64,000 nt of DNA from Neobacillus cucumis (lineage in GTDB: Bacteria > Bacillota > Bacilli > Bacillales_B > DSM-18226). Under the pieces are notes generated by a model that had not been told where the DNA came from, ran no database searches, and worked only from the letters and a program-made list of their open reading frames with translations. Location of the stretch: assembly GCF_023715505.1 (NCBI RefSeq), contig NZ_JAMBOH010000025.1, positions 5,850 through 69,849 on the forward strand. The letters run 5' to 3'. How positions within the stretch are numbered: the stretch's first letter is position 1; each line of letters starts with the position of its first letter. The position numbers and the translations under genes were made by a program. Below are positions 1-64,000 of the stretch, piece after piece.

Positions 1-79
1 CTCCTATAATGCCATAAACCCTTTTCACACCTGCATTTAACAAGGCCTCAACCAGTGAATCCGCAATGGTTTTCTTCAT
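1..79 (-). CDS. N-terminus of a thiamine pyrophosphate-dependent enzyme (pyruvate oxidase-like), runs off the window
   Basis: Only the first 26 codons are present, read leftward from the ATG at 79. They begin MKKTIADSLVEALLNAG and continue KRVYGIIG. This is the usual opening of the TPP-enzyme family (pyruvate oxidase, acetolactate synthase), where the VYGIPG-like turn starts the first domain. An AGGAG ribosome binding site lies just upstream. The substrate cannot be told from this fragment; pyruvate oxidase is the most likely of the family because of the short, leaderless N-terminus. Confidence 0.6.
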   Translation of the reverse strand, partial: MKKTIADSLVEALLNAGVKRVYGIIG

Positions 80-188
80 TATTACTCTCCTTCGTTTCTT
101 TCATTTGGTATTTTTTATAACTTTTCCATGTTATTGGGTTTTATTCGGAATCAAATTTTTGTAAGAATCCAATTTGAAATAAATAAAA

Positions 189-217
189 AACGTTCCATAC
201 AAAATGTACGAAACGTT
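189..217 (-). terminator. Rho-independent terminator hairpin
   Basis: Arms AACGTT..TAC and GTA..AACGTT pair with two mismatches around a short loop. Read on the minus strand the stem is followed by TTTTTTATTTATT, a good T tract. It probably ends leftward transcription coming from the amino-acid operon and insulates the TPP-enzyme gene. Confidence 0.6.
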
Positions 218-230
218 GATTTTATTGTAT

Positions 231-353
231 TTATCTTGATGATTTGATCTCGATGGTCTCGGTTGAACCACTACTTCCGAAAGAAACCCTTAGTAAAGTG
301 TTTTTACTTAAGGTGAAAATTGTCCAAATCGAAAAAGAATTGATTTCTAACAT
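231..353 (-). other. Small 40-codon ORF or gene remnant
   Basis: A minus-strand reading frame of 40 residues starts MLEINSFSIWTIF and ends TETIEIKSSR. It stops 14 bases before the terminator hairpin at 189-217, as the 3' end of a real gene would. No convincing ribosome binding site precedes its ATG and there is an in-frame stop shortly upstream, so it may be the tail of a lost gene. Family not recognised. Confidence 0.25.
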
Positions 354-460
354 ATATTTAGAGGCTAGTATTTTCCTTTAACTGGAATTTCAATCCTTTT
401 TGGCTCGCCATATAAAGTACTTAAAATGAACTACAGAACCTCTCTAGGTAAGTGAATCAT

Positions 461-1750
461 TTATAAAAGTTTTAACGTTGTCCTGTATAGTACCTCGCAC
501 CCAAGGGCCACATCTTCAAAAGAACTCCACTCATCTGGATGATGACTGATGCCACTCTTGCTCCTGACAAAAATCATTCCAATATCTGTGAGTTCTCCCA
601 ACACCATCGCATCATGTGCAGCCCCGCTTGGTAATTCATAAACAGGATACTGTAATTCTTGCAGAGAATCTTTAACTGCTTCCATCACTATTGGTGAACT
701 CATCATAGAAGAGAGAGATTGAACCTGCCTAATTTCACACCCTAAACCGCGGTTTGCAGCAATGGTCCGAATGGAATCATAGATTTTAGTAACCGTATGT
801 ATACGCCGCTCATTAGCTATATCCCGAACATCAAGTGTAAAATCCACTCTCCCAGGAATGACATTACTACTTCCAGGTTTTACTTCCAATTTTCCTACTG
901 TCGCCACACTTCCGCTACTGTCCTGTGCTATTTTCTCAATCGCTAGAATACATTCTGCTGCAGCTGTTAAAGCATCTTTTCTCTCGTTCATCCAGGTTGT
1001 TCCCGCATGCCCCGCTTCACCCATGATCGTTACTTCCGCCCATTCTCCACCAGAGATCCCAGTCACGATTCCAACTGCTAAATCTTTATTTTCTAACACT
1101 TTTCCCTGCTCAATATGTACTTCAATATATGCTTTTACGTCATTTTTACCTACCTGAGCTTGTTCTAAAAGGTCTGGATTAATCTGATTAAAATATTCCC
1201 CTTCGAGACTGGCTTGCTTCATAGCCTCCAGATAGGTGATTCCATCTTTATCTGTTGCTGCAGCTAAATTTTCCTTTAATTTCGTACCTTCTGTGCCAAC
1301 CAAAGCGGTACTGCCTACAAAAGCATAATCAAAACGAGCCCCTTCCTCATCTGTTAAAGAAACAACTTTTATCGTTCTTTCAGGTTGAATTCCCTTTTCT
1401 TTCAACGTACAAAGCACCTCTACACCCATTAGAACACCCATGGCGCCATCGAAACGCCCGCCAGAATTTACGGTATCAAGGTGAGAACCAATAAGAATGG
1501 GAGGTAATTCGGGATTTTTACCGATTATTTGCCCAAAGATATTCCCCGCTGCGTCCATATAAGGGGATAAATCAGCTTCCTCCAGTAGTTTCAGAAAGAA
1601 TTTTCGTGCTTCGATATCCTTTTGATCTAATGATGTTCGAGTGACCCCGCCATTGTCTCCTTCTCCTATTTTCCCAAAGGCCATTATTTGGTTCCAAAGA
1701 CGGTTTCCATTTATCGTTACATTTAAACTCTCCATGAAATTTGCTTCCAT
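461..1750 (-). CDS. M20-family amidase/N-carbamoyl-amino acid hydrolase (hydantoinase/carbamoylase type)
   Basis: This 429-residue protein has the layout of the Zn-dependent N-carbamoyl-L-amino acid hydrolase/allantoate amidohydrolase family. Visible metal-site residues are His90 in GSHLDT, Asp101 in GGRFDGAMG, Glu135-Glu136 in TDEEGARF, a histidine in EVHIEQG and the C-terminal HHPDEW. The dimerisation domain contains GEAGHAGTTWM. The start at 1750 has AAGGGAG nine bases upstream. It is the last gene of the minus-strand run that also encodes an amino-acid ABC transporter and a second M20 hydrolase, so it probably removes a carbamoyl or similar N-substituent from an imported amino acid. The exact substrate is not readable from sequence. 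Confidence 0.85.
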   Translation of the reverse strand: MEANFMESLNVTINGNRLWNQIMAFGKIGEGDNGGVTRTSLDQKDIEARKFFLKLLEEADLSPYMDAAGNIFGQIIGKNPELPPILIGSHLDTVNSGGRFDGAMGVLMGVEVLCTLKEKGIQPERTIKVVSLTDEEGARFDYAFVGSTALVGTEGTKLKENLAAATDKDGITYLEAMKQASLEGEYFNQINPDLLEQAQVGKNDVKAYIEVHIEQGKVLENKDLAVGIVTGISGGEWAEVTIMGEAGHAGTTWMNERKDALTAAAECILAIEKIAQDSSGSVATVGKLEVKPGSSNVIPGRVDFTLDVRDIANERRIHTVTKIYDSIRTIAANRGLGCEIRQVQSLSSMMSSPIVMEAVKDSLQELQYPVYELPSGAAHDAMVLGELTDIGMIFVRSKSGISHHPDEWSSFEDVALGCEVLYRTTLKLL

Positions 1751-1881
1751 AGGATAATTCTCCCTTCATTTGAATGTCCTGTATAGAGAAAATCCTGCTG
1801 TTTCCTTACGAAAAAAAGCAGGATTCCTCATCTATATCTTTTTATTGGTGACAAAAATTAGTATCTGCCAAAGTTAAAGGT

Positions 1882-3078
1882 TTATCTTTCCAATAATTTA
1901 AGCACGGATTGAACCATTAATTTAACACCAATTTTAATGGCATCTTCATCTACCATGAATTTCGGGTGATGCCATCCATATTTAATCCCTTTTTCTTGAT
2001 TCCCTGAACCAAGCCACACATAGCAGCCAGGTACTTCTTTTTGGTAAAAAGAAAAGTCCTCCCCACCCATGGTTGGTTCTGCCCGTACCGTATTTTCTTT
2101 CCCAACGATTGTCTCAGCTGCTGACTGAACCATTTCTGCCACCTGGGCATCATTATAGACAGCAGGCAGCAGAAACTCATACTTGATCTCTACTTCCCCA
2201 CCATGTGCTGCCACGGTATTTGTAACAAGTTGTGTAAACACCTCATATATTTTCTTTCTCACTTGTTCGTTGGAAGTTCTGACCGTTCCTTTTAGTATAG
2301 CTTTATCCGGAATGACATTATTTGTCATCCCTGCTTGGAAGGAACCAATGGTGACAACTGCCGATTCCTTAGATGAAATCGTACGGCTGACCAATGTTTG
2401 CAGCTGACTCACAACGGCACTGCCGATGACGATTGGATCAATGGTTTTCTCTGGAATCGCAGCGTGTCCGCCTTTCCCTTTAATGGTTAAGGTAAAATCA
2501 TCTACACTTGCCATTAAAAATCCTTCCTTCACACCGATCTGACCAACTGGAAGTTCGGGAACATTATGAAGACCGATAATGGAACTGACCCCTTCCAATA
2601 ATCCTTGCTGGATCATCGATTCTGCTCCGCCTTCAAATTCTTCCGCTGGCTGGAACAAGATCCGAACATTCCCAGGAACTAGCGCCTTCATTTCTTTTAA
2701 AATAATCGCTGCCCCAAGTGCAATCGTTGTATGAACATCATGGCCGCACATATGACTTACACCATCAATTTTTGAACGAAATGGAACATCTGCTTCTTCT
2801 TGAATAGGGAGAGCATCAATATCGGCTCGTATGGCAACCGTTGGTCCCTGTTCCACTCCCTTAACTTCTGCAGCGGTCCCAGTAGGTAAGGTAAGTGGTA
2901 TTTGTTGAATCCCAAATTCATGTAACCATCCGTTTATTTTTTCGGTTGTTTTAAATTCTTGATTACTAATTTCAGGGTACATATGAAGATTTCTTCTTAT
3001 TTCAACTAATTTAGGAAACCATTGTTCTACTTTATCATCAATCATTGAGGTTATTTCTAACTGTGAATCTTTCAACAT
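1882..3078 (-). CDS. M20D amidohydrolase (N-acyl-amino acid/hippurate hydrolase type)
   Basis: 398 residues, the normal length for the M20D family (hippurate hydrolase, N-acetyl-cysteine deacetylase, YxeP/SndB). The metal cluster is seen as CGHDVH at residues 111-116 (Cys111, His113, His116), followed by PAEEFEGGAESM and, near the end, GGEDFSFY and the HHPKF histidine. No signal peptide, so it acts in the cytoplasm. An ideal AGGAGG site precedes the ATG at 3078, and the upstream ATPase gene ends only 11 bases away. The order transporter then M20D hydrolase resembles the B. subtilis yxeMNO-yxeP locus, where N-acetylated sulfur amino acids are taken up and deacetylated. That substrate is suggested, not shown. 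Confidence 0.88.
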   Translation of the reverse strand: MLKDSQLEITSMIDDKVEQWFPKLVEIRRNLHMYPEISNQEFKTTEKINGWLHEFGIQQIPLTLPTGTAAEVKGVEQGPTVAIRADIDALPIQEEADVPFRSKIDGVSHMCGHDVHTTIALGAAIILKEMKALVPGNVRILFQPAEEFEGGAESMIQQGLLEGVSSIIGLHNVPELPVGQIGVKEGFLMASVDDFTLTIKGKGGHAAIPEKTIDPIVIGSAVVSQLQTLVSRTISSKESAVVTIGSFQAGMTNNVIPDKAILKGTVRTSNEQVRKKIYEVFTQLVTNTVAAHGGEVEIKYEFLLPAVYNDAQVAEMVQSAAETIVGKENTVRAEPTMGGEDFSFYQKEVPGCYVWLGSGNQEKGIKYGWHHPKFMVDEDAIKIGVKLMVQSVLKLLER

Positions 3079-3089
3079 GTGGGCTCCTC

Positions 3090-3812
3090 CTATCTAATAT
3101 GCCCTAAAAATTCCTTTGTCCGATCATGCTTTGGATTGACAAAAATGTCTTCTGGAATTCCTTGTTCAATAATATTTCCGCCATCCATAAAGATCACCCG
3201 GTCTGCTACTTCTTTTGCAAAACCCATTTCATGAGTAACGACGACCATGGTCATACCTTCCTTTGCCAGCTGCTTCATGACCGAAAGTACTTCCCCGACA
3301 AGTTCGGGATCTAGTGCAGAAGTAGGTTCATCGAATAGCATAACCGTCGGTTCCATCGCTAATGCCCGCGCGATCGCTACACGCTGCTTTTGCCCTCCAG
3401 ATAAACGGTTTGGATATTCATCCGCTTTTGCTTCAAGCCCTACTTTTTTAAGAAGCTGGATTCCTTTTTCCTTTGCTTCTGTTTTGGTCATTTTTTTTAA
3501 TAAAATAGGAGCTTCCATAATGTTCTGCAAAACCGTCATATGAGGAAAAAGATTAAACTGCTGAAAAACCATGCCAATATCTTGACGAAGTTTATTCAAC
3601 GCCGTCTCTTTGTTTTCTACCATTTTTCCATTAATCGTAATGCTCCCACCATCAACCGACTCTAAATGATTCATACAACGAAGAAAGGTACTTTTCCCAG
3701 ATCCGCTTGGTCCAATAATGACGACCACTTCACCTTGCGAGACATGTAAATCGACACCTTTTAACACTTCTAAATCACCAAATGTTTTAATCACATTTTT
3801 GCATGTTATCAT
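3090..3812 (-). CDS. Polar amino acid ABC transporter, ATP-binding protein
   Basis: 240 residues with a complete ABC ATPase signature: Walker [10 protein letters not shown] near residue 34, signature [15 protein letters not shown], Walker [13 protein letters not shown], and the switch histidine in [10 protein letters not shown]. This is the GlnQ/TcyC/YxeO class that serves amino-acid importers. Its start overlaps the stop of the permease gene by four bases, so the two are translationally coupled. It energises uptake of the ligand bound by the lipoprotein encoded at 4550-5380. Confidence 0.95.
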
Positions 3813-4471
3813 TCATAAGCACCTACCTTTTTCTCCACTTTCCCAACGATGAATGTCATGATCGTAGTAAGCACTAAGTAGATTAACCCAACTAGTAAAA
3901 AGATCTCCATATAACGATACGTACTACTTATTATTTGCTGACCCGTTCTGAGTAAATCATATAAAGCTATAGTTGATACGAGGGAGGATTCTTTAATTAA
4001 GGCAATAAATTCATTTCCTAGTGGGGGCAGCATACGGCGAAACGCTTGTGGTATAATCACCCTTCTCATCGCTTGTCCATAACTTAATCCAAGAGACCTT
4101 GCTGCTTCCATTTGTCCCTTATCAATCGACTGAATGGCGCCCCTGGCAATTTCCGCAATATAGGCCGCTGCATTAAGTGACAATGCGATGCAGGCGGAAA
4201 CAAAAGGCGGCATCGTTAATACGGGAAAAACGGATGGGATCGCGAAATGGATGATGAATAATTGCACTAAAAGAGGAGTTCCTCGAATCACCCAAATATA
4301 AAATCTGCTAATTTGTGAAAATAATTTATTGCTAGAAACACGGCCGAGACCGAATAGTAATCCTATAATACTTCCTGCGACTATCCCAATAACGGCTATT
4401 TCAACCGTTACCAAAGCCCCCTGTAATAAGTAGGGAAGATAAGTTAATGCAAATGATATAAAGTCCTTCAT
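3809..4471 (-). CDS. Amino acid ABC transporter permease
   Basis: A 220-residue membrane protein starting [18 protein letters not shown], with about five hydrophobic helices and the EAA loop [20 protein letters not shown] that docks on the ATPase. I place the start at 4471 because GGAGAGAGGG lies just before it; the longer frame to 4528 would run through the hairpin at 4512-4542. It belongs to the HisMQ/GlnP family. It lies between the binding-protein and ATPase genes of the same importer. Confidence 0.93.
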
Positions 4472-4511
4472 TTCCCTCTCTCCTTTTGAAAAAACATAAA
4501 GCAAAAAACAA

Positions 4512-4542
4512 GACGGATAAATCAGCATTCCGATTTATCCGT
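4512..4542 (-). terminator. Intra-operon hairpin between binding-protein and permease genes
   Basis: Perfect 11-bp stem (ACGGATAAATC with GATTTATCCGT) between the lipoprotein stop and the permease start. On the minus strand it is followed by CTTGTTTTTTG. A leaky terminator or RNA-stabilising stem here would give more binding protein than membrane components, a known arrangement in ABC importers. Confidence 0.65.
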
Positions 4543-4549
4543 ATCCTTT

Positions 4550-5380
4550 TTATTCTTTTGATTTGTCTGTTCCGAACCATTTCTTACTAGCTTCTGCGTA
4601 GGCTCCGTTATCCTTCACCGTTGCGATTGCTTTTTGTAACGCTTCTTCAAGATCGTTATCACCTTTACGTACAGCAATCCCTACTGGAAGACTTTGGAAT
4701 GAACTACCTACCACATCGAAAGCGTCAGGTTTGGATGTTTTGTAGTAACGGCCAACCGCTTCTGCAACAATAACGCCCTGTAAACGGCCAAGACCTAGGT
4801 CATTAAAGACATCTGTATAACCATTGTAAGTCTTTAATTCTTTAATTCCCTTAATCTCTTTCGCTGCACTTTCACTAGTTGAACCTAGTTGTACACCGAC
4901 TATTTTTCCAGAAAGATCTTCTTTCGAATGGATCTTTTCAGGATTTCCTGATTTAACTGCAACCACTTGTCCTAATTTCATGTACTCTACAAAATCAACC
5001 TTTTGCTTTCTTTCGTCAGTAATATTCATGGATGACATAATGATGTCATATCGTTTTGCGTCTAATCCTGGTAAAATACCATCCCATGCAGTTGGTATAA
5101 ATTCTACTTTCACACCAAGCTCTTTTGAAATGGCGTTTGCAAGATCAATATCAAAACCTACTAACTTGTTTTGATCATTACGGTATTCCATTGGTGGAAA
5201 TGTATCATCCACAGCTATTTTAAGAACGCCTTGTTTTTTTATATTTTCAAATGTATTGCCTTCGGATTCTTTTTTACTCTGCTCATTCTTTGATTGATCA
5301 GGTAATTTAGGCTGAGTACCACATGCAGTTGCCATTAGAGCCACTGCTAAAATGATTAAAATCTGGATGACTTTCTTCAT
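4550..5380 (-). CDS. Amino acid ABC transporter substrate-binding lipoprotein
   Basis: 276 residues. The start at 5380 is chosen over 5404 because AGGAGG sits nine bases upstream and it gives a clean signal peptide: MKK, a hydrophobic run and the lipobox MATAC with Cys20 as the lipid anchor. The mature part is an SBP family 3 fold: VDDTFPPMEYRND, LVGFDIDLANAISKELG, WDGILPGL and DERKQKVDFVEYM are typical. It captures a polar or modified amino acid outside the membrane and delivers it to the permease. First gene of the five-gene operon. Confidence 0.92.
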   Translation of the reverse strand: MKKVIQILIILAVALMATACGTQPKLPDQSKNEQSKKESEGNTFENIKKQGVLKIAVDDTFPPMEYRNDQNKLVGFDIDLANAISKELGVKVEFIPTAWDGILPGLDAKRYDIIMSSMNITDERKQKVDFVEYMKLGQVVAVKSGNPEKIHSKEDLSGKIVGVQLGSTSESAAKEIKGIKELKTYNGYTDVFNDLGLGRLQGVIVAEAVGRYYKTSKPDAFDVVGSSFQSLPVGIAVRKGDNDLEEALQKAIATVKDNGAYAEASKKWFGTDKSKE

Positions 5381-5785
5381 GTTGTTATTCCTCCTATATC
5401 TCACTATATCCCTTTACTAGTTTATCACAGTAAAATGTTTTATTTATGTAACCCATTGTAATTTTATACATAAAAAAATACAATACCTTCGGGAAATGTT
5501 CGAATAATAAAATTTTTTCAATAGTTTTGATTATAATATGCACTGTCGGAATCTTTGAGTTAATACTCTGCCTTCATTAAGGCACCCTAAGAACGCTTTT
5601 TCCGCTCCACTCCTTAATATGGGCTTCTTTACTCCAGTCTGAATATTCCCGGATAAAAGTAGGCAAGCAAACTTCTACAGCCATCTATGACTTATGCTGT
5701 TGTGTAAAAAGCTATTATAATTGAAAACTCTTTCATTTTATGTATAGTAAGAGATAAGTAAAAAAGTAAATATGGAGTGGGACTC
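5381..5785. other. Divergent intergenic region between the amino-acid operon and the oxidase gene
   Basis: This stretch must carry promoters for both flanking genes. TATAGT and several AT-rich blocks lie near 5400-5480. At 5577-5684 on the minus strand there is a 35-codon frame starting MAVEVCLPTFIREYSDWS that has coding-like composition but no ribosome binding site; it may be a remnant. I saw no T-box, S-box or other riboswitch hallmark. Confidence 0.4.
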
Positions 5786-7057
5786 ATGGAGAAGAAAAGA
5801 AATTGGGCAGGTAATTATCAATATAGTACAAATAACTGGCATGAACCTGAATCTGTTGAAGAAGTTCAACAATTGGTTTCAAGTTTAAAAAAGCTGCGTG
5901 TGATCGGATCGCGTCACTCCTTTAATAGTATCGCAGATTCTAATGAGAATATGGTATCCTTGTCGAAACTCAACAAGGTATTATCCATTGATCGAGAAAA
6001 TCGAACTGTAACTGTGGAAGCAGGAATCAAGTATGGGGAACTTTGTCCAGTACTTCAGCAACATGGCTTTGCCTTACATAACCTTGCTTCCCTTCCGCAC
6101 ATTTCGGTTGCTGGGGCTATTGCAACAGCTACACACGGTTCTGGCAATGGCAATCAAAATTTAGCTGCAGCGGTACGTGCGATGGAAGTGGTCACTGCTG
6201 ATGGAAGTATTGTCACTTTTTCAAAAGAAAAATCGGAAGAAGAATTCCATGGCGCGATTGTTGGACTAGGTGGATTAGGTGTCGTCACAAAGCTTACACT
6301 AGATGTTCATCCAAGTCATCAAATGAGGCAGGATGTGTACGAGAACCTTCCGTTAGCACAATTAGAACACGATTTTGAACCCATTTTTTCTAGTGCCTAT
6401 AGCGTTAGTTTGTTTACCGATTGGCAGGATGAGGGGATTAACCAGGTGTGGCTGAAGAGCAAACTGACGGATGATCAGATTATTTCTTTCGGAGAGGAAT
6501 TCTATGGAGCAAAAGCGGCCAAAGAAAATCTCCATCCCGTACCGGGGGTTGGAGCAGAGAATTGCACAGCGCAGCTAGGGGTGCCAGGGGATTGGCTTGA
6601 TCGGATGCCACACTTCCGAATGGATTTCACCCCAAGTAAAGGTAAAGAGCTGCAAAGTGAATATATTATGGCCCGCGAGCATGCCTATGACGCTCTTTGT
6701 GCGGTTAGTGAAATCCGTGAACAAATCGCACCACACCTATTGATATGCGAAGTGCGGACCATTGCCGTGGACCAGCTTTGGTTAAGCCCATCCTATAAGC
6801 AGGATTCCGTTGCCATTCACTTTACGTGGCAGGATAAATGGGAAGATGTTAAGAAGGTGCTGCCACTCATCGAAGCCCAGCTTGAACCTTTTCAAGCTAA
6901 GCCACATTGGGGAAAACTGTTTACTACCACACCTGCAGAAATACAGTCACTTTATGAAAAGATGCCTGCCTTTCAGCAGCTACTTATGGAGTATGATCCG
7001 AATGGCAAATTTCGTAATGCCTTTTTGAATAAATATATATTTAATGAGTCAGAGTGA
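5786..7057 (+). CDS. Alditol/xylitol oxidase-like FAD-linked oxidase (VAO family)
   Basis: 423 residues from ATG 5786 (GGAGTGG five bases upstream; an in-frame GTG at 5777 is less likely). The N-terminal FAD-binding domain shows GSRHSFN with His44, the position that carries covalent FAD in Streptomyces alditol oxidase, and ATATHGSGNGNQN plus VGLGGLGVVTKLTLDV. The C-terminal substrate domain ends with KPHWGKLF and FRNAFLNKY, typical of the D-arabinono-lactone/alditol oxidase branch. The enzyme would oxidise a polyol with O2, releasing H2O2. It is a single gene followed by a hairpin terminator. Exact polyol unknown; a xylan module lies 4 kb away. Confidence 0.8.
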   Translation: MEKKRNWAGNYQYSTNNWHEPESVEEVQQLVSSLKKLRVIGSRHSFNSIADSNENMVSLSKLNKVLSIDRENRTVTVEAGIKYGELCPVLQQHGFALHNLASLPHISVAGAIATATHGSGNGNQNLAAAVRAMEVVTADGSIVTFSKEKSEEEFHGAIVGLGGLGVVTKLTLDVHPSHQMRQDVYENLPLAQLEHDFEPIFSSAYSVSLFTDWQDEGINQVWLKSKLTDDQIISFGEEFYGAKAAKENLHPVPGVGAENCTAQLGVPGDWLDRMPHFRMDFTPSKGKELQSEYIMAREHAYDALCAVSEIREQIAPHLLICEVRTIAVDQLWLSPSYKQDSVAIHFTWQDKWEDVKKVLPLIEAQLEPFQAKPHWGKLFTTTPAEIQSLYEKMPAFQQLLMEYDPNGKFRNAFLNKYIFNESE

Positions 7058-7129
7058 AATCACTAAGCAAAATAGAGTGATATTACTTGACTTCTACCCT
7101 ATTAGTAGGTTGTATAAAAAAATGAATCA

Positions 7130-7147
7130 AGCCGCCAATTGGCGGCT
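7130..7147 (+). terminator. Terminator hairpin after the oxidase gene
   Basis: AGCCGCC-AATT-GGCGGCT is a perfect GC-rich stem, followed by TTAAA. The T tract is short, so it may work mainly as an RNA stabiliser or as a weak terminator. Confidence 0.6.
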
Positions 7148-7237
7148 TTAAACTTACTAGAATGACTAGAGCCATTATTCCCTACCTATCACTTAGCAAA
7201 TCCACATGGAGAAAATAATGCTGATTTGTGAACTGCC

Positions 7238-7370
7238 CTACCAAAAAATATCGTCCATATCTGGAAGGTAATAATGACTCCACCTTGTTGGGGTATCTTC
7301 ATGATGTTGACCATAGATTTCTCTCTTTAAAAATGTAAATGCCTCCTCGCAGTATATAACCCTTACAAAT
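7238..7370 (-). pseudogene. Possible remnant of an unidentified gene
   Basis: On the minus strand a frame reads EEAFTFLKREIYGQHHED and then PTRWSHYYLPDMDDIFW before a stop at 7238. The composition is protein-like but there is no start codon with a ribosome binding site, and no continuation on the 5' side. It appears to be the 3' end of a deleted gene. Family not recognised. Confidence 0.3.
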
Positions 7371-7412
7371 AGTTAAAAATAACCATACAAACTTAAAGGG
7401 GTAAAAAATCAA

Positions 7413-7892
7413 ATGCAGCAATTTTTGGCGAACTTGGACTTAGGAGCAAAGGGATTATGGTTTCCTGTTACAGCAAGTATTTTATTTGCACTAACAGTCC
7501 TAATGATTCCTAAAAAAAATATTTCTTGGAGAGAGATCTATATTACATTTGGTGTTGTAGGATTTATTACTTGGTTTAGCGATGGTCTAATTGCCAGGGA
7601 ACTCGACCTTTTTGATATTGGAGACCCGAAAAAAGCGGGAATTGGGGATCTTCTTAGTTATACGTTTATACCAAGCTCACTTGCCATACTTTATTTAAAT
7701 TACCTTACTCCTAATAATAAATGGAAATTAACATTTTGTTTCACAATAATTGCGCTTTTAATAGAATTTGGCATGGTCTATGTTGGGTATATGAAATACA
7801 AAGGATGGAATTGGTACGTTTCAATCATAGTTTTTCTTATCGCTTTCGGTTTTTTATTACCCATGCATATAAAGTTAATTAGAAAAGAGTGA
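7413..7892 (+). CDS. Small integral membrane protein, CBO0543-like, function unknown
   Basis: 159 residues with about five hydrophobic helices and a basic end (KLIRKE). The central WFSDGLIARELDLFDIGD loop and the GYMKYKGWNWYVSI segment near the C-terminus resemble the CBO0543 family of Bacillus and Clostridium membrane proteins, whose role is unknown. The ribosome binding site AAAGGGG precedes the ATG. It stands alone between two hairpins, so it is probably transcribed by itself. Another member of this loose family is at 26563-27011. Confidence 0.6.
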   Translation: MQQFLANLDLGAKGLWFPVTASILFALTVLMIPKKNISWREIYITFGVVGFITWFSDGLIARELDLFDIGDPKKAGIGDLLSYTFIPSSLAILYLNYLTPNNKWKLTFCFTIIALLIEFGMVYVGYMKYKGWNWYVSIIVFLIAFGFLLPMHIKLIRKE

Positions 7893-7923
7893 CGGATGTT
7901 CTTTTTTTAATCCACAGCTTTTT

Positions 7924-7957
7924 AAGCGGACATTATTCTGTTAAATTATGTCCGCTT
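7924..7957 (+). terminator. Terminator of the membrane-protein gene
   Basis: AAGCGGACAT pairs perfectly with ATGTCCGCTT across a 14-base loop; TTATATAT follows. It starts about 30 bases after the stop codon at 7892. Confidence 0.75.
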
Positions 7958-8287
7958 TATATATATGAATTAAAATTGTTTACATCCGTTAATAGGGTTA
8001 CTTCCCCCGACTTCTTGCCTACAAGAATGGTTATCAATTATTAAACCCAAACACTCGACATATTTCCCTACATAATAAGTTTCCATCGGCCCCAGATAGC
8101 TAGTAGCAGGTTTCTTTTCTTCGGATAGATGACTCGCTTTTCTAATACAAATCCTGGGCTCACTGCATACATCCTTAAAGTGTTTAATCCTTCATTACAA
8201 TTGATCCTGCTACAGTGCCCTAGGATGTTATCAAGCACCCCTGCTGCCCAGTTATTCAAATTTTTCAGTCTTTCCCCTAAAAAATCA

Positions 8288-8329
8288 AAAACACTCAAAA
8301 TGTTGATTTCACAACATTTGTGAGTGTTT
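8288..8329 (-). terminator. Terminator of the two-AKR operon
   Basis: AAACACTCA.AATGTTG pairs with CAACATTTGTGAGTGTTT with one bulge. On the minus strand it is followed by TTTTTGATTTTTTAG, and it lies about 90 bases beyond the stop of the AKR gene at 8420. Confidence 0.75.
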
Positions 8330-8419
8330 CCTATTTATAAAATTAGTATCAGAATTTTTCTAACCAAAAATAATTGACTTCAACTGTTATCCAAAGGTAA
8401 CCGCCTCTAATCCAACCTG

Positions 8420-9394
8420 TTACCAGATTGGTACGAACCCATTTATTTCTGTCAAAACAGATTCGATCTCATCGACAATGGTTTCGGGAATTTTGAAGCC
8501 AGATGCGATAGCATTTTCCTCCACTTGTTCAGGACGGCTGGCCCCAATAATCGCAGAACTTACTCCAGGCTGTCTTAATACCCAGGCAAGTGCTAATTGC
8601 GACAATTTGATTCCTAGACCCTGTGCCATATTTTCGAGTTTTTGCACGCTTGTTAAAACATCATCATTTAAGTAACTAGTAATCCATCTGTTTGTTTCCT
8701 TATTGGCAGCACGGCTGGTGGATGGGATGTTTTGTCCAGGTTTATATTTTCCAGTCAAAATCCCTTGTGCCAACGGAGAAAATACGACTTGCCCCATTCC
8801 GTGTTTCTCACTGACAGGCAAAATCTCTTTTTCAATATAACGGACAAGTATATTATAAATGGGCTGATTGGATATGATCGGCCTAAAATTCTTTTCTTTT
8901 GCAACATGAGTGGCTTCTGTTATTTGTTCTGCCGACCATTCACTCACACCTGCATACAGGACCTTTCCTTGTGAAATTAAATCATCTAATGCTCGAAGCG
9001 TCTCTTCTACCGGTGTTTCAGAATCATAGCGATGACATTGATATAAATCAATATACTCTACCCCAAGACGTTTCAAACTTGCCTCACATTGTTCGATAAT
9101 ATGTTTTCTCGAAAGTCCCTTGTCATTTGGGCCGTCTCCCATTGGAAAATAAACTTTCGTTGCTAACACATAACTGGAGCGTTGGTATTCCTTTAACGCT
9201 TCGCCTAAAACCACCTCTGCTGCTCCCCGGTTGTAGGCATTGGCTGTATCAAAGAAGTTAATTCCTAACTCATAGGCTTTATGAATACAAGCAATAGCCT
9301 TCTCCTTTTCTACGGCGGTTCCATATGTCAGCCAGCTCCCTAACCCAATTTCACTAACCTTTAAACCTGAGTTTCCCAGTTTACGATATTCCAT
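8420..9394 (-). CDS. Aldo/keto reductase (potassium-channel beta-subunit-like AKR)
   Basis: 324 residues starting MEYRKLGNSGLKVSEIGLG, the standard AKR opening. The catalytic tetrad is intact: Asp49 and Tyr54 in FFDTANAYNRG, Lys80 in LATKVYF, His121 in QCHRYD. NADPH-site residues follow in SPLAQGILTGKY and SAIIGASRPEQVEEN. The long form and the GPNDKGLSRKHI loop place it in the AKR group with KvBeta, YghZ and B. subtilis YhdN/IolS. It reduces aldehydes or ketones in the cytoplasm. AGGAGG precedes the ATG. The gene is 55 bases downstream of a paralogous AKR, so the two form one operon. Confidence 0.88.
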   Translation of the reverse strand: MEYRKLGNSGLKVSEIGLGSWLTYGTAVEKEKAIACIHKAYELGINFFDTANAYNRGAAEVVLGEALKEYQRSSYVLATKVYFPMGDGPNDKGLSRKHIIEQCEASLKRLGVEYIDLYQCHRYDSETPVEETLRALDDLISQGKVLYAGVSEWSAEQITEATHVAKEKNFRPIISNQPIYNILVRYIEKEILPVSEKHGMGQVVFSPLAQGILTGKYKPGQNIPSTSRAANKETNRWITSYLNDDVLTSVQKLENMAQGLGIKLSQLALAWVLRQPGVSSAIIGASRPEQVEENAIASGFKIPETIVDEIESVLTEINGFVPIW

Positions 9395-9449
9395 TACATC
9401 ATCCTCCTGCTTTATTTGAATAAGAAATTAGGATAAAAGCCAATTAACT

Positions 9450-10466
9450 TTATTCTCTCCCTCTATTTCGTTGGTTTATAGCATCCTCATTATATGGATA
9501 AGTCACATATATATCACTTGCTCTGTTTAATCGGTCGATTTGCTCCTTCGTTAATGACCAGCCTGCTGCACCAAGGTTTGCTTCCAACTGTTCCATCGTT
9601 CGGGCACCAATAATTGGAGCTGTTACAGCTGGTTGATTTAATAGCCAGTTAATGGCCGCTTGGGCCGGCGTTTTTTCAGCTTCTTTCGCCACAGCATATA
9701 AAGTCTCTAGCACTTGCCATGTAAATTCATTATTATAATTGCTCCAGGACTCGCCCCAGCCCTCTTTTTCCGCTAAAGCCACACGAGTATTCTCAGGAGG
9801 GGTCACCATATCCTTGGTATATTTTCCGCTGAGCCATCCGCCGCGTAATGGGCTCCAAGGAATGACACCCAATCCTTCATTGATACAAACGTCTAGCAGT
9901 TCCCATTCTGTTGCCCGGCAGAGAAGATTATGTTGCGGCTGCAGACAGACAAATGCTTCCCAGCCATTTTGGCGGCTCGTGTCAATCGCCTTTTGCAATT
10001 GCCAGCCTTTAAAGTTACTTGCTCCAATATAGCGGACTAGTCCTTCACGAACCAGATCATTTAATGTGCTTAATGTTTCTTCCAAAGGTGTACGTGGGTC
10101 CCAAGCGTGAACCTGATAGAGATCAATATAATCGGTACCAAGGCGGCGCAAGCTTTCTTTGACACCGTTCATTATATGTTTACGGCTTAAACCTATGTCA
10201 TTTGGACCTTCCCCCATGGGAAAACGGACTTTTGTGGCAATGACAAAGTCATCCCTTTTTTGTTCCTGCAGCCATTTGCCAACGATTTCCTCCGAAATCC
10301 CTCTGGTATATACATCGGCTGTGTCAATAAAATTGCCACCTTCTGCAACGAAACGGTCTAAGATTTTGAAGCTGTCTTGTTCACTTGTTTCACGGCCAAA
10401 CGTCATCGTACCTAAACAAAGCTCACTAACTCTTAAACCCGTTTTTCCTAAATAACGAAATTCCAT
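9450..10466 (-). CDS. Aldo/keto reductase
   Basis: 338 residues, starting [20 protein letters not shown]. Tetrad Asp48 and Tyr53 ([11 protein letters not shown]), Lys79 (IATKVRF), His120 (YQVHAWD). It shares the [12 protein letters not shown] loop with the AKR encoded next to it but is longer, with an insert around [24 protein letters not shown] lies at the right distance from the ATG. Because it follows a cre-like site and sits opposite a xylanase gene, a role in sugar-derived aldehyde or aldose reduction is plausible but unproven. Confidence 0.88.
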
Positions 10467-10516
10467 TGTGTTTCACTCCTTATTTTTTATATATGAACAC
10501 GATTTTTGCGCAGGAA

Positions 10517-10576
10517 CTAACGTATTTTCTCCCTAAATAATCCGGCTGCCAGCTTAATAGTTTTTAGCTTTTTCAT
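10517..10576 (-). CDS. Possible 19-residue leader peptide upstream of the AKR operon
   Basis: An ATG at 10576 with a strong GGGAGG site six bases upstream opens a 19-codon frame, MKKLKTIKLAAGLFREKIR, ending in TAG. It lies between the cre-like site and the first AKR gene. The peptide is basic with an amphipathic look. It could be a leader peptide, or the first codons of a deleted gene (the strong start signal favours either). Too short to assign. Confidence 0.35.
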   Translation of the reverse strand: MKKLKTIKLAAGLFREKIR

Positions 10577-10613
10577 CAAAACCTCCCATCAAAATAGTTT
10601 TTCGATTAAACTA

Positions 10614-10627
10614 ACTAAGCGCTTACA
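10614..10627 (-). promoter_or_regulatory. cre-like CcpA site at the AKR operon promoter
   Basis: Read on the minus strand the site is TGTAAGCGCTTAGT, which differs from the perfect cre palindrome TGTAAGCGCTTACA only at the last two bases. TATAAT lies at 10633-10638 on the same strand, so the site would overlap the start of transcription, a classic repression position. Supports glucose repression of the AKR pair. Confidence 0.6.
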
Positions 10628-10750
10628 TCCCTATTATAATTAGTTTTTTAAAAATAGGAAAATAAATTGAATCGCCGTGTTTTCCATTATTACTTTAATT
10701 ATTCCCTTACAAAGATTCATAAAAAAATGACTATGTTGCAAGATAGTTAG

Positions 10751-10805
10751 TTTACTGGATAGAGTAAGTTTGGTAAAATTTAATAGACATACGAAAGCGT
10801 TTTCT
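10751..10805 (+). promoter_or_regulatory. Sigma-A promoter with downstream cre-like site for the xylanase gene
   Basis: TTTACT at 10751 and TAAAAT at 10774 are separated by 17 bases, matching a sigma-A promoter. CGAAAGCGTTTTCT at 10792-10805 resembles a CcpA cre site and lies just past the predicted start, where CcpA would block elongation. The gene start follows at 10850. Confidence 0.5.
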
Positions 10806-10849
10806 TCTCTTGAACTATACAAAAACATTTATGAAAATGGAGGTATAGA

Positions 10850-12127
10850 ATGGGCCGGACAAATGAATTTGCACACCGAAAGGCGCAGAAGACATTTAAA
10901 CTTGTGGATGCAGCAGGAAATCCTGTTACAGGAAAGGAAGTATCTCTAAGACAGAGCAACCATCAGTTTTTATTTGGCTGCGGTATTTTTGATACGATCA
11001 AAGTAGCAAATAAAAGTGTACCAGCAGACAGACTAGGATTTTTGGAAGATAAAATGGATAAGTTCTTAGATGTTTTTAACTTTGCCACACTCCCTTTCTA
11101 TTGGGGAGTATTTCCTGACTATTGGGGAGGATTTGAGCCTGAAAAAGGAAAACCACGGACAAACGAATTAAAGGCTGCGACACTTTGGTTAAAAGAAAGA
11201 AACGTAACCGTGAAAGGACATCCCCTTGTCTGGCACACAGCAACGGCTCCATGGCTTTTGAATATGAGCAATGAAGACATCCTGAAAGCACAGCTGGCTA
11301 GAATTGAACGAGAAGTATCAGACTTCAAAGGATTAATCGATATGTGGGATGTCATCAATGAAGTGGTGATCATGCCCATCTATGATAAGTATGACAACGG
11401 GATTACAAGAATCTGTAAAGAACTTGGCCGTGTGGGTATGATTAAAGAAATGTTTGCCAAAACACGTGAATGCAATCCTGGTGCGACACTATTATTAAAT
11501 GATTTTAATACATCGATTAACTATGAAACTTTAATTGATGGATGTTTACAAGCAGGGGTTCCAATTGATGCGATTGGGATTCAGTCCCATCAGCATCAGG
11601 GATATTGGGGACGTGAGAAATTGGAAGAAGTACTGGAGCGTTTCTCCCACTTTGGTCTTCCGATTCATTTTACCGAAAACTCATTGTTATCCGGGCATCT
11701 TATGCCGCCTGAAATTGGAGACTTGAATGATTATCAGATTCCAGATTGGCCATCTACACCAGAAGACGAAGAACGCCAGGCAAAAGAAGTGGAAGAAATG
11801 TATTCGATTCTATTTAAACATCCACAGGTAGAAGCCATTTCATCCTGGCAGTTCAGTGATTATGGGGCATGGATTGGTGCTCCCTCCGGTTTTATCAGAA
11901 AAGATAATAGTTTAAAACCATCTTATAAAGTCCTGCAGAAACTGATTAATGAAGACTGGTCCACAAATGTAAGCTGCAAGACAGATGAGAACGGACTGGT
12001 TTCCTTTAAAGGATTCCTTGGTGATTATGATCTTGTTTGTGATGATAAGAAAGTAAGCTTTCAATTAAATAAGGATGATGAAACAGTACAGATCGTAAAT
12101 CTAATCAAAACAGATGTACTAGTATAA
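10850..12127 (+). CDS. Intracellular endo-1,4-beta-xylanase, glycoside hydrolase family 10
   Basis: 425 residues; a GH10 TIM barrel. The conserved WHT at residue 128 (GHPLVWHT), the acid/base Glu171 in WDVINEVV, LLNDFN near residue 215, GIQSHQHQ, and the nucleophile Glu276 in HFTEN are all present. There is no signal peptide, so it probably cleaves short xylo-oligosaccharides taken into the cell. The family often has an N-terminal CBM-like strand, consistent with the first 45 residues. GGAGG precedes the ATG. An esterase gene follows 180 bases downstream on the same strand, giving a xylan-debranching pair. Confidence 0.9.
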   Translation: MGRTNEFAHRKAQKTFKLVDAAGNPVTGKEVSLRQSNHQFLFGCGIFDTIKVANKSVPADRLGFLEDKMDKFLDVFNFATLPFYWGVFPDYWGGFEPEKGKPRTNELKAATLWLKERNVTVKGHPLVWHTATAPWLLNMSNEDILKAQLARIEREVSDFKGLIDMWDVINEVVIMPIYDKYDNGITRICKELGRVGMIKEMFAKTRECNPGATLLLNDFNTSINYETLIDGCLQAGVPIDAIGIQSHQHQGYWGREKLEEVLERFSHFGLPIHFTENSLLSGHLMPPEIGDLNDYQIPDWPSTPEDEERQAKEVEEMYSILFKHPQVEAISSWQFSDYGAWIGAPSGFIRKDNSLKPSYKVLQKLINEDWSTNVSCKTDENGLVSFKGFLGDYDLVCDDKKVSFQLNKDDETVQIVNLIKTDVLV

Positions 12128-12307
12128 ACAACCGGCTAATTTTCGGCATGTCCTGAGCATCGGGAAAAGCATATATGTCGGATTCAATGGTTTGTCCGCA
12201 TAAATCATGCATTTGAAAAATCTTAAACGATGAATCTGGAAATGACCATTAAGGATTTGTACAGAGTATAAAAAGCAACCCCAAAAATTAATAGAGGTGA
12301 TTTGGCT

Positions 12308-13159
12308 ATGGCATACCCAGAAATTAAGAAAATCGATTACAATCCTTCTTTGAAAGGCTTGGCACACATATATCCAGATATTGTCTATTCACTTGCCCAA
12401 AGGTCCGGCACGAAGATGACGATTATTTCACCTCAGATTCCTGAAGGCTCGCAGGAAAAATACCCATGTATCGTTTTCGTGCAAGGCAGCGGCTGGACTT
12501 TTCCAAATATTTATTATCAAATCCCACAGCTCTCACAGCTCGCTGCCAAAGGCTATGTAATTGCAACCATTACTCATCGTAACAGTTTGGAAGGAAACCA
12601 ATGGCCTGCTTGCTTCGAGGATGTCAAAACGGCGATCCGATTCATGAGAGCAAAGAGTTCAGAATATCATATAGATTCTGATAGAATTGGTATCTGGGGT
12701 ACTTCCTCCGGAGGAAATATGGCTTTGCTAGCTGGGCTTACAGGTGATGATCCTAACTATCGAACAGAGGAATATGCCGATTTTTCGGATCGGGTTAAGC
12801 TGGTCGTGGATTGCTTTGGACCCGCCGATTTGCTAAAGCGGGAAGCTCGTCTGAACAATCCAACTCCAGTCGATATCGCTCTGGCAGGTGGAAATCCAAG
12901 AGAAAATTTGGATGTTTTTAGAGATATGAGTCCATTTTACAAAGTGAAGGAAGGAATGGCGTATCCGCCATTTTTGCTGGTGCAAGGAAATAACGATGAG
13001 CCGGTGCCATATGAGCAGAGTCTTACTATGTTCCATAAATTGTGTGACTGTGGAGCAGATGCCCAGATGATTGAGGTTGATAATGGACCGCATGAGGGTA
13101 CTTTTTGGAGTCAGGAACTATTGGATTTGATTTTTGGGTTTATAATGGAACGTTTATAA
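12308..13159 (+). CDS. Alpha/beta-hydrolase esterase (acetyl-xylan/carboxylesterase-like)
   Basis: 283 residues from the ATG at 12308, which has GAGGTGA seven bases upstream (an in-frame TTG at 12302 is too close). The nucleophile elbow is GTSSGG, the oxyanion region is FVQGSGW (HGGGW in many relatives), and the acid and histidine are likely in GNNDEPVPYEQ and DNGPHEGTF. This is the BD-FAE/acetylesterase branch. No signal peptide. Beside a GH10 xylanase, removal of acetyl groups from xylo-oligosaccharides is the natural guess. A long hairpin follows directly. Confidence 0.82.
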   Translation: MAYPEIKKIDYNPSLKGLAHIYPDIVYSLAQRSGTKMTIISPQIPEGSQEKYPCIVFVQGSGWTFPNIYYQIPQLSQLAAKGYVIATITHRNSLEGNQWPACFEDVKTAIRFMRAKSSEYHIDSDRIGIWGTSSGGNMALLAGLTGDDPNYRTEEYADFSDRVKLVVDCFGPADLLKREARLNNPTPVDIALAGGNPRENLDVFRDMSPFYKVKEGMAYPPFLLVQGNNDEPVPYEQSLTMFHKLCDCGADAQMIEVDNGPHEGTFWSQELLDLIFGFIMERL

Positions 13160-13163
13160 AAAC

Positions 13164-13210
13164 AAATTGCCGTCAGTAGTCATGTTCTAGAATGACTACT
13201 GACGGCAATT
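13164..13210. terminator. Strong hairpin ending the xylan module
   Basis: A 19-bp perfect stem (AATTGCCGTCAGTAGTCAT with its complement) around an 8-base loop, 4 bases after the esterase stop. There is no T tract, so it could act as a transcript-stabilising end, or as a terminator relying on stem strength. Confidence 0.6.
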
Positions 13211-13219
13211 GCTGCTTGT

Positions 13220-13783
13220 CCCTCTTATCTGTCGTAGACCGGTATTCGTTTCCGGTTATGAATCCCTCTTATCTGTCGTAGACCGGTATTCGTTTCCCCT
13301 TCGACGGTTATGAACCTCTCTTATCTGTCGAAGGCTTCGATTCCTTTTTCCTTCGGGGGTTATGAATCCCTCTTATCTGTCGTAGACCGGGTATTCGTTT
13401 CCCTTCGACGGTTATGAACCCCTCTTATCTGTCGAAGGCTTCGATTCCTTTTTCCTTCGGGGGTTATGAATCCCTCTTATCTGTCGTAGACCGGTATTCG
13501 TTTCCCCTTCGACGGTTATGAACCCCTCTTATCTGTCGAAGGCTTCGATTCCTTTTTCCTTCGGGGGTTATGAACCCCTCTTATCTGTCGTAGACCGGGT
13601 ATTCGTTTCCCTTCGACGGTTATGAATCCCTCTTATCTGTCGAAGGCTTTGATTCCTTTTTCCTTCGGGGGTTATGAATCCCTCTTATCTGTCGTAGACC
13701 GGGTATTCGTTTCCCTTCGACGGTTATGAACCCCTTTTATCTGTCGAAGGCTTCGATTCCTTTTTCCTTCGGAGGTTATGAAT
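13220..13783. repeat. Eleven-unit alternating tandem repeat (about 52 bp per unit)
   Basis: Two unit types alternate, A and B. Both begin CCCTCTTATCTGTCG and end GGTTATGAA. Type A has TAGACCGG(G)TATTCG in the middle; type B has AAGGCTTCGATTCC, which contains the 13-base palindrome TCGAAGGCTTCGA. Units start at 13220 (A, shortened), 13264 (A), 13315 (B), 13368 (A), 13419 (B), 13472 (A), 13523 (B), 13575 (A), 13628 (B), 13680 (A) and 13731 (B). Units are 51-53 bp, so the array cannot encode a regular protein repeat. There are no unique spacers. The A/B pair of about 104 bp seems to be the amplified unit. Confidence 0.9.
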
Positions 13784-14183
13784 CCCTGGCGATTTGCCAG
13801 TGAATAGACGGAACAAAACAAATGCCCTTTTGCTGTTAACTGTTCTAACGTTATCTTCATTTTGGAAAAACATCCTTTTAAAGATAAAGGATCTATTATT
13901 TCCATAGCTCCCCAGGCAACCCCTTTCATTTGTGTCAGAACAGTGTTGAAATAAAATCTCTTTTTTTATTCATAACAATAATAGTAGAAGCAACCAATAT
14001 TAATGGTCTATTTCCGATTAGTCCTCTAATTTCCTATATGTATTCAGCCATATTCCCCAACTCATTTTTTATTAAGATTGTTAGTTATTCTTTTTATTTT
14101 ATATGAATGTCCTGCTTCAAATTAACCCTGTCATTAGTAAAAAAGCGGACTGCTCCTATTGAACAATCGCAAAACTCGTTAGC
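13784..14183. other. Non-coding or decayed region after the repeat array
   Basis: A minus-strand frame at about 13800-13929 begins MKGVAWGAMEIIDPLSLKGC and runs into the tandem array, where it becomes meaningless. It may be a gene overrun by repeat expansion, but there is no ribosome binding site. The rest is AT-rich with stops in all frames. Confidence 0.3.
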
Positions 14184-14463
14184 TTAAGATAACTCTTCAA
14201 TCATATTTTTCAGATTACCTTTTGTTTCTAATAATTTAGCCTTCTCTTTTGTATTATCTTTTTGTTCCACATAGTAAAAAGGTTGTCCTTATGACAAACG
14301 GTTCAGCTTTACTTGAGGAACTCACTGAATTTCAGCCTGCTGTTGTGTAACCCTTGGTTTTATTTCTTCTTGCTCAATTGTTAGCGGATGTAAGGCTAGT
14401 AGTTGTGGCTGTTATTAATGCCATACCTGTTATTCTTTTTAGCAAAGTAAGCACCCCCTTCAT
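14184..14463 (-). pseudogene. Remnant of a small secreted protein gene
   Basis: Two frames together look like one decayed gene. The first, with a TTG start at 14445 and GGGGGTG upstream, encodes a signal-peptide-like LKRITGMALITATTTSLTS and stops. A second frame continues IEQEEIKPRVTQQQAEIQ, then after stops QPFYYVEQKDNTKEKAKL and ends KNMIEELS at 14184. At least one frameshift and two stops separate the parts. Family unknown; the mature part would be short and charged. Upstream of 14463 there is a further trace reading SDSDVILGLKELKFNNQDG. Confidence 0.45.
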
Positions 14464-14872
14464 TTCAATCTTCTCTTCTATAAACCGGCCATCTTGATTG
14501 TTAAATTTTAGTTCTTTCAGTCCTAGGATCACATCAGAATCCGATTGGATTCTTTAGCTTTCTTTTTCAACGTTTATATATAGTTAATATGAAGAAAATG
14601 GACAGTAGGTTTCATTATTTAGAACAAGTTGAGCAAAATATAGATTTTTATTATTCAACCAATAAAATGATCAAAAAATAAACCAAATTGCAAAAAACAG
14701 CTTCAAATTAGAAATTTGATAACAAAAAACGGCTGTTATGCCTAAAAAATGGCCTCAAATTGAAATTTTTGCGATTCGAATTCCTCAGCCAAAAACGATA
14801 TCTTAGAAATGCCAGAAATGTGATTACCATGTTAACTGGCCAAGATCAATGTGATAAGGTGGCTCAGGTAAT
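14464..14872. other. AT-rich upstream region of the HTH-like gene
   Basis: Apart from the coding trace near 14470-14560, the notable elements are two related blocks, TCAAATTAGAAATTTGA near 14704 and TCAAATTGAAATTTTTG near 14756. They could be operator or iteron-like sites for the product of the following gene, but two imperfect copies are weak evidence. Confidence 0.25.
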
Positions 14873-15730
14873 ATGAATTTAAAATCTGGTAATATCAAGG
14901 GATTTGAACAGTATTCACAATTTGAAAACTTAGAGGAATTTAACCGCCATATGGAAATGTGGCTGCTCGATCATAAGAAGTATTTTACAAAGGGTGAATT
15001 AATTGGATTAAAAAGATTAGTGCGGTTCTCTGCAAAGATCCCAGGTGTTTGTAATGCCAAAATTGGAACCATTTTAAAAGCGATTAATCAACAATATGCA
15101 GAAAACATCCTTTCACGTTCCACTTTTAAACGGATGGTTCTTAGGGGGAAACAAATTGGGATTTTCACTGTCTATGAGACCGAAAGAAGCAATGGATCCC
15201 AGTCCAGCAATCTCTATGTATTTAATCGTTTTCCTACTTGTGAACCACCCAAACAAGAAAGCATGAGCCGCCCTAAAGAAACTATTAATCTTTTAAAAAC
15301 TGAAAAAGATCAAAAGATAAATAAACGTAAGGAAGAACCGTCTAAATTGGATTACATTTATGTGAGCAACCGTGTTCCACAGCCTTTCGTTGAATTAGTT
15401 AAATGCATCTTTCCTGATGCAAAATTGATCGAAGAATATTGGCGAATGGCCCATATCATTGCCTATGGCTATGAATTAGACCATGAAACCGATCTAATCG
15501 TTACCCTTGCCATCCAATCCTTTAAGCAGTTAATTCGAAAACTAAAATGGACAAATGCTGTAAAAAACCCGATTGCTTACTTCTGTGGAATCTTAAAAGG
15601 GAAATTTTTTCAGTACTACGAGGAGAGGCTAAATGAAAGGCACGAAACAGGACTTATTCCATATAAACCGATTTGTTTTGAGTTTAATGGAGAAAAAATG
15701 GAGTGGGATTGGTTAAATTCCTACATTTAA
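14873..15730 (+). CDS. HTH-like protein of unknown function, possibly plasmid/phage-derived
   Basis: 285 residues. The N-terminal 110 residues contain HMEMWLLDHKKYFTKGEL, a conserved KRLVRFSAKIPGVCNAKIG and SRSTFKRMVLRGKQIGIF, which reads as a winged-helix DNA-binding region. A charged linker (about 125-165) is followed by a helical C-terminal domain ending MEWDWLNSYI. I recall closely similar uncharacterised proteins in Bacillus, but cannot name the family. Start signals are weak (AAGGTGG). Its neighbours are remnants, and a DnaD-type replication gene lies 6 kb away, so an origin from an integrated plasmid or phage is possible. Confidence 0.6.
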   Translation: MNLKSGNIKGFEQYSQFENLEEFNRHMEMWLLDHKKYFTKGELIGLKRLVRFSAKIPGVCNAKIGTILKAINQQYAENILSRSTFKRMVLRGKQIGIFTVYETERSNGSQSSNLYVFNRFPTCEPPKQESMSRPKETINLLKTEKDQKINKRKEEPSKLDYIYVSNRVPQPFVELVKCIFPDAKLIEEYWRMAHIIAYGYELDHETDLIVTLAIQSFKQLIRKLKWTNAVKNPIAYFCGILKGKFFQYYEERLNERHETGLIPYKPICFEFNGEKMEWDWLNSYI

Positions 15731-15900
15731 TGGCAGAAAAACATGCTATTTCGGGATCCGAATCTAAGAAAATTGATAGCATTTTCGTGTTTAATGTTAG
15801 TTTGTTTACCTATTTATTCTGGTATTGTGTTCTTTTTTGGTGGAGGTGCTTTGATTTTCTCCAGATAGCTCCACTTTACATATGTCTTTTAGCATTTTAA

Positions 15901-16071
15901 ATAACTAGTCAGTTTAATGAATTTAATGATAAAACTCTACAAGCGGTATGTGTAAAAGATAAGACAGGAGCGTCGAGTACTTTTAAAAAGAGTATCTATG
16001 GGAATGCGCCGTTTCATACTGAAAATGCCTACATAATTTATAGTGAATTAACCAAAAGGAGAGATGCCTAG
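15901..16071 (+). pseudogene. C-terminal remnant of an unidentified gene
   Basis: After a stop at 15898-15900 a frame reads ITSQFNEFNDKTLQAVCVKD, then TGASSTFKKSIYGNAPFHTE and ends IIYSELTKRRDA. It has protein-like composition but no start codon. Its TAG is followed immediately by the ATG of the next gene (TAGATG), a spacing typical of an operon. It appears to be the 3' part of a gene whose 5' part is gone. Confidence 0.4.
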
Positions 16072-16331
16072 ATGTATCCGTATGGAAATTATCAAGTTCC
16101 ACAAACTCAGTTTGAGTATTATCCATACATCCATATGGTCCTGACAGACAACTATCGCAAATATCGCAATTATTTCAACAGCCGCAATGGCAGCGGCTTG
16201 AACGCAGAGTTAATTTGCTAGAAAGTGAATTTGACCAACTTTACCGCCGTTTACTACGAGTAAATCGGACGCTTCGTGCAGTGGAAAACAGATTACACAT
16301 ACCATTTAGCTTGTTTGATGGGGAGTTTTAA
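16072..16331 (+). pseudogene. Frameshifted small coiled-coil protein, possibly spore-associated
   Basis: Starts MYPYGNYQVPQTQFEYYPYI with GGAGAG upstream, then a frameshift near 16131. The other frame continues PYGPDRQLSQISQLFQQ, then a heptad-rich RVNLLESEFDQLYRRLLRV and ends FSLFDGEF at 16331. Restoring one missing CCAT in ATCCATATGG (to ATCCATCCATATGG) rejoins the frames into an about 87-residue protein. Tyr/Pro-rich start plus a coiled coil is seen in small Bacillus coat-like proteins; that role is a guess. Confidence 0.6.
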
Positions 16332-16458
16332 CACCTGCTGCTGGATTGAAAGTGGCTATTATTATTTTTTGCATGTTCAATCACTCCCTTGATACAGATA
16401 CCCTTATGGCACAGAATCCAAAAGAGAAAAAGTCGGCTATTACTGGCCGACCTTGGAT

Positions 16459-17475
16459 CTATTCATTGATCATCTTTAAGGCTACATTTAGTGCGTCAAC
16501 TACCCTGTCACACCAATGGTCAAATTCTTCATCCGGTATTTGTAGTTCAGGGTGTGCTACTATGTATTCGACCGTTTGCTTAATCCCTTGGTCAAATCGG
16601 GTCGTAGCAACAAAATCGGGAACCAGTCTTTTTAGTTTCGTATTATCGAAAACGACGGAATTGGCCTTATCCCCCAGTAATCCACCCCTGTAATCCTCTT
16701 TACTGCATGCATCCAAAAATTCAGATGACACATGAATCGCATTGAGTTTCACTCCGAGTACGTCCGCGATTGCTTCGTAAATTTGATTCCAAGTAAGACT
16801 TTCATCTGAAGTGATATGAACAGACTCACCGATTGCGTGAATATTCCCCATTAAGCCAATAAAGCCCTTCGCAAAATCAGTAGTGTGTGTCATCGTCCAC
16901 AAGGATGTTCCATCCCCATGAATAATAACGGGCTTATTTTCCAGCATTCGTTTTACTACCTGCCAGGAACCTTTGCTTCCATGTACTCCAAGTGGGATCG
17001 AACGTTCATCATAGGTGTGACTTGGTCTGATAATCGTAATCGGAAAGCCTTCCTCCCGGTAAAGTTTCAGCAAATACTCTTCACAGGCAATCTTATTTCT
17101 CGAATATTGCCAATATGGGTTTGATAATGGCGTTCCTTCTGTAATTCGATAGTCGGCCAAAGGAGTTTGGTAGGCAGAAGCAGAGCTAATAAAGATAAAT
17201 TGTTTCGTTTTCCCCTTAAATTAGCGATAATCTCTTTCTAGTTGTGCAGGTTCAAACGCAATGAAATCAGCCACAACATCAAACTCTAACTCTTCCATCA
17301 GTCTGGAAACTTGGTCTTCATCATTAATATCCGCTTGAAGTAAGTTTACCCCTTCTGGCAAGCGATCCTTTCGATTCCCCCTATTAAGAAGGTAAAGCTC
17401 GCATCCCATTGTGACCAATTGCTTTGTAATGGCAGAACTAATCGTTCCCGTCCCGCCGATAAATAACGCTTTCAT
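16459..17475 (-). pseudogene. NAD-dependent epimerase/dehydratase family protein with an internal stop
   Basis: Start at 17475 with a perfect GGAGGTG. The first 84 codons encode MKALFIGGTGTISSAITKQL (nucleotide-binding GGTGTIS) and read to ERDYR, where TAA at 17221 stops the frame. The same frame then continues without shift as FKGKTKQFIFISSASAYQ and on to 16459, including RNKIACEEYLL, IRPSHTYDERSIP and LTWNQIYEAIADVLG. TTA (Leu) in place of TAA would give a complete 338-residue extended-SDR protein, so the lesion is a single nonsense change. Function of the intact family member: sugar-nucleotide or small-molecule oxidoreductase. Confidence 0.85.
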
Positions 17476-18089
17476 TTTTTTCACCTCCGCTAATTTTAAG
17501 GCCAACCATTCTATTTATACCTTAGCAAGTAACTATTCTATTTTGTTTTCAAAATCCCTTTTTTCAAATTTATAATGCTTCCAATCAACTGATTCGACCC
17601 ATAGTTAATTCATAAATATTCTCTATTTATTTTTTGTGAGGAACTCTTCTAGAGTGTTAGTAACGCACATGCATGTTATTATAGCCCCCCTATTAACGTA
17701 CAAAATATTTCAAGTGTATCATCCTGGTCTCAAAACGATTTGTTAATGAACTACACAAAATTTTTTTAAAAAAACCCCTACCAACCAACATCTTTCTATA
17801 TGAAAATACGTAAAGTAATTATGGCCAATGGAATGTACCATCCTTGACATAGTTTTTACCCCTGAATGACAGACTGTTTAACCACTTTATACCTTTGAAA
17901 TAATCAAGAATGTTTTAGGTGTTATACAAGTTAATGGATTTCCATTAGAGCAGTCTTCCGCAATTGGGCCAGCTAATGGAATAAACTAAATTATACAATC
18001 ATACAGTTTCATCCATTTGACGAGCAACCGTAAAGTTACATATACTTGTCAGATAGCTGCAGGGGTGCTTATATTCAAGGAGGTAAAAC
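17476..18089. other. 614-base region without a gene
   Basis: No frame longer than about 30 codons with a plausible start was seen on either strand. The last 20 bases carry AAGGAGG for the RCC1 gene. TTGACA near 17845 could be a -35 element but no well-spaced -10 was found. Confidence 0.5.
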
Positions 18090-18986
18090 ATGGATTACAT
18101 TTCACCGAAAGAAGCGGTGTTAAGGGTGAAACGGTGGCCAAAAGATACGATAGCCGCGGGTCGTCGTCATAGCGTTGGGCTTAAATGTGACGGCACGATG
18201 ACGGCTGTGGGTGATAATAAATATGGCCAATGTAATGTACGCGGCTGGCGCGATATTGTGGCCGTCGCAGCTGGTAATGTTCATATGGCGACGAACACAG
18301 GTAATGCTCATACAATCGGTCTGAAATCTGATAGTACTGTGGCGGCTGTGGGTTGGAATAAGCATGACCAATGCGATGTAAACGACTGGCGCGATATTGT
18401 AGCGGTTGCGGCAGGTTGGCGTCGTACCATTGGGCTTAAAAGGGATGGCACGGTGGTAGCAGTGGGCCGAAATAATGAAGGTGAGTGCAATGTAAGCGGC
18501 TGGCATGATATTGTGGCAATCGCGGGTGGTGACTGGCATACCATCGGTCTTAAATTGGACGGCACGGTGACGGCTGTGGGTAATAATCGGTATCACCAAT
18601 GCAATGTAAGCGGCTGGCGCGGTATTGTGGCGGTCGCGGCTGGTTATCTTCATACCATCGGTCTTAAATCGGACGGCACGGTGACGGCTGTGGGCTTGAA
18701 TAAACATAACCAATGCGATGTAAACGGCTGGCGCGGTATTGTGGCAATAGCGGTGGGTAGTAATCATACCATCGGTCTTAAATCGGACGGTACTGTGGCG
18801 GCTGTGGGTTGGAATGAGTATGGCCAATGTAAAGTAAGTGATTGGCGCGATATTGTGGCGATTGCGGCGGGCTGTGCCCATACCGTTGGGCTTAAATCGG
18901 ACGGCACGGTAGTTGCTGTGGGTGATAATGAATATGGGCAATGCGATGTAAGCGGCTGGCGCGGTATCCAACTGCCCGGCAATTAG
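18090..18986 (+). CDS. RCC1-like repeat (seven-bladed propeller) protein
   Basis: 298 residues made of seven near-identical units of about 41 residues following the pattern IVAxAAGxxHTIGLKSDGTVxAVGxNxxxQCxVxGWR. This is the RCC1/alpha-tubulin-suppressor repeat, which folds as a beta-propeller. No signal peptide or other domain. The second unit has an insertion (NVHMATNT). At DNA level the units are also very similar and clearly richer in GC than the flanks, so the array probably evolved by recent unit duplication and may be recently acquired. AAGGAGG precedes the ATG. RCC1 proteins bind proteins or chromatin in eukaryotes; bacterial versions have no general known role. Confidence 0.9.
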   Translation: MDYISPKEAVLRVKRWPKDTIAAGRRHSVGLKCDGTMTAVGDNKYGQCNVRGWRDIVAVAAGNVHMATNTGNAHTIGLKSDSTVAAVGWNKHDQCDVNDWRDIVAVAAGWRRTIGLKRDGTVVAVGRNNEGECNVSGWHDIVAIAGGDWHTIGLKLDGTVTAVGNNRYHQCNVSGWRGIVAVAAGYLHTIGLKSDGTVTAVGLNKHNQCDVNGWRGIVAIAVGSNHTIGLKSDGTVAAVGWNEYGQCKVSDWRDIVAIAAGCAHTVGLKSDGTVVAVGDNEYGQCDVSGWRGIQLPGN

Positions 18987-19082
18987 TTTTTATTAACAGC
19001 CAGCCAGAGAATCACTGAACGAGTTAATGAGCATTGCTTCAGAAATAAGGCAATTCATAAATGGCGCGTTTATGGAAGACTT

Positions 19083-19126
19083 AAGCCTAATTCCTCGATC
19101 AAAACATGGAGGGATTAGGTTTTTTC
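19083..19126 (+). terminator. Terminator of the RCC1 gene
   Basis: AAGCCTAATTCCTCGAT pairs with ATGGAGGGATTAGG (two mismatches) and is followed by TTTTTTC, about 100 bases after the RCC1 stop codon. Confidence 0.75.
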
Positions 19127-19255
19127 ATATTTCAAAATTATTGAATTTATCCTATGGGTAATTGCGTTGGCAGCAAGCGGTACATTTCATGGCAACGGCT
19201 GGTGAAAAAATTCACACCTATGCAAGATGCAACAATTTGTTAATAAGAACAACCT

Positions 19256-19280
19256 AAAAAGCCTTTGCTTGTGGCTTTTT
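19256..19280. terminator. Bidirectional terminator hairpin
   Basis: AAAAAGCC and GGCTTTTT flank a 9-base loop; T tracts are formed on both strands. Confidence 0.55.
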
Positions 19281-19577
19281 CTGATTGAGATGATCCCTGT
19301 TTTTAGGTATAAGTCTATGCTCGAATAGGATCTTTTAGCGGCTACTTTGTAGATTACGCCTTTGATTAAAAGAAGAACCAAGGTGGTTAAGCCTTTTTAT
19401 TTTTATTTTATATTATGACTTAGCACTTTTATGGTTAGGGAGCCTTTTCTTCGCTATGTAGTGTGTACTGATTTTCTCTAATGGTAATAGATTGGGCTTT
19501 TTTATTTTCGAAAATGCCCTGACACCTTTTCGATTTCATCATATTTTGTATTGAGTAGATGCAAAGGAGGTTATTAT

Positions 19578-19691
19578 ATGGATGGTGTTGGAGCTGGTGG
19601 AGGTTTCGCATTAGTAGTTGTATTGTTTATCCTGCTTATTATTATTGGAGCATCCTTTATGGGTGGAGGATATGGTGGAGGTTTTTATTAA
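19578..19691 (+). CDS. YjcZ family sporulation protein
   Basis: 37 residues: a Gly-rich [10 protein letters not shown] start, the family hydrophobic core [17 protein letters not shown] and a Gly/Tyr tail. This is the YjcZ/sporulation-peptide family, small hydrophobic proteins made in the forespore or coat of Bacillus. AAAGGAGG lies nine bases before the ATG. A paralogue follows 30 bases downstream. Confidence 0.9.
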
Positions 19692-19721
19692 TTAAATAAT
19701 CCATTTGAAAGGGGGATACTT

Positions 19722-19850
19722 ATGTTCGGTTACGGAGGATTTGGTGGCGGCTATGGTTATGGCGGCGGTTACGGCTACGGCGGCGGTTTTGCCTTAATCG
19801 TTGTTTTGTTTATTTTGTTAATTATCATTGGTGCTACTTGCTTTTATTAA
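19722..19850 (+). CDS. YjcZ family sporulation protein
   Basis: 42 residues with a longer Gly/Tyr-rich start ([20 protein letters not shown]) and the core [15 protein letters not shown], nearly identical to that of the preceding peptide. The site AAAGGGGG precedes the ATG. Clearly a tandem duplicate that gained extra GYGYGG units. A terminator follows 30 bases later, so the two form a small operon. Confidence 0.9.
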
Positions 19851-19881
19851 TTAAAAGCATCCAACCTGATTTTTCCAGGAT

Positions 19882-19912
19882 AAAAAAGCCCTTGTTTAAG
19901 GGCTTTTTTATT
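19882..19912 (+). terminator. Terminator of the YjcZ pair
   Basis: AAAAAAGCCCTT-GTTT-AAGGGCTTTTTT, a textbook intrinsic terminator, usable in both directions. Confidence 0.9.
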
Positions 19913-20310
19913 TTGGCCTTAATGCACCGAATACATAAGATCACTGGGAAGTATAATGGTTGGCGGTATGGCTGATGGGCACTTCTAGCTGATGCATCAG
20001 TTTTTATAAAGTTTCATCAGGTTAGCCCTTATTTCATATTAAAACTGCTAACACTAATCCCCATGGGCATTCCACTGTTAACCTTTCTTCCCCTAGTTTC
20101 CCATGTACATTTTGTTCGTAATGTGCAGTAAGTCTAATAATTAAAACAGGTATATCTATATTTATTATTAACCACCCTAATCCATTAAATAAGAAATCTT
20201 GTTTTATATCGCCTATGACTTCCTCATATATTCGAGCCATTGGGTTGTATCATAGGGGAACACTGTTTACTACTTCCCCTGCAAAACATACCATAGGGGA
20301 ACACTGTTTA
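19913..20310. other. Region between the YjcZ pair and the DUF3888 gene
   Basis: A minus-strand 68-codon frame at 20034-20240 (starting MARIYEEVIGDIKQDF) has protein-like composition but no ribosome binding site, so it may be a remnant; I do not recognise it. The right end holds the 41-bp tandem duplication described separately. Confidence 0.3.
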
Positions 20311-20332
20311 CTACTTCCCCTGCAAAACATAC
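20251..20332. repeat. 41-bp tandem duplication at the 3' end of the DUF3888 gene
   Basis: Two direct copies, 20251-20291 and 20292-20332, each starting CATAGGGGAACACTGTTTAC and ending AAAACATAC. The right copy contains the last codons and stop of the DUF3888 gene; the left copy is an extra downstream duplicate. The copies are identical, so the event is recent. Confidence 0.85.
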
Positions 20333-21069
20333 CATAGTAATTTATAATCCATTTTCTTACCTTGTTTATTATTTTTATCTGTTACTATCCAATTACAATC
20401 TTTCTTTTGTACTTGATAAAGTACATTTGTACCATCAGACTTTTTAAAGAGCATATAACCTGTGTTGCCTTTTATAAAGCTTACAGGGTCTATAACATTC
20501 TTGTAAGGAATCTTTCTATCAGGAAGTAAAATGTTAGTTACTATTTCTTCTGCAATATTAAAAAGAGGTTTAAATTCATTTTTTATTTCTGCTTGGTATT
20601 GCAATTGATTGTATGTGTAAGAAAAGTAAGACTCTAAATTCAAATTAAAAGACTGTTGTATATCTGAAATTGTTGCCCTGTAGAATTCATTAATTTCTTT
20701 TTCTTCTTTATCCCCCTCATGTTTAAAGCTAATTGTTTTAACCCCAAGTGGATTTATTTTGAAAGTTATTGTTTCCTTACCATAAGGAGGGGCATGTGCA
20801 TGTTCAAATGTTGTGACTTGGATTTTTGCAATAAAGGTAAATTGACCCTCATGGTCTCTGACGATACTCAGAATCTTAATATCATATAAACCATATTGTT
20901 TAGGATAGCCATAGTAATTAATAATTTCCTTATGTATAGATGGGTCAAGGGCTGTAATCAATGTATCATACATAAGTTTATAATCAGGTTGTTCACTTTG
21001 AGCATAAATCTTACTGGGAATAATCATCAAAGTTATTGTAGCAATTAAAATATAAATTAATTTTTTCAT
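20311..21069 (-). CDS. DUF3888 domain-containing secreted protein
   Basis: 252 residues with a signal peptide (MKKLIYILIATITLMIIPSK, cleavage likely after IYAQ). The mature part has the DUF3888 features: an N-terminal YDTLITALDPSIHKEIINYYG, VTTFEHAHAPPYGKETITFK and a conserved FYRATISDIQ. DUF3888 proteins are exported, found in Bacillus and of unknown role. The C-terminal half (FNIAEEIVTNILLP, then SDGTNVLYQVQKKDCNW) looks like a repeated or partner domain. A weak AGAGG precedes the ATG. Confidence 0.75.
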   Translation of the reverse strand: MKKLIYILIATITLMIIPSKIYAQSEQPDYKLMYDTLITALDPSIHKEIINYYGYPKQYGLYDIKILSIVRDHEGQFTFIAKIQVTTFEHAHAPPYGKETITFKINPLGVKTISFKHEGDKEEKEINEFYRATISDIQQSFNLNLESYFSYTYNQLQYQAEIKNEFKPLFNIAEEIVTNILLPDRKIPYKNVIDPVSFIKGNTGYMLFKKSDGTNVLYQVQKKDCNWIVTDKNNKQGKKMDYKLLWYVLQGK

Positions 21070-21252
21070 GTGGAATTAAGCCTCTCTAAAAATACTTTTC
21101 ATATTTAACTTGTGCCAATATGAGCATATTAACTAAAGTTTTTTAGAAAATTGGCGTAAAACTATCCTGAGGTAGAACTTGAGAAAAATCCTAATGCCCT
21201 TAATGTCTTATTCAATGGAGTGTTCCTAAGAACACTTATTCCGCCACATTCA

Positions 21253-22212
21253 TCACTCTTCACCCGCCGTTAGATCGAGTTCAAATCCCCTAGGAATTTG
21301 TCTTCCGGTAGATATCGCAGATTGCTTGTGCTTGGGCACAGATTTTTGGTTCTCATGATGCGAATCAATTTCCTCTACCGTCAGTAGAGATTCATTTTCC
21401 CAGTTTTTCAGAATTCCAACCACATAACTCAGCCTTCGCTTGTTATTGGCACACGCAATATTCATCGCTTTTAAAATGACCTCTTTCGGGTGTAGGAAGC
21501 TGGAATCCTCTACCCAAGCTAACAGCTGCTGTTTCGCATTGATGTTTGAAAAACCAAATCCATTGGAGTCCCAAAACTCAACGATTTCTCTTACATCATT
21601 TTGATTGTTCAGTAAAGGTTTCTCGATGTCTCGATTTTTCTCTAGATTCGGATGAAGAGCTTCTATTTCTTTTTGTTCACGTATCTTATTTGGACACGTG
21701 AACGTATTGTCAAGTTCCTCACACTCAGAGTCTTGAAAGGTCTCATGTTCTTCTTGTCCGCTTTTTTCATCAACGAGTAACATCTCTTCTTGTTGACAAA
21801 ACGATTCATATAGGCTGCGTATATCCTGTTTTCGAATGGCTTCCGCGACGTATTGAATAAGTGAGGGATCCTCGACCTCTTTTAGTTCGGAATAAATACA
21901 ATCCATTACGGGTTTTCCACCTTTATGCAGGTTATCTTTCCCCCAGTTTTTAATTGCGAGTTCCCTCGATACAGGATTGTAACGAATCAACTTGTGATGC
22001 AGGGTGAATCGTTCCATTAACGAATTCACACTCTCAATCGAATAGCCCAAATCAAAAGCCATTTGTTTTTTCGTGATTTTATAAATTCCAATCTGAGTTG
22101 TATTGGGATTGGTAAGAAGATAAAGATAAAAGTATTTGTCCTCTGGAGTCATCTCCTCAGATACAATCGGATTCTGCCAAAAATCAGTACGTACAATTCT
22201 ATATTTTGCCAT
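21253..22212 (-). CDS. DnaD domain replication protein, phage/plasmid type
   Basis: 319 residues from MAKYRIVRTDFWQN, the usual start of phage-type DnaD proteins; the frame is open to 22239 and translation could start at either of two ATGs there. The N-terminal winged helix is visible in EDKYFYLYLLTNPNTTQIGIYKI and QMAFDLGYSIESVNSLMERF. The C-terminal DnaD region contains IVEFWDSNGFGFSNINAKQ, LLAWVEDS and YVVGILKNWEN. Such proteins help load the replicative helicase. A decayed partial copy lies directly upstream at 22321-22560, and no other phage genes are near, so this is probably a left-over of a mobile replicon. Confidence 0.82.
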   Translation of the reverse strand: MAKYRIVRTDFWQNPIVSEEMTPEDKYFYLYLLTNPNTTQIGIYKITKKQMAFDLGYSIESVNSLMERFTLHHKLIRYNPVSRELAIKNWGKDNLHKGGKPVMDCIYSELKEVEDPSLIQYVAEAIRKQDIRSLYESFCQQEEMLLVDEKSGQEEHETFQDSECEELDNTFTCPNKIREQKEIEALHPNLEKNRDIEKPLLNNQNDVREIVEFWDSNGFGFSNINAKQQLLAWVEDSSFLHPKEVILKAMNIACANNKRRLSYVVGILKNWENESLLTVEEIDSHHENQKSVPKHKQSAISTGRQIPRGFELDLTAGEE

Positions 22213-22320
22213 CTGCAGCCACTGCCTTTCTTCCATCATTACTTTTCATCCTACATATACAGTTGATTGGTGAAAAAGGTCAGTAATTTTTTCATGATCA
22301 TGTGAATTTTTTATGATACA

Positions 22321-22560
22321 TTAGTTCGTTATGCATGCATCATTTGTATTTTGATGATTCACTACGGCTAGGTTGTTCTCAATATTTGGCTTCCAAAGCT
22401 TCTTGTTGTTGTTTTTCTTTTTCTTTTTCTTTTTGCCCACGTATCGTATGATGGAATGAGAACGTCTCGTCAATTCTTCACATTCAGGGTCTGGATATGT
22501 ATCATGCCCATCTTGGCAGCTTACTTCATCATTGAAAAACATCTCTTCTTATTCACAAAA
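22321..22560 (-). pseudogene. Decayed partial duplicate of the DnaD gene (linker region)
   Basis: The minus-strand frame QFCE-stop-EEMFFNDEVSCQDGHD then YPDPECEEL matches FCQQEEMLLVDEKSGQEEHE and SECEEL of the neighbouring intact DnaD protein. Further on, KPNIENN and NHQND echo HPNLEKN and NNQND. A TAA replaces the Gln codon in the Q-E-E-M stretch and a lysine/asparagine-rich expansion (KKKKKKKNNNKK) fills the middle. It is the linker segment of a second copy. Confidence 0.7.
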
Positions 22561-22656
22561 TTGGGAAAAGAAATAGATTGAAATTCATTCTATGAAAGTA
22601 CTATTCTTTCATAGATAGGTAAAAAATCACAACAACTATGAAAGCGAGAAATAGTC

Positions 22657-23313
22657 ATGCATTTATTTGATATGAGAAGATTTTGGATGATGATGATCGG
22701 AAATTTATTTATAGGAATTGCTGTTTCCCTATTACGTTTAAGTAATTTTGGTACTGACCCTTTTAGCACAATGAATTTAGGAGTTAGTGGATTTTTACAT
22801 GTTTCATTGGGAATTTATCAATTAATTTTTAATGTTTTCTTACTTATCATTGTATTTATCTTTGTTCGGCATACGATTGGGATTGGGACGATTGTTAACA
22901 TGGTTGGAATCGGCTTTTTTTCCGACTTCTTTGTTTACGGTTACCATGAGCTATTCGGTTCTTCTCCGCTGTTGATTACAAGAAGTATATTCCTTCTTAT
23001 TGCCATCATCATCGTTGGACTCGGAGTTGCCCTTTATATGACACCCGATATGGGCATTGCGCCGTACGATGCTATGCCACTAGTTATTCAAAAAATATCG
23101 CATAATAAAATACCCTTTGCATTTGCTCGAATCATGGCAGATGTTACATGTGTAGTTATTGGTTTTTCCTTTGGATCAATTGTGGGGGTTGCTACAGTGA
23201 TCACTGCCATTTGTATCGGCCCACTTGTGCAATACTTCCGGAAACATCTTGCGGAACCATTATTACGAAATAACCAGAAAGCCTTACCCGTTTCATTTAA
23301 TTTAAATAAGTAA
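22657..23313 (+). CDS. YczE/YitT family integral membrane protein
   Basis: 218 residues with about five membrane helices. The start MHLFDMRRFWMMMIGNLFIGIAV, the loop LLRLSNFGTDPFSTMNLG and the repeated motif TPDMGIAPYDAMPL are typical of the YczE/YyaS family. In B. subtilis YczE is needed for production of surfactin/bacillomycin-type products in some strains, but the molecular activity is unknown. The start has a poor ribosome binding site (AAAGCGAG). A terminator follows at once. Confidence 0.82.
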   Translation: MHLFDMRRFWMMMIGNLFIGIAVSLLRLSNFGTDPFSTMNLGVSGFLHVSLGIYQLIFNVFLLIIVFIFVRHTIGIGTIVNMVGIGFFSDFFVYGYHELFGSSPLLITRSIFLLIAIIIVGLGVALYMTPDMGIAPYDAMPLVIQKISHNKIPFAFARIMADVTCVVIGFSFGSIVGVATVITAICIGPLVQYFRKHLAEPLLRNNQKALPVSFNLNK

Positions 23314-23318
23314 TTGCG

Positions 23319-23352
23319 AATAGCCTCTATTTTTAGATAGAGGTTATTTTTA
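23319..23352 (+). terminator. Terminator of the YczE-like gene
   Basis: AATAGCCTCTAT-TTTTAG-ATAGAGGTTATTTTT, good stem with G-T closing pair and T tract, 6 bases after the stop codon. Confidence 0.85.
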
Positions 23353-23564
23353 ATTCTAGTAAGACTTTTTGACCATACATGAAGCTGAGTGATCTCCACG
23401 ACTAGTTAATTTCTTATATCAAAGAAATCTGACATAAATTTTTCATAAATTCTTTTTATCCGGCTTTGTTCATTTAATTTCCATTGACCGGACTCTAATA
23501 ATCTCTTACTATTTTACTGTCTTACTTTATTTGCATAATTACTTAATGGTTAAGGAGTTTTTTT

Positions 23565-24296
23565 ATGGAAGATAGACAAAAGAAACCTCTATCGTTATCG
23601 TCAAATTCTGTGCGTTTGGGCGTGTTATTGGCTTTGGTTGGAGGATTTCTAGATGCTTACACTTTCATAAGTCGAGATGGTGTATTTGCCAATGCACAAA
23701 CCGGAAACATGGTACTATTAGCGGTCAAAGCAGCGAACCGAGACTGGATTGGGATGTTACTTTACATTCCGCCCATCCTTGCTTTTATATTAGGCGTTTT
23801 GATTTCGGAAATTTTCAAGACTCCCCGTGTTAGACATTTAGTATATAGCTATAGACGGTCCATCCTTATACTAGAATGTCTCGTGTTGATTTTTGTTGGG
23901 TTGCTGCCGAGCAGTGTCCCGAACATGGTCGTGACGGTGTCCATTGCGTTTGTGTCTTCCCTGCAAATTTCTACCTTTAATAAATTAGACAGGTGGGCGT
24001 ATAACTCAACGATGACTACGGGAAATTTAAGGACGGCCACACAAGCTGCTTATTTAGCTATTAAAGAACATAACCAAGAAGCTAAAAGGCAATTTCATGA
24101 ATTCTTTTTCATCATTCTATCCTTTATATTCGGTGCTTTAGCCGGAACTTTTTCCACAACGTATATAGGTAATCGAGCAATCTGGTTTGCATCAGGTATT
24201 CTGATTGTCGCGCTTATCCTATATCATAGAGACAGGGGATTTATAAGAAAACAGGAAGCTTGTCTTAAAGATCATATGAAACTAGCACAGGGATGA
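23565..24296 (+). CDS. DUF1275 (YoaK) family membrane protein
   Basis: 243 residues, six predicted helices. The signature GGFLDAYTFISRDGVFANAQTGN near residue 26-48 and the second half LQISTFNKLDRWAYNSTMTTGNLR are diagnostic of DUF1275/YoaK. The family is widespread, of unknown function; transport is suspected. AAGGAG precedes the ATG. It is a single gene followed by two hairpins. Confidence 0.92.
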   Translation: MEDRQKKPLSLSSNSVRLGVLLALVGGFLDAYTFISRDGVFANAQTGNMVLLAVKAANRDWIGMLLYIPPILAFILGVLISEIFKTPRVRHLVYSYRRSILILECLVLIFVGLLPSSVPNMVVTVSIAFVSSLQISTFNKLDRWAYNSTMTTGNLRTATQAAYLAIKEHNQEAKRQFHEFFFIILSFIFGALAGTFSTTYIGNRAIWFASGILIVALILYHRDRGFIRKQEACLKDHMKLAQG

Positions 24297-24308
24297 ACAA
24301 TTTTGTTG

Positions 24309-24333
24309 GCCTGTCCCCTACCTGGGGACAGGC
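24309..24333 (+). terminator. GC-rich hairpin after the DUF1275 gene
   Basis: GCCTGTCCCC-TACCT-GGGGACAGGC, perfect 10-bp stem but with only a short T run (ACTCTTATT) after it. Confidence 0.65.
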
Positions 24334-24430
24334 ACTCTTATTGATGTCATTTATTAACGACAGTCAACCAAGAAAAAATAATGCCCACTTTCAATTGAAA
24401 AATAGTTTAAAGTAAATATAGTTTACCGAA

Positions 24431-24462
24431 AAAAACGGAGAATTTGTTGATTCTCCGTTTTT
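24431..24462. terminator. Bidirectional intrinsic terminator
   Basis: AAAAACGGAGAAT-TTGTTG-ATTCTCCGTTTTT; it separates the rightward DUF1275 gene from the leftward small gene at 24529. Confidence 0.9.
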
Positions 24463-24528
24463 AATATGAATAATATTGTATATGACTTTAAAATAATCAC
24501 TTTTATCTAAATCAATCTCAGATTAAAT

Positions 24529-24699
24529 CTACCCTGCTTTTTCTACTAAACAGTTTTTTTCCCATTTTTCATATTCTTTACCTGCCGTCCAGCTTAACCA
24601 CGATACTAGAATTCTTAATTCATTTGGTCCGACATACCAGTATTCCCAACGCTTTTTTTCTGAATTTTGATAAATTCCGGTTTTGTAGACATATTTCAT
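24529..24699 (-). CDS. 56-residue conserved-looking small protein, function unknown
   Basis: MKYVYKTGIYQNSEKKRWEY, then WYVGPNELRILVSWLSWT and a charged tail. It is rich in Trp and Tyr. A strong AAGGAGTG lies upstream of the ATG at 24699 and a terminator follows at 24462, so it is very probably a real gene. I do not recognise the family. Confidence 0.7.
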   Translation of the reverse strand: MKYVYKTGIYQNSEKKRWEYWYVGPNELRILVSWLSWTAGKEYEKWEKNCLVEKAG

Positions 24700-25184
24700 G
24701 TGAAATCACTCCTTGTATCAAACCTATTATTTTAATAATTTTCGGAAGATTATAAAATAAATATTCTCCAATTATCCAAAAACTCCTGCTAAAGCGCTAT
24801 CATTTAACCATACCTTTAGTTTTATTTTTACGAATGATTTTTAATTAAGGAATCAATTGTGGTCGTCCAGTTAATTGGATATTAGATTAAAACCCATATC
24901 CTTTGACAGGATCCACTACGAACTTGATTCTCTTCTAAAACGAAGCTAAACCTTTTTTGGCAAATAAAAAAGTTTGGCTTCGTTTTATGAATATAAAAAG
25001 AGCCTAAATATACAAGTAGTCTATAAAAACTTGCATAATGAGGCTCTTTTTAATTATTCCTTGTTTCAGTAAAGCCCGTTAGCATTCCTGTAGATCGTTA
25101 TTTTTCGACTTTGAAAAAATAGAGCTCCTCAGTAAAATGAGTATAGACACCACTCTAACTCCCAACTTTAGGAGGAACCCTACT
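24700..25184. other. Intergenic region with two long hairpins before the IS110 remnant
   Basis: 24937-24986 forms a long stem (AAAACGAAGCtAAACCTTTTTT with its near complement). 24995-25051 has AAAAAGAGCCT paired with AGGCTCTTTTT across 35 bases. Both look like terminators. The second one may be the left boundary region of the IS110 copy. No gene is seen. Confidence 0.5.
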
Positions 25185-26106
25185 ATGAAGTTTAAAATGC
25201 AAAACAAACAAAATCAACTAATAGAAAGAATTTCCGTTAAACATCTTGTTGTCGGCGTGATATAGCTCAACAATTTCATGTCGCCAGAGCCGTAAATTTC
25301 CGTGGAATTGTTGTCGGAGAACCTCTAACGTTCAAAAATAATGAAGAAGGATTTACTAGTTTACTAAAATGGATAATAAATCTTCAAAGATTAAACAACT
25401 TGGATCAAGCAATTGTTGGGATGGAACCAACTGGACACTACTGGATCAATCTTTCAAAATGGCTCCTTAAACAAAATATTGAGGTAGTAACGGTAAACCC
25501 ACATTTAGTAAAAAGGAATAAAGAAAACCGTGATAATACTCAATCAAAAAGTGATAAAAAGGATGCCTTAGTCATCGCTGATATGGTAAAGAACGGTTAC
25601 TACTCCGAGGTTAGATACACATCAGAAACATTTGAAAAGCTAAGGGTCCTTATGTCAAACCGTGATGTAGTAGTGAAACGCCTAGTAAGTTCTATCAATC
25701 AATTAAATCGTTGGGTAGATATTGTCTTTCCTGAACTCCGTCAAGTCTTTAAAGACATTACTGCAAAAGGAGCAATCGCAACCCTTCGCCTATTTCCAAC
25801 TCCTATGGAATTGGCCACCAAGCAGACTCATGAGATTATTATTGGCTGGAAATCTCTTATGAAGAGGCAACCTGGATTAAAAAAGGCCCAATTACTCCTC
25901 CAGGTAGCCAAGAACTCCATCGGTTCAAGGCAAGCACTAGATGCTTATAAATTTCATTTGGAGCAATTACTTGAAGAATATGATTTAGCAGTAACACAAC
26001 TCGAGAAAGTTGAAAAACAAGTTACCGATGTATTATATAAAATTCCTTATGCTAAAAAGCTGCTTACCATTAAAGGAATTAGTGAAATATCTCTAGCCAA
26101 GGACAA
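25185..26106 (+). pseudogene. IS110-family transposase, frameshifted and 3'-truncated
   Basis: Starts MKFKMQNKQNQLIERISVKH with AGGAGG upstream. Near 25259 one G is missing: VVGV then DIAQQFHVARAV continues in another frame. The body has the IS110 DEDD catalytic region (IVGMEPTGHYWINLSKWLL, then KSDKKDALVIADMVKNG) and the coiled linker (LLEEYDLAVTQLEKVEKQV). It ends at KKLLTIKGISEISLAKDN, just where the C-terminal transposase_20 domain with its catalytic serine should begin. The rest is lost, replaced by an unrelated inverted-repeat element. A different subgroup from the IS110 copies at 30-32 kb. Confidence 0.88.
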
Positions 26107-26138
26107 TTGAAAAATAAATCTATACAATTCGAATGTTG

Positions 26139-26429
26139 GCTTATTCGCAGGATTTCAAATATGTACGGAGTACCAGATTACTTAAACATAAGGGCTCTGA
26201 CCCATTCCGATAGCAAAACTGGCCTCAGGAATGAAAGGGCAAATGACTTGTTGAGACTTGGGAGGGAAAGCCTCCAGGGGCGGCGTGGAGCATGTACATT
26301 ATATGGTAAAATATGGAGTACAATTATACTCCTCTATTTCACTATGCCTCCGCGAAGCTTTTAATGGATCTGGCCCCTCATATTCTATCATTATGAAATA
26401 TCAAGGTACATGAAATCCTGCGAATAAGC
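26139..26429. mobile_element. MITE-like element, 291 bp with 19-bp terminal inverted repeats
   Basis: GCTTATTCGCAGGATTTCA at 26139-26157 is repeated exactly in inverted orientation at 26411-26429. A second imperfect inverted pair lies inside (AGGGCTCTGACCCATT at about 26190 against its near complement at about 26360). No gene fits inside. The element marks the point at which the IS110 transposase is cut off. A non-autonomous derivative of a DNA transposon is the best reading; no clear target duplication was found. Confidence 0.6.
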
Positions 26430-26562
26430 GAGTATCGGGAGAAAATCGTATTAAACTGAGGGAGTTTAAGGAGAATATTTCACAAACTTACTTTTGAAAT
26501 AAGAAAAATGGCTACCTTCATCTTGAAGAGTCACTAACTGAAAGTTGGAGAAGAAGTAAAAA

Positions 26563-27011
26563 TTATCTATTAATTTTTCGAACAAACCTCATATTAATCA
26601 CAAGAACTATAAAAATGATTGGATATAAGGTCCAGAATACCACAAATTCCATCCATTATAGTAAAAGTATTCAGTTTGCAAGGAAATCCATTCAAAAATA
26701 ATTGAAAAAATAGACCAAGATAAGATATATATTATTTTCTTTAAAATCCTTTCTTCTAAAGGATAATAATTGAGAAACAATAAGCTAATTGAAGGGAAGT
26801 ATAAAATGATTCCTAAAAGTCCTAACCATTGAAATCCTTTTTCAAAATAACCATAAAGATGATAATGCATATCTAATATAAAATCAGTCGTTATACCGTA
26901 GGCATAAGCAAAGAAACATGTGGCGTAAATTTCTATTTTATTAATCCTTTTCGGAATATAAAATGCAATGATGTTCAAGATGATAAAAATTATATATATA
27001 AAAATCCACAC
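26563..27011 (-). pseudogene. CBO0543-family membrane protein with a C-terminal frameshift
   Basis: From 27011 the frame encodes 134 residues, four to five membrane helices, ending YYNGWNLWYSGPYIQSFL and a TAG at 26607. One T added to the T5 run (A5 at 26611-26615 on the plus strand) restores SFFIVLVINMRFVRKINR and a stop at 26563, which is the expected family ending after the W-YS-P motif. So either a real one-base deletion or a homopolymer read error. Function of the family unknown. Confidence 0.7.
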
Positions 27012-27026
27012 ATTAATTTGTCCTCC

Positions 27027-27500
27027 TTATATCTGCTTGACTTTTGCAACACCTAATGCAAAGTGATTCCAAAGAACATTCTCAATAAACTCAGATTGTG
27101 ATTCTTCACAATCAATAATTAGAATAATCTCGGAATGCCTTCCTTTTAATAATCTTTTTTTCTTCTTTAAGACCACTTCGGTAAAAAGTCTAATTGCTAG
27201 TCCAAGCACAAACCCTATAAAAGCACCAATTAACCCCCAATAAATTGGACCCCATGATAATTTAAACCCAATACTCACACCAATAACTGAAAAGGCTGTG
27301 GCAAGAGCTGCTCCTATATCAATCAGCGTTGTACCATCAGAGCGATGAAGGGAATCAAAAACTTTCCGCTCCTCTTTTCGATTATCAAGTGGGACAGCAA
27401 ATATACTTTCTTTTGTAATCCCTTCTTTTTCTAAAGTGGAGATTGCCATTTCTAAATAGGAAGTAGTTTCAAAAGTTGAAAAAAGTTGCAAATTAATCAC
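27027..27500 (-). CDS. Hypothetical protein with two central membrane helices
   Basis: 157 residues. The first 60 form a soluble start (TTSYLEMAISTLEKEGITKE); residues 65-110 hold two Gly/Ala-rich helices (IDIGAALATAFSVIGVSIGF and IYWGLIGAFIGFVLGLAI); the rest is soluble (KKKKRLLKG, then IILIIDCEESQSEFIENVL). The layout resembles stress proteins with a ferredoxin-like fold split by a glycine-zipper hairpin. Its GTG start overlaps the stop of the upstream gene by four bases (GTGA), so the two are coupled. Family not recognised. Confidence 0.7.
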   Translation of the reverse strand: MINLQLFSTFETTSYLEMAISTLEKEGITKESIFAVPLDNRKEERKVFDSLHRSDGTTLIDIGAALATAFSVIGVSIGFKLSWGPIYWGLIGAFIGFVLGLAIRLFTEVVLKKKKRLLKGRHSEIILIIDCEESQSEFIENVLWNHFALGVAKVKQI

Positions 27501-28285
27501 ATCACCTTTTGTCCTTTTAGTATTTTGAAACCTGTTGACTGATAGTTTTCTTGTAAATGAGCCCTTAATTCTTTTTCGAAAAGCTTATTATTTTCAACTG
27601 TATTAATATATGAGTCATACAGCGCAAAACCATAGTGTGATGGAATAAATAATAGCCATTCTGGTTTTAGCACAGAGGTAGCTTCTTTCACCTTGCCTAA
27701 AACCAAAAGTGAAACTGCCTCTTGGACGTGTGAATAATAATAAAAGATGACTAACCAACCGATAACAAACAAGGCAGTCAAAAGCCTGTGTATATAGAGT
27801 TGTCCAAGACCAGGGATAAACAATGACCAAATAATGGAGAGAACTGGGTTCCTTTTATCTAGATAGTTAATTTCTACTGCTCCCAAAGCGAATGAATTAA
27901 AACGATGGTCCTCACGTTCCGCTAAAAGATAAACTCTATTCATATCTATCGTCGTTCGGTAACTATCCCAAATCCCAAAAATGTAAACAGGGATATACAT
28001 GAGAAGCCACCTAGTATTTAATACATCTTTAGCCATGTCTATATTACCTTGAAATGAGTAAATCATTGAAAGATTGACATGGGCATTAATGTTAACAACA
28101 ACCTCCCAGAGAAATAAAGCATATCCTCTAAGGTATTTTGACAAGAGTAAATGTCCAAAACCAGGGAATGCAGCGGACCACCATGCGATGATGTATGGGT
28201 TCCTTAAATGAAGCTGAGTTGTACCAAGAGTGCTTACATGTGCTTTATATCTTCTAGCGGTATTATCATTTGTATAGTTGTTCAT
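27497..28285 (-). CDS. Membrane protein with two copies of a PGFG/PGLG module, function unknown
   Basis: 262 residues. Two modules of about 85 residues are visible: WWSAAFPGFGHLLLSKYLRG with NTRWLLMYIPVYIFGIWDSY, and IIWSLFIPGLGQLYIHRLLT with KPEWLLFIPSHYGFALYDSY. Each has two or three helices and the same Trp-Leu / Asp-Ser-Tyr ending. A single-module homologue is encoded at 32676-33146. The module recalls the TM2-like families but I cannot name it. Upstream partner of the coupled gene at 27027. Confidence 0.75.
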   Translation of the reverse strand: MNNYTNDNTARRYKAHVSTLGTTQLHLRNPYIIAWWSAAFPGFGHLLLSKYLRGYALFLWEVVVNINAHVNLSMIYSFQGNIDMAKDVLNTRWLLMYIPVYIFGIWDSYRTTIDMNRVYLLAEREDHRFNSFALGAVEINYLDKRNPVLSIIWSLFIPGLGQLYIHRLLTALFVIGWLVIFYYYSHVQEAVSLLVLGKVKEATSVLKPEWLLFIPSHYGFALYDSYINTVENNKLFEKELRAHLQENYQSTGFKILKGQKVM

Positions 28286-28426
28286 AAAGCCACCTTAAGG
28301 AAACAATTAATTTTCCATAGTATTCCACAAATCGGTTTATTTATCCTGTTTACTACTAATAGAACTAATCTTCCACGTTTGTTGAATAAGAAAAAAGCGT
28401 CTCCACTTGTTGTAGAAACGCTGCTG

Positions 28427-28956
28427 TTACCTAATATCATACTTATCTTTACATTTACCTGTAACAACAAAGTGAGGACTGCCATCCTTACGGTTAAAGA
28501 CTCTCCAGTATTCACTGTATTCATCGTCCTCTGAAGTGTCTGGGAAAACCTCTAATACAAAACCTTCCGCTAAAAAGACCTTTAATCCTCCAACCTCATC
28601 TGAGTCAATGCTTTTAACAATATTGTTTTCTTGTATGCTTTCCAAAAAGTAGTTAATACGCTCATCAAATCTATTGTTCCTTGAATATCCCAATCAAAGT
28701 CTTCATTATCTTCATTCCATCCTGACCTAGGAGAATAGAAATCCCTTGAAGCTACTAAAATCTTATTTTCTTTGATAATTCTCCACGAACATTGAATATG
28801 TAATGCGTATTCTGCTGTTTCTTCAGTTTCACCCTTCCTTGATACTGAAATCATTTCGCCAAATCCAAGCCAAAAGAGACTAGATGCTCTTCCCGCATTC
28901 CTTAATTTCAAACCCACTAGTTTACCTATTTCGGAACTATTGCAACTTTCATACAC
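28427..28956 (-). pseudogene. Frameshifted hypothetical protein
   Basis: Starts at 28956 with CAGGAGAC upstream: MYESCNSSEIGKLVGLKLRN, then SWRIIKENKILVASRDFYSP and DFDWDIQGT. Near 28675 the frame is lost; the other frame continues RFDERINYFLESIQENNIV, LAEGFVLEVFPDT and ends at 28427. Adding one A in GGAACAATAG rejoins them into an about 176-residue protein. The family is not one I can name; the composition (beta strands, acidic) suggests a small cytoplasmic immunity- or stress-type protein, which is only a guess. Confidence 0.7.
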
Positions 28957-28978
28957 GTCTCCTGTAGGGATTTATTAT

Positions 28979-29021
28979 TTAAGTTAAGTACCCGTTTGTT
29001 TAAGTACAATATTTCACAAAG
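28979..29021. repeat. Dispersed repeat copy 1
   Basis: Minus strand reads CTTTGTGAAATATTGTACTT then AAACAAACGGGTACTTAAC. Related copies lie at 40646-40693, 46822-46862 and 63350-63400. The shared core is TTTGTGAA..AATGTACTTAA, followed by an A/C-rich AAACGGGTGC-like part. Confidence 0.65.
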
Positions 29022-29120
29022 AAAAAAATAAAGCTTTAAGATAAAATAGGTATTACCCTTTTTGAAGTAATACCCCTTTACCTAATGTAGTTTATTATTT
29101 ATTAAATTCTCCTAAAACAT

Positions 29121-29519
29121 TCACAAAGGGAGATTTAGTTGCCACGAAACCCCGAAGCGGTCATTTACCCAACCAAACTTTTTACTGAAACCATAATTGT
29201 TTAAAGGCATAAGTGCTTTTCCACCTTCATGAAGTTTTTCATAAAGATTTTCAAGTTCTTCTTCAGTACTACAAGTAACAAAGTTTGAGAAAGAAGGTGT
29301 AAAAGAGAATTGATGTTTTACATAACTGTCAATACACATAAATTCTTGCCCTTTCAAGGTAAAAGTAGCCTGCATTACAGTGCCTTCTGGTCCAGCTTCA
29401 TTAGCCCCATATCTAACAATGTTTGTAGTTTGAGAATCTTCAAAGATGGATGTATAAAAATTCATCGCTTCTTCTGCGTTGCCATCTTGAAACATTAAAA
29501 ATGGTGTTACCTTTTCCAT
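29121..29519 (-). CDS. VOC/PhnB-like family protein
   Basis: 132 residues from ATG 29519, chosen because GGAGGCG lies just upstream (the open frame extends to 29639 without a start signal). MEKVTPFLMFQDGNAEEAMNFY, EGTVMQATFTLKGQEFMC, FVTCSTEEELENLYEKL and GWVNDRFGVSWQLNLP are characteristic of the PhnB/3-demethylubiquinone-9 methyltransferase-like branch of the vicinal oxygen chelate superfamily. Members are mostly uncharacterised; some are metal-dependent lyases or resistance proteins. Single gene. Confidence 0.88.
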   Translation of the reverse strand: MEKVTPFLMFQDGNAEEAMNFYTSIFEDSQTTNIVRYGANEAGPEGTVMQATFTLKGQEFMCIDSYVKHQFSFTPSFSNFVTCSTEEELENLYEKLHEGGKALMPLNNYGFSKKFGWVNDRFGVSWQLNLPL

Positions 29520-29704
29520 TTTTATGCGCCTCCTAATTTTATGTACTAAATTTATTATAGTTGATTTTCTTGCTGAACTAAACTGCTTCGTTGGCACAAT
29601 AAGAAGACGGAATAACCGTGGACATCCCATTTTTAACATAAGCCCCCATTAGCTGATCCATTAATTCATCAGGTTAAATTCTTCTTTTTCTTCAATCATT
29701 TTAA

Positions 29705-29995
29705 TTAATTTGAAAAATGGCCTAAAACGGACCTGTATTTGCTCTTCAAAGTTACAACAAAGGTATATTGGAAGGACATGTCGATAGATTTGTCGCGATC
29801 AATGAGAAGTTTCAGCTCCCTCATAACCATTGGGATAATGTGCTCATCCACGCCGTTGGAGAAAGAGATTTCTATGTTTGCCGTTTTGATCGTGCAAGCG
29901 TTATTAGCAGAGGTTGATGATGAAGAAGATGTATATGAAATTTTGTTCTCGGAATGAAATGTAACGGGGACAATTGTAAGTTTTTGTTGCGGCAT
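29705..29995 (-). CDS. Small protein, possibly IS66 accessory-like
   Basis: 96 residues from an ATG with GGGAGGTG upstream. MPQQKLTIVPVTFHSENK, a Ser-rich linker, then CTIKTANIEISFSNGVDEHI and IPMVMRELKLL. The last part resembles the C-terminus of IS66 TnpA proteins (I-V-IEV-x-GFDxxLLxxVxxxL), but this is a weak likeness. It lies next to IS110 remnants in a mobile-element-rich stretch. Confidence 0.4.
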   Translation of the reverse strand: MPQQKLTIVPVTFHSENKISYTSSSSSTSANNACTIKTANIEISFSNGVDEHIIPMVMRELKLLIDRDKSIDMSFQYTFVVTLKSKYRSVLGHFSN

Positions 29996-30082
29996 TTGAA
30001 AAGCACCTCCCTTAAATTGATACATTCATAGTACCAGGAAGCGCTGTGTGTTTATATGCGTTGTTTGATTGGGGGCTAACGA

Positions 30083-30910
30083 AGTATTATTGAGGAGCGT
30101 GCCAGACAACGTAATCGAATCCAAAAGGTGTTAGAAGGTGCGAACATTAAGTTGGGGTCAGTTGTTTCAGATGTGTTGGGTGTTTCAGCACGAGATATGC
30201 TTGATGCCATTGCCGATGGTGAAGAGGATCCTGAAAAACTAGCAAACTTCGCTCGACGCACCATGAAAAAGAAGAAAGAAGAACTGGAAGTCGCTCTTAA
30301 AGGTTATATTAATTCTCATCAATGTCTTATGTTGAAAACCATTTTAAAGCATATTGATTTTTTGACAGAACAAATTGAGATGCTGGATCAAGAAGTGGCG
30401 AAAAGAGTAAGCACCCATAAAGAAGAAATCAAAAGATTAGATTCCATTCCTGGAATAGCTACTAGAATGGCTGAACAAATATTATCCGAAATCGGGACTG
30501 ATGTTAAAAAACAATTCCCAACTGCAGCTCATATGTGTTCCTGGGCAGGTTTGGTTCCGGGGCAAAACGAGAGTGTTGGGAAAAGAAAATCAGCCAAAAC
30601 CAAAAAAGGAAACAAATATTTGAGATCCGCATTAACGGAAGCAGCTCATTCAGTAAGAGGATCCAAAAACTATCTCGGAGCACTGTATAGACGTACAGCA
30701 TCCCGAAAAGGTAAGAAACGTGCTGGTATTGTAGTCGCTCACGCAATGTTACGTATCTGTTATTATCTCTTAACCCGAAAAGAAATGTATGTAGACTTAG
30801 GCGAAGACTACTTTGATAAGCATAGACAACAGTCTATCGTTCGGCATTCACTGAGGCGACTCGAAAGTTTAGGATATACAGTTACAATAGAAGAACCTAA
30901 AGCATCTTAA
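30083..30910 (+). pseudogene. IS110-family transposase, 5'-truncated
   Basis: The frame enters at IIEERARQRNRIQKVLEG and continues through the linker to the C-terminal domain: RLDSIPGIATRMAEQILSE, CSWAGLVPGQNESVGKRKS and KGNKYLRSALTEAAHS, ending EEPKAS. It corresponds to about residues 143-405 of the full-length relative at 31306, so the N-terminal DEDD domain and left end are missing. The C-terminal half, with the conserved serine in the GSK/NES region, is intact. An inactive remnant. Confidence 0.88.
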
Positions 30911-31126
30911 TCCAGTCATTTTCTAAACCACAGATCCATGACATTTGGCGCTCTCACCTTTTTAAAGAATCGAATGAGCTGCGTCCTCTTTAGTATTGCC
31001 TTTTTCTCTGTGTTACAGAAGTTTATTTTCATGGTAGACATCCATGCCGCTTTCGCGGCACCATCAAATGAATGAAAATGTTTTTATACTAGTCTAGCTC
31101 CCCTTTCTCCTGTCAATCCTGATAAT

Positions 31127-31273
31127 AGGCTGGCGAAGGAAGGTCGATCAACTATGGTGCTTTTAAGCCCGCATGGTAGACTGATTCACTACGACCAGGT
31201 GCACCACAAAATGTTGCTCTCAAGTGAGAAGCACGCAGGATAGATTAATCTTATATGGTTGTTGCACCAGCCT
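31127..31273 (+). ncRNA. Putative IS110 bridge RNA (left-end structured RNA)
   Basis: Directly upstream of the transposase start, in the position where IS110-group elements encode a bridge RNA. AGGCTGG (31127) can pair with CCAGCCT (31267-31273), closing the whole segment. Inside, GGTCG (31142) pairs with CGACC (31192), enclosing a 45-base loop region, followed by the palindrome GGTGCACC (31198). The same blocks in the same order occur at 63911-64000, while the loop bases differ between the two, as expected for guide loops. The RNA itself is inferred. Confidence 0.6.
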
Positions 31274-31305
31274 TAATTTACTTCAGCCTAGGAAGGATTT
31301 TACTA

Positions 31306-32511
31306 ATGGATGTTGTATATAATCACTGTTGTGGACTCGATGTTCACAAAAAGAGTATTACCGCTTGCGCGATTACTCCAAAAGGAAAAGAAATTCAAAC
31401 ATTTGGTACGATGACACATGAACTATTCCAATTGGTGGATTGGATTAAAAACAAACGATGTACTCATGTTGCCATGGAAAGTACAGGTGTGTATTGGAAG
31501 CCAATCTACAATCTACTAGAACTTGAGGAATTACAACCGATGGTTGTAAATGCTGCTCATATCAAGGCTGTTCCCGGACGCAAAACCGATGTTAAAGATG
31601 CAGAATGGATTGCGAAATTGTTGCGCCACGGTCTTCTTCAACATAGTTATATCCCTAATAGGGAACAAAGAGAATTACGTGAGTTAGTTCGATACCGCCG
31701 TAGTCTCATTGAAGAAAGGGCTAGGGAGATTAGTAGAATCCAAAAAGTTCTAGAAGGTGCTAATATTAAACTTTCTTCAGTTGCCACTGACATTATGGGT
31801 GTCTCCGGACGAGCAATGATTGAAGCCATTATTAACGGTGTAAATGATCCAAAAACATTATCAAGCCTTGCTAAAAAAAGATTAAAAAATAAAAAGGATG
31901 ATTTAGAACGTGCGTTAGTAGGATCCATTGGACCCCATCAAAAAATGATGTTAAAAACTCAACTCTCACACATTGACTTTATGGATCAACAGATTGAATT
32001 GTTAAGTGAAGAAGTCCTGCAACGGATGCAACCTTATGAAGAAGCTATTGAATTACTTGATTCTATCCCTGGAATTGGCAGAAGCCACGCCGAACAACTT
32101 TTGGCTGAAATAGGAATTGGCATGGATATTGCAAATCAGTTTCCTTCAGCTCCTCATTTATGTTCCTGGGCAAGTATGGTTCCAGGTAACAATGAAAGTG
32201 CTGGAAAAAAGAAGTCCGGAAAAACAAGAAAAGGTAATAAAAAATTACGAGCAGCACTCGTTGAAGCAGCACATTCAGCAGCTAAAACAAAAAACACCTA
32301 CCTATCTTCCCAATACCAACGTTTGGCGGCACGAGTTGGTAAAAAACGCGCAGCAGTTGCGGTTGGACATACCATATTAACAATTGCATATCACATGTTA
32401 AAGAGAAGAGTACCCTATATTGAGTTGGGCGCAGATTACTTTGACCGAAGAAAGAAAGAAAGAAATCGTGATCAAGCAATCTATCAAACGATTAGAGACT
32501 CTTGGTTGTAA
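31306..32511 (+). CDS. IS110-family transposase with a slipped 3' end
   Basis: 401 residues from ATG 31306 (GGAAGG upstream; frame open to 31255). The N-terminal DEDD domain is complete (CGLDVHKKSITACAI, AMESTGVYWKPIYNLLE, GRKTDVKDAEWIAKLLRHG), as is the C-terminal domain (LLDSIPGIGRSHAEQLLAE, CSWASMVPGNNESAGKKKS, KGNKKLRAALVEAAHS). At 32450-32465 there are four GAAA repeats; with three, the frame would end IVIKQSIKRLETLGCKVTVE..., matching the relative at 30083-30910, with a stop at 32536. As written the last 15 residues differ. May still be active, since the lesion is past the catalytic serine. Confidence 0.9.
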   Translation: MDVVYNHCCGLDVHKKSITACAITPKGKEIQTFGTMTHELFQLVDWIKNKRCTHVAMESTGVYWKPIYNLLELEELQPMVVNAAHIKAVPGRKTDVKDAEWIAKLLRHGLLQHSYIPNREQRELRELVRYRRSLIEERAREISRIQKVLEGANIKLSSVATDIMGVSGRAMIEAIINGVNDPKTLSSLAKKRLKNKKDDLERALVGSIGPHQKMMLKTQLSHIDFMDQQIELLSEEVLQRMQPYEEAIELLDSIPGIGRSHAEQLLAEIGIGMDIANQFPSAPHLCSWASMVPGNNESAGKKKSGKTRKGNKKLRAALVEAAHSAAKTKNTYLSSQYQRLAARVGKKRAAVAVGHTILTIAYHMLKRRVPYIELGADYFDRRKKERNRDQAIYQTIRDSWL

Positions 32512-32675
32512 AGTAACTGTTGAAGCAATAGCGTAATTATGGTCAAAAAAATATAGCTAAAATTCAAGACCCGGATCTTAAAAAAAAAATGGATCTTATA
32601 GGGTTTAGTTTCGTATTGCCAAAATGCCCTTTTAGGTTACTATTTTTCAGGATAGTTGAAGAGCAGAAAGTTCCT

Positions 32676-33146
32676 TTAAGTCTTGTAGATAAAAACTAAT
32701 TTATAAATAATAAACCCTATCAAAAGCCCAGGGGCTAAAGAAAGCATTGGTAAAAAAACAGGACCTATTAGCACTCCAGATACTTTTAATGAGGTTGAAT
32801 ATATTAAGCCTATTGTAATAAAGAATGCTCCAAATACAAAAGGTATGTAAGAAAAGCAATTCACTTCTCCATCTGCATTATGGTATGCATCCCACATGGC
32901 AAACATATATAAACAAGGGTAAAACATAAGCCATTGAAAGTTTGTAACTTCAATGGCTTTCTGTATTTGTCCTGTAAATGAATATAGAATAGCTAAATTG
33001 AAGTTGCTTAGGATATTTACAAGAATCTCCAAAAAAATGAATACACATCCTTTAAATAAACTTCCATTTAGAAACTGACCGAATCCTGGTAAAGCTATAC
33101 TCCATAATAAAGCCTCATGTTTTTTAGGCTTTCTAAAATCCTTCAC
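32676..33146 (-). CDS. Membrane protein, single PGFG module, homologue of the gene at 27497
   Basis: 156 residues from a GTG start. LLWSIALPGFGQFLNGSLFKG, FIFLEILVNILSNFNLAILY and NFQWLMFYPCLYMFAMWDAY align with the first module of the protein at 27497-28285. The second half (three helices, no repeat) is different. It lies 10 bases after the stop of a DUF3231 gene, so the two are probably co-transcribed. Function unknown. Confidence 0.7.
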   Translation of the reverse strand: MKDFRKPKKHEALLWSIALPGFGQFLNGSLFKGCVFIFLEILVNILSNFNLAILYSFTGQIQKAIEVTNFQWLMFYPCLYMFAMWDAYHNADGEVNCFSYIPFVFGAFFITIGLIYSTSLKVSGVLIGPVFLPMLSLAPGLLIGFIIYKLVFIYKT

Positions 33147-33156
33147 TTTGTATCAC

Positions 33157-34164
33157 TCAATTCAACATTTGATTGCGTTCTTCCATTTGAGGTGGTTCTT
33201 CCATCCAACCATTTTTAATCATTATTTTTGCACCTTTATGAGCATATTCAAATATATCTTTCATAAAAATAGTCATTTTAACTGGTAAATCATTTCGCAA
33301 ACTAAAAGCGGTACCCAATGAACCACTTCCCATAGAAAAACTACAAAAAAGGCTTATGCAATACATCATCAATTTATCAGAAAATGGTGCTAATGTTGAT
33401 CGGGTTGCATTACCACCTGATGTTTGAGGAGTTTGTATACCGTTTTGAAGTAAGGTTTCACTTAATTCCTTTACAATACTTTTAGCAAGTTCAGCTCCAT
33501 CATTAAAATAGTTTTTAACTTCTCCTTCATTTGCACATTGAGCAAACCCTGTAATCATTTGAAGCCCAAAGATATTTGATTCAATTGAATGATGAAGTTG
33601 AGCAACTTCCACTGTATTTAATGAACGTTTTTCGCTAAATGGATTAATTGAGAGTCCACCCAAGTAGTTGTTATCTTTAACAAATTCAACTGACTTTGGC
33701 ATTGAAACATGAGGAGATTTAACAAGCAACCCCTTTTCAAGCAAATATTGTGTGCAAAGGTTGTAATACTTTTGAGTAATCGCAGTTAGCTCTTTAAAAA
33801 TCAGTACAATATCTTCTCGATAAGTCATAGTTATATTTAATGAGTGAAGCCCCATACTAATTTCTTTTAAAAGGCGAACAAACATGATGTCAAAACCATT
33901 ATCATATAACTTCGGCACCTCCTTGTTAACATCTTGAGCAGTAAACCCAACTGGTGTTACAGCCCCTTCATTTTGTAAAGTTTCTGTGATTATACCAACA
34001 TAATTGTCAATCTCCCCATATAAATTAGTCATAATATCCTTGGCTTTTTCGTCATCAGCTTTCTCTATAAGATATTCTAATATACGTAAAATCATTGTCT
34101 TCTCTTGATATGTAAGCCATAATGTGCCTAATTCAGATGACGTAATTGCTGATTTTTCTGGCAT
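33157..34164 (-). CDS. DUF3231 family protein
   Basis: 335 residues in two similar halves of about 165 residues, each an all-helical bundle. The first half shows LGTLWLTYQEKTMILRILEYL and GFTAQDVNKEVPKLYDN; the second HHSIESNIFGLQMITGFAQC and a closing FSMGSGSLGTAFSLRND. These are features of DUF3231, a family of Bacillus proteins often linked to spores. A perfect AGGAGG precedes the ATG. Confidence 0.88.
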   Translation of the reverse strand: MPEKSAITSSELGTLWLTYQEKTMILRILEYLIEKADDEKAKDIMTNLYGEIDNYVGIITETLQNEGAVTPVGFTAQDVNKEVPKLYDNGFDIMFVRLLKEISMGLHSLNITMTYREDIVLIFKELTAITQKYYNLCTQYLLEKGLLVKSPHVSMPKSVEFVKDNNYLGGLSINPFSEKRSLNTVEVAQLHHSIESNIFGLQMITGFAQCANEGEVKNYFNDGAELAKSIVKELSETLLQNGIQTPQTSGGNATRSTLAPFSDKLMMYCISLFCSFSMGSGSLGTAFSLRNDLPVKMTIFMKDIFEYAHKGAKIMIKNGWMEEPPQMEERNQMLN

Positions 34165-34448
34165 ATAAATCTCCTCCTAAAATTTTCTTATTTTAGGTTG
34201 AGCATAACATGGAATTCTAATTCAGTATTTTTTTCACAAGCTGCACAAAACTATTTTGGGGGAGGTCTAGCATCAGCCATGCGAACTGGATTTTCATATT
34301 AGTGAGTTTTACTCATCCACATCTAACCTCACAATTTGGTGATATACAGATTTCTATGTATTGCAGGTTTTGACCCGTAATAACGATAGGTAACCTACTG
34401 AGTGTAAAACTCTTGCGAGTTCCATTCTCTTTTCAGCTTTCCCTCGTC

Positions 34449-34486
34449 CCACACCGTGCGTGAGACTTTCATCTCACACGGCGCTC
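34449..34486 (-). ncRNA. Domain V of the outer group II intron
   Basis: Minus strand GAGCGCCGTGTGAGATGAAA then GTCTCACGCACGGTG. The stem-GAAA-loop form with the AGC-like base is the catalytic heart of group II introns. It lies about 75 bases after the stop of the reverse-transcriptase gene, as usual. Confidence 0.8.
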
Positions 34487-34558
34487 CCTCGAAAATTATG
34501 TTTTCTTACTCATTCAATCATGATTTTTCCTCTGGACATTGTGTTTTCTGTTTTGTAT

Positions 34559-35652
34559 TTAGAACAACGTTAGTTGTTCATATCTAACTTCATTGTTGAA
34601 AATATCTAGATTATTTTCTTTTTCATTGATACGAATGTTCCCCACTAACACTCTTAATTTATCCAGTTTTTCAATGGCTTTTTTATTCAGATTTAGTCTT
34701 TTCAGGAGAGCCCTTATTGTTTCTGTTTTTGTTGCATGTACCAGTTTGTGAACGTCTGATTTGATTAACGTTAAATTTTGGTAGCTGTCATCATGTGTTA
34801 TGTGCCACGGTATTTTATGATGACAACGCATGTCTAATAAATCTAACTGCTCGCCAGTTACCGAACATTTTCCGTTCTGAGCCACATAAATGGACAAGCG
34901 ATTGTCGTTGTATTCTACCGTCGCTCTACCTATCAGTATAGGGTGTTCTCGTAACCATTTAAGTTCTGTTTCGGATACGTTTGTTAGGTTCTTATGAATT
35001 AACTTTCGTCCTTCTTCAGTGTACTTGTTGATGGCATTACGCTTCATCATTGGATTTTTATTTCTAACATCGGCGAGATGAAGTATTGGACTTTTCATGA
35101 GATATCGCATGTATTTGTTCTCTCGTTTAGTATACTTCGCTATCCCTTTGTCTTTGCCCCTATATTCCCCATATCTAGTAAAACCATTTGTATATTTGTC
35201 ATTCGGCTTGCTTTTTGGAAATCGGTTGTACATTTGTTTCTGCAGATCGTAACCTACTCTTTTCAAGTCTAGGTTCACATGCGTAGCGATTTCATAATAA
35301 TTATGTATCCCAATTATCATGCTGTTGTACTTTGCGATTTCCTTAATGCAGTTTGAGCTGTTGGGGGTTTTTTGTATCTTTTTAATTTGCTTAGCTAGTT
35401 TCGCTTTCGCTGTTTTTATTGCTTTTTGGGACATGTGTGTTTCCGCCACATACTTTGTTGCAGCTGTTTTCGTTTTGCCTTTTTTAGTTGCTTTAAGCGT
35501 GAACCCTAAGAATTCACTCTTTTGCTTCTTTAAGTTTGTTACCTTTGATTTCTCTTTTGAGATTGGCAACTTTAGGCGCTCTTCTAGCCACATTTGCACA
35601 GATTTAAATATTTTCTCTGCGTTGCTTCGTGTGGCTGTGAAGATTTTGAGGC
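34559..35652 (-). pseudogene. Outer intron reverse transcriptase, C-terminal part (maturase and HNH)
   Basis: This is the second exon of the split gene: LKIFTATRSNAEKIFKSVQ follows the YVDD motif of the 5' part. Then come the maturase (X) region and, near the end, an HNH-type endonuclease: CSVTGEQLDLLDMRCHHKIP with the following NLTLIKSDVHKLVH. Joined to 37517-38417 the product would be 664 residues in frame. Without splicing of the inner intron this part would not be translated from the proper start. Confidence 0.82.
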
Positions 35653-35689
35653 AAGTAGACCACTGGAACCTCCCCAGTAGCCCCTCTCA

Positions 35690-35723
35690 GAACCGGACGT
35701 GAACCTCTCAGCTCATCCGGCTC
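35690..35723 (-). ncRNA. Domain V of the inner group II intron
   Basis: Minus strand GAGCCGGATGAGCTGAGAGG then TTCACGTCCGGTTC: a classic 34-base domain V with the conserved AGC replaced by GAGCC...GGTTC closing pairs. It is directly after the inner RT gene stop (35727). Confidence 0.88.
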
Positions 35724-35726
35724 CCA

Positions 35727-36970
35727 TTATTCAGCCGTAGGCTTAATACCCATTTCCCAGTGTTTAAAGAGTTTGGGAATCTGATTTGCAATTCTACCTA
35801 AGAAATATTCAGCTCTTTTCTTGTGACGAGCCAACCTTTTATATTTCTTCCTCGCCCACATTATTAAAGCTTTATTGATATGCCTTAACGATAAGTACAT
35901 TTCGGATTTGTAGAACTTGCCATAGAAGTTAATCCAGCCTATGATTTTTGAGTTAAACATATTTGATAGGTCCGTAAGGTCCTTTTCAGCTTTCAGCTGT
36001 AATTTCCAGTCCCTTACTTTTTGCCGAATTGATTTCTTGATTTGTTACTAATCGCAGGTGTAAAGTTAATAAAATGCTTACCCCATCTATTCTTAGAACG
36101 TCTTGGTCTGAATGTATATCCCAGAAAATCAAATGAAATATTTTCGTGATTTTCTTTCCTATCATCATCTTTACAATATACAATTCTTGTCTTAGTTGGA
36201 TGTAGTTCAAGGTTACATTCATTCATCCTATTGTTTAATGATTCAAGTAATCATATTGCCTCATCTTCTGATTTGCAGTGAATGACTGCATCATCTGCAT
36301 ATCTAGCAAATGGATTATTTCGATGGTTAATAGTCATCCATTTATCAAATGTGTAGTGTAAAAATAGGTTCGCAAGAACCGGACTTATGACTCCACCTTG
36401 CGGTGTGCCAGACATACGTTCTTTTACACCTTCTTTAGTTTGAAAAGGTGCCTTTAGCCATCTTTCAATATATAGCTTTATCCATTTACTATTTGTATGC
36501 TTTTCCACTGCTTTCATTAATAATCCATGATCAATGTTGTCGAATAAGCCTTTAATATCAAATTCTAGAACCCAATTGTATTTCCAACACCTTTTACGGG
36601 TTACTTCCAATGCTTGGATGGGACTTTTATTAGGTCTATAACCATAAGAGTCCACATGAAAGTAAGGTTCCACAGAGGGTTCAAAATACAGTTTCACAAC
36701 CATTTGTGCAATTCTATCTGTAACAGTAGGAATTCCTAGTGTCCTAGTGCCGCCAGCTTTCTTTGGGATATCTACCGCTTTAACTGCTGGTGGAAAGTAA
36801 CTACCTGAGGACATTCTGTTCCACAGTTTATAGAGATTGTTCTTTAGGTTCACTTCGAATTCTTCTATTGACTCTTGATCAATTCCAGCTGATCCCTTGT
36901 TTGCTTTCACTCTAAGAAAGGCTTCATAAACCACCTTTTTAGATATTGCATACGGCTTTGTTTTATTCAT
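35727..36970 (-). pseudogene. Inner intron reverse transcriptase/maturase, broken by a stop and a frameshift
   Basis: From 36970: MNKTKPYAISKKVVYEAFLR, KANKGSAGIDQESIEEFE, GIPTVTDRIAQMVVKLYFEP, SYGYRPNKSPIQALEVTR, GTPQGGVISPVLANLFLH and the active site FARYADDAVIHCKSEDEA. Then TGA at 36251 interrupts; the same frame resumes LLESLNNRMNECNLELHPTK to about 36045, where a one-base shift leads to IRQKVRDWKLQLKAEKD, IIGWINFYGKFYKSEMY and the family ending MGIKPTAE. Both lesions are small (CGA to TGA is likely). Without an active protein the inner intron can move or splice only with help from elsewhere. Confidence 0.88.
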
Positions 36971-37516
36971 AAGTTCCTCCCATTAAGATGGTTGACTTGC
37001 TTATAAAACTGAATAACATAACCCCTTTGCTCCACCTCCGTTAGGAGGCTTCTTTGCTACTACGAGTTATTCCGCCCCTATACATGGCATTGGTACTCTG
37101 ATTCTTGTGGGTCTTCCACTTGAATTTCTCCCTTAACATCCATGTCGTAGGTTCCCACGTTCCACACTCAAGCCTATATTAAGTTCACGCCGCCTTTATA
37201 CCGGTCACCGAACGGACAGTAAACAGGTTTCCTCCGAACTTATCCTGAGTTAACGACTCCCCCTCAGTTTTGATGACATCCCTACGCTTTCGATACTTCC
37301 TCAGCGGTTCATTGGTTTTCGTCTCCTTAATATGTACCTGACAAAGTCATGCTTTGCCTTTTCCTTAACGCTCAATACCATAGCTTTTGACTACGGCACC
37401 TTAAGGTGGTTTGCAATCTCTACCTGTATAGCGATTGCGAGAGGCCAACTCTCATCTTAAGTGCAGCATAGCTTCCTAATGTGTTTACGCACACTTTGGT
37501 TGCTTTCGTGGCACAC

Positions 37517-38417
37517 AATCATCTACGTAACGTACAATGTACATTGGCTTCAACTTTGTTTTCTTCAAGGCTCTGTTGTCTCTACCTGTTCTACCTTCTT
37601 TGTTTTTATATTTGAAGCTATGTCGGGTTTTCGCTGTTTCCCATTGGTCACTTATCCACCAGTCAAACTCATTTAGGTTGACGTTGGCTAATAAGGGACT
37701 GAGTATCCCCCCTTGAGGGGTTCCTTTTGTTGGGTTGACGATTGTCCCATCTTCCAATTGTATTGGTGCCTTTAATATCTTTCGTAGTATAACAAGTAGC
37801 TGTTTGTCTTGTATCCCGAGCGTCCATAATTGACGCATCAGTTTCACATGATTTACTTCATCGAAGAAACCTTGATTGTCCACATCAACCACATACATTA
37901 GGTTTGTTTGGTTTATCTTGAAGTTTGCATCTGCGATAGCGTGTTCTGCACTTCTGTTCGGTCTAGAACCGTAGCTTCTAGTGTTAAATTTAGCTTCACA
38001 GATTGGTTCCAAGACTTGCAATATACATTGTTGGATGAGTCTGTCCCAAAGCGATGGTATTCCGAGCAGTCTCGTTTTTCCATTTGGTTTTGGAATTTCC
38101 TTCCTGCGAACTTTGCTTGGTTGGTAGTTGTTAAAGCGATCTTCTATTTTCTTTAGAAGTTGGTCTTGGGGCATCCGTTCAATCGTCTCAATAGTTATTC
38201 TATCCACCGAAGGTGTGTAACTTCCTTTGTTTCGCTTAATATTTCTGTAAGCAAGAAGAATGTTATCCTTTGAAGTGATAATTCTCATGAGATGTTTAAA
38301 CTTTTTCCCTTCGTTAGACTTTTTGTACAATTCATCAAACACTGCTTGCATACCATAGTATTCTGCATGCCTGTTTTTATTGTCCTTGAGTATCCTGTCC
38401 TCAGATTTTTCATTCAT
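37517..38417 (-). pseudogene. Outer intron reverse transcriptase, N-terminal part up to YVDD
   Basis: Starts MNEKSEDRILKDNKNRHAEY. Contains RT blocks: RNIKRNKGSYTPSVDRITIE, RRKEIPKPNGKTRLLGIPSLW, YGSRPNRSAEHAIADANFK, VDVDNQGFFDEVNHVKLM, GTPQGGILSPLLANVNLNEFD and KLKPMYIVRYVDD. After YVDD the frame runs into the inner intron and stops ten codons later. The gene is otherwise intact, so the whole interruption is the inner intron. Confidence 0.88.
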
Positions 38418-39620
38418 GGTCTATCACCTTCCTTCACGAGAATTTAGGTGACCTTTTGAGTCTCACCAGAATCCATGCAAGGATTGAATGATAGATATTC
38501 CTTCCATAATTTTCGACTTGTGGCTGTTCCTCCTTCTCTCATTACAAGAACCGTCAACGGTTGTCCACTACTTTCATCGGTCATTAAACAGTTCCCTCGT
38601 TTACACGTTTCCTGTTTAACTTGAAGTGCCCCTCGCTCTATCGAGCAACGTTGACCGCTTCCGACGTTCCTTTCCGATTATCATTGTTTCAACTTAGGTG
38701 TCTCCTTTTCCCCGTGTCTAGCTCCGCAGCCTGTAACTGCGTTAGGATTTACTCTCCGAATGAAAATTTCAATCCTTTAGACAAGCGATATTTTCACGCC
38801 CGATTCATTTCTAAATCGTACTTCTGTCGAGGTTTACCTTCGGAGATTCGTCAGCCGTTGGTACGACATTCTCACCATATTTAAACGACAGAGAGTATTC
38901 ACTACAATTCCATTGGGTTTATTACTCCCTTTGGCTTTCGGTTACCTTATCGGCACTTCGGTAGTTTCAACCTTCATTACCCAGCTATGGTTGCCCTAGC
39001 CGACTGCAATCTACTAGAGGTTAGGGTATCTTACTGGAGAAGCTTCAAGGCGTTACCCTATCTTTTCATTCTCTCATCGAAAAAGTTGTTTTCTTTGTAA
39101 CTTTTATTTGAGCTACTCAGAGCCGTTCTCTCCCTATAAAGTTATTAGCCTTATTTTTGAGAACAACGTCTCGCACCATTCAGAAGTTCGTCAGCTTAGC
39201 CTTTTTCTTTTAGGCTTATCCGTATTCTCACCTTATTCATTCAACTCAAGCATCATGAATTACACCACTCCATCGAGTAGGCTTTCGGCAGCCGAACTGC
39301 TACGGTAAATTCTTACGCCTTTTCGCCGAGCTTATAACACTATCATTCTTACTAAATCCAGTGCTATTCGACTAAGAGAGAACCCTTCTGGGCGTTACCC
39401 CGCCATTTGATTCTTCAATATAATCCTTCAGTTCCGAAAGGAACTGTCTAGCCTTTACCTGAGTAATGTAGTCATTCTCAATTTAAGCTAGAAACATTTC
39501 GCACCACTAAACTGCTTCATTAGTTGAATAACTCTGACATATTGCTTACTTTAATCAGTAATATTAACTTAGTCTTAGTGGAACAATAGTTAAAGCTATA
39601 TTCTTGAAAAGGAGTAAAAA

Positions 39621-40358
39621 ATGAAAAAACAAAACATCTTATTTAACCTTGATGATACATTATCATACTGTAATAGATATTTTAACCTGGTAATAGACGA
39701 ATTCGCTGACCAAATGATGGCGTGGTTTGACACGATTACTGAGGAAGATATAAAACAGAAGCAGCTTCAACTTGATGTTGCAGCCATTAGTGAGTACGGT
39801 CTAAAGTCAGATCGGTTTCCCGAGTCATTTGTTGGTACTTATAAATACTATTGCAACTTAACTGGGAGGGAAAAGAAAAAAGATGAAATCCAATATTTAA
39901 GAGAGTTGGGTTTTAAGGTATTTGAGATCCCTGTTGAACCTATTCCATACATGAATGAAACGCTACAACGTTTAAAAGAAGAGGGACATGAATTATATTT
40001 GCACACAGGAGGAGATGAGGCTAATCAACGCAGAAAAATTACCCAGTTAGAATTGACTACATATTTTGAACATCGCATTTTTATTTCGGAACATAAAGAT
40101 ACAACAGCTCTATCCGATATTTTAAAAACCATTAAAGCTGACCCTAATGTAACATGGATGGTTGGAAATTCATTAAGAACTGATATTGTCCCAGCACTGG
40201 AAATGGATGTTCATGCAATCTACATTCCAGCAGAAGGTGAATGGCAATATAACATGGTTGAAGTTAACGTTGATCATAGTAGTGCTTTTTTAACTGTAGA
40301 TTCACTTAAAGAAGTTCCTGATGTAATTGACAAATATATCCAAGATCAAATAATGTAA
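39621..40358 (+). CDS. HAD-superfamily hydrolase-like protein lacking the usual nucleophile Asp
   Basis: 245 residues. Motif I reads NILFNLDDTLSY: the first Asp of DxDxT is Asn9 (codon AAC), while Asp11 and Thr13 are kept. Motif II is LYLHTGGDEA, motif III the RRKITQLELT lysine region, motif IV MVGNSLRTDIVPAL, all normal. HAD phosphatases need the first Asp as nucleophile, so the protein is either inactive on phosphoesters or has a non-catalytic role. AAGGAG precedes the ATG. It lies directly 5' of the outer group II intron, which is in the opposite orientation. Confidence 0.82.
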   Translation: MKKQNILFNLDDTLSYCNRYFNLVIDEFADQMMAWFDTITEEDIKQKQLQLDVAAISEYGLKSDRFPESFVGTYKYYCNLTGREKKKDEIQYLRELGFKVFEIPVEPIPYMNETLQRLKEEGHELYLHTGGDEANQRRKITQLELTTYFEHRIFISEHKDTTALSDILKTIKADPNVTWMVGNSLRTDIVPALEMDVHAIYIPAEGEWQYNMVEVNVDHSSAFLTVDSLKEVPDVIDKYIQDQIM

Positions 40359-40707
40359 GTGGATAGGAATGCCCTTCGAAGTTTTTTACCTAGGAGGAAT
40401 TGTCCTTTTCTAGACCAGCCAAGTACTATATAACAAGATAATCGTACTTTTTATACTTGAAATAGCAAGCACTCCATTATTTGGTCAAAGTAGAGTAGAT
40501 TAATTAAGAACGTTACTACTGTCCATCCGTCCAAATTAGACCCAATTTGTAAATTATCTCAAAAGTATCATAAAAAAGGGGTGCTCTTTGTAAATAAAAT
40601 AGCCCAGTCATTAAACTGAGCTTTTTATTTATTTTCAGTCACTTCTTAAACTAACGCACCCGTTTCGTTTAAGTACAATGTTTCACAAACTTAAAATTTA
40701 ATTTCCG
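40359..40707. other. Intergenic region with terminator and dispersed repeat
   Basis: AGC-C-CAGT / ACTG-A-GCT at 40600-40622, flanked by A and T tracts, is a bidirectional terminator between the HAD gene and the leftward OYE pseudogene. 40646-40693 is a dispersed-repeat copy. No gene. Confidence 0.55.
40646..40693. repeat. Dispersed repeat copy 2
   Basis: Minus strand GTTTGTGAAACATTGTACTT then AAACGAAACGGGTGCGTTAG. Closest relative of the copy at 28979-29021; lies 15 bases from the 3' end of the OYE pseudogene. Confidence 0.65.
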
Positions 40708-41782
40708 TTATTCTTCGATATTAAACCAAGGACCTGAAGCTTGAATGATCCCCCAAAGTTTTTCTGGAAGCTTAAGATCGCTCACTTGTGAAGTCTTAAT
40801 TGCTGTCTTAATTTCAGTTTCTTTTCCATTCTGAACCTTTTCTACCCAGTCTGGATTCATGATTAACGTATGACCAACTGCTGCTAGGGATAGACCCTTA
40901 TCTAATGCAGATGCAACATCATCAGCAGTTATCATAGAACCTGCAGCCATTACAGGAACTTTGCCGTTTACATGTTCAACAATTAATTCAAGCCGTGTTT
41001 TTCCATCTTCAATGCCTCGTGGTTTTGAAGATACATCATCAAGCGATACATGGATGTAATCCAAATCCTGTTCAACCAGACGGTCAATTAATTCATAGGC
41101 ATCTTCCATCCCATAACCGCCTTGTTCTTCAGGTGATATTCTGTATCCGAAAATAAACGGCTTTGTTGCATGTTTCTTAATCACATTTTTCATTTCCTGA
41201 ATGACTGCCAATGGGAAACGCAAGCGATTTTCTAGAGAACCACCCCATTCATCATCACGTCTATTGAAAAAAGGTGAGAAGAAGTTTTGCAATAGCTCGT
41301 CTTGTTGTTTCTCCAAACGCACGAATCACTTCTATTATTTCATCTTGTGAAAGTTCTCTAGGTAATACTGAAGGAGCAAATGCAGTAGCTTCAGTCTCTA
41401 CAGCACTGGAACTAACCACCTCACCATTTGGAGTTAAAGATGGCAGTGCTTTGTTGCCTGCATGGAAAATTTGAAGTAACGCAGGAGCTCCTCCACTTTT
41501 CGCCGCATCCGCCAATTTCCGTAGACTTGGAATAAATTTATCATCATACGCAGCGAATTCATGCGTAAAACCTATACCGTTTGGTTGCACATGAGTACAG
41601 CCAGTGATAACAAGTCCTACTCCATTGACTCTTTTTTTATAATATTTTACTTCTTCATCTGAAACGGTGTAATCATCATTACTGCTCCAAGTTGTCATTG
41701 GTGCCATAACGACTCTATTTTTAATGGTGATACCATTTTTAAATGTAAGTGATTCAAATAAGTTGCTATATTTCATGTTCAT
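40708..41782 (-). pseudogene. Old yellow enzyme-like NADH:flavin oxidoreductase with an internal deletion
   Basis: Starts MNMKYSNLFESLTFKNGITI with AGAGG upstream, continues KNRVVMAPMTTWSS and, to AFGETTRRAI, is a normal OYE half-barrel. Then about 46 bases are missing and the frame shifts: the second part begins LLQNFFSPFFNRRDDEWGGS and runs to the end with YRISPEEQGGYGMEDAYELI and SLAAVGHTLIMNP. The lost segment normally contains the FDGVEIHGANGY motif with substrate-binding His and Asn. CTATTG is present at the join and was probably present at both ends, so a short-homology deletion is likely. The enzyme reduces activated C=C bonds when intact. Confidence 0.85.
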
Positions 41783-41867
41783 TTTTTAACCTCTTTCTGT
41801 AAGTTTATTTATATGTTCTAGTTAGTTTTGCACTATTTTGTAAGGGTGTAGAATGCTCATTTTTATG

Positions 41868-42054
41868 TTAATGCATGGGCTTTTCCCACTCGCCTTTGAC
41901 CTCAACACCGGTTTCTTTTGCTGCTTCTTCGAGTTCGAGGATTTCCTGTACTGTCAAATTGACCTCTGTAGCTTTGACTGCATCTTCAATATGTGAGATT
42001 TTCGTAACACCAATAATCGGTACAGTCCCTTTCGCAATGGACCAGGCAATTGAC
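41868..42054 (-). pseudogene. C-terminal fragment of an aldo/keto reductase
   Basis: The frame IAWSIAKGTVPIIGVTKIS then HIEDAVKATEVNLTVQEIL ends GEWEKPMH at 41868. This is the last 60 residues of an IolS-like AKR. The rest of the gene is missing to the right, where unrelated sequence begins. Confidence 0.8.
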
Positions 42055-42149
42055 TAATTTCATTGCGTTTCACGCCTTTCTAAATATGCAATTTTTTAAA
42101 TGGATATATTTTAATATTTTTTATTTCTGATTTTAAAAGAGGGTCATTT

Positions 42150-42437
42150 TCAAATAATTCTAATGCAATTCCAGCCTTTTTGTAGCAGCTTCCACTCATG
42201 AAGTTCCAAGCGTAGCGCTTTTTCCGTCACATACGGGTCTTTTTCAGCCATCACCTGTGCCTCTTCCAAAGAATCAGCAACGTACACGACTAGACCGCCG
42301 GACCCATCAACAAAAGGTCCCTTGGCAAAAATTTTCCCCTGTTCCTGCAGTTTGTTCAAATGTACAAGGTGCTGTGGACGTAACTCTTGTCTTTTTATCG
42401 GGTCAAGAATGTACAAGATTGCTGCGTAATGTCCCAT
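42150..42437 (-). CDS. YciI family protein
   Basis: 95 residues: MGHYAAILYILDPIKRQEL, RPQHLVHLNKLQEQGKIFAK and GPFVDGSGGLVVYVADSLEE. The GPF-D-SGG and late DPYVT are YCII-domain hallmarks; the family folds like muconolactone isomerase and may act as a small hydrolase or dehydrochlorinase. AAGGAG precedes the ATG. It is in the minus-strand group with SDR and MFS genes, though gaps of 200 bases make one operon uncertain. Confidence 0.85.
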   Translation of the reverse strand: MGHYAAILYILDPIKRQELRPQHLVHLNKLQEQGKIFAKGPFVDGSGGLVVYVADSLEEAQVMAEKDPYVTEKALRLELHEWKLLQKGWNCIRII

Positions 42438-42641
42438 AATACCAACTCCTTAGGTGAATAAAAAATTTCTCAATTATTTAAATGATTCCGTTAGATGCAT
42501 AAAAAAAGAATACTGAGTTAAATCTTAATTAGCTGTTGCTTTGATCCCTGTTGAACCAACAGAGATCATTTGTTCCCAGCTTTTGAAGTGATGCTTTTAT
42601 ATTCGAATAACACGAAGGTTTTGAATCAGAAATCTTGAGTC

Positions 42642-43292
42642 TTAGCTGTACACAATTTCGTGCTCTTCGCGTTTTTCATACAGCTCCCAATATTTCTCTG
42701 CAATTAGTTCAGGCGCCAAATGGGTGCCCGGAGCGACAGACCCGGCAATTGTAACCGTACCGACAAAAATGCCTTGAGGCTTTAGTTCTTCAGCCAAAGA
42801 AAAGGCTAGGTTGCGTAGCGCTGCTTTGCCTATGCCCAATGCAGTGTAGTCTGCCGAAGGGTACACCGCCAATCCGCCACCCGTGAACAGGATTGTTCCT
42901 TCTTTTTGTTCTACTTGCTCCGGGATAACTTGTAGTGCAGAATGCAAGGCACCGGCTACGTCCACCTGATAATGGGACACAAGGGATACTGCCGTGAGGG
43001 AAGTTGGTTTTCCACCTTTTAAAACAGCAGCGTTGTACACCAGCACATCCGTAGTACCGTAGTTTTTCTTGATTTGGTCAAAAGCTTCAGTTAGTGATGC
43101 CGGACTTGCCGCATCCGCCACTACGGCGTAAGCTTCTATTCCTTCCGAGCTCAACTCATTTACATACTGGTCCAGTGCTTCCTGATTACGGGAAACGAGA
43201 ACAACACGGAAGTTATTGACACCGAATTTTTTTGCGACATGATTTCCGACACCTGGACCTGCTCCAACAACAACGATAAGTTTTTTATTCAT
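42642..43292 (-). CDS. Short-chain dehydrogenase/reductase family protein
   Basis: 216 residues. Cofactor motif VVGAGPGVGNHVA at the start, VLVYNAAV in the NAG position, then ILFTGGG and DYTALGIGKAALRNLA as the active-site helix. Relatives of this type have tyrosine and lysine spaced further apart than the classic YxxxK, so catalysis may differ. Ends LIAEKYWELYEKREEHEIVY. AGGAGG lies upstream. NAD(P)H-dependent oxidoreductase of unknown substrate. Confidence 0.85.
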   Translation of the reverse strand: MNKKLIVVVGAGPGVGNHVAKKFGVNNFRVVLVSRNQEALDQYVNELSSEGIEAYAVVADAASPASLTEAFDQIKKNYGTTDVLVYNAAVLKGGKPTSLTAVSLVSHYQVDVAGALHSALQVIPEQVEQKEGTILFTGGGLAVYPSADYTALGIGKAALRNLAFSLAEELKPQGIFVGTVTIAGSVAPGTHLAPELIAEKYWELYEKREEHEIVYS

Positions 43293-43370
43293 TTTTTTAT
43301 CCTCCTAAAATTTTAGTAAAACTCAACAGAACTAAACAATTCATACTGCGTTATGCTAAAACAAAGAATC

Positions 43371-43470
43371 TTATTCAGAAATGGTGACACGCAGTTTAGC
43401 TTTCGCCCCATTCAAAATCTCATAGTGCAATTCTTTATTTAACCCTTTCCCTTCAGATGGCAAAAACTTT
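43371..43470 (-). pseudogene. 3' remnant of an unidentified gene
   Basis: Frame KFLPSEGKGLNKELHYEIL then NGAKAKLRVTISE and stop at 43371, directly beyond the stop of the MFS gene at 43473. Looks like the last 30 codons of a gene whose body was replaced by the MFS gene. Not recognised. Confidence 0.4.
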
Positions 43471-43472
43471 CG

Positions 43473-44672
43473 TTATACCTGGTCTCGACTTTTAATAAGA
43501 ATTGAGGCGATTAATCCTATTCCTAACAAAAGTGCTAACAATTCAAAAGTTAAAAGATAGCTACTCATATTCAATATACCCATAGCTACAATCGGTCCAA
43601 GTGTTGCACCCATAAATAGAATAAACGAGAACAGTGAAATCGCAGAACCCCTTGCAATTCCTCCTAAATGTCCGACAAGTGAGATTAGGGTAGAAATGGT
43701 TATGGAGACGCCAGCCACAAAAACAACACTCATCACGATAAGGAATACCAAATTAGAGCTAACTCCCAAAATCGCAAGACCTAAAACGGATAAAGATAAG
43801 CCAACTCTAATAACGGCGTGAATACCAAACTTCGTGACGAGTTTTCCAGAAAATGGAGAAATTAACATACCTAAAATTCCGGCACATCGCACATACAGAA
43901 TAGCTTGACTATTAAGACCAAATGTTCCACTTAAATAACTCCCTAGCGTTGTATACATACCAACAAACGAAAGTAAAAGCGTTAAAGTGATGATGTAACA
44001 CAAAAGTAAGGATTTTTGTGTAAAAACCTTTCCCATTTGTTTAAAAGAGCCAAGCATACTGCTTTTTATTTGTGGAGCATCACTCTTTGGGATAAAAAAC
44101 GTTACTAATATGGCAGTGATTAGATAAACCACTCCGAGGATATAGAACACATAGTCCCAACCAAAGTTCTCACTTATTAGACTGCTGAACACCTGACCAA
44201 CAATTCCAGACATTAAAAATCCTGTGCTAACAAATCCAGTTGTAGTGACCCGCTTTTCTGCCGGGAAATGTTCTACTACATACGAAAGTGCAGCTGGAGC
44301 AAATGTTGCTGCAGCAATTCCTTGAATCGCTCGAAGAGCGATCACCCAAGACAGACTAGTAATCAATCCAACTAAAGGTGTAACAATAGTTAATACAATT
44401 AGCCCAAATAATTTAATTTGCTTTCGTCCATAGCGATCTGACAAGGGACCGAAAAATAAAAAACTGACAGCATAACAAAATGAAAATGCACTGCCTGTCC
44501 AGGCTGCTTGCGACGTTGATACATTAAAAGCTTCTGCAAATATTGAAACCAAGGGAATGGTGATATATAAACTAGATACAACAACTAAACCAGTCCAGAA
44601 AAGAATTGCTGTTATAAGAGAATCACTTCTTTCTGAAGTTTTATGATTAACTTTTACATTTGCTTCTTTCAA
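43473..44672 (-). CDS. Major facilitator superfamily transporter (DHA1-type)
   Basis: About 399 residues and 12 helices. I place the start at TTG 44672 because AAGGAGG lies seven bases before it; the ATG at 44693 has no site and would put that AAGGAGG inside the gene. Signature loop FGPLSDRYGRKQIKLFG between helices 2 and 3, RAIQGIAAATFAPAALSYV in helix 4-5. Resembles YybF/YnfM-type drug or metabolite efflux proteins. In a detoxification-like neighbourhood it would act as an exporter. Confidence 0.85.
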   Translation of the reverse strand: MKEANVKVNHKTSERSDSLITAILFWTGLVVVSSLYITIPLVSIFAEAFNVSTSQAAWTGSAFSFCYAVSFLFFGPLSDRYGRKQIKLFGLIVLTIVTPLVGLITSLSWVIALRAIQGIAAATFAPAALSYVVEHFPAEKRVTTTGFVSTGFLMSGIVGQVFSSLISENFGWDYVFYILGVVYLITAILVTFFIPKSDAPQIKSSMLGSFKQMGKVFTQKSLLLCYIITLTLLLSFVGMYTTLGSYLSGTFGLNSQAILYVRCAGILGMLISPFSGKLVTKFGIHAVIRVGLSLSVLGLAILGVSSNLVFLIVMSVVFVAGVSITISTLISLVGHLGGIARGSAISLFSFILFMGATLGPIVAMGILNMSSYLLTFELLALLLGIGLIASILIKSRDQV

Positions 44673-44784
44673 AGAAAAAACCTCCTTATTCATATAGTAC
44701 GTCCTTCATATCTAAGGACTGGAATCCACCTGCTTATACGTCTTGGGCAATTTGGGTTTATATAACTTCCAAGTTTTAACATAG

Positions 44785-45585
44785 TTAATGCCATGAAAAC
44801 AGACTTCTGCCTCCATCCAACAGGTCAATCTTTGCCATATCATCCGCAGATAAGGTAAAATCAAATACATCTATATTTTCTATCATTCGTTCCCTATGGG
44901 TGGATTTTGGAATCACAACGATTCCGCGTTGGATTAAATATCGAAGCCCCACCTTTGCGTTGGACTTATCATATTTTTGCCCAATCTCTCTTAAGGTTTC
45001 ATTAGAAAAGAAGTGATTCTTTCCCTCTGCAAAAGGCGCCCAAGATTCAATTTGTGTACCATACTGTTTCATTATTTCCTGTGCCTGCGCTTGCTGCCGG
45101 AATACGTGTGTCTCCACCTGATTGACTGCAGGAATGACATTGCAAGATTCTACCAGACTCACGAACACATCCGGATTAAAATTAGAAACTCCAATTGCTC
45201 TGACTTTTCCACTTTGGTAGGCTTCCTCCATAGCACGATAAATCCCGTGATAGTCCGGAAAAGGCTCGTGCATCAAAAGCAGGTCAATATAATCGAGCTT
45301 CATCGTACGCAACGATTCATCAATCGCATTCACTGCTTTTCGGTAACCGCCTGACGGTATATACAATTTGGTTGTAATAAACAGTTTTTCGCGTAGCACC
45401 CCAGATTTTCGGATTGCATTTCCGACAGCTTTCTCATTGCCATATACCTGTGCTGTATCAATCGAACGATAGCCAACATCGATGGCATCCAAAACGCACC
45501 GCTCGCATTCTCTGGCACTGATTTGATAAACACCATAACCCAAAATCGGCATTTTAACACCATTATTCAAAGTGATAGACTCCAC
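44785..45585 (-). CDS. Aldo/keto reductase (AKR5/2,5-diketo-gluconate reductase-like)
   Basis: 266 residues from a GTG start with AAGGAGGG. Tetrad Asp43, Tyr48 (SIDTAQVYGN), Lys73 (TTKLYI), His106 (LLMHEPF). Short AKR form, ending in IVVIPKSTHRERMIENIDVF. Divergent from the LysR gene at 45805, which probably controls it: such pairs are typical LysR targets. A trace of an old yellow enzyme gene lies between the two. Confidence 0.9.
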   Translation of the reverse strand: MESITLNNGVKMPILGYGVYQISARECERCVLDAIDVGYRSIDTAQVYGNEKAVGNAIRKSGVLREKLFITTKLYIPSGGYRKAVNAIDESLRTMKLDYIDLLLMHEPFPDYHGIYRAMEEAYQSGKVRAIGVSNFNPDVFVSLVESCNVIPAVNQVETHVFRQQAQAQEIMKQYGTQIESWAPFAEGKNHFFSNETLREIGQKYDKSNAKVGLRYLIQRGIVVIPKSTHRERMIENIDVFDFTLSADDMAKIDLLDGGRSLFSWH

Positions 45586-45639
45586 AATTTTCCCTCCTTA
45601 CTGAAAAACATCTCTTGCCCTTTGTTACAACCTGTAAGA

Positions 45640-45714
45640 TTATTCCTCAATGTCAAACCAAGGACCTTAAACTTGAATGACAGTCCAAAGTTTTTTTGGA
45701 AGATCAAGTTCTTA
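45640..45714 (-). pseudogene. C-terminal scrap of a second old yellow enzyme gene
   Basis: ELDLPKKLWTVIQV-stop-GPWFDIEE matches DLKLPEKLWGIIQASGPWF and NIEE at the end of the OYE pseudogene at 40708. About 25 codons remain, with one stop. This places a former OYE gene just upstream of the LysR/AKR pair. Confidence 0.75.
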
Positions 45715-45804
45715 ATACTATTGAATTTTAATGCATAGCCACTTGACAGTGAATACACCAAAAAGCTAACATGGTTTTAACTTAAAGTTAAAGCAGGTGC
45801 CTGC

Positions 45805-46692
45805 ATGTACAATAGACAAATCTATACATTTATTCAAGTAGCCGACTGCGGGAGCCTTTCCAAAGCAGCAGAAAAACTGTTTATCTCTACCGTTTCCGTA
45901 ATGAAACAGATTAATGTTCTTGAGAGCGATATAGGAGTGAAACTACTGGAGCGAACAAACCAAGGCGTACTTTTGACCGCAGCCGGACGCTCTATTTATC
46001 AAGATGCAAAGCAGATGATTCAAGCTTCCGACAGCGCCATCCAGCGTGCCAGACAGATTGCAGGTGAAGAACAATACGTGATACGTGTTGGAACTTCTTT
46101 GCTGCGTCCATCTAAGATACTGATTGATCTATGGACAAAAATTGATGAAGGCAATTTACCTTTCCAGATAAAAATTGTCCCCTTTGAAGACGATATGACC
46201 TCCACTGTTGCCTCCTTAGGTAAGGAGATGGACTGTTTTGTAGGTCCCTGCGACTCTATTCGCTGGATGAAGAAATGCAATGTCCATTTGATTGGAATGA
46301 ATCAATGTTGCATAGCTGTTTCACGCAAACACCGACTAGCTAAGAAAAAGCTATTGAAGTGGGAAGGTTTATACGGAGAAACTCTTGTGCTTGTAAAACG
46401 TGGCGAATCTCTGGTTTTAGACCGCCTGAGGGATGAGATTGAAGCAAAACATCCAGAAATCAATATCATAGACACACCAAATTTCTATGATGCAGATGTT
46501 TTCAATAAATGTGAGCAGATGAACTATGTTATGGAAACACTGGATATCTGGGCAGAGGTACATCCTTCCCTTGTGACGATTCCTGTAGAATGGGATTATG
46601 AGATTCCCTTTGGGATTGTATACGCCAATGAGCCATCCAAAGCTGTTATGGCTTTTATTGATGCAATCAATAAGGCAAACGTTTTGAAATAA
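45805..46692 (+). CDS. LysR family transcriptional regulator
   Basis: 295 residues. N-terminal winged helix MYNRQIYTFIQVADCGSLSK, AAEKLFISTVSVMKQINVLE and LLERTNQGVLLTAAGR are standard LysR. The effector domain follows (VIRVGTSLLRPSK...CFVGPCDS) and is a less common type with four cysteines. AGGTG precedes the ATG. Transcribed away from the AKR gene; the shared interval (220 bases) likely contains its operator, although I could not define a T-N11-A site with certainty. Confidence 0.9.
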   Translation: MYNRQIYTFIQVADCGSLSKAAEKLFISTVSVMKQINVLESDIGVKLLERTNQGVLLTAAGRSIYQDAKQMIQASDSAIQRARQIAGEEQYVIRVGTSLLRPSKILIDLWTKIDEGNLPFQIKIVPFEDDMTSTVASLGKEMDCFVGPCDSIRWMKKCNVHLIGMNQCCIAVSRKHRLAKKKLLKWEGLYGETLVLVKRGESLVLDRLRDEIEAKHPEINIIDTPNFYDADVFNKCEQMNYVMETLDIWAEVHPSLVTIPVEWDYEIPFGIVYANEPSKAVMAFIDAINKANVLK

Positions 46693-46744
46693 TTCGTGTC
46701 CCAATTGTGTATTTAGAAATTTATGGCAGTATGTTTTTTGAATG

Positions 46745-46802
46745 AAAAAAAGCTGAAAATATGCAAGAAGGGAATAAAGACTTGCATATCTTCAACTTTT
46801 TT
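46745..46802 (+). terminator. Terminator of the LysR gene
   Basis: AAAAAAGCTGAAAATATGCAAG pairs with CTTGCATATCTTCAACTTTTTT with one mismatch; long stem and T tract. Confidence 0.85.
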
Positions 46803-46821
46803 ATGAATTGGGATATTAAAC

Positions 46822-46862
46822 AAAAGCACCCTTTAGCTTAAGTACATTTCTTCACAAACTTT
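46822..46862. repeat. Dispersed repeat copy 3
   Basis: Minus strand AGTTTGTGAAGAAATGTACT then TAAGCTAAAGGGTGCTTTTG. Lies between the LysR terminator and the NmrA-like pseudogene. Confidence 0.65.
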
Positions 46863-46880
46863 CACTAAAGAAACTATTTT

Positions 46881-47437
46881 CTAGACAAGTAAACGGCTTT
46901 TCTTACGCGCAACAGACTGGCGTGTAACTTGTGCTCCAATAAATTGTTCCCCTTTTAAAGTTAGATGATAATCTTCGTTACCTTCTTGATTATAAAGCCA
47001 TGTTAAACGGAGTAATGTGTAATTAAGGTCAGATTCTTCTACTATCTTCGCCGTGGATTTAATTAATGGTATGTTTGAACCGACCATTGCATCATTCCAG
47101 CGACCAAACGCACCTGGGACCTCATCATAAATACCTAAAGCTGTTGCACCAATAAGTCGTTTTACACCAGCCTCATCCATTGAGGAAACAATAGATTGGG
47201 TTGCACGAACGTCAAACATATCATTTAAATAAACAACATCTACTCCTGACATCCCACTCACTAGTTTAGATTTCTCTTGAAAGTCCCCAGAAATAACTTC
47301 CACTCGTTTACTTGTCACTTTTAAACGAGAATGTGCGGATCTTGCATAAAGAACAATTTCTGCATCGTTTCATTTAGTAATCTTTCAGTCAACATACGAG
47401 AAATTTGACCAACTGCACCTAAAATCAAAATTTTCAT
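46881..47437 (-). pseudogene. NmrA-like NAD(P)-binding protein, frameshifted
   Basis: Starts at 47437 with GGAGG: MKILILGAVGQISRMLTERL. After LLNE the frame is lost at about 47366; one base added gives DAEIVLYARSAHSRLKVTS and runs on through VEVISGDFQEKSKLVSGMSG and LIGATALGIYDEVPGAFG. The end, TRQSVARKKSRLLV, is shorter than relatives (usually about 30 residues more). NmrA/SDR-a5 proteins are NAD(P)H sensors or quinone reductases. Confidence 0.78.
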
Positions 47438-47480
47438 CTTCATTTCCTCCGTTTCATATGTTTAAAAAATATCAATATAT

Positions 47481-48614
47481 TTATCGTCCAAAAGAGCGGC
47501 TAAAAGATTGTCCTGATTGCACTATTTGACGTGCGTTTTTTAGACGGAGAGATTCATATTCCAAAAGAGCTTCAGTTGCTGCAGAGCCTTTTATTCCTTT
47601 TTCAATACATTCGGCTAAGGTTGAAGCATCTTGTAAGGAAGCATTAAATCCCGATGCAGTTAGAGGCGTAGGAAGATGTGCAGCATCTCCAACGATTGCA
47701 ATGCGTCCTTTCACAAGATTGTCAGGAACGTATTCGGCAATCGGAGTTCCAAGAAGATTACGTGATTGTATACTATGAAGAATTGCGTCTAACCAAGGTT
47801 GAGCCCATCTATCAGAAGCCTTTTCAGCTAGCTCAATCAATGTCTGTTCAGGAATGTCTTGTGCATGAAGCGAATATTGCACAACATCTCCTTCTACACA
47901 TCCAAGACGACGTAACAAATCATTTTGAGTGTTATCGTACCAAGCCCATCCCAATCGTCGATCTCCAAGAGCGGTGGAACCGTCTGCTCCAGCAATAATT
48001 GAACCGAGTAAAAAGTCACCGATGCCATCTGGCATAGTAAACTTTGGAGCATTGAGGCTAGGTCGATGTTTTTCAGGTATATCTTTCTCACCTACAATAG
48101 CTACCCATATCAAATATCCAGCAAATGTTGCATTCGGTTTATGAGGTGCAACTAAGCGACGTACAATACTACGGTGACCATCAGCACCAATCAAAATATC
48201 TCCATGAAATATCTCACCCTTATCCGTCACTGCCCAAGCAGAATCGCTATCCTGTTTAATAGTTTGAACACGAGTATCATAACGTAAGGTAATTCTAGGG
48301 TCAGTTTCGGCTGCTGTGCGCAATCGCAACTGTATAGATGACCAAGCCTCTGCCGAACTAATCCCACCAGAAGCAAGTTTTCTTAAAAATTTCGCTGTTT
48401 GAGTTCGATCAATTTCTCCACTGTCAACTTGAAGAACTGCACCGCTACGAGGTTTCGAACCGGCTCTTTCTAAAATAGTTACATCCAATCCAGCACGCGA
48501 AAGGGCAATTCCTGTCATTAATCCAGAAAGCGACGCACCGACAACAACAGCAGAGCCCTTAACTTCTTTGATAAAATTGTCATTGTTTGATTCGCACCGG
48601 AAATGCGTTCTCAT
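47481..48614 (-). CDS. FAD-dependent monooxygenase
   Basis: 377 residues. FAD-binding AVVVGASLSGLMTGIALSRAG, the DG motif GDILIGADGHRSIVRR and the GD motif GRIAIVGDAAHLPTPLTASG are all present, defining a class A flavoprotein hydroxylase (2,6-dihydroxypyridine/salicylate hydroxylase type). AGGAGG precedes the ATG. It would hydroxylate an aromatic ring using NAD(P)H and O2. It is followed by the NmrA-like pseudogene and preceded by an AKR terminator. Confidence 0.88.
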   Translation of the reverse strand: MRTHFRCESNNDNFIKEVKGSAVVVGASLSGLMTGIALSRAGLDVTILERAGSKPRSGAVLQVDSGEIDRTQTAKFLRKLASGGISSAEAWSSIQLRLRTAAETDPRITLRYDTRVQTIKQDSDSAWAVTDKGEIFHGDILIGADGHRSIVRRLVAPHKPNATFAGYLIWVAIVGEKDIPEKHRPSLNAPKFTMPDGIGDFLLGSIIAGADGSTALGDRRLGWAWYDNTQNDLLRRLGCVEGDVVQYSLHAQDIPEQTLIELAEKASDRWAQPWLDAILHSIQSRNLLGTPIAEYVPDNLVKGRIAIVGDAAHLPTPLTASGFNASLQDASTLAECIEKGIKGSAATEALLEYESLRLKNARQIVQSGQSFSRSFGR

Positions 48615-48652
48615 AATCGTTTTTCCTCCTTATTGGTAATGTCTTAAAATGG

Positions 48653-48688
48653 AAAAACCGAATTTCCTAATTGGAAAATCGGTTTTTT
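48653..48688 (-). terminator. Terminator after the AKR gene at 48738
   Basis: AAAAACCGATTTTCC-AATT-GGAAATTCGGTTTTT, usable on both strands but placed 50 bases after the minus-strand AKR stop. Confidence 0.85.
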
Positions 48689-48737
48689 GATGATGAAAAG
48701 CATTAAATATCGAGCTAAACAAATCTTTCATTTTTAA

Positions 48738-49589
48738 TTATTCATGAATTTTCCATCCGTTTAACATCTTCGCTGTATCGGCAGTAAAATGATCAATAAT
48801 TTCACTTTTTCTAATATCCATAGTAGCAATTGCTGCCATATCGTCATCGCTTAAAGCAAAATCCCAAACATTAAAGTTTTCAACAATTCGTTCTTTATGA
48901 ACTGATTTTGGAATTGACACGACACCACGTTGAATATGCCAACGTAAAATGACTTGTGCTATCGACTTGCCATATTTTGCTCCGATAACGGCAAGTATTT
49001 CATTTTGGAAGATATTCTTTTGACCTTCTGCAAACGGTCCCCATGATTGAATTTGTACGCCATATTCTTCCATAACATTCTTTGCAACTTTCTGTTGGAA
49101 GAACGGATGGGTTTCCACTTGGTTGACAGCCGGTACAACTTCATTGTTCAGAATTAAATCAACTAGACGGTCCGGATAAAAGTTAGAAACACCGATGGCG
49201 CGAATTCTTCCTTCTTTATAAAGTTCTTCCATTGCACGCCAAGAACCATAATAATCATTGAACGGTTGGTGAATGAGGTATAAATCAAGATAGTCGAGCC
49301 CCAGTTTCTTCAAGGAAACATCAAAGGCTTTTTTTGCATTTTCATAACCAGCATCCTGAATCCAAAGTTTTGTTGTGATAAAAAGTTCTTCCCTTGGAAT
49401 CCCGCTTTTTTTAATGGCTGCTCCAACTGCCTCTTCGTTAAAATAAGCGGCAGCTGTATCAATTAGACGATACCCAGCTTCAAGTGCATCCGAAACTGAC
49501 TGCTCACATTGAGCTGGATCAGGGACTTGATATACACCAAAACCTAAAATAGGCATTTCAACACCATTGTTTAAAATAACTTTTTGCAT
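48738..49589 (-). CDS. Aldo/keto reductase (MerR-controlled copy 1)
   Basis: 283 residues. Tetrad Asp44, Tyr49 ([10 protein letters not shown]), Lys74 (TTKLWI), His107 (LIHQPF). About 70% alike by eye to the AKR at 51495-52346. AGGAGG-like start. Upstream are a MerR-type operator at 49654-49674 and a decayed merR start at 49722, so this is one copy of a duplicated AKR-operator-regulator unit. Probably reduces reactive aldehydes or diketones. Confidence 0.92.
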
Positions 49590-49653
49590 ATAAAATTCCT
49601 CCTATTATTAAATATTAAGTTTTAGTAAGTTTGTATAGGTATTATCCTACTAC

Positions 49654-49674
49654 CTTCGTGTAACACGAAGTCAA
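49654..49674 (-). promoter_or_regulatory. MerR-type operator within the AKR promoter (copy 1)
   Basis: Minus strand TTGACTTCGTGTTACACGAA then GG. CTTCGTG and CACGAAG form a perfect palindrome starting inside the TTGACT -35 box, and TAGGAT lies 19 bases after TTGACT. The stretched 19-bp spacer with a palindrome in it is the classic MerR-activated promoter. Confidence 0.8.
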
Positions 49675-49721
49675 GACATTTGAGTAATTTAAAATAATTT
49701 TTTTGCCGAATAGACCACATT

Positions 49722-49757
49722 TATACTGTGAAAGAAGTTGCTAAACTATACTTCAAG
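49722..49757 (+). pseudogene. N-terminal remnant of a MerR regulator gene
   Basis: Reads YTVKEVAKLYFK, nearly the same as YTVKEVAKLLDL of the intact MerR gene at 52629, and in the same position relative to the AKR operator. The codon that should be TTG is TTT. Nothing of the remaining gene is left. Confidence 0.75.
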
Positions 49758-49876
49758 CATTATTTTTGATTCGCTAATATTGTTATTTTGATTTACTCAG
49801 GAAATCTTCTTTTCCTATATTTTTTCAGTCATTCTATTTCTTTTTATCCTATTTAAGTGCACAATAACCATCCTAT

Positions 49877-51040
49877 TTACCTTGCCTTTGAGACTGCATA
49901 AGCACGACCGTAGGAAACTGCTGCTACAATAGCCGCAAACGCTACAGATGCTGCACCTACCCAAGTGATTGCCATGACAGACAAACCTCCCACGACAACT
50001 CCACCTATCGCAGCACCCGCAGCAAAGCCGAATTGCACAAATGAATTGTTTACACTAAGGATGATACCGGAGGCATCCGGAGCAAGGGATATTAAGTTAA
50101 AGTTCTGTGGCGGAACGAACGTCCAAGCACTGACCATCCATAATACAAGAAAAATGACTGTAACGATTACCGACCCAGGGATGATTGACAACAATGCAAG
50201 GCAAATGGCTTGAATACCTATCCCCCCGACGAGTGTGCGGGTAATACCTATCCTATCTGCCGCGACACCTCCAAGCTTGGAACCAATTAAACTTGCGATG
50301 CCTAAAACAAAGAGAATCGTACTTATTTCCCCTCCTTCCATCCGTGCCACGGAGGTCAAGAATGGTGTAATATACGTATTCACCACTGAATAGCCAATGA
50401 ACATGAAGAATGTAACGGCTAGGGCTAAAGCGTTCTTTAGGTTCTTTAAAAGGGCAAGTTGCTTTCCAATCGGAACAGGTGTATCACCTTCCATCGGCGG
50501 TATTGTTCGTGCGATTGAGAAAATTCCTAACAAGGTGAAGAATCCAATTCCCCAAAAGATTACCTTCCAATCAAATGATGAAGCGACTATTCTACCGATG
50601 GGAACACCAAACACAAGGGAAGCACTAAACCCTATTGCAACGTTGGACATCGCTCTTACCTCACGTCCGGCAGGAGCCATCTTTGGAGCTAAGGAATACG
50701 CGGTTGCGACAAAAAAGCCGTTTCCCACTCCCAGCAAGATACGTGAGAGCATTAGGAAGTTGTAACCTGGAAGAGTGACCGTACCAAGGCTTCCAAGTAA
50801 CATAATTCCGAAACCCAGTAGAAGTCGCTTACGCTGATTCATCCTCGCCGTAGCTAGCATAATAATTGGCGTACCGATTGCATTTGCAAGTGCAAATATG
50901 GTTATAAGCTGTCCTGCAGATGATAAGGATACGTTGACGGAAGCCGCAACTTTATCCAGAATACCTACAATAACGAATTGTGCCGTTCCAAGCAAGAAAG
51001 TGATAAAGGTAAGCATGTAAATTTTCCGGGTGTTTTCCAT
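49877..51040 (-). CDS. Major facilitator superfamily transporter (DHA1/PbuE-like)
   Basis: 387 residues, 12 helices. MENTRKIYMLTFITFLLGTA start; GILDKVAASVNVSLSSAGQL and FALANAIGTPIIMLATARMN match the DHA1 branch of purine efflux (PbuE/NepI-like) and AraJ-like proteins. AGGAAATTTC precedes the ATG. The AKR-MerR copies flank it, so it was inserted between them or was part of the ancestral unit. Exported substrate unknown. Confidence 0.88.
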   Translation of the reverse strand: MENTRKIYMLTFITFLLGTAQFVIVGILDKVAASVNVSLSSAGQLITIFALANAIGTPIIMLATARMNQRKRLLLGFGIMLLGSLGTVTLPGYNFLMLSRILLGVGNGFFVATAYSLAPKMAPAGREVRAMSNVAIGFSASLVFGVPIGRIVASSFDWKVIFWGIGFFTLLGIFSIARTIPPMEGDTPVPIGKQLALLKNLKNALALAVTFFMFIGYSVVNTYITPFLTSVARMEGGEISTILFVLGIASLIGSKLGGVAADRIGITRTLVGGIGIQAICLALLSIIPGSVIVTVIFLVLWMVSAWTFVPPQNFNLISLAPDASGIILSVNNSFVQFGFAAGAAIGGVVVGGLSVMAITWVGAASVAFAAIVAAVSYGRAYAVSKAR

Positions 51041-51091
51041 GAAATTTCCTATTCACTCCTCCCATTAATGATAAATTTCCTGCTTTCTATT

Positions 51092-51124
51092 AAAAACTGC
51101 CCTAATATAGTAGGGCGGTTTTTA
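51092..51124. terminator. Bidirectional terminator
   Basis: AAAAACTGCCCTA-ATATAG-TAGGGCGGTTTTTA, strong stem with A/T tracts on both sides, between the MFS promoter region and the AKR remnant. Confidence 0.85.
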
Positions 51125-51154
51125 TCAATTCCGGAATCGGATGAGATATATGAA

Positions 51155-51366
51155 TTAAATATCAAATTTCACGTTACCGATTCTTTTAACAGTTTCAGGA
51201 TCCATATGCGTAAAGAATACGCTCTCTTTGGTATCTAACCTCGCAATCTTTTCCATATCCCTATGACTTAGTACAAAGTCAAAGATATTAAAGTTCTCAA
51301 TGATTCTTTCCTTATGAACAGATGGGTGAGTTTCAACTTGGTTTAAAGCAGGAACGATTTCGTTGA
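51155..51366 (-). pseudogene. Internally deleted aldo/keto reductase remnant
   Basis: The frame NEIVPALNQVETHP is joined directly to [19 protein letters not shown] and ends VKRIGNVKFDI at 51155. In the intact AKRs about 95 residues separate VETHP from the KS-HKERI motif. The front of the gene is also missing. A third copy of the MerR-type AKR. Confidence 0.85.
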
Positions 51367-51494
51367 TTTGGTCCGCTTGCTTCTCTTAACATCATTGCCT
51401 TCATATGTTTATACCCATTCTTTTTGCCTTTGGTTCAAGGCATAAAATGAACTAAGTTACCTTGAGCCTTTTTGTATTCGCTTTTTAAAATGAA

Positions 51495-52346
51495 TTAAAT
51501 ATCAAGTTTCCAGTTTGCGAATTGTTTTACGACTTCTGGATCATTTTTTGAAAGGAACAAGCTCTTTTTAGTATCTAAAGTAGCAATCGTATCCATATCC
51601 TCTTGAGTTAATTCGAAGTCAAAAATATTGAAGTTTTCGATGATTCTATCTTTATGAGTAGACTTTGGAATTGCTACGACTCCTCTTTGTGTCAACCAGC
51701 GTAAAATCACTTGAGCAACGGATTTATGATGCTTTTCAGCTAGTGTGATTAAAACTTCATTTTGAAAGATGTTATTTTTTCCTTGTGCCAAAGGTCCCCA
51801 TGACTCAAGTTGAACATTATACTCTTTCATTACTTGGGCACACTCTACCTGTTGGAAGAAAGGGTGTGTTTCAATTTGGTTTACAGCAGGAGTTATTTCG
51901 TTATGGAGTATCAAATCAACTAGACGACCCGGTTCAAAATTACTCACTCCGATTGCCCTGATTTTCCCTTCACGATATAATTCCTCCATAGCACGCCAAG
52001 AACCATATATATCACCAAATGGCTGATGAATTAAATACAAATCCAAATAATCCAATTGTAATCTTTCCAGTGATTTTGCAAATGCTTTCTTTGTTCTCTC
52101 ATAACCCGCATCTTGAACCCATAGCTTAGTCGTAATGAACAATTCTTCTCTTGGCAAACCACTACGTTTGATTGCTCTGCCGACAGCTTCCTCATTAACA
52201 TAAGCTGCAGCTGTATCAATTAGACGATAGCCAGCCTTAAGTGCCTCATAAACCGATTGTTCACATTCGTCGGCATCAGGAATCTGCCAAACGCCAAATC
52301 CAAGTATTGGCATTTCAACACCATTATTTAAAATTACTATTTGCAT
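51495..52346 (-). CDS. Aldo/keto reductase (MerR-controlled copy 2)
   Basis: 283 residues. Tetrad Asp44, Tyr49 ([10 protein letters not shown]), Lys74 (TTKLWV), His107 (LIHQPF). Ends WKLDI. The promoter contains the operator at 52444-52464 and, further upstream, 52564-52584; beyond them is the intact merR gene, transcribed divergently. In B. subtilis and Clostridia AKR or alcohol dehydrogenase genes paired with MerR (AdhR-like) regulators respond to formaldehyde, methylglyoxal and other aldehydes. Confidence 0.92.
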
Positions 52347-52443
52347 ATAAAATCCTCCTTGTTTACGTGTTCAGTTCCTCCATTGACATCCTTTATTTTA
52401 GGATTTACAATTTCAGCAACCTGAACTGTGATAAGCCTATCAC

Positions 52444-52464
52444 CTTCGTGTAACACGAAGTCAA
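52444..52464 (-). promoter_or_regulatory. MerR-type operator (copy 2, AKR promoter)
   Basis: Minus strand TTGACTTCGTGTTACACGAA then GG, the same 7-bp palindrome as at 49654; TAGGCT is 19 bases after TTGACT. Confidence 0.78.
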
Positions 52465-52563
52465 TAATTTCGGAATTCCTTTTTTTGTATATGAAAAACT
52501 TTTGCTCTTTTACGTCATTATTTTTAAGCTTTCGATAGGCTTGAACGATAATAAGTCTACTAC

Positions 52564-52584
52564 CTTCGTGTAACACTAAGTCAA
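52564..52584 (-). promoter_or_regulatory. MerR-type operator (copy 3, between AKR and merR)
   Basis: Minus strand TTGACTTAGTGTTACACGAA then GG: one change breaks the palindrome. It lies about 45 bases before the merR start. The surrounding 60 bases resemble the region at 52420-52480, so the promoter segment itself was duplicated in tandem. Confidence 0.7.
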
Positions 52585-52628
52585 GAGGTTTCAAGTAAAT
52601 TTTATTTAAAATTCGAGGTGAGGTTGAA

Positions 52629-53051
52629 TTGTATACTGTGAAAGAAGTGGCTAAGCTACTTGATTTGACTGAACATACTGTTCGTTTCTATACGGATAAA
52701 GGATTAGTTCCAACTCTAAAGCGTGATAAAAATAATAATCGTCTTTTTGATGAGGAATCCATCAATTGGCTAACAGGTGTAAAATATTTAAAACAATGTG
52801 GTATGACAGTGGAAGACATTAAAACCTATGTAGATTTGTGTTTGAAAGGTGACAGTACCATTCAGGAACGCTATGAAATTATTTTGAAACAAAAAGAGAT
52901 CGCTGAGGCTCAGTTAGAGGAAGCAAAACGAACAGTCAAATTTATGGACGAGAAGGCAAATCATTACCTTGACATTATCAATAAAGTGATCCCAGATGAT
53001 ACTAATCCTGGGAAATGGCAAGAAAAAAATAAAATGCCTATGGCTCATTAA
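52629..53051 (+). CDS. MerR family transcriptional regulator
   Basis: 140 residues from a TTG start with GAGGTGAGG. Winged helix MYTVKEVAKLLDLTEHTVRF then YTDKGLVPTLKRDKNNNRLF; dimerising coiled coil from about residue 80 (QERYEIILKQKEIAEAQLEE). No conserved cysteine in the usual metal loop; it resembles the NmlR/AdhR group. Faces the AKR gene across the two operators it should bind. A terminator follows at 53073. Confidence 0.92.
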   Translation: MYTVKEVAKLLDLTEHTVRFYTDKGLVPTLKRDKNNNRLFDEESINWLTGVKYLKQCGMTVEDIKTYVDLCLKGDSTIQERYEIILKQKEIAEAQLEEAKRTVKFMDEKANHYLDIINKVIPDDTNPGKWQEKNKMPMAH

Positions 53052-53072
53052 ATACGATCCTTTATACAGAAG

Positions 53073-53112
53073 AAAAAAGCCGTTTTTCTAAATAAGAAGA
53101 ACGACTTTTTTA
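53073..53112 (+). terminator. Terminator of merR
   Basis: AAAAAAGCCGTTTTTCT-AAATA-AGAAGAACGACTTTTTT with one mismatch. Confidence 0.85.
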
Positions 53113-53162
53113 TTGTAGATGATTGTTAGACTCTACTTAAGTTAATCAACAATTATTTTTGA

Positions 53163-53184
53163 TTTGTTTAATAATCAACAAATT
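53163..53184. promoter_or_regulatory. Palindromic site upstream of the AKR at 53278 (TetR-type candidate)
   Basis: TTTGTTTAATAATCAACAAATT; outer arms TTTGTT and AACAAA pair. Just left of it GTTAATCAACAATT gives another half-site. It resembles the GTTGA..TCAAC sites at 54941 and 57535 but is the weakest of the group. Confidence 0.4.
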
Positions 53185-53277
53185 ATTCTCATTTGACTAT
53201 TGTAAATATTACAATTATTTTTACACTTATAACAGAAGAATAATAAATGCATGTATTTGAAAGTGAGGGTTATTAAA

Positions 53278-54258
53278 ATGGAATACACAAAACTTGGCAA
53301 TACAGGACTGGATGTATCTAGGCTTTGTCTTGGATGTATGGGCTTCGGTGATGCGAAACGTTGGGTTCATCCGTGGGTCCTTGACGAGGAAAACAGTAGA
53401 CCTGTTATTAAAAAGGCTCTTGAGATTGGCATCAATTTTTTTGATACAGCAAACGTATATTCAATGGGAACGAGCGAGGAAATCCTTGGAAGAGCTCTAA
53501 AAGATTATACTAATCGTGACGAAATTGTGATTGCAACAAAGATTCATGGGCGTATGCATGAAGGTCCAAATGGTTCTGGACTTTCCCGGAAAGCCATCAT
53601 GAGTGAAATTGATAAGAGTCTTAAGAGGCTGGGAACCGATTATGTAGACCTTTATATTATCCATCGCTGGGATTACAATACCCCTATTGAAGAGACGATG
53701 GAAGCTCTCCATGATATTGTGAAGGCTGGAAAGGCAAGGTATATCGGTGCTTCTGCCATGTACGCATGGCAGTTTCAAAAAGCATTAAATGTAGCAGAGA
53801 AACATGGGTGGACAAGATTTGTCTCGATGCAGAATCATTTAAACCTCATATACCGAGAAGAGGAAAGAGAAATGCTGCCACTATGTAAGGAGGAAGGAAT
53901 CGGAGTAACTCCATATAGCCCGCTCGCATCAGGTAGATTAACTCGTGATTGGTCAGAAACAACACATCGTTCCGATACAGACCAAATTCAAAAGTCTAAA
54001 TACGATGCGACTGCTGATGCAGACCGATTGGTAGTTGAACGGGTTGCAGAAATTGCAGAAAAACGTGGTGTTCTTCGCACTCATATCGCACTTTCTTGGC
54101 TGCTACAGAAACATCCAGTAACATCTCCAATTATCGGTGCTACGAAAATATCACATCTAGAAGATGCAGTAGGTGCTCAATCGATTCAGTTAACACCCGA
54201 AGAAATTACGTTCTTAGAAGAACCCTATGTACCACACCGGATAGTGGGTCATAATTAA
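53278..54258 (+). CDS. Aldo/keto reductase (long form, YajO/Tas-like)
   Basis: 326 residues from ATG 53278, which has GTGAGGG (frame open from 53251). Tetrad Asp56, Tyr61 (FFDTANVYSMG), Lys88 (IATKIHG), His129 (IIHRWD). Shares the GPNGSGLSRKAI loop with the AKRs at 8-10 kb, so it belongs to that branch and not to the MerR-controlled ones. Ends PYVPHRIVGHN. Separated from the TetR gene by a terminator that serves both. Confidence 0.9.
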   Translation: MEYTKLGNTGLDVSRLCLGCMGFGDAKRWVHPWVLDEENSRPVIKKALEIGINFFDTANVYSMGTSEEILGRALKDYTNRDEIVIATKIHGRMHEGPNGSGLSRKAIMSEIDKSLKRLGTDYVDLYIIHRWDYNTPIEETMEALHDIVKAGKARYIGASAMYAWQFQKALNVAEKHGWTRFVSMQNHLNLIYREEEREMLPLCKEEGIGVTPYSPLASGRLTRDWSETTHRSDTDQIQKSKYDATADADRLVVERVAEIAEKRGVLRTHIALSWLLQKHPVTSPIIGATKISHLEDAVGAQSIQLTPEEITFLEEPYVPHRIVGHN

Positions 54259-54274
54259 CTTTAATTAAAATTAT

Positions 54275-54310
54275 AAAACCTGAGTCATGTATAAATGGGC
54301 TCAGGTTTTT
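54275..54310. terminator. Bidirectional terminator between AKR and TetR genes
   Basis: AAAACCTGAG ... CTCAGGTTTTT, 10-bp stem; serves two convergent genes. Confidence 0.88.
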
Positions 54311-54342
54311 GTTATTTATCTTCTTTTCGAAGTCTTTTATGA

Positions 54343-54891
54343 TCATTCTAAATTCCGATCCAACAATGCCCCCGTTTGTTCCGCAATGACACGAGCTGGT
54401 AGAGGCATTCCATTTTTGAACCACCATTCCACTGCCCCTACGATCGCTGAACCAAAAAATTGAAGAATAACCTCTTCATTTAAACCTTGATTTTTTCCTT
54501 CGGCATTATTTACTTCAGCCTTATACTCTTCGATGACTAAATCAAGAAACCGACTACGAAAATATGGGGCACCTTTACTGGCTAACATCGTTGAAAAGAA
54601 TAAATAATTACGCTCAAAGTATTCGAACCAGACATAATTCCCTTCTTGAAAAGTCATTTCAGATGCCGATTGGCAAAGTTCCCGGAGATTGTCTATATGT
54701 TCTTCAATCATCTTATCCAGGAGGTCGTATTTATCCGTGTAATGAAGATAAATGGTCCCTCGATTAACATCTGCTCTGTCTGCAATATCCTGAATGGTAA
54801 TGTCATCAAAACTTTTTTCAGACATCAGTTCAATTACTGCATTTTTTATAGCTACTTGGCTTTTTGCTATTCTTCTATCTACTTTAGTCAC
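54343..54891 (-). CDS. TetR/AcrR family transcriptional regulator
   Basis: 182 residues. N-terminal HTH IKNAVIELMSEKSFDDITIQ, DIADRADVNRGTIYLHYTDK is the standard TetR form. The ligand domain is of the TetR_C_33/39-like type (NYLFFSTMLASKGAPYFRSR). It is transcribed divergently from the CMD operon, and the interval has the palindromes at 54941 and 55014, the natural binding sites. A trace of a second tetR start is present at 57432. Confidence 0.92.
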   Translation of the reverse strand: MTKVDRRIAKSQVAIKNAVIELMSEKSFDDITIQDIADRADVNRGTIYLHYTDKYDLLDKMIEEHIDNLRELCQSASEMTFQEGNYVWFEYFERNYLFFSTMLASKGAPYFRSRFLDLVIEEYKAEVNNAEGKNQGLNEEVILQFFGSAIVGAVEWWFKNGMPLPARVIAEQTGALLDRNLE

Positions 54892-54940
54892 ACTAATTCA
54901 CCAACTTTTCCTAATGATAATCAACATTTTTAATTGATTT

Positions 54941-54954
54941 GTTGAGTAATCAAC
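54941..54954. promoter_or_regulatory. TetR-type operator, site 1
   Basis: GTTGAGTAATCAAC, with 5-bp perfect arms. Located 50 bases upstream of the tetR start. The same 14 bases recur at 57535. Confidence 0.6.
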
Positions 54955-55013
54955 GAATTGCGCTAAATTAACTATTGAAAGGTTGAAGGGCTTTTTTATA
55001 ATTATAAACAGGT

Positions 55014-55027
55014 GTTGATTAATCAAT
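55014..55027. promoter_or_regulatory. TetR-type operator, site 2
   Basis: GTTGATTAATCAAT, an almost perfect palindrome 60 bases downstream of site 1. Site pair with similar spacing is present at 57535/57608. Confidence 0.55.
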
Positions 55028-55109
55028 CAATATTAATTTTTTTAGCATCATGTTGAAGCTAACTTTTGGAACAATAAAAGTAAATTCACTTAAAACAGGA
55101 GGTTTATTT

Positions 55110-55865
55110 ATGGACCGAGTTGAAAAGAGCAAAGAAAAATACAAACAACTATTTGGAAATGGAGTACCCGCCGCATACGCTACCGATCCTGATTTTCAAG
55201 ACATCCTTAGCCACTTCATTTTTGGGGAAGTTTTCTATCAAGGAAATCTGGATAACAAGCAACGCGAGTTGATTACCCTGGTAGTGCTTACTACCAACCA
55301 GACATTGCCTCAGCTCAAGGCACATGTTGTTGCGGCACTAAAAGTTGGGCTGACACCGATAGAAATCAAAGAGACAGTTTACCAGTGTGCTCCATATATC
55401 GGATTTCCCAAAACATTAAACGCCATCAATGAAGTAAATGAGGTTTTTAAAACGAAGAATATCGCTTTACCAATAGAAAGCCAAAAGCAGGTTGATGAAG
55501 AAAACCGCTTTAACAAGGGACTATCCGTACAGGTAGAGATTTTTGGCGATGTTATTGCAAAAATGCTTGAGGCTGCTCCAGAAAATCAAAAGCATATGCA
55601 GAATTATCTTTCCTCTTTTTGCTTTGGAGACTTTTACACCCGTGGCGGACTTGATTTGAAAACACGGGAGTTGTTGACATTCTGTATTATCAGTACAATG
55701 GGCTGTTGTGAAAGCCAAGTGAAGTCACATGTTCTGGGTAACAAAAATGTAGGCAATGACAAGGAAACACTAATCACTGCCATCACTCACTGCCTCCCCT
55801 ACATGGGCTTTCCGAGAACACTAAACGCATTAGCTTGCATTAATGAAATTATGCCTGAAAATTAA
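55110..55865 (+). CDS. Carboxymuconolactone decarboxylase family protein, two domains
   Basis: 251 residues from ATG 55110 (AGGAGG eight bases upstream; the frame is open from 55050). Two CMD domains: RELITLVVLTTNQTLPQLKA (first) and RELLTFCIISTMGCCESQVK (second). The AhpD-like CxxC is not present, but the second domain has Cys-Cys. Members act as peroxidase partners or decarboxylases. First gene of the operon with AKR and cupin genes. Confidence 0.88.
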   Translation: MDRVEKSKEKYKQLFGNGVPAAYATDPDFQDILSHFIFGEVFYQGNLDNKQRELITLVVLTTNQTLPQLKAHVVAALKVGLTPIEIKETVYQCAPYIGFPKTLNAINEVNEVFKTKNIALPIESQKQVDEENRFNKGLSVQVEIFGDVIAKMLEAAPENQKHMQNYLSSFCFGDFYTRGGLDLKTRELLTFCIISTMGCCESQVKSHVLGNKNVGNDKETLITAITHCLPYMGFPRTLNALACINEIMPEN

Positions 55866-55981
55866 GGCAAACGATTAGGGATTAAGTAAACGCTGGATAG
55901 TCAAGCATCTCTGTTTTACTTGAAGAAATTCCTAATGAGAATTGTGATTCAAAAACATAACAATGTAAAGGAGACAAAAGC

Positions 55982-56845
55982 ATGTTTAACGAAACTTACA
56001 AATTATCAAATGGTGTAGAAATACCAAAATTAGGTCTTGGTACCTGGCTGCTTGACGATGCACAGGCAGCACAAGCAGTGCGTGATGCGGTGTCTATCGG
56101 ATATCGCCATATTGATACGGCTCAGGCTTATATGAATGAATCTGGTGTAGGAGAAGGAATCCGTTCTTGCGGTGTCGCAAGAGAAGAACTTTTCATTACC
56201 ACAAAGGTTGCTGCTGAAGCAAAGACCTATAATGCATCTGCGCATTCAATTAATGAGTCTTTAGCAAAGATGGGACTGGATTACATTGATCTTCTGATTA
56301 TCCACAGCCCACAGCCTTGGACAGAGTTCCGTGAGGAGAACCGTTACTTCGAGGAAAACAAAGAAGTATGGAAAGCGTTGGAGGATGCTTATAAGACAGG
56401 CAAGGTAAAGGCAATCGGTCTTTCTAACTTCCTTCAGGATGATGTAGAGAATATTCTTGCAACCTGTGAGATCAAGCCTATGGTCAATCAGATATTGGCA
56501 CATGTGAGCAATACTCCTTTTGAACTAATTGAATTCTGCCAAAAGAATGACATCTTGGTAGAGGCATATTCGCCAATTGCACACGGTGCAGTTCTCGATA
56601 ATGCAGAGGTTAAGGTAATAGCTGATAAGTACGGAGTATCTGTTGCTCAGCTTTGCCTACGTTATGATATCCAGCTTGGTCTTGTAGTCATCCCTAAGAC
56701 GGCAAATCCGGATCACATGAGAAACAATGCAGAGCTTGATTTTGTTATCAGCGATGCAGATATGGAGACTTTGATGAATGTAGAGCAAATACAGAATTAT
56801 GGTGAGCATAGCTTCTTCCCGGTATTTGGTGGAAAGTTAAAATAA
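55982..56845 (+). CDS. Aldo/keto reductase (AKR5-like)
   Basis: 287 residues, with tetrad Asp45, Tyr50 (HIDTAQAYMN), Lys75 (TTKVAA), His108 (IIHSPQ). Ends FFPVFGGKLK. AAAGGAG precedes the ATG. Somewhat higher GC and different codon use from the neighbouring cupin gene, which could mean separate ancestry. Operon gene 2, 116 bases after the CMD gene. Confidence 0.92.
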   Translation: MFNETYKLSNGVEIPKLGLGTWLLDDAQAAQAVRDAVSIGYRHIDTAQAYMNESGVGEGIRSCGVAREELFITTKVAAEAKTYNASAHSINESLAKMGLDYIDLLIIHSPQPWTEFREENRYFEENKEVWKALEDAYKTGKVKAIGLSNFLQDDVENILATCEIKPMVNQILAHVSNTPFELIEFCQKNDILVEAYSPIAHGAVLDNAEVKVIADKYGVSVAQLCLRYDIQLGLVVIPKTANPDHMRNNAELDFVISDADMETLMNVEQIQNYGEHSFFPVFGGKLK

Positions 56846-56923
56846 ACAGATAATAGATGAAGGTCGAACAAAAACCTGCTTTAAGTTGGTTAATAAAAAT
56901 AAAATTTATCGGAGGAATTAAAA

Positions 56924-57328
56924 ATGACAAAACATGAAGAAGTAAAAAATGGCGTTATTTTCCCAGCGGGCGAAAAAAATCCTTTTTCACAATTTTTCGT
57001 GGGTCAAAGTTATCTTAAAGGATTAGTCTCTGACCCTAAAATCAACGTTGGTGTTGGGAATGTGACTTTTGAACCGGAATGTCGTAATAACTGGCATATC
57101 CATCGTGATGGATATCAAATTCTATTAGTAACTGGTGGCGAAGGTTGGTACCAAGAAGAAGGAAAGCCTGCTCAATTATTAAAAGCTGGTGATGTTATTG
57201 TTACTCATGATGGTGTAAAACACTGGCATGGTGCCACAAAAGACAGCTGGTTTGTACACATTGCAATCACTGCAGGTACACCGGAATGGTTAGAACCTGT
57301 CGATGATGAAACCTATAACAATTTGTAA
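56924..57328 (+). CDS. Cupin domain protein
   Basis: 134 residues. Cupin motif 1 RNNWHIHRDGYQILLVTGGEG and motif 2 DVIVTHDGVKHWHGATKD provide three histidines and a likely Glu/Gln metal site. N-terminus VIFPAGEKNPFSQFFVGQSY is typical of the small cupins found with CMD and AKR genes in Firmicutes and in Lactobacillus. CGGAGG precedes the ATG. A long terminator hairpin follows. Confidence 0.9.
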   Translation: MTKHEEVKNGVIFPAGEKNPFSQFFVGQSYLKGLVSDPKINVGVGNVTFEPECRNNWHIHRDGYQILLVTGGEGWYQEEGKPAQLLKAGDVIVTHDGVKHWHGATKDSWFVHIAITAGTPEWLEPVDDETYNNL

Positions 57329-57333
57329 GAAAC

Positions 57334-57365
57334 TAACGCATCGGATCAAATGATTCGATGCGTTA
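57334..57365 (+). terminator. Terminator of the CMD-AKR-cupin operon
   Basis: TAACGCATCG-GATC-AAAT-GATT-CGATGCGTTA, stem of 14 bp with one mismatch, 5 bases after the cupin stop. Confidence 0.8.
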
Positions 57366-57431
57366 ATTATGACGGTCATACAAACAAAAGTGTGGAAACA
57401 TTATTGAAAATCGTACAGCCGTTACCTTAAG

Positions 57432-57467
57432 CCAGAAGTTATTAAAAATGCAGCGATTGAGTTGATG
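57432..57467 (+). pseudogene. Trace of a tetR start
   Basis: PEVIKNAAIELM reads like SQVAIKNAVIELM of the TetR regulator at 54343, followed by unrelated frame. It lies 68 bases left of the second operator pair, where a divergent tetR would be expected but in the opposite direction. A weak, short match. Confidence 0.35.
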
Positions 57468-57534
57468 ATATGCATATTAGACATGTTGACTTCCCCAACC
57501 TTTCTTATAGATTATTAACAATTTTGATTGATCT

Positions 57535-57548
57535 GTTGAGTAATCAAC
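57535..57548. promoter_or_regulatory. TetR-type operator, site 3
   Basis: GTTGAGTAATCAAC, identical to site 1. The sequence around (TTGAT.TGTTGAGTAATCAACG.ATT.CG.TAAATTAAC.ATTGAA) is shared over about 100 bases with 54930-55030, showing a duplicated promoter. Confidence 0.6.
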
Positions 57549-57607
57549 GGATTACGTTAAATTAACCATTGAATGCATTAAGTTTCTCTATATAATAATA
57601 AACAGAT

Positions 57608-57621
57608 GTTGATTAATGAAT
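57608..57621. promoter_or_regulatory. TetR-type operator, site 4
   Basis: GTTGATTAATGAAT, same as site 2 except for the last arm. 73 bases after site 3; sites 1 and 2 are also 73 bases apart. Confidence 0.5.
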
Positions 57622-57702
57622 TAACATTGATTTTTTTAAAGGTATTATGATCAGGTCATGACCTGAAAACTGAACTTGCATAAAAAAATGCGGGGAAAGG
57701 AG

Positions 57703-58920
57703 ATGGTTATTATACGTATGGACAGGTTAAAAATATTTTCTTTGCTGTCAGTTGCTTTGTTGATCTCATCCGGTCCATTGATTGCCGCAAACATACCAGC
57801 AATCGAAAAGGAATTTTCGACAGTAAATCCAACGCATGTAGGGCTGTTAACAACCATTCCTTCACTGTTTGTCATTCTAGGTATCTTAGTTGCGAACCGT
57901 TTGGAACTATGGATTGGTAAGAAAAGGACGATATTGATTGGTTTAACGCTTGTTTTTCTTGCTGGGGTTTTTCCCGTACTAAAACATGATATCTTTTCGT
58001 TTTTATTTCTTTCGCGCTGTTTCTTTGGTTTAGGAATCGGTTTATTCAACCGTTTAATCATTCAAATGATTAGTGATATATTTCAGGATGATCCCCGCAG
58101 GAAAGCAGCCGTAATTGGGTTAGAAAGTGCCTTTGAAGGATTAGGTGGCATTTGTTTGACGTTTATTGTAGGGCAGTTGTTGAAAATCAACTGGTATACT
58201 TCGTTTCTTATTTATGCTCTGGCGCTTCCAATTTTTCTGGGATTCCTCTTCTTTGTTCCGAATGACAAGAAGAAAATGGCAAAAAGAAAAGCAGAGCCAA
58301 ACAGAACAATATCGGACAGTCACAACGACGCAGGATCCTATCGCTCGGTCCTTGGTTATGGCATTTTGCTTTTTGTGATTGTAACCATTTTTATTAATTA
58401 CAATATTCAGGTTACCCCACTGCTTTTAGAAAAACACATTGGCAATGCAACGATTGGCAGCAACAATCTCGCCTTCATTGGTTTAGGAGCATTTATTGCA
58501 GGTTTTTCATTTGGTCGAATTTTTCAACTGCTGAAGGATTATATCATGCCAGTTGCACTTTTATTTCTCGGAATTTCTATCTATATTACGTCTATTTCAG
58601 AAAATATCATACTCACGACATTTTGTTCAATGGCTATTGGCTTTTCTTTTCGTTGTATGATGCCATATTTGTTTCATACCTTTACGCAACAAAGCAAAAA
58701 AGTGGCAAAGCTTGGAACAACAATGGTGTTAGTTGCTTATAACATTGGTGCTACCCTATCCCCTTATGAAGGGACAGTTTTTTCAAAATTATTCCACGTT
58801 CATACTGTTCAGTCTTTGTTCCTTTCAAGTTCAATTATCATTTTTTTGATTTCCCTCATTGTTTTTGGAATTGTTCTTAAAAAGGCAAAAATGAGCAAAG
58901 TCCAACAAAGAAGTTTTTAG
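57703..58920 (+). CDS. Major facilitator superfamily transporter
   Basis: 405 residues, 12 helices. Start uncertain: ATG 57703 is close to AAAGGAG, ATG 57718 (MDRLKIFSLLSVALLISSGP) is 15 bases from it. LGLLTTIPSLFVILGILVAN, ELWIGKKRTILIGLTLVFL and FLSRCFFGLGIGLFNRLI resemble the CynX/YybF-type antiporters. First gene of the second operon, behind operators 3 and 4. Probably exports the inducing compound or its reduced product. Confidence 0.85.
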   Translation: MVIIRMDRLKIFSLLSVALLISSGPLIAANIPAIEKEFSTVNPTHVGLLTTIPSLFVILGILVANRLELWIGKKRTILIGLTLVFLAGVFPVLKHDIFSFLFLSRCFFGLGIGLFNRLIIQMISDIFQDDPRRKAAVIGLESAFEGLGGICLTFIVGQLLKINWYTSFLIYALALPIFLGFLFFVPNDKKKMAKRKAEPNRTISDSHNDAGSYRSVLGYGILLFVIVTIFINYNIQVTPLLLEKHIGNATIGSNNLAFIGLGAFIAGFSFGRIFQLLKDYIMPVALLFLGISIYITSISENIILTTFCSMAIGFSFRCMMPYLFHTFTQQSKKVAKLGTTMVLVAYNIGATLSPYEGTVFSKLFHVHTVQSLFLSSSIIIFLISLIVFGIVLKKAKMSKVQQRSF

Positions 58921-58939
58921 TTTGAGAGGAGGATACACT

Positions 58940-59167
58940 ATGCCCCACATTATTGTAAAACTTATACCAGGCAGAACCGAGGAACAAAAGAAAGAACTTA
59001 CAGATAAGATTGTGCAAGCTGTTATGGAAACAGTAAATGCTGGAGAGTCTAGTATTTCTGTATCATTTGAAGAAGTTCCGATTGAGAAATGGCAAAAAGA
59101 AGTATATCAGCCTGAAATTTTAGGTAAAGAGAAAACGTTGTATAAAAAACCCGGATATAGCTATTAA
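58940..59167 (+). CDS. 4-oxalocrotonate tautomerase family protein
   Basis: 75 residues from ATG 58940 with GAGGAGG. After removal of Met the catalytic Pro1 is in PHIIVKLIPGRTEEQKKELT, followed by SISVSFEEVPIEKWQKEVY. This is the small tautomerase family; Pro1 acts as base in keto-enol conversion or dehalogenation. Immediately follows the MFS gene. Confidence 0.92.
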   Translation: MPHIIVKLIPGRTEEQKKELTDKIVQAVMETVNAGESSISVSFEEVPIEKWQKEVYQPEILGKEKTLYKKPGYSY

Positions 59168-59186
59168 TGAAATTGGAGGAGAAACC

Positions 59187-60047
59187 ATGGAAGCAATTAA
59201 TCAACAATTACTAACCGGAGAACGCTCTCTTTTTAAAAGTCGAGATCTTATGATTAAAGATTCGGTTTTTGCAGATGGCGAATCACCGCTAAAAGAAAGT
59301 AACGATATTTTCATTGATAATAGTATTTTCAAGTGGAAATATCCTTTATGGTATTGCCAAAATATCAACGTAAAGAATAGCAGTTTTCTTGAAATGGCAC
59401 GTTCGGGAATTTGGTATACTCATCATATTTCAATCAGTGACAGTATCATAGAAGCACCTAAAACATTTCGACGCGCAAGCGATATACATCTGACCAATGT
59501 TGATATGCCAAATGCGCAAGAGTCCTTTTGGAACTGTAAAGATGTTTACTTAACAAACGTGACCGCAAGAGGCGATTACTTTGGAATGAATAGTGAAAAT
59601 ATTAAAATCTATAATTTCAGATTGGTAGGGAACTACGCTTTTGACGGGGCTAAAAACATTGAAATTCGAAATGCAAAGTTACTTTCAAAAGACGCTTTTT
59701 GGAATTGTGAAAATGTCACTGTTTACGACTCTTTAATTATCGGTGAATATCTAGGTTGGAATTCAAAAAATATCACGTTTATAAACTGTACCATTGAAAG
59801 CAACCAAGGCATGTGCTACATAGAACATTTGGTGATTGAAAATGGGAAAATCATCAATACAGATTTAGCATTTGAATATTCAACAGTAGACGTGGAAGCA
59901 ACAACAGTGATTAACAGTGTGAAGAATCCAATTGCCGGTAAAATCAAGGCTAAGGACATTAGTGAATTAATATTTGATGACAAGGAAATCATCTCATCCA
60001 ATACCCAGTATGAATTAGATAAAGCAGGTGAACCCTGTGACCTTTAA
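59187..60047 (+). CDS. DUF3737 family protein (right-handed beta-helix)
   Basis: 286 residues with a repeated pattern of about 21 residues (I-V-NSSFLEMARSGIWYTHHIS, ESFWNCKDVYLTNVTARG, DAFWNCENVTVYDSLIIG), each ending in FW-NC or similar. DUF3737 is known as a beta-helix family of unknown function. GGAGG precedes the ATG. Overlaps the following PLP-enzyme gene by 11 bases. Confidence 0.9.
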   Translation: MEAINQQLLTGERSLFKSRDLMIKDSVFADGESPLKESNDIFIDNSIFKWKYPLWYCQNINVKNSSFLEMARSGIWYTHHISISDSIIEAPKTFRRASDIHLTNVDMPNAQESFWNCKDVYLTNVTARGDYFGMNSENIKIYNFRLVGNYAFDGAKNIEIRNAKLLSKDAFWNCENVTVYDSLIIGEYLGWNSKNITFINCTIESNQGMCYIEHLVIENGKIINTDLAFEYSTVDVEATTVINSVKNPIAGKIKAKDISELIFDDKEIISSNTQYELDKAGEPCDL

Positions 60048-61221
60048 TTTTGATAAAATGACGAATCGCTTTAACACAAACTCTTATAAGTGGGATGTTG
60101 GATACAAAGAGCTCCCAATGTGGGTTGCAGATATGGACTTTGAAACATCCCCAGCCATTGTTAAGGCAATGCAAAAGAGATTAAACCACCATATTTTTGG
60201 TTATACAAGCGTTCCAGATGCCTATTATCATACAGTTGCTCAGTGGTGGGAAAATAGACATCAATTTCATGTTGAAAAAGAATGGATTATGTTTTGTACC
60301 GGTATAGTGCCAGCCATTTCTTCCATTGTTCGCAAAATGACCAACATTGGAGACAATGTGTTGGTGCTCTCACCTGTTTACAATATCTTTTACAACTCAA
60401 TCGTCAACAATCAACGAAAAGTTCTTACAAGCGAATTAATTTATAAAGACAATCAATATTCGATTGATTTTGGTGACTTAGAAGAAAAACTATCCAATCC
60501 TGACACATCGCTCATGATCTTCTGTAACCCTCATAACCCAATCGGTAAAGTATGGGATAAAGAAACTCTTAAAAAAATAGGAAACCTTTGTATCAAACAT
60601 AATGTTCTTATCCTTTCTGATGAAATTCATTGTGATTTAGCGCATCCAGGATATCGATATATTCCATTTGCTTCTGTTTCAGAAGAGATTGCTCAAAATT
60701 GCATTACCTGCGTAGCACCGACGAAAACATTCAATCTTGCTGGGATTCAAACATCTAGTATTATCGTGCCAAATCCAGAGTTAAGGAAGCTAGTGAATCG
60801 TGGAATCAACACCGATGAAGTGGCTGAACCAAATGTTTTTGCGATTGAAGCTGCAATCTCAGCGTTTACAGAAGGTGAACCTTGGCTTGAAGCATTGTTG
60901 GATTATCTAATGGGAAATAAACAATTGATTGAACACTTTATCGCAAGCCAGCTTCCGGATCTTAAATTCATTTATTCAGAAGCAACCTATTTGGCTTGGA
61001 TTGGTTGTAGCGCGGTAACGAATGATACCAAATATTTATGTGAATTTATTAGGAAAGAAACAGGATTGTACGTTTCAGAAGGTGCCATTTTTGGCGGTAA
61101 CGGTAATGACTTCATTAGACTAAACTATGCTTGTCCTAAGGTGAGGCTTGAAGATGGATTACAGCGTTTAAAAAAAGGAATTGAAGCATTTCAACATTTA
61201 AGTAATCCATCAAGAAAATAA
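60037..61221 (+). CDS. PatB/MalY-type pyridoxal phosphate aminotransferase/C-S lyase
   Basis: 394 residues from GTG 60037 with GCAGGTG (GTG 60028 lacks spacing). WDVGYKELPMWVADMDFETS, FGYTSVPDAYYHTVAQWW, FCNPHNPIGKVW, LSDEIHCDLAHPGYRYIPF and the lysine-bearing CVAPTKTFNLAGIQTSS identify the MalY/PatB family. These enzymes cleave cystathionine or cysteine C-S bonds or transaminate. Translation is coupled to DUF3737. Confidence 0.92.
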   Translation: MTFNFDKMTNRFNTNSYKWDVGYKELPMWVADMDFETSPAIVKAMQKRLNHHIFGYTSVPDAYYHTVAQWWENRHQFHVEKEWIMFCTGIVPAISSIVRKMTNIGDNVLVLSPVYNIFYNSIVNNQRKVLTSELIYKDNQYSIDFGDLEEKLSNPDTSLMIFCNPHNPIGKVWDKETLKKIGNLCIKHNVLILSDEIHCDLAHPGYRYIPFASVSEEIAQNCITCVAPTKTFNLAGIQTSSIIVPNPELRKLVNRGINTDEVAEPNVFAIEAAISAFTEGEPWLEALLDYLMGNKQLIEHFIASQLPDLKFIYSEATYLAWIGCSAVTNDTKYLCEFIRKETGLYVSEGAIFGGNGNDFIRLNYACPKVRLEDGLQRLKKGIEAFQHLSNPSRK

Positions 61222-61254
61222 TAATTCATATAAAAATTTATGGAGGTAATTTCC

Positions 61255-61998
61255 ATGTCAAAAATTGAAGGAAAAGTTGTCATTATTATGGGTGCATCAA
61301 GTGGGATTGGTGAAGCGACTACCAAAAAACTTGCACAAGAAGGAGCGAAATTAGTCATTGCAGCTCGCCGTGAAGACCGCTTAAAATCACTTGTTGAATC
61401 ATTACCAAATACTGAGGTAACATACGCTGTTGCAGATGTAACAAACAAAGAGGAAGTTCAAGCTGTTGTAGATTTAGCAATCGAAAAATATGGTCGTGTG
61501 GATGTACTTTACAACAACGCTGGAGTTATGCCAACTGCTCCACTTTCCGAAACACGATTTGATGAATGGAAACAAATGTTAGACATTAATATTATGGGTG
61601 TGTTAAATGGTATTGCTGCCGTTTTGCCGATCATGAAAAAACAGCAATCCGGTCATATCATTGCGACTGACTCTATTGCAGGACATGTTGTTTATCCTGG
61701 TTCTGCTGTATACTGTGGCACAAAATTTGCTGTTCGGGCTATCATGGAGGGATTACGCCAAGAAGAGCGTGAAAACAATATTCGAAGCACCATTATCTCT
61801 CCAGGATTAGTAGATACAGAACTTTATACGACGATTAACGAGCCTGAAAACCGTGAACGGGTAAAGAATAATGCTAAAATCGAAGGTTTGGGATTAAAGT
61901 CAAGTGACATTGCCGACGCAGTTGCTTATGCAATTAGCACCCCGGAATCTGTTGCTATAAGTGAAATCCTAATTCGTCCAACAAAATCGGTAAAATAA
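61255..61998 (+). CDS. Short-chain dehydrogenase/reductase
   Basis: 247 residues from ATG 61255 with GGAGG. Classic SDR: GASSGIG (13-19), NNAG (87-90), Ser140, Tyr153 and Lys157 in YCGTK. ISPGLVDTELYTTINEPENR near the end resembles the YdfG/serine dehydrogenase group. NADP-dependent, cytoplasmic. Fifth gene of the operon. Confidence 0.93.
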   Translation: MSKIEGKVVIIMGASSGIGEATTKKLAQEGAKLVIAARREDRLKSLVESLPNTEVTYAVADVTNKEEVQAVVDLAIEKYGRVDVLYNNAGVMPTAPLSETRFDEWKQMLDINIMGVLNGIAAVLPIMKKQQSGHIIATDSIAGHVVYPGSAVYCGTKFAVRAIMEGLRQEERENNIRSTIISPGLVDTELYTTINEPENRERVKNNAKIEGLGLKSSDIADAVAYAISTPESVAISEILIRPTKSVK

Positions 61999-62019
61999 AT
62001 AAAAGAAGGCGTGAAATAA

Positions 62020-62373
62020 ATGAAAATAAAATTAACTGTTGGTGAAGACGTATATACTGCTATTTTGAATGACAGTAAAGCAGCAAGTGATTTTATAGCA
62101 CTTCTTCCTCTTAGGTTAACACTTGAAGACTATGCAGGAACGGAAAAGATTAGCAATCTTCCTAAAAGATTGTCTACTACCGGTTCCCCAGATGGTACCA
62201 AAGCTTCTATTGGAGATATTACGTATTATGCTCCTTGGGGAAATTTAGCTATATTTTATAGGGATTTTGGTTTTGCAAATGGACTGATTAAATTAGGGAA
62301 GATTGAATCCGGTATTGAAAAGCTTGCAAGTATGAAAGGTAATTTCAAAGTTACAATTGAAAATATCGATTAA
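62020..62373 (+). CDS. Cyclophilin-like fold protein
   Basis: 117 residues. MKIKLTVGEDVYTAILNDSK, LPLRLTLEDYAGTEKISNLP, KRLSTTGSPDG and YYAPWGNLAIFYRDFG are the marks of the bacterial cyclophilin-like (DUF4... type) family, which folds like cyclophilin but lacks the isomerase residues. Often found with AKR, SDR and flavodoxin genes in Firmicutes and Bacteroidetes. Start signal AAGAAGGCG is moderate. Confidence 0.88.
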   Translation: MKIKLTVGEDVYTAILNDSKAASDFIALLPLRLTLEDYAGTEKISNLPKRLSTTGSPDGTKASIGDITYYAPWGNLAIFYRDFGFANGLIKLGKIESGIEKLASMKGNFKVTIENID

Positions 62374-62454
62374 AAGTAGGTTAAAATAATGGATTAATCT
62401 GCCCCACTGATGCAACTTTGAGGTAGTATTTTACAGTTTAAAGGGGTAATAACA

Positions 62455-63174
62455 TTGGATAGACCATATATAATCTGCCACATGCTAACTTCATTGGATG
62501 GGAAAATCATTGGAGATTATTTGAAAGAGGAACGAGCTGCTTATTTTACCGACGAATACGAAAAAATTCATAGACGTTATGGATGTAGAGCATGGATGTG
62601 TGGCAGGATTACCATGGAAGAACACTTCACTTTCGGACATCAATTAAATTTAAAACAAGATAACTTTAATGCGATTCCCAGAACTGATTATGTTGCAAAT
62701 AAAGATGCGAAAGGTTATGCCATTGCAGTAGACCCTTCCGGGAAACTGGGGTGGACAAAAAACTACATTACAGATGACTACGGATTAGGAGACCACATTA
62801 TCGAAATACTTACAGAACAAGTATCTGATGCCTACCTGGCTCATCTACAAAAACTTCGTATATCTTATATTTTTGGCGGAAAAGAACAATTGAATTTTAT
62901 TGTCGTAGTAAAAAAACTAAATGATTTATTTTCAATCGATAAATTAATGGTTGAAGGTGGAGGAGTTTTAAATGGCTCCTTTTTGAATGAAGAATTAATT
63001 GATGAATTAAGCCTCATTTTAGTTCCAATTGCAGAAGGTTCATCTAACTCTGTGACACTATTTGAAACGAGGTCTTATTTAAACAAACCTAAACCCGCTA
63101 ATTTCTTGCTAAAAGATGTCGAAAAACTGGACGATGGTGGGTTATGGATGAGGTATGTAACAAAGCATGATTAA
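62455..63174 (+). CDS. RibD C-terminal/dihydrofolate reductase family protein
   Basis: 239 residues from TTG 62455 with AAAGGGG. MDRPYIICHMLTSLDGKIIG, CGRITMEEHFTFGHQLNL and MVEGGGVLNGSFLNEELIDE, LSLILVPIAEGSS match the stand-alone RibD-C family, NADPH-dependent reductases related to DHFR. It follows the cyclophilin-like gene by 82 bases and precedes a terminator, so it is probably the last gene of the operon. Confidence 0.88.
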   Translation: MDRPYIICHMLTSLDGKIIGDYLKEERAAYFTDEYEKIHRRYGCRAWMCGRITMEEHFTFGHQLNLKQDNFNAIPRTDYVANKDAKGYAIAVDPSGKLGWTKNYITDDYGLGDHIIEILTEQVSDAYLAHLQKLRISYIFGGKEQLNFIVVVKKLNDLFSIDKLMVEGGGVLNGSFLNEELIDELSLILVPIAEGSSNSVTLFETRSYLNKPKPANFLLKDVEKLDDGGLWMRYVTKHD

Positions 63175-63284
63175 TCACCCTTTTAAAAAAATTAAAAAAA
63201 TGGAAAAAGCATTTAAAATCCTACAATCCATGAGTTCATTTTGGGAATCGAGGAAATGTGGGAATCTAATTCAAATTAAGCTTA

Positions 63285-63317
63285 GAAGGATGTATTAAAT
63301 GTACATCCTTCCTTTTT
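63285..63317 (+). terminator. Terminator of the second operon
   Basis: GAAGGATGTA-TTAAA-TGTACATCCTTC followed by CTTTTTAC, 110 bases after the RibD-like stop. Confidence 0.82.
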
Positions 63318-63349
63318 ACCGTTTAAGTCCGAGGGAATTTTCTTTTTCT

Positions 63350-63400
63350 AAACTTTGTGAAGGAATGTACTTAAACTAAACTGCTATTTAGGACAATAAG
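63350..63400. repeat. Dispersed repeat copy 4 (opposite orientation)
   Basis: Plus strand AAACTTTGTGAAGGAATGTA, then CTTAAACTAAACTGCTATTTAGGACAATAAG (split here). The second half also occurs at 29575 and at the 5' border of the outer group II intron (39505). Confidence 0.65.
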
Positions 63401-63472
63401 AAAAAGGATCGACATAGCCATCCTGCAAAGCGAGGGATGAGAATATCTATAAAACGCATGTCATACATTTAG

Positions 63473-63655
63473 ATGGGAAAGGGGTTGAAAAGCGAAATGA
63501 TTGCCGCATGGATTTGCGCTGTGATTGGCGGAATTTATTCAAGAATCTACTATGGTCAAGCTCCAAGTGCAACGGATGTATTCACCGGTTTCATCGCCGG
63601 CATTCTGATTGACTTTTATATCATTTATAGACAGAAAAACGGGTCAGAAGGCTGA
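63473..63655 (+). CDS. Small membrane protein, function unknown
   Basis: 60 residues at most. MIAAWICAVIGGIYSRIYYG and DVFTGFIAGILIDFYIIYRQ form two helices. The start is uncertain: ATG 63473 lacks a site; ATG 63497 has GGGG twelve bases upstream. A terminator overlaps the stop codon, which supports a real gene. Not recognised. Confidence 0.5.
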   Translation: MGKGLKSEMIAAWICAVIGGIYSRIYYGQAPSATDVFTGFIAGILIDFYIIYRQKNGSEG

Positions 63656-63666
63656 TCCGTTTTTGC
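63635..63666 (+). terminator. Terminator overlapping the end of the small membrane protein gene
   Basis: AAAAACGGGTCA-GAAGGC-TGATCCGTTTTTG with one mismatch. Confidence 0.85.
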
Positions 63667-63910
63667 TTTTAATAAAAAAACTTCCATATGGGTTGTGCTG
63701 AATTGTTGAAGCAGAGTATTTCCAATGGAATATACATTACTGATCATAGCCGACAATTTATACAGCAAGCCATTACACAAGCAACAGATTTAATAATAAT
63801 TTCCGGTTGTTATTGAACTAAAGCACCCGTTAGCCATCCATGAATCGCTAAAAACCAGCTCTTCACCACAGAGAATGAAAATGGTTTTAAACCGTCAATA
63901 CTGATTCTAC

Positions 63911-64000
63911 GGCTGGAGAGGAAGGTCGATGAACTATGGTGCGTTAGAGCCCATCCGTTAGTCTGACTCCAACGACCACGGTGCACCACTGACTGTCGCT
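63911..64000 (+). ncRNA. Start of a second IS110 bridge RNA / left end, cut by the window edge
   Basis: GGCTGGAGAGGAAGGTCGAT then AACTATGGTGC, GTTAGTCTGACTCC, ACGACCACGGTGCACCAC. The same blocks as at 31127-31206: GGTCG (63924) pairs with CGACC (63973), loop of 44 bases, then GGTGCACC (63980). Bases in the loop differ. An IS110 transposase gene should follow beyond 64000. Confidence 0.6.

Follow-up and report, generated by a model that had tools for sequence, protein, structure and literature searches.

Nested group II introns in Neobacillus cucumis and the recurrence of the innermost lineage at the catalytic codons of other reverse transcriptases

Methanosarcina already offers a known case of nested homing, its introns being reported to enter other group II introns at specific sites and on repeated occasions (a 2003 report, as cited in a passage of PMC4424553). 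In Thermosynechococcus elongatus TeI4::TeI3, an inner group II intron lies in the ORF of an outer one, the inner copies being identical and the outer copies diverged (excerpt of PMC2882425). As far as the available portions of the reports go, Ll.LtrB and Ef.PcfG are inserted in relaxase motif codons (HIHN-H and HLHN-H; PMC5072309), RmInt1 targets ISRm2011-2 (PMC5894124, PMC3552965), E.c.I4 homes into several IS3 transposases, and three copies of c-Ha.de.I1 occupy a specific position within other c-Ha.de.I1 copies (both PMC3522654). Nested arrangements are probably under-counted because, according to the sections of the reports at hand, one intron pipeline leaves out twintrons (PMC4028801) and another is unable to detect the outer intron (PMC8919778).

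The DNA analysed here, hereafter the window, is a 64-kb stretch of the N. cucumis genome in which three introns, all on the minus strand, are nested, C in B and B in A. The first-pass annotation had drawn 34380..39504 as one outer intron interrupted by an inner one, an outline that was wrong because three introns are present and that had merged A with B. Rfam finds two separate D1D4-5 matches in the window (39237-39431 and 38903-39090). The first belongs to A, the outermost element, of which a 5′ part remains at 39177..39504 (RF02004, 102.2 bits); this part is 89% identical to the uninterrupted, RT-encoding relative of A in a Sporosarcina psychrophila plasmid (L081), and the alignment stops exactly at the border of B. 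A resumes beyond B at 34287..34379, with 90% identity to L081 positions 6354-6446, and fades at ~34287; the remainder is missing, and the ~420 nt that are left do not constitute a complete intron. The second match belongs to B (34380..39176; RF02004, 54.4 bits; RF00029, 58.5 bits at 34380-34486), which begins with GTGCGAGACG at 39176. The halves of A abut at 6353/6354 in L081 and at 6337/6338 in a Niallia taxi plasmid (L084), an exact empty site for B in A. Intron C occupies 35650..37516, inside the YVDD codons of B, with borders supported by RF01999 and RF00029 matches, by the borders of its relatives and by empty sites in two homologues of B (L366 and L367). Both insertions are thus precise and have an empty site in a homologue and, as the C-in-RT layout also recurs in independent genomes, mis-assembly is ruled out.

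Intron B has a ribozyme core, a domain V/VI and an RT/maturase (RF02004, RF00029, TIGR04416). The portion of its RT ahead of C, 37517..38417, ends in YVDD (TIGR04416 9.5e-76 and PF00078 8.6e-23, on the ORF 37485-38417), and the portion beyond C, 34559..35649, starts with (F)KIFTATRSN (TIGR04416 4.2e-15; 54% identity to L367 over 337 aa); the TIGR04416 scores of both parts are below the whole-protein cut-off of 300. The C-terminus is HNH-like by eye only, with no Pfam match. It had been proposed that the outer RT frame reads to YVDD and resumes past the inner element, and this is so, with the break at 37517 and a gap of 1,867 nt. Deletion of the inner element does rejoin the frame, as also predicted, although the segment to be deleted is 35650-37516 rather than 35653-37516, the 3′ border of C having been placed 3 nt off. 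Its excision gives GATGATT^TCAAAATC (DDFKIF), the same junction as in L366, and the uninterrupted outer RTs that the first-pass annotation suggested looking for were found in L366 and L367, where YADDFKIF is continuous at the insertion point of C.

The inner element had been described as a complete second intron. That it is a group II intron is borne out by matches above the Rfam cut-offs to RF01999 (group-II-D1D4-2; 37336-37453, 116.6 bits, 2e-23, cut-off 36) and RF00029 (Intron_gpII; 35650-35725, 55.4 bits, cut-off 40), the latter spanning the domain V noted at 35690-35723 and the domain VI. A group II covariance model thus matches within 36971-37516; in single-sequence folding these 5′ 546 nt have a slight advantage over shuffled sequences (z -1.74; 5/100 shuffles as good). 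The 5′ end is GTGTG, as annotated, and conforms to the GUGYG rule; at the 3′ end, where AY is usual, C has GCC, and its near relatives have GCC, ACC or ACT. Borders identical to those of C are seen in the closest relatives that could be resolved. Completeness does not extend to the RT. Its N-terminal open part (36251..36970; TIGR04416 5.4e-95) is closed by an in-frame TGA at 36251-36253, and comparison with L005 places a 1-nt frameshift near 36037, whereas the RT of relative L001 is open across 414 aa. With A truncated as well, the nest in the window could be dead debris, C being unable to splice because its RT is broken and the RT of B simply inactivated. The chances of this are about even, as the ribozyme core and domain V/VI of C still score above the cut-offs, the RT of B is open on both sides of C, and a maturase could act in trans. 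A tentative class D / IIB3 label for C is suggested by the L001 RT, in which no En domain is recognised, and by kinship with archaeal introns; the classes reported for archaeal introns include D (passages of PMC4424553 and PMC8919778), and plasmid matches gave no usable class assignment.

The position of C is not peculiar to this locus. A survey seeded with the C RT returned 109 C-family RT rows, of which 18 were set aside (5′ end unresolvable or <13 nt of flank) and 6 were duplicates. Fifty-four of the 85 distinct resolved sites are Y/F-x-D-D codons, a proportion that is not a class-wide frequency because of that seeding; 27 sites are plainly elsewhere and 4 are near-cognate. Among the 54 YxDD sites, the 5′ flank matches an RT in 50; of these matches 46 are in the frame expected, 4 are out of frame, and 8 contain a stop. 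Seven of the 54 sites have no located 3′ end; in the other 47, the 3′ flank encodes an RT in 40, always in the post-excision frame (40/40). Both flanks match an RT at 38 sites, and in 35 of these the host RT stays open in the frame rejoined by a notional excision. No RT was found on either flank at L009 and L023, and L365 gave a weak match alone (7e-4). A pattern for Y-(GYN codon)-D-D joined directly to the 5′ end of C had 17 matches in 10 of 394 genomes, and its reversed control had none.

The C lineage occurs in Bacilli and Clostridia and, at single loci, in other phyla, and the hosts of YxDD insertions span bacteria and Methanosarcinaceae and include two UG4-type RTs. One archaeal genome, which we take to be that of M. 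acetivorans C2A, has three C-family introns at RFADD/RYADD, with 71% identity to the N-terminus of the C RT and the same EBS1. Two pattern scans of viral sequences gave at least 208 stretches; among the matches listed, setting aside 22 that lie ≤700 nt from the end of a stretch, none had a C-family RT where one would be expected; 33 phage records match the C RT, all with <60% identity (best 59%, H71).

If a C-in-RT twintron had formed once and been passed on or transferred as a unit, a single event would account for these loci. Some pairs do have a common outer RT (L006/L008, 98%; L051/L052, 93%; L341/L342, 90% over 81 aa), but such shared ancestry is contradicted by identical introns in dissimilar hosts and is barely credible as a general explanation. 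Two introns in Sporosarcina globispora are identical over 1868/1868 nt but reside in RTs that are 39% alike, and two in Bacillus sp. OV166 are identical over 1872/1872 nt, in RTs that are 42% alike and read GATGACT and GATGATT, respectively; in both genomes the hosts use different synonymous codons at the site. Furthermore, the 47 outer RTs compared form 12 clusters at 50% identity (4 at 45%), two hosts are UG4 RTs, and L020 lies within a relative's own RT. The same site has, therefore, been entered in independent targets.

How one lineage reaches this site in unrelated RTs is apparent in its guide sequences. In the window, EBS1 of C (5′-AGUCGU, 37253..37258) lies in a 13-nt loop and EBS2 (5′-GCGUA) is at 37283..37287. 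The target in B, TACGTAGATGATT (37517..37529), consists of IBS2 (37525-37529), a spacer (37523-37524) and IBS1 (37517-37522), and complementarity is complete, with 6/6 pairs for EBS1/IBS1 and 5/5 for EBS2/IBS2. The stem of the EBS1 hairpin (37263-37267 with 37245-37249) covaries across the family, having 5/5 pairs in 71 of 83 introns, with compensatory changes, when the best of 7 positions is taken without a swapped control. EBS1 could be scored in 83 of the 85 introns, 53 at YxDD sites and 30 elsewhere (L053 and L356 lacked an anchor), with pairing of 6/6 at 47 of the 53 YxDD sites. In the 30 others, the loop fits the intron's own IBS1 (mean 5.7/6) and not those of the others (3.46, 848 swaps), the best of 4 registers being taken in both cases. 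An alternative EBS1 candidate, GUCAUC beside EBS2, was dropped, as it is largely common to relatives with other targets and it is the hairpin loop that fits each intron's own IBS1.

All 53 scored YxDD introns have NGUCGU as EBS1, placing G opposite the third bases of both Asp codons, and the target varies at these positions (-2: T31, C22; -5: T42, C11), with G opposite in every scored case. The third base of the Tyr codon (-11) faces a G of EBS2 in 46 of 54 and an A in 8 (4 GCATA introns and 4 in a different scan register; EBS2 of L053 is mis-anchored), whereas codon x has its free third base (-8: A21, G14, C10, T9) in the unpaired spacer. Many relatives of C apparently insert at YxDD because their guide RNA is complementary to the various synonymous codings of the motif.

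Alternatively, class-D-like introns may retarget freely, the dominance of YxDD reflecting the seeding with C and the G residues at degenerate positions being inherited rather than selected, as the introns are related. Such an incidental site would agree with the 27 sites plainly elsewhere, which EBS1 also matches, and with the tree, on which a single clade for the YADD habit is unsupported; with the 4 near-cognate sites counted as YADD (58 versus 27), the label changes 7 times, at least 4 of them forced by well-supported branches. We consider it doubtful, since the EBS1 core GUCGU is constant in 53 of 53 YxDD introns down to ~64% RT identity, since T at the non-degenerate position -1 is opposite A in 42 of 43, and since L051 and L052 have EBS2 retuned to YM (ATGTA; AUGUA for UAYAUG) with the G for the Tyr third base kept.

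In our preferred reading, which we hold to be very probable, the C lineage retrohomes into other RT genes at their Y/F-x-D-D codons, the targets being chiefly RT genes carried by other group II introns. Once excised, the intron RNP would reverse-splice into these codons, with EBS2 (GCGUA) pairing with UAYGC (Tyr-Ala) and EBS1 (AGUCGU) with AYGAYU (Asp-Asp and the next base), so that the guide would be tuned to a protein motif and not to a single DNA sequence, and later splicing with identical borders would bring the host RT back into frame. The lineage's own motif would mostly be spared, presumably because its own RTs read DD-Ala or DD-Gly, with G at -1 unpaired with the first A of EBS1. Consistent with this, the own YADD codons of each intron are usually mismatched to its guide solely at -1. 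As, however, pairing at -1 is lacking in 6 of 52 targets and would occur in 7 of 52 own motifs, any self-avoidance is leaky. In the window, B probably entered A and C entered B, A would have lost its 3′ part, and the RT of C decayed.

The first-pass annotation is thus partly confirmed. The unrelated host RTs, the EBS1/EBS2 match and the identical copies lend strong support to its proposal that the catalytic motif provides a conserved DNA target through which other introns are entered; its suggestion that this is directed against rivals is not shown, the intron having the look of a passenger that is tolerated and not so much of a weapon. Retention of the intron for disabling competing retroelements or RT-based defence genes could be argued from the targets being RTs, including two of the UG4 type that PADLOC lists among defence candidates. 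We regard this as very unlikely given the 35 of 38 host RTs left open in the splice-restored frame, which fits RTs that work after excision or, alternatively, young insertions.

Beyond homing itself, we rate as somewhat better than even a broader proposal, that C represents a cross-domain retroelement lineage with a guide evolved for the spellings of Y-A-D-D, parasitic on other retroelements and also on RTs outside introns (at least the UG4 family), kept from entering its own RT by a check on one base at -1, and with one line retuned to Y-M-D-D. A general rule is suggested for nested group II introns, namely that rival retroelements offer a DNA target in their RT active site, most spellings of which come within reach of a guide that has G facing the degenerate bases of the codons. 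Mutual parasitism of retroelements, avoidance of self-insertion and the reading of a protein motif by a ribozyme guide become accessible to testing, and there is a practical hint for directing group II introns to degenerate sites.

Compared with the known systems, C resembles TeI4::TeI3 in residing within the ORF of another group II intron and in having identical inner but diverging outer copies. The inner intron of TeI4::TeI3, however, is described in the excerpt of PMC2882425 as ORF-less and located between the first two start codons, whereas C is in catalytic codons. Ll.LtrB and Ef.PcfG similarly interrupt a conserved functional motif of a mobile element's enzyme, but their target is a relaxase, that of C is an RT, and the parts of PMC5072309 at hand do not mention a codon-tolerant guide. 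With RmInt1 and class D / IIB3 introns, as portrayed in partial accounts, C shares an IEP without an En domain, EBS/IBS recognition and homing into mobile elements; the target of RmInt1 is ISRm2011-2. The targets of E.c.I4 and c-Ha.de.I1 are not described, in the available text of PMC3522654, as RT active-site codons. The cross-domain lineage, the codon-tolerant guide and the self-discrimination at -1 were not found in the literature searched, which did not include the 2003 Methanosarcina paper. The nested homing in Methanosarcina is likewise site-specific and into other group II introns but, whereas the 2003 report as cited concerns Methanosarcina, the C lineage is present also in Bacilli and Clostridia, with a defined guide and a tolerance of synonymous codons.

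Three nested group II introns occupy 34287-39504 on the minus strand of the window, where the first-pass annotation had drawn a single outer intron around a second. Two Rfam matches to D1D4-5, at 39237-39431 (102.2 bits) and 38903-39090 (54.4 bits), mark two separate introns, A and B; a D1D4-2 match lies at 37336-37453 (116.6 bits) and Rfam domain V/VI matches at 34380-34486 and 35650-35725, all on the minus strand. Intron A starts at 39504 (GTGCGAAATG), and B, which starts at 39176 (GTGCGAGACG) and ends at 34380 (minus strand), is inserted 328 nt inside A, 5′ of the expected start of the A reverse transcriptase (RT) gene. The site without B is present in L081, on Sporosarcina psychrophila plasmid pSP10-266k, and in L084, on Niallia taxi plasmid pMEGANia, in which the A halves adjoin exactly at the B position. 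Similarity to A fades near 34287, and A in the window lacks the RT gene that comes next in L081; the outermost fragment is 39177-39504 plus 34287-34379, split by B. The A 5′ exon (TATTCAACTAA..GCAGTTTAGT) is common to the window and the S. psychrophila plasmid copy. The 24000-34000 part of the window has stretches resembling IS110-type transposases from plasmids of Cytobacillus and Peribacillus, which points to a host in the Bacillaceae.

Intron C is inserted in the B RT gene, in its YVDD codons, from 37516 (GTGTGCC) to 35650 (CTACTTGCC) on the minus strand. Its excision joins GAT GAT T to TC AAA ATC TTC, encoding D-D-F-K-I-F, a junction present in two uninterrupted B relatives, L366 (GATATGCAGATGACT^TCAAAATCTTC) and L367 (VRYADDFKIFTN). 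The nesting of C in the B RT, and the single frame rejoined by its removal, were correctly recognized in the first-pass annotation, but the 3′ end had been placed at 35653, 3 nt from the end at 35650 established by the L366 and L367 junctions. The B RT is open on either side of C, with matches to TIGR04416 before (9.5e-76) and after (4.2e-15) the insertion, and L367 is 65% and 54% identical to it over these two parts, respectively. A Pfam search with the C-terminal part of the B RT gave no match, and HNH in this region is a reading by eye. The C RT is disrupted twice, by a TGA stop (36251-36253) and, near 36037, by a frameshift.

Many relatives of C use the same site. A scan of GTDB genomes with the N-terminus of the C RT yielded 131 candidates that were confirmed; loci were made from the best 80, and with plasmid, Methanosarcinaceae and further genome loci added the survey reached 109 RT rows; removal of 18 with no usable 5′ border or flank and of 6 duplicates left 85 distinct sites. 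At 54 of the 85, the intron occupies the Y/F-x-D-D catalytic codons (YxDD sites), placed after base 1 of the following codon. This is the case for all 26 resolved rows with >75.6% RT identity to C, the closest row at a different site being L024 (75.1%). An RT profile recognizes the 5′ flank at 50 of the 54 YxDD sites, with 46 in the expected frame and 8 containing a stop, and, where a 3′ end could be located (47 sites), it recognizes the 3′ flank at 40, each time in the frame that excision would restore. At 38 sites both flanks are RT-positive, and 35 of them have a host RT that is open over its full length; the profile finds no RT in either flank of L009 or L023, and the match in the L365 flank is weak. 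Among 394 genomes, an independent search for YxDD codons fused to the intron 5′ end had matches in 10, 17 in all, against none for the reversed pattern. All three C-family introns in one Methanosarcinaceae genome, presumably that of M. acetivorans C2A, are at R(Y/F)ADD codons, and the same holds for L344 and L021, from two further genomes of the Methanosarcinaceae; only these three of the 100 genomes in the Methanosarcinaceae search have >70% identity across the full query.

The EBS1 guide of C, AGUCGU (37253-37258, minus strand), lies in a hairpin loop; of 83 such hairpins, 71 form all 5 stem pairs, and compensatory changes are numerous. In the introns scored at non-YxDD sites (n = 30), this loop matches its own IBS1 target at a mean of 5.7 of 6 positions (≥5 in 29) versus a mean of 3.46 (≥5 in 12.6%) for 848 swapped IBS1s. 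As the loop fits its own IBS1 and not those of other introns, its position is right. EBS1 is NGUCGU in all 53 YxDD introns scored, and the 54th, L053, has AGUCGU. In base counts taken over related introns, and hence over non-independent events, EBS1 G faces the third bases of both Asp codons, 2 (T31, C22) and 5 (T42, C11) bases back from the insertion point, and EBS1 A faces T at -1 in 42 of 43; at -11, the Tyr codon third base, the EBS2 scan places G in 46 and A in the other 8 of the 54 introns, and -8, the x codon third base, takes part in neither pairing and is free (A21, G14, C10, T9). EBS2 is GCGUA in 41 and GCAUA in 4 of the 54. That of L052, AUGUA, suits UAYAUG (Tyr-Met) and retains G opposite the third base of the Tyr codon; the TTTAT target of L051, which has an identical intron, fits less well. 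In non-YxDD introns, IBS1 T is opposite A 35 times, G 14 times and another base twice.

The host RTs of the family are varied, and some of the moves are recent. The 47 outer RTs, including one at a near-cognate site (L049), form 41 clusters at 90% identity, 12 at 50% and 4 at 45%. Identical introns are found in Sporosarcina globispora (1868/1868 nt) and in Bacillus sp. OV166 (1872/1872 nt) within host RTs that, over the 150 aa before the site, are 39% and 42% alike, respectively; the OV166 targets are spelled GATGACT and GATGATT. In Desulfosporosinus (L020), one family member is inserted at YADD in the RT encoded by another. The identical Paraglaciecola sp. MB-3u-78 introns L051 and L052 are in two RT_UG4 genes (1e-81 and 1.7e-84), at FMDD and YMDD, respectively; RT_UG4, which PADLOC lists, is an RT family other than those of introns.

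By analogy with RmInt1-type group II introns (excerpts of PMC5894124), the excised intron and its RT would reverse-splice into YxDD codons, probably at replication forks, and splicing from the host transcript would restore the host RT. The frames open on both sides argue that excision happens or that the insertions are young. Because no intact maturase can be produced from C in the window, its splicing would need help in trans.

The RT of every C-family intron itself has the motif. In 45 of 52 introns, this own motif pairs with EBS1 at 5 of 6 positions with -1 unpaired, whereas real targets are paired at -1 in 46 of 52. Of 53 own motifs, 50 have G and 3 have A at -1, and Ala or Gly follows DD in 49. 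In L020, inserted in a relative's RT, EBS1 has a U at this position that could pair with the target G. Avoidance of the own motif may be a selected trait or a by-product.

The remaining 31 of the 85 sites lie outside Y/F-x-D-D codons, and four of them are near-cognate: L049 (LADD in an RT), L068 (RADD, RT downstream only), L071 and, probably, L041. The last, at 6455, has a YADD-type guide yet is inserted at TTATGCAAGGACT, in a frame with CxxC (HNH-like by eye) for which a Pfam search gave no match. L026, L057, L058, L073 and L029 are in transposase coding regions, the last three as read by eye, apparently at other catalytic-motif codons. The 3′ exons of L026 and L057 match rve_2 (2.9e-10) and rve (4.7e-9), respectively, and we take these targets to be catalytic stretches of IS3-type transposases; the L029 site presumably resembles an ISAs1-type motif. 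In L026, EBS1 G also faces third bases at -2 and -5. L047, L070, L358, L360 and L361 have a common EBS1, UUUGAC, and a 5′ exon ending in GTCAAA, perhaps an IS element end, in contexts otherwise unlike. Mapped on the RT tree, the YADD label shows 7 changes, at least 4 of them forced, against a mean of 22.9 for shuffled labels (none of 500 shuffles as low), and so the YADD habit has been gained or lost repeatedly.

A search of mostly open-access literature, seen in part, revealed no description of a guide fitted to the synonymous codons of the RT active site, of the spread of such a guide across bacteria, or of self-discrimination at -1, and these features are apparently new; nested homing is already known. 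According to excerpts of the published accounts, the inner intron of T. elongatus twintrons lies between start codons (PMC2882425), Ll.LtrB is within codons of the relaxase HIHN-H/HLHN-H motif (PMC5072309), and E.c.I4 and c-Ha.de.I1 target IS3 elements and their own copies (PMC3522654). The nested group II introns of Methanosarcina acetivorans, as excerpted, resemble the C family in that introns home repeatedly and site-specifically into other group II introns (PMC4424553).
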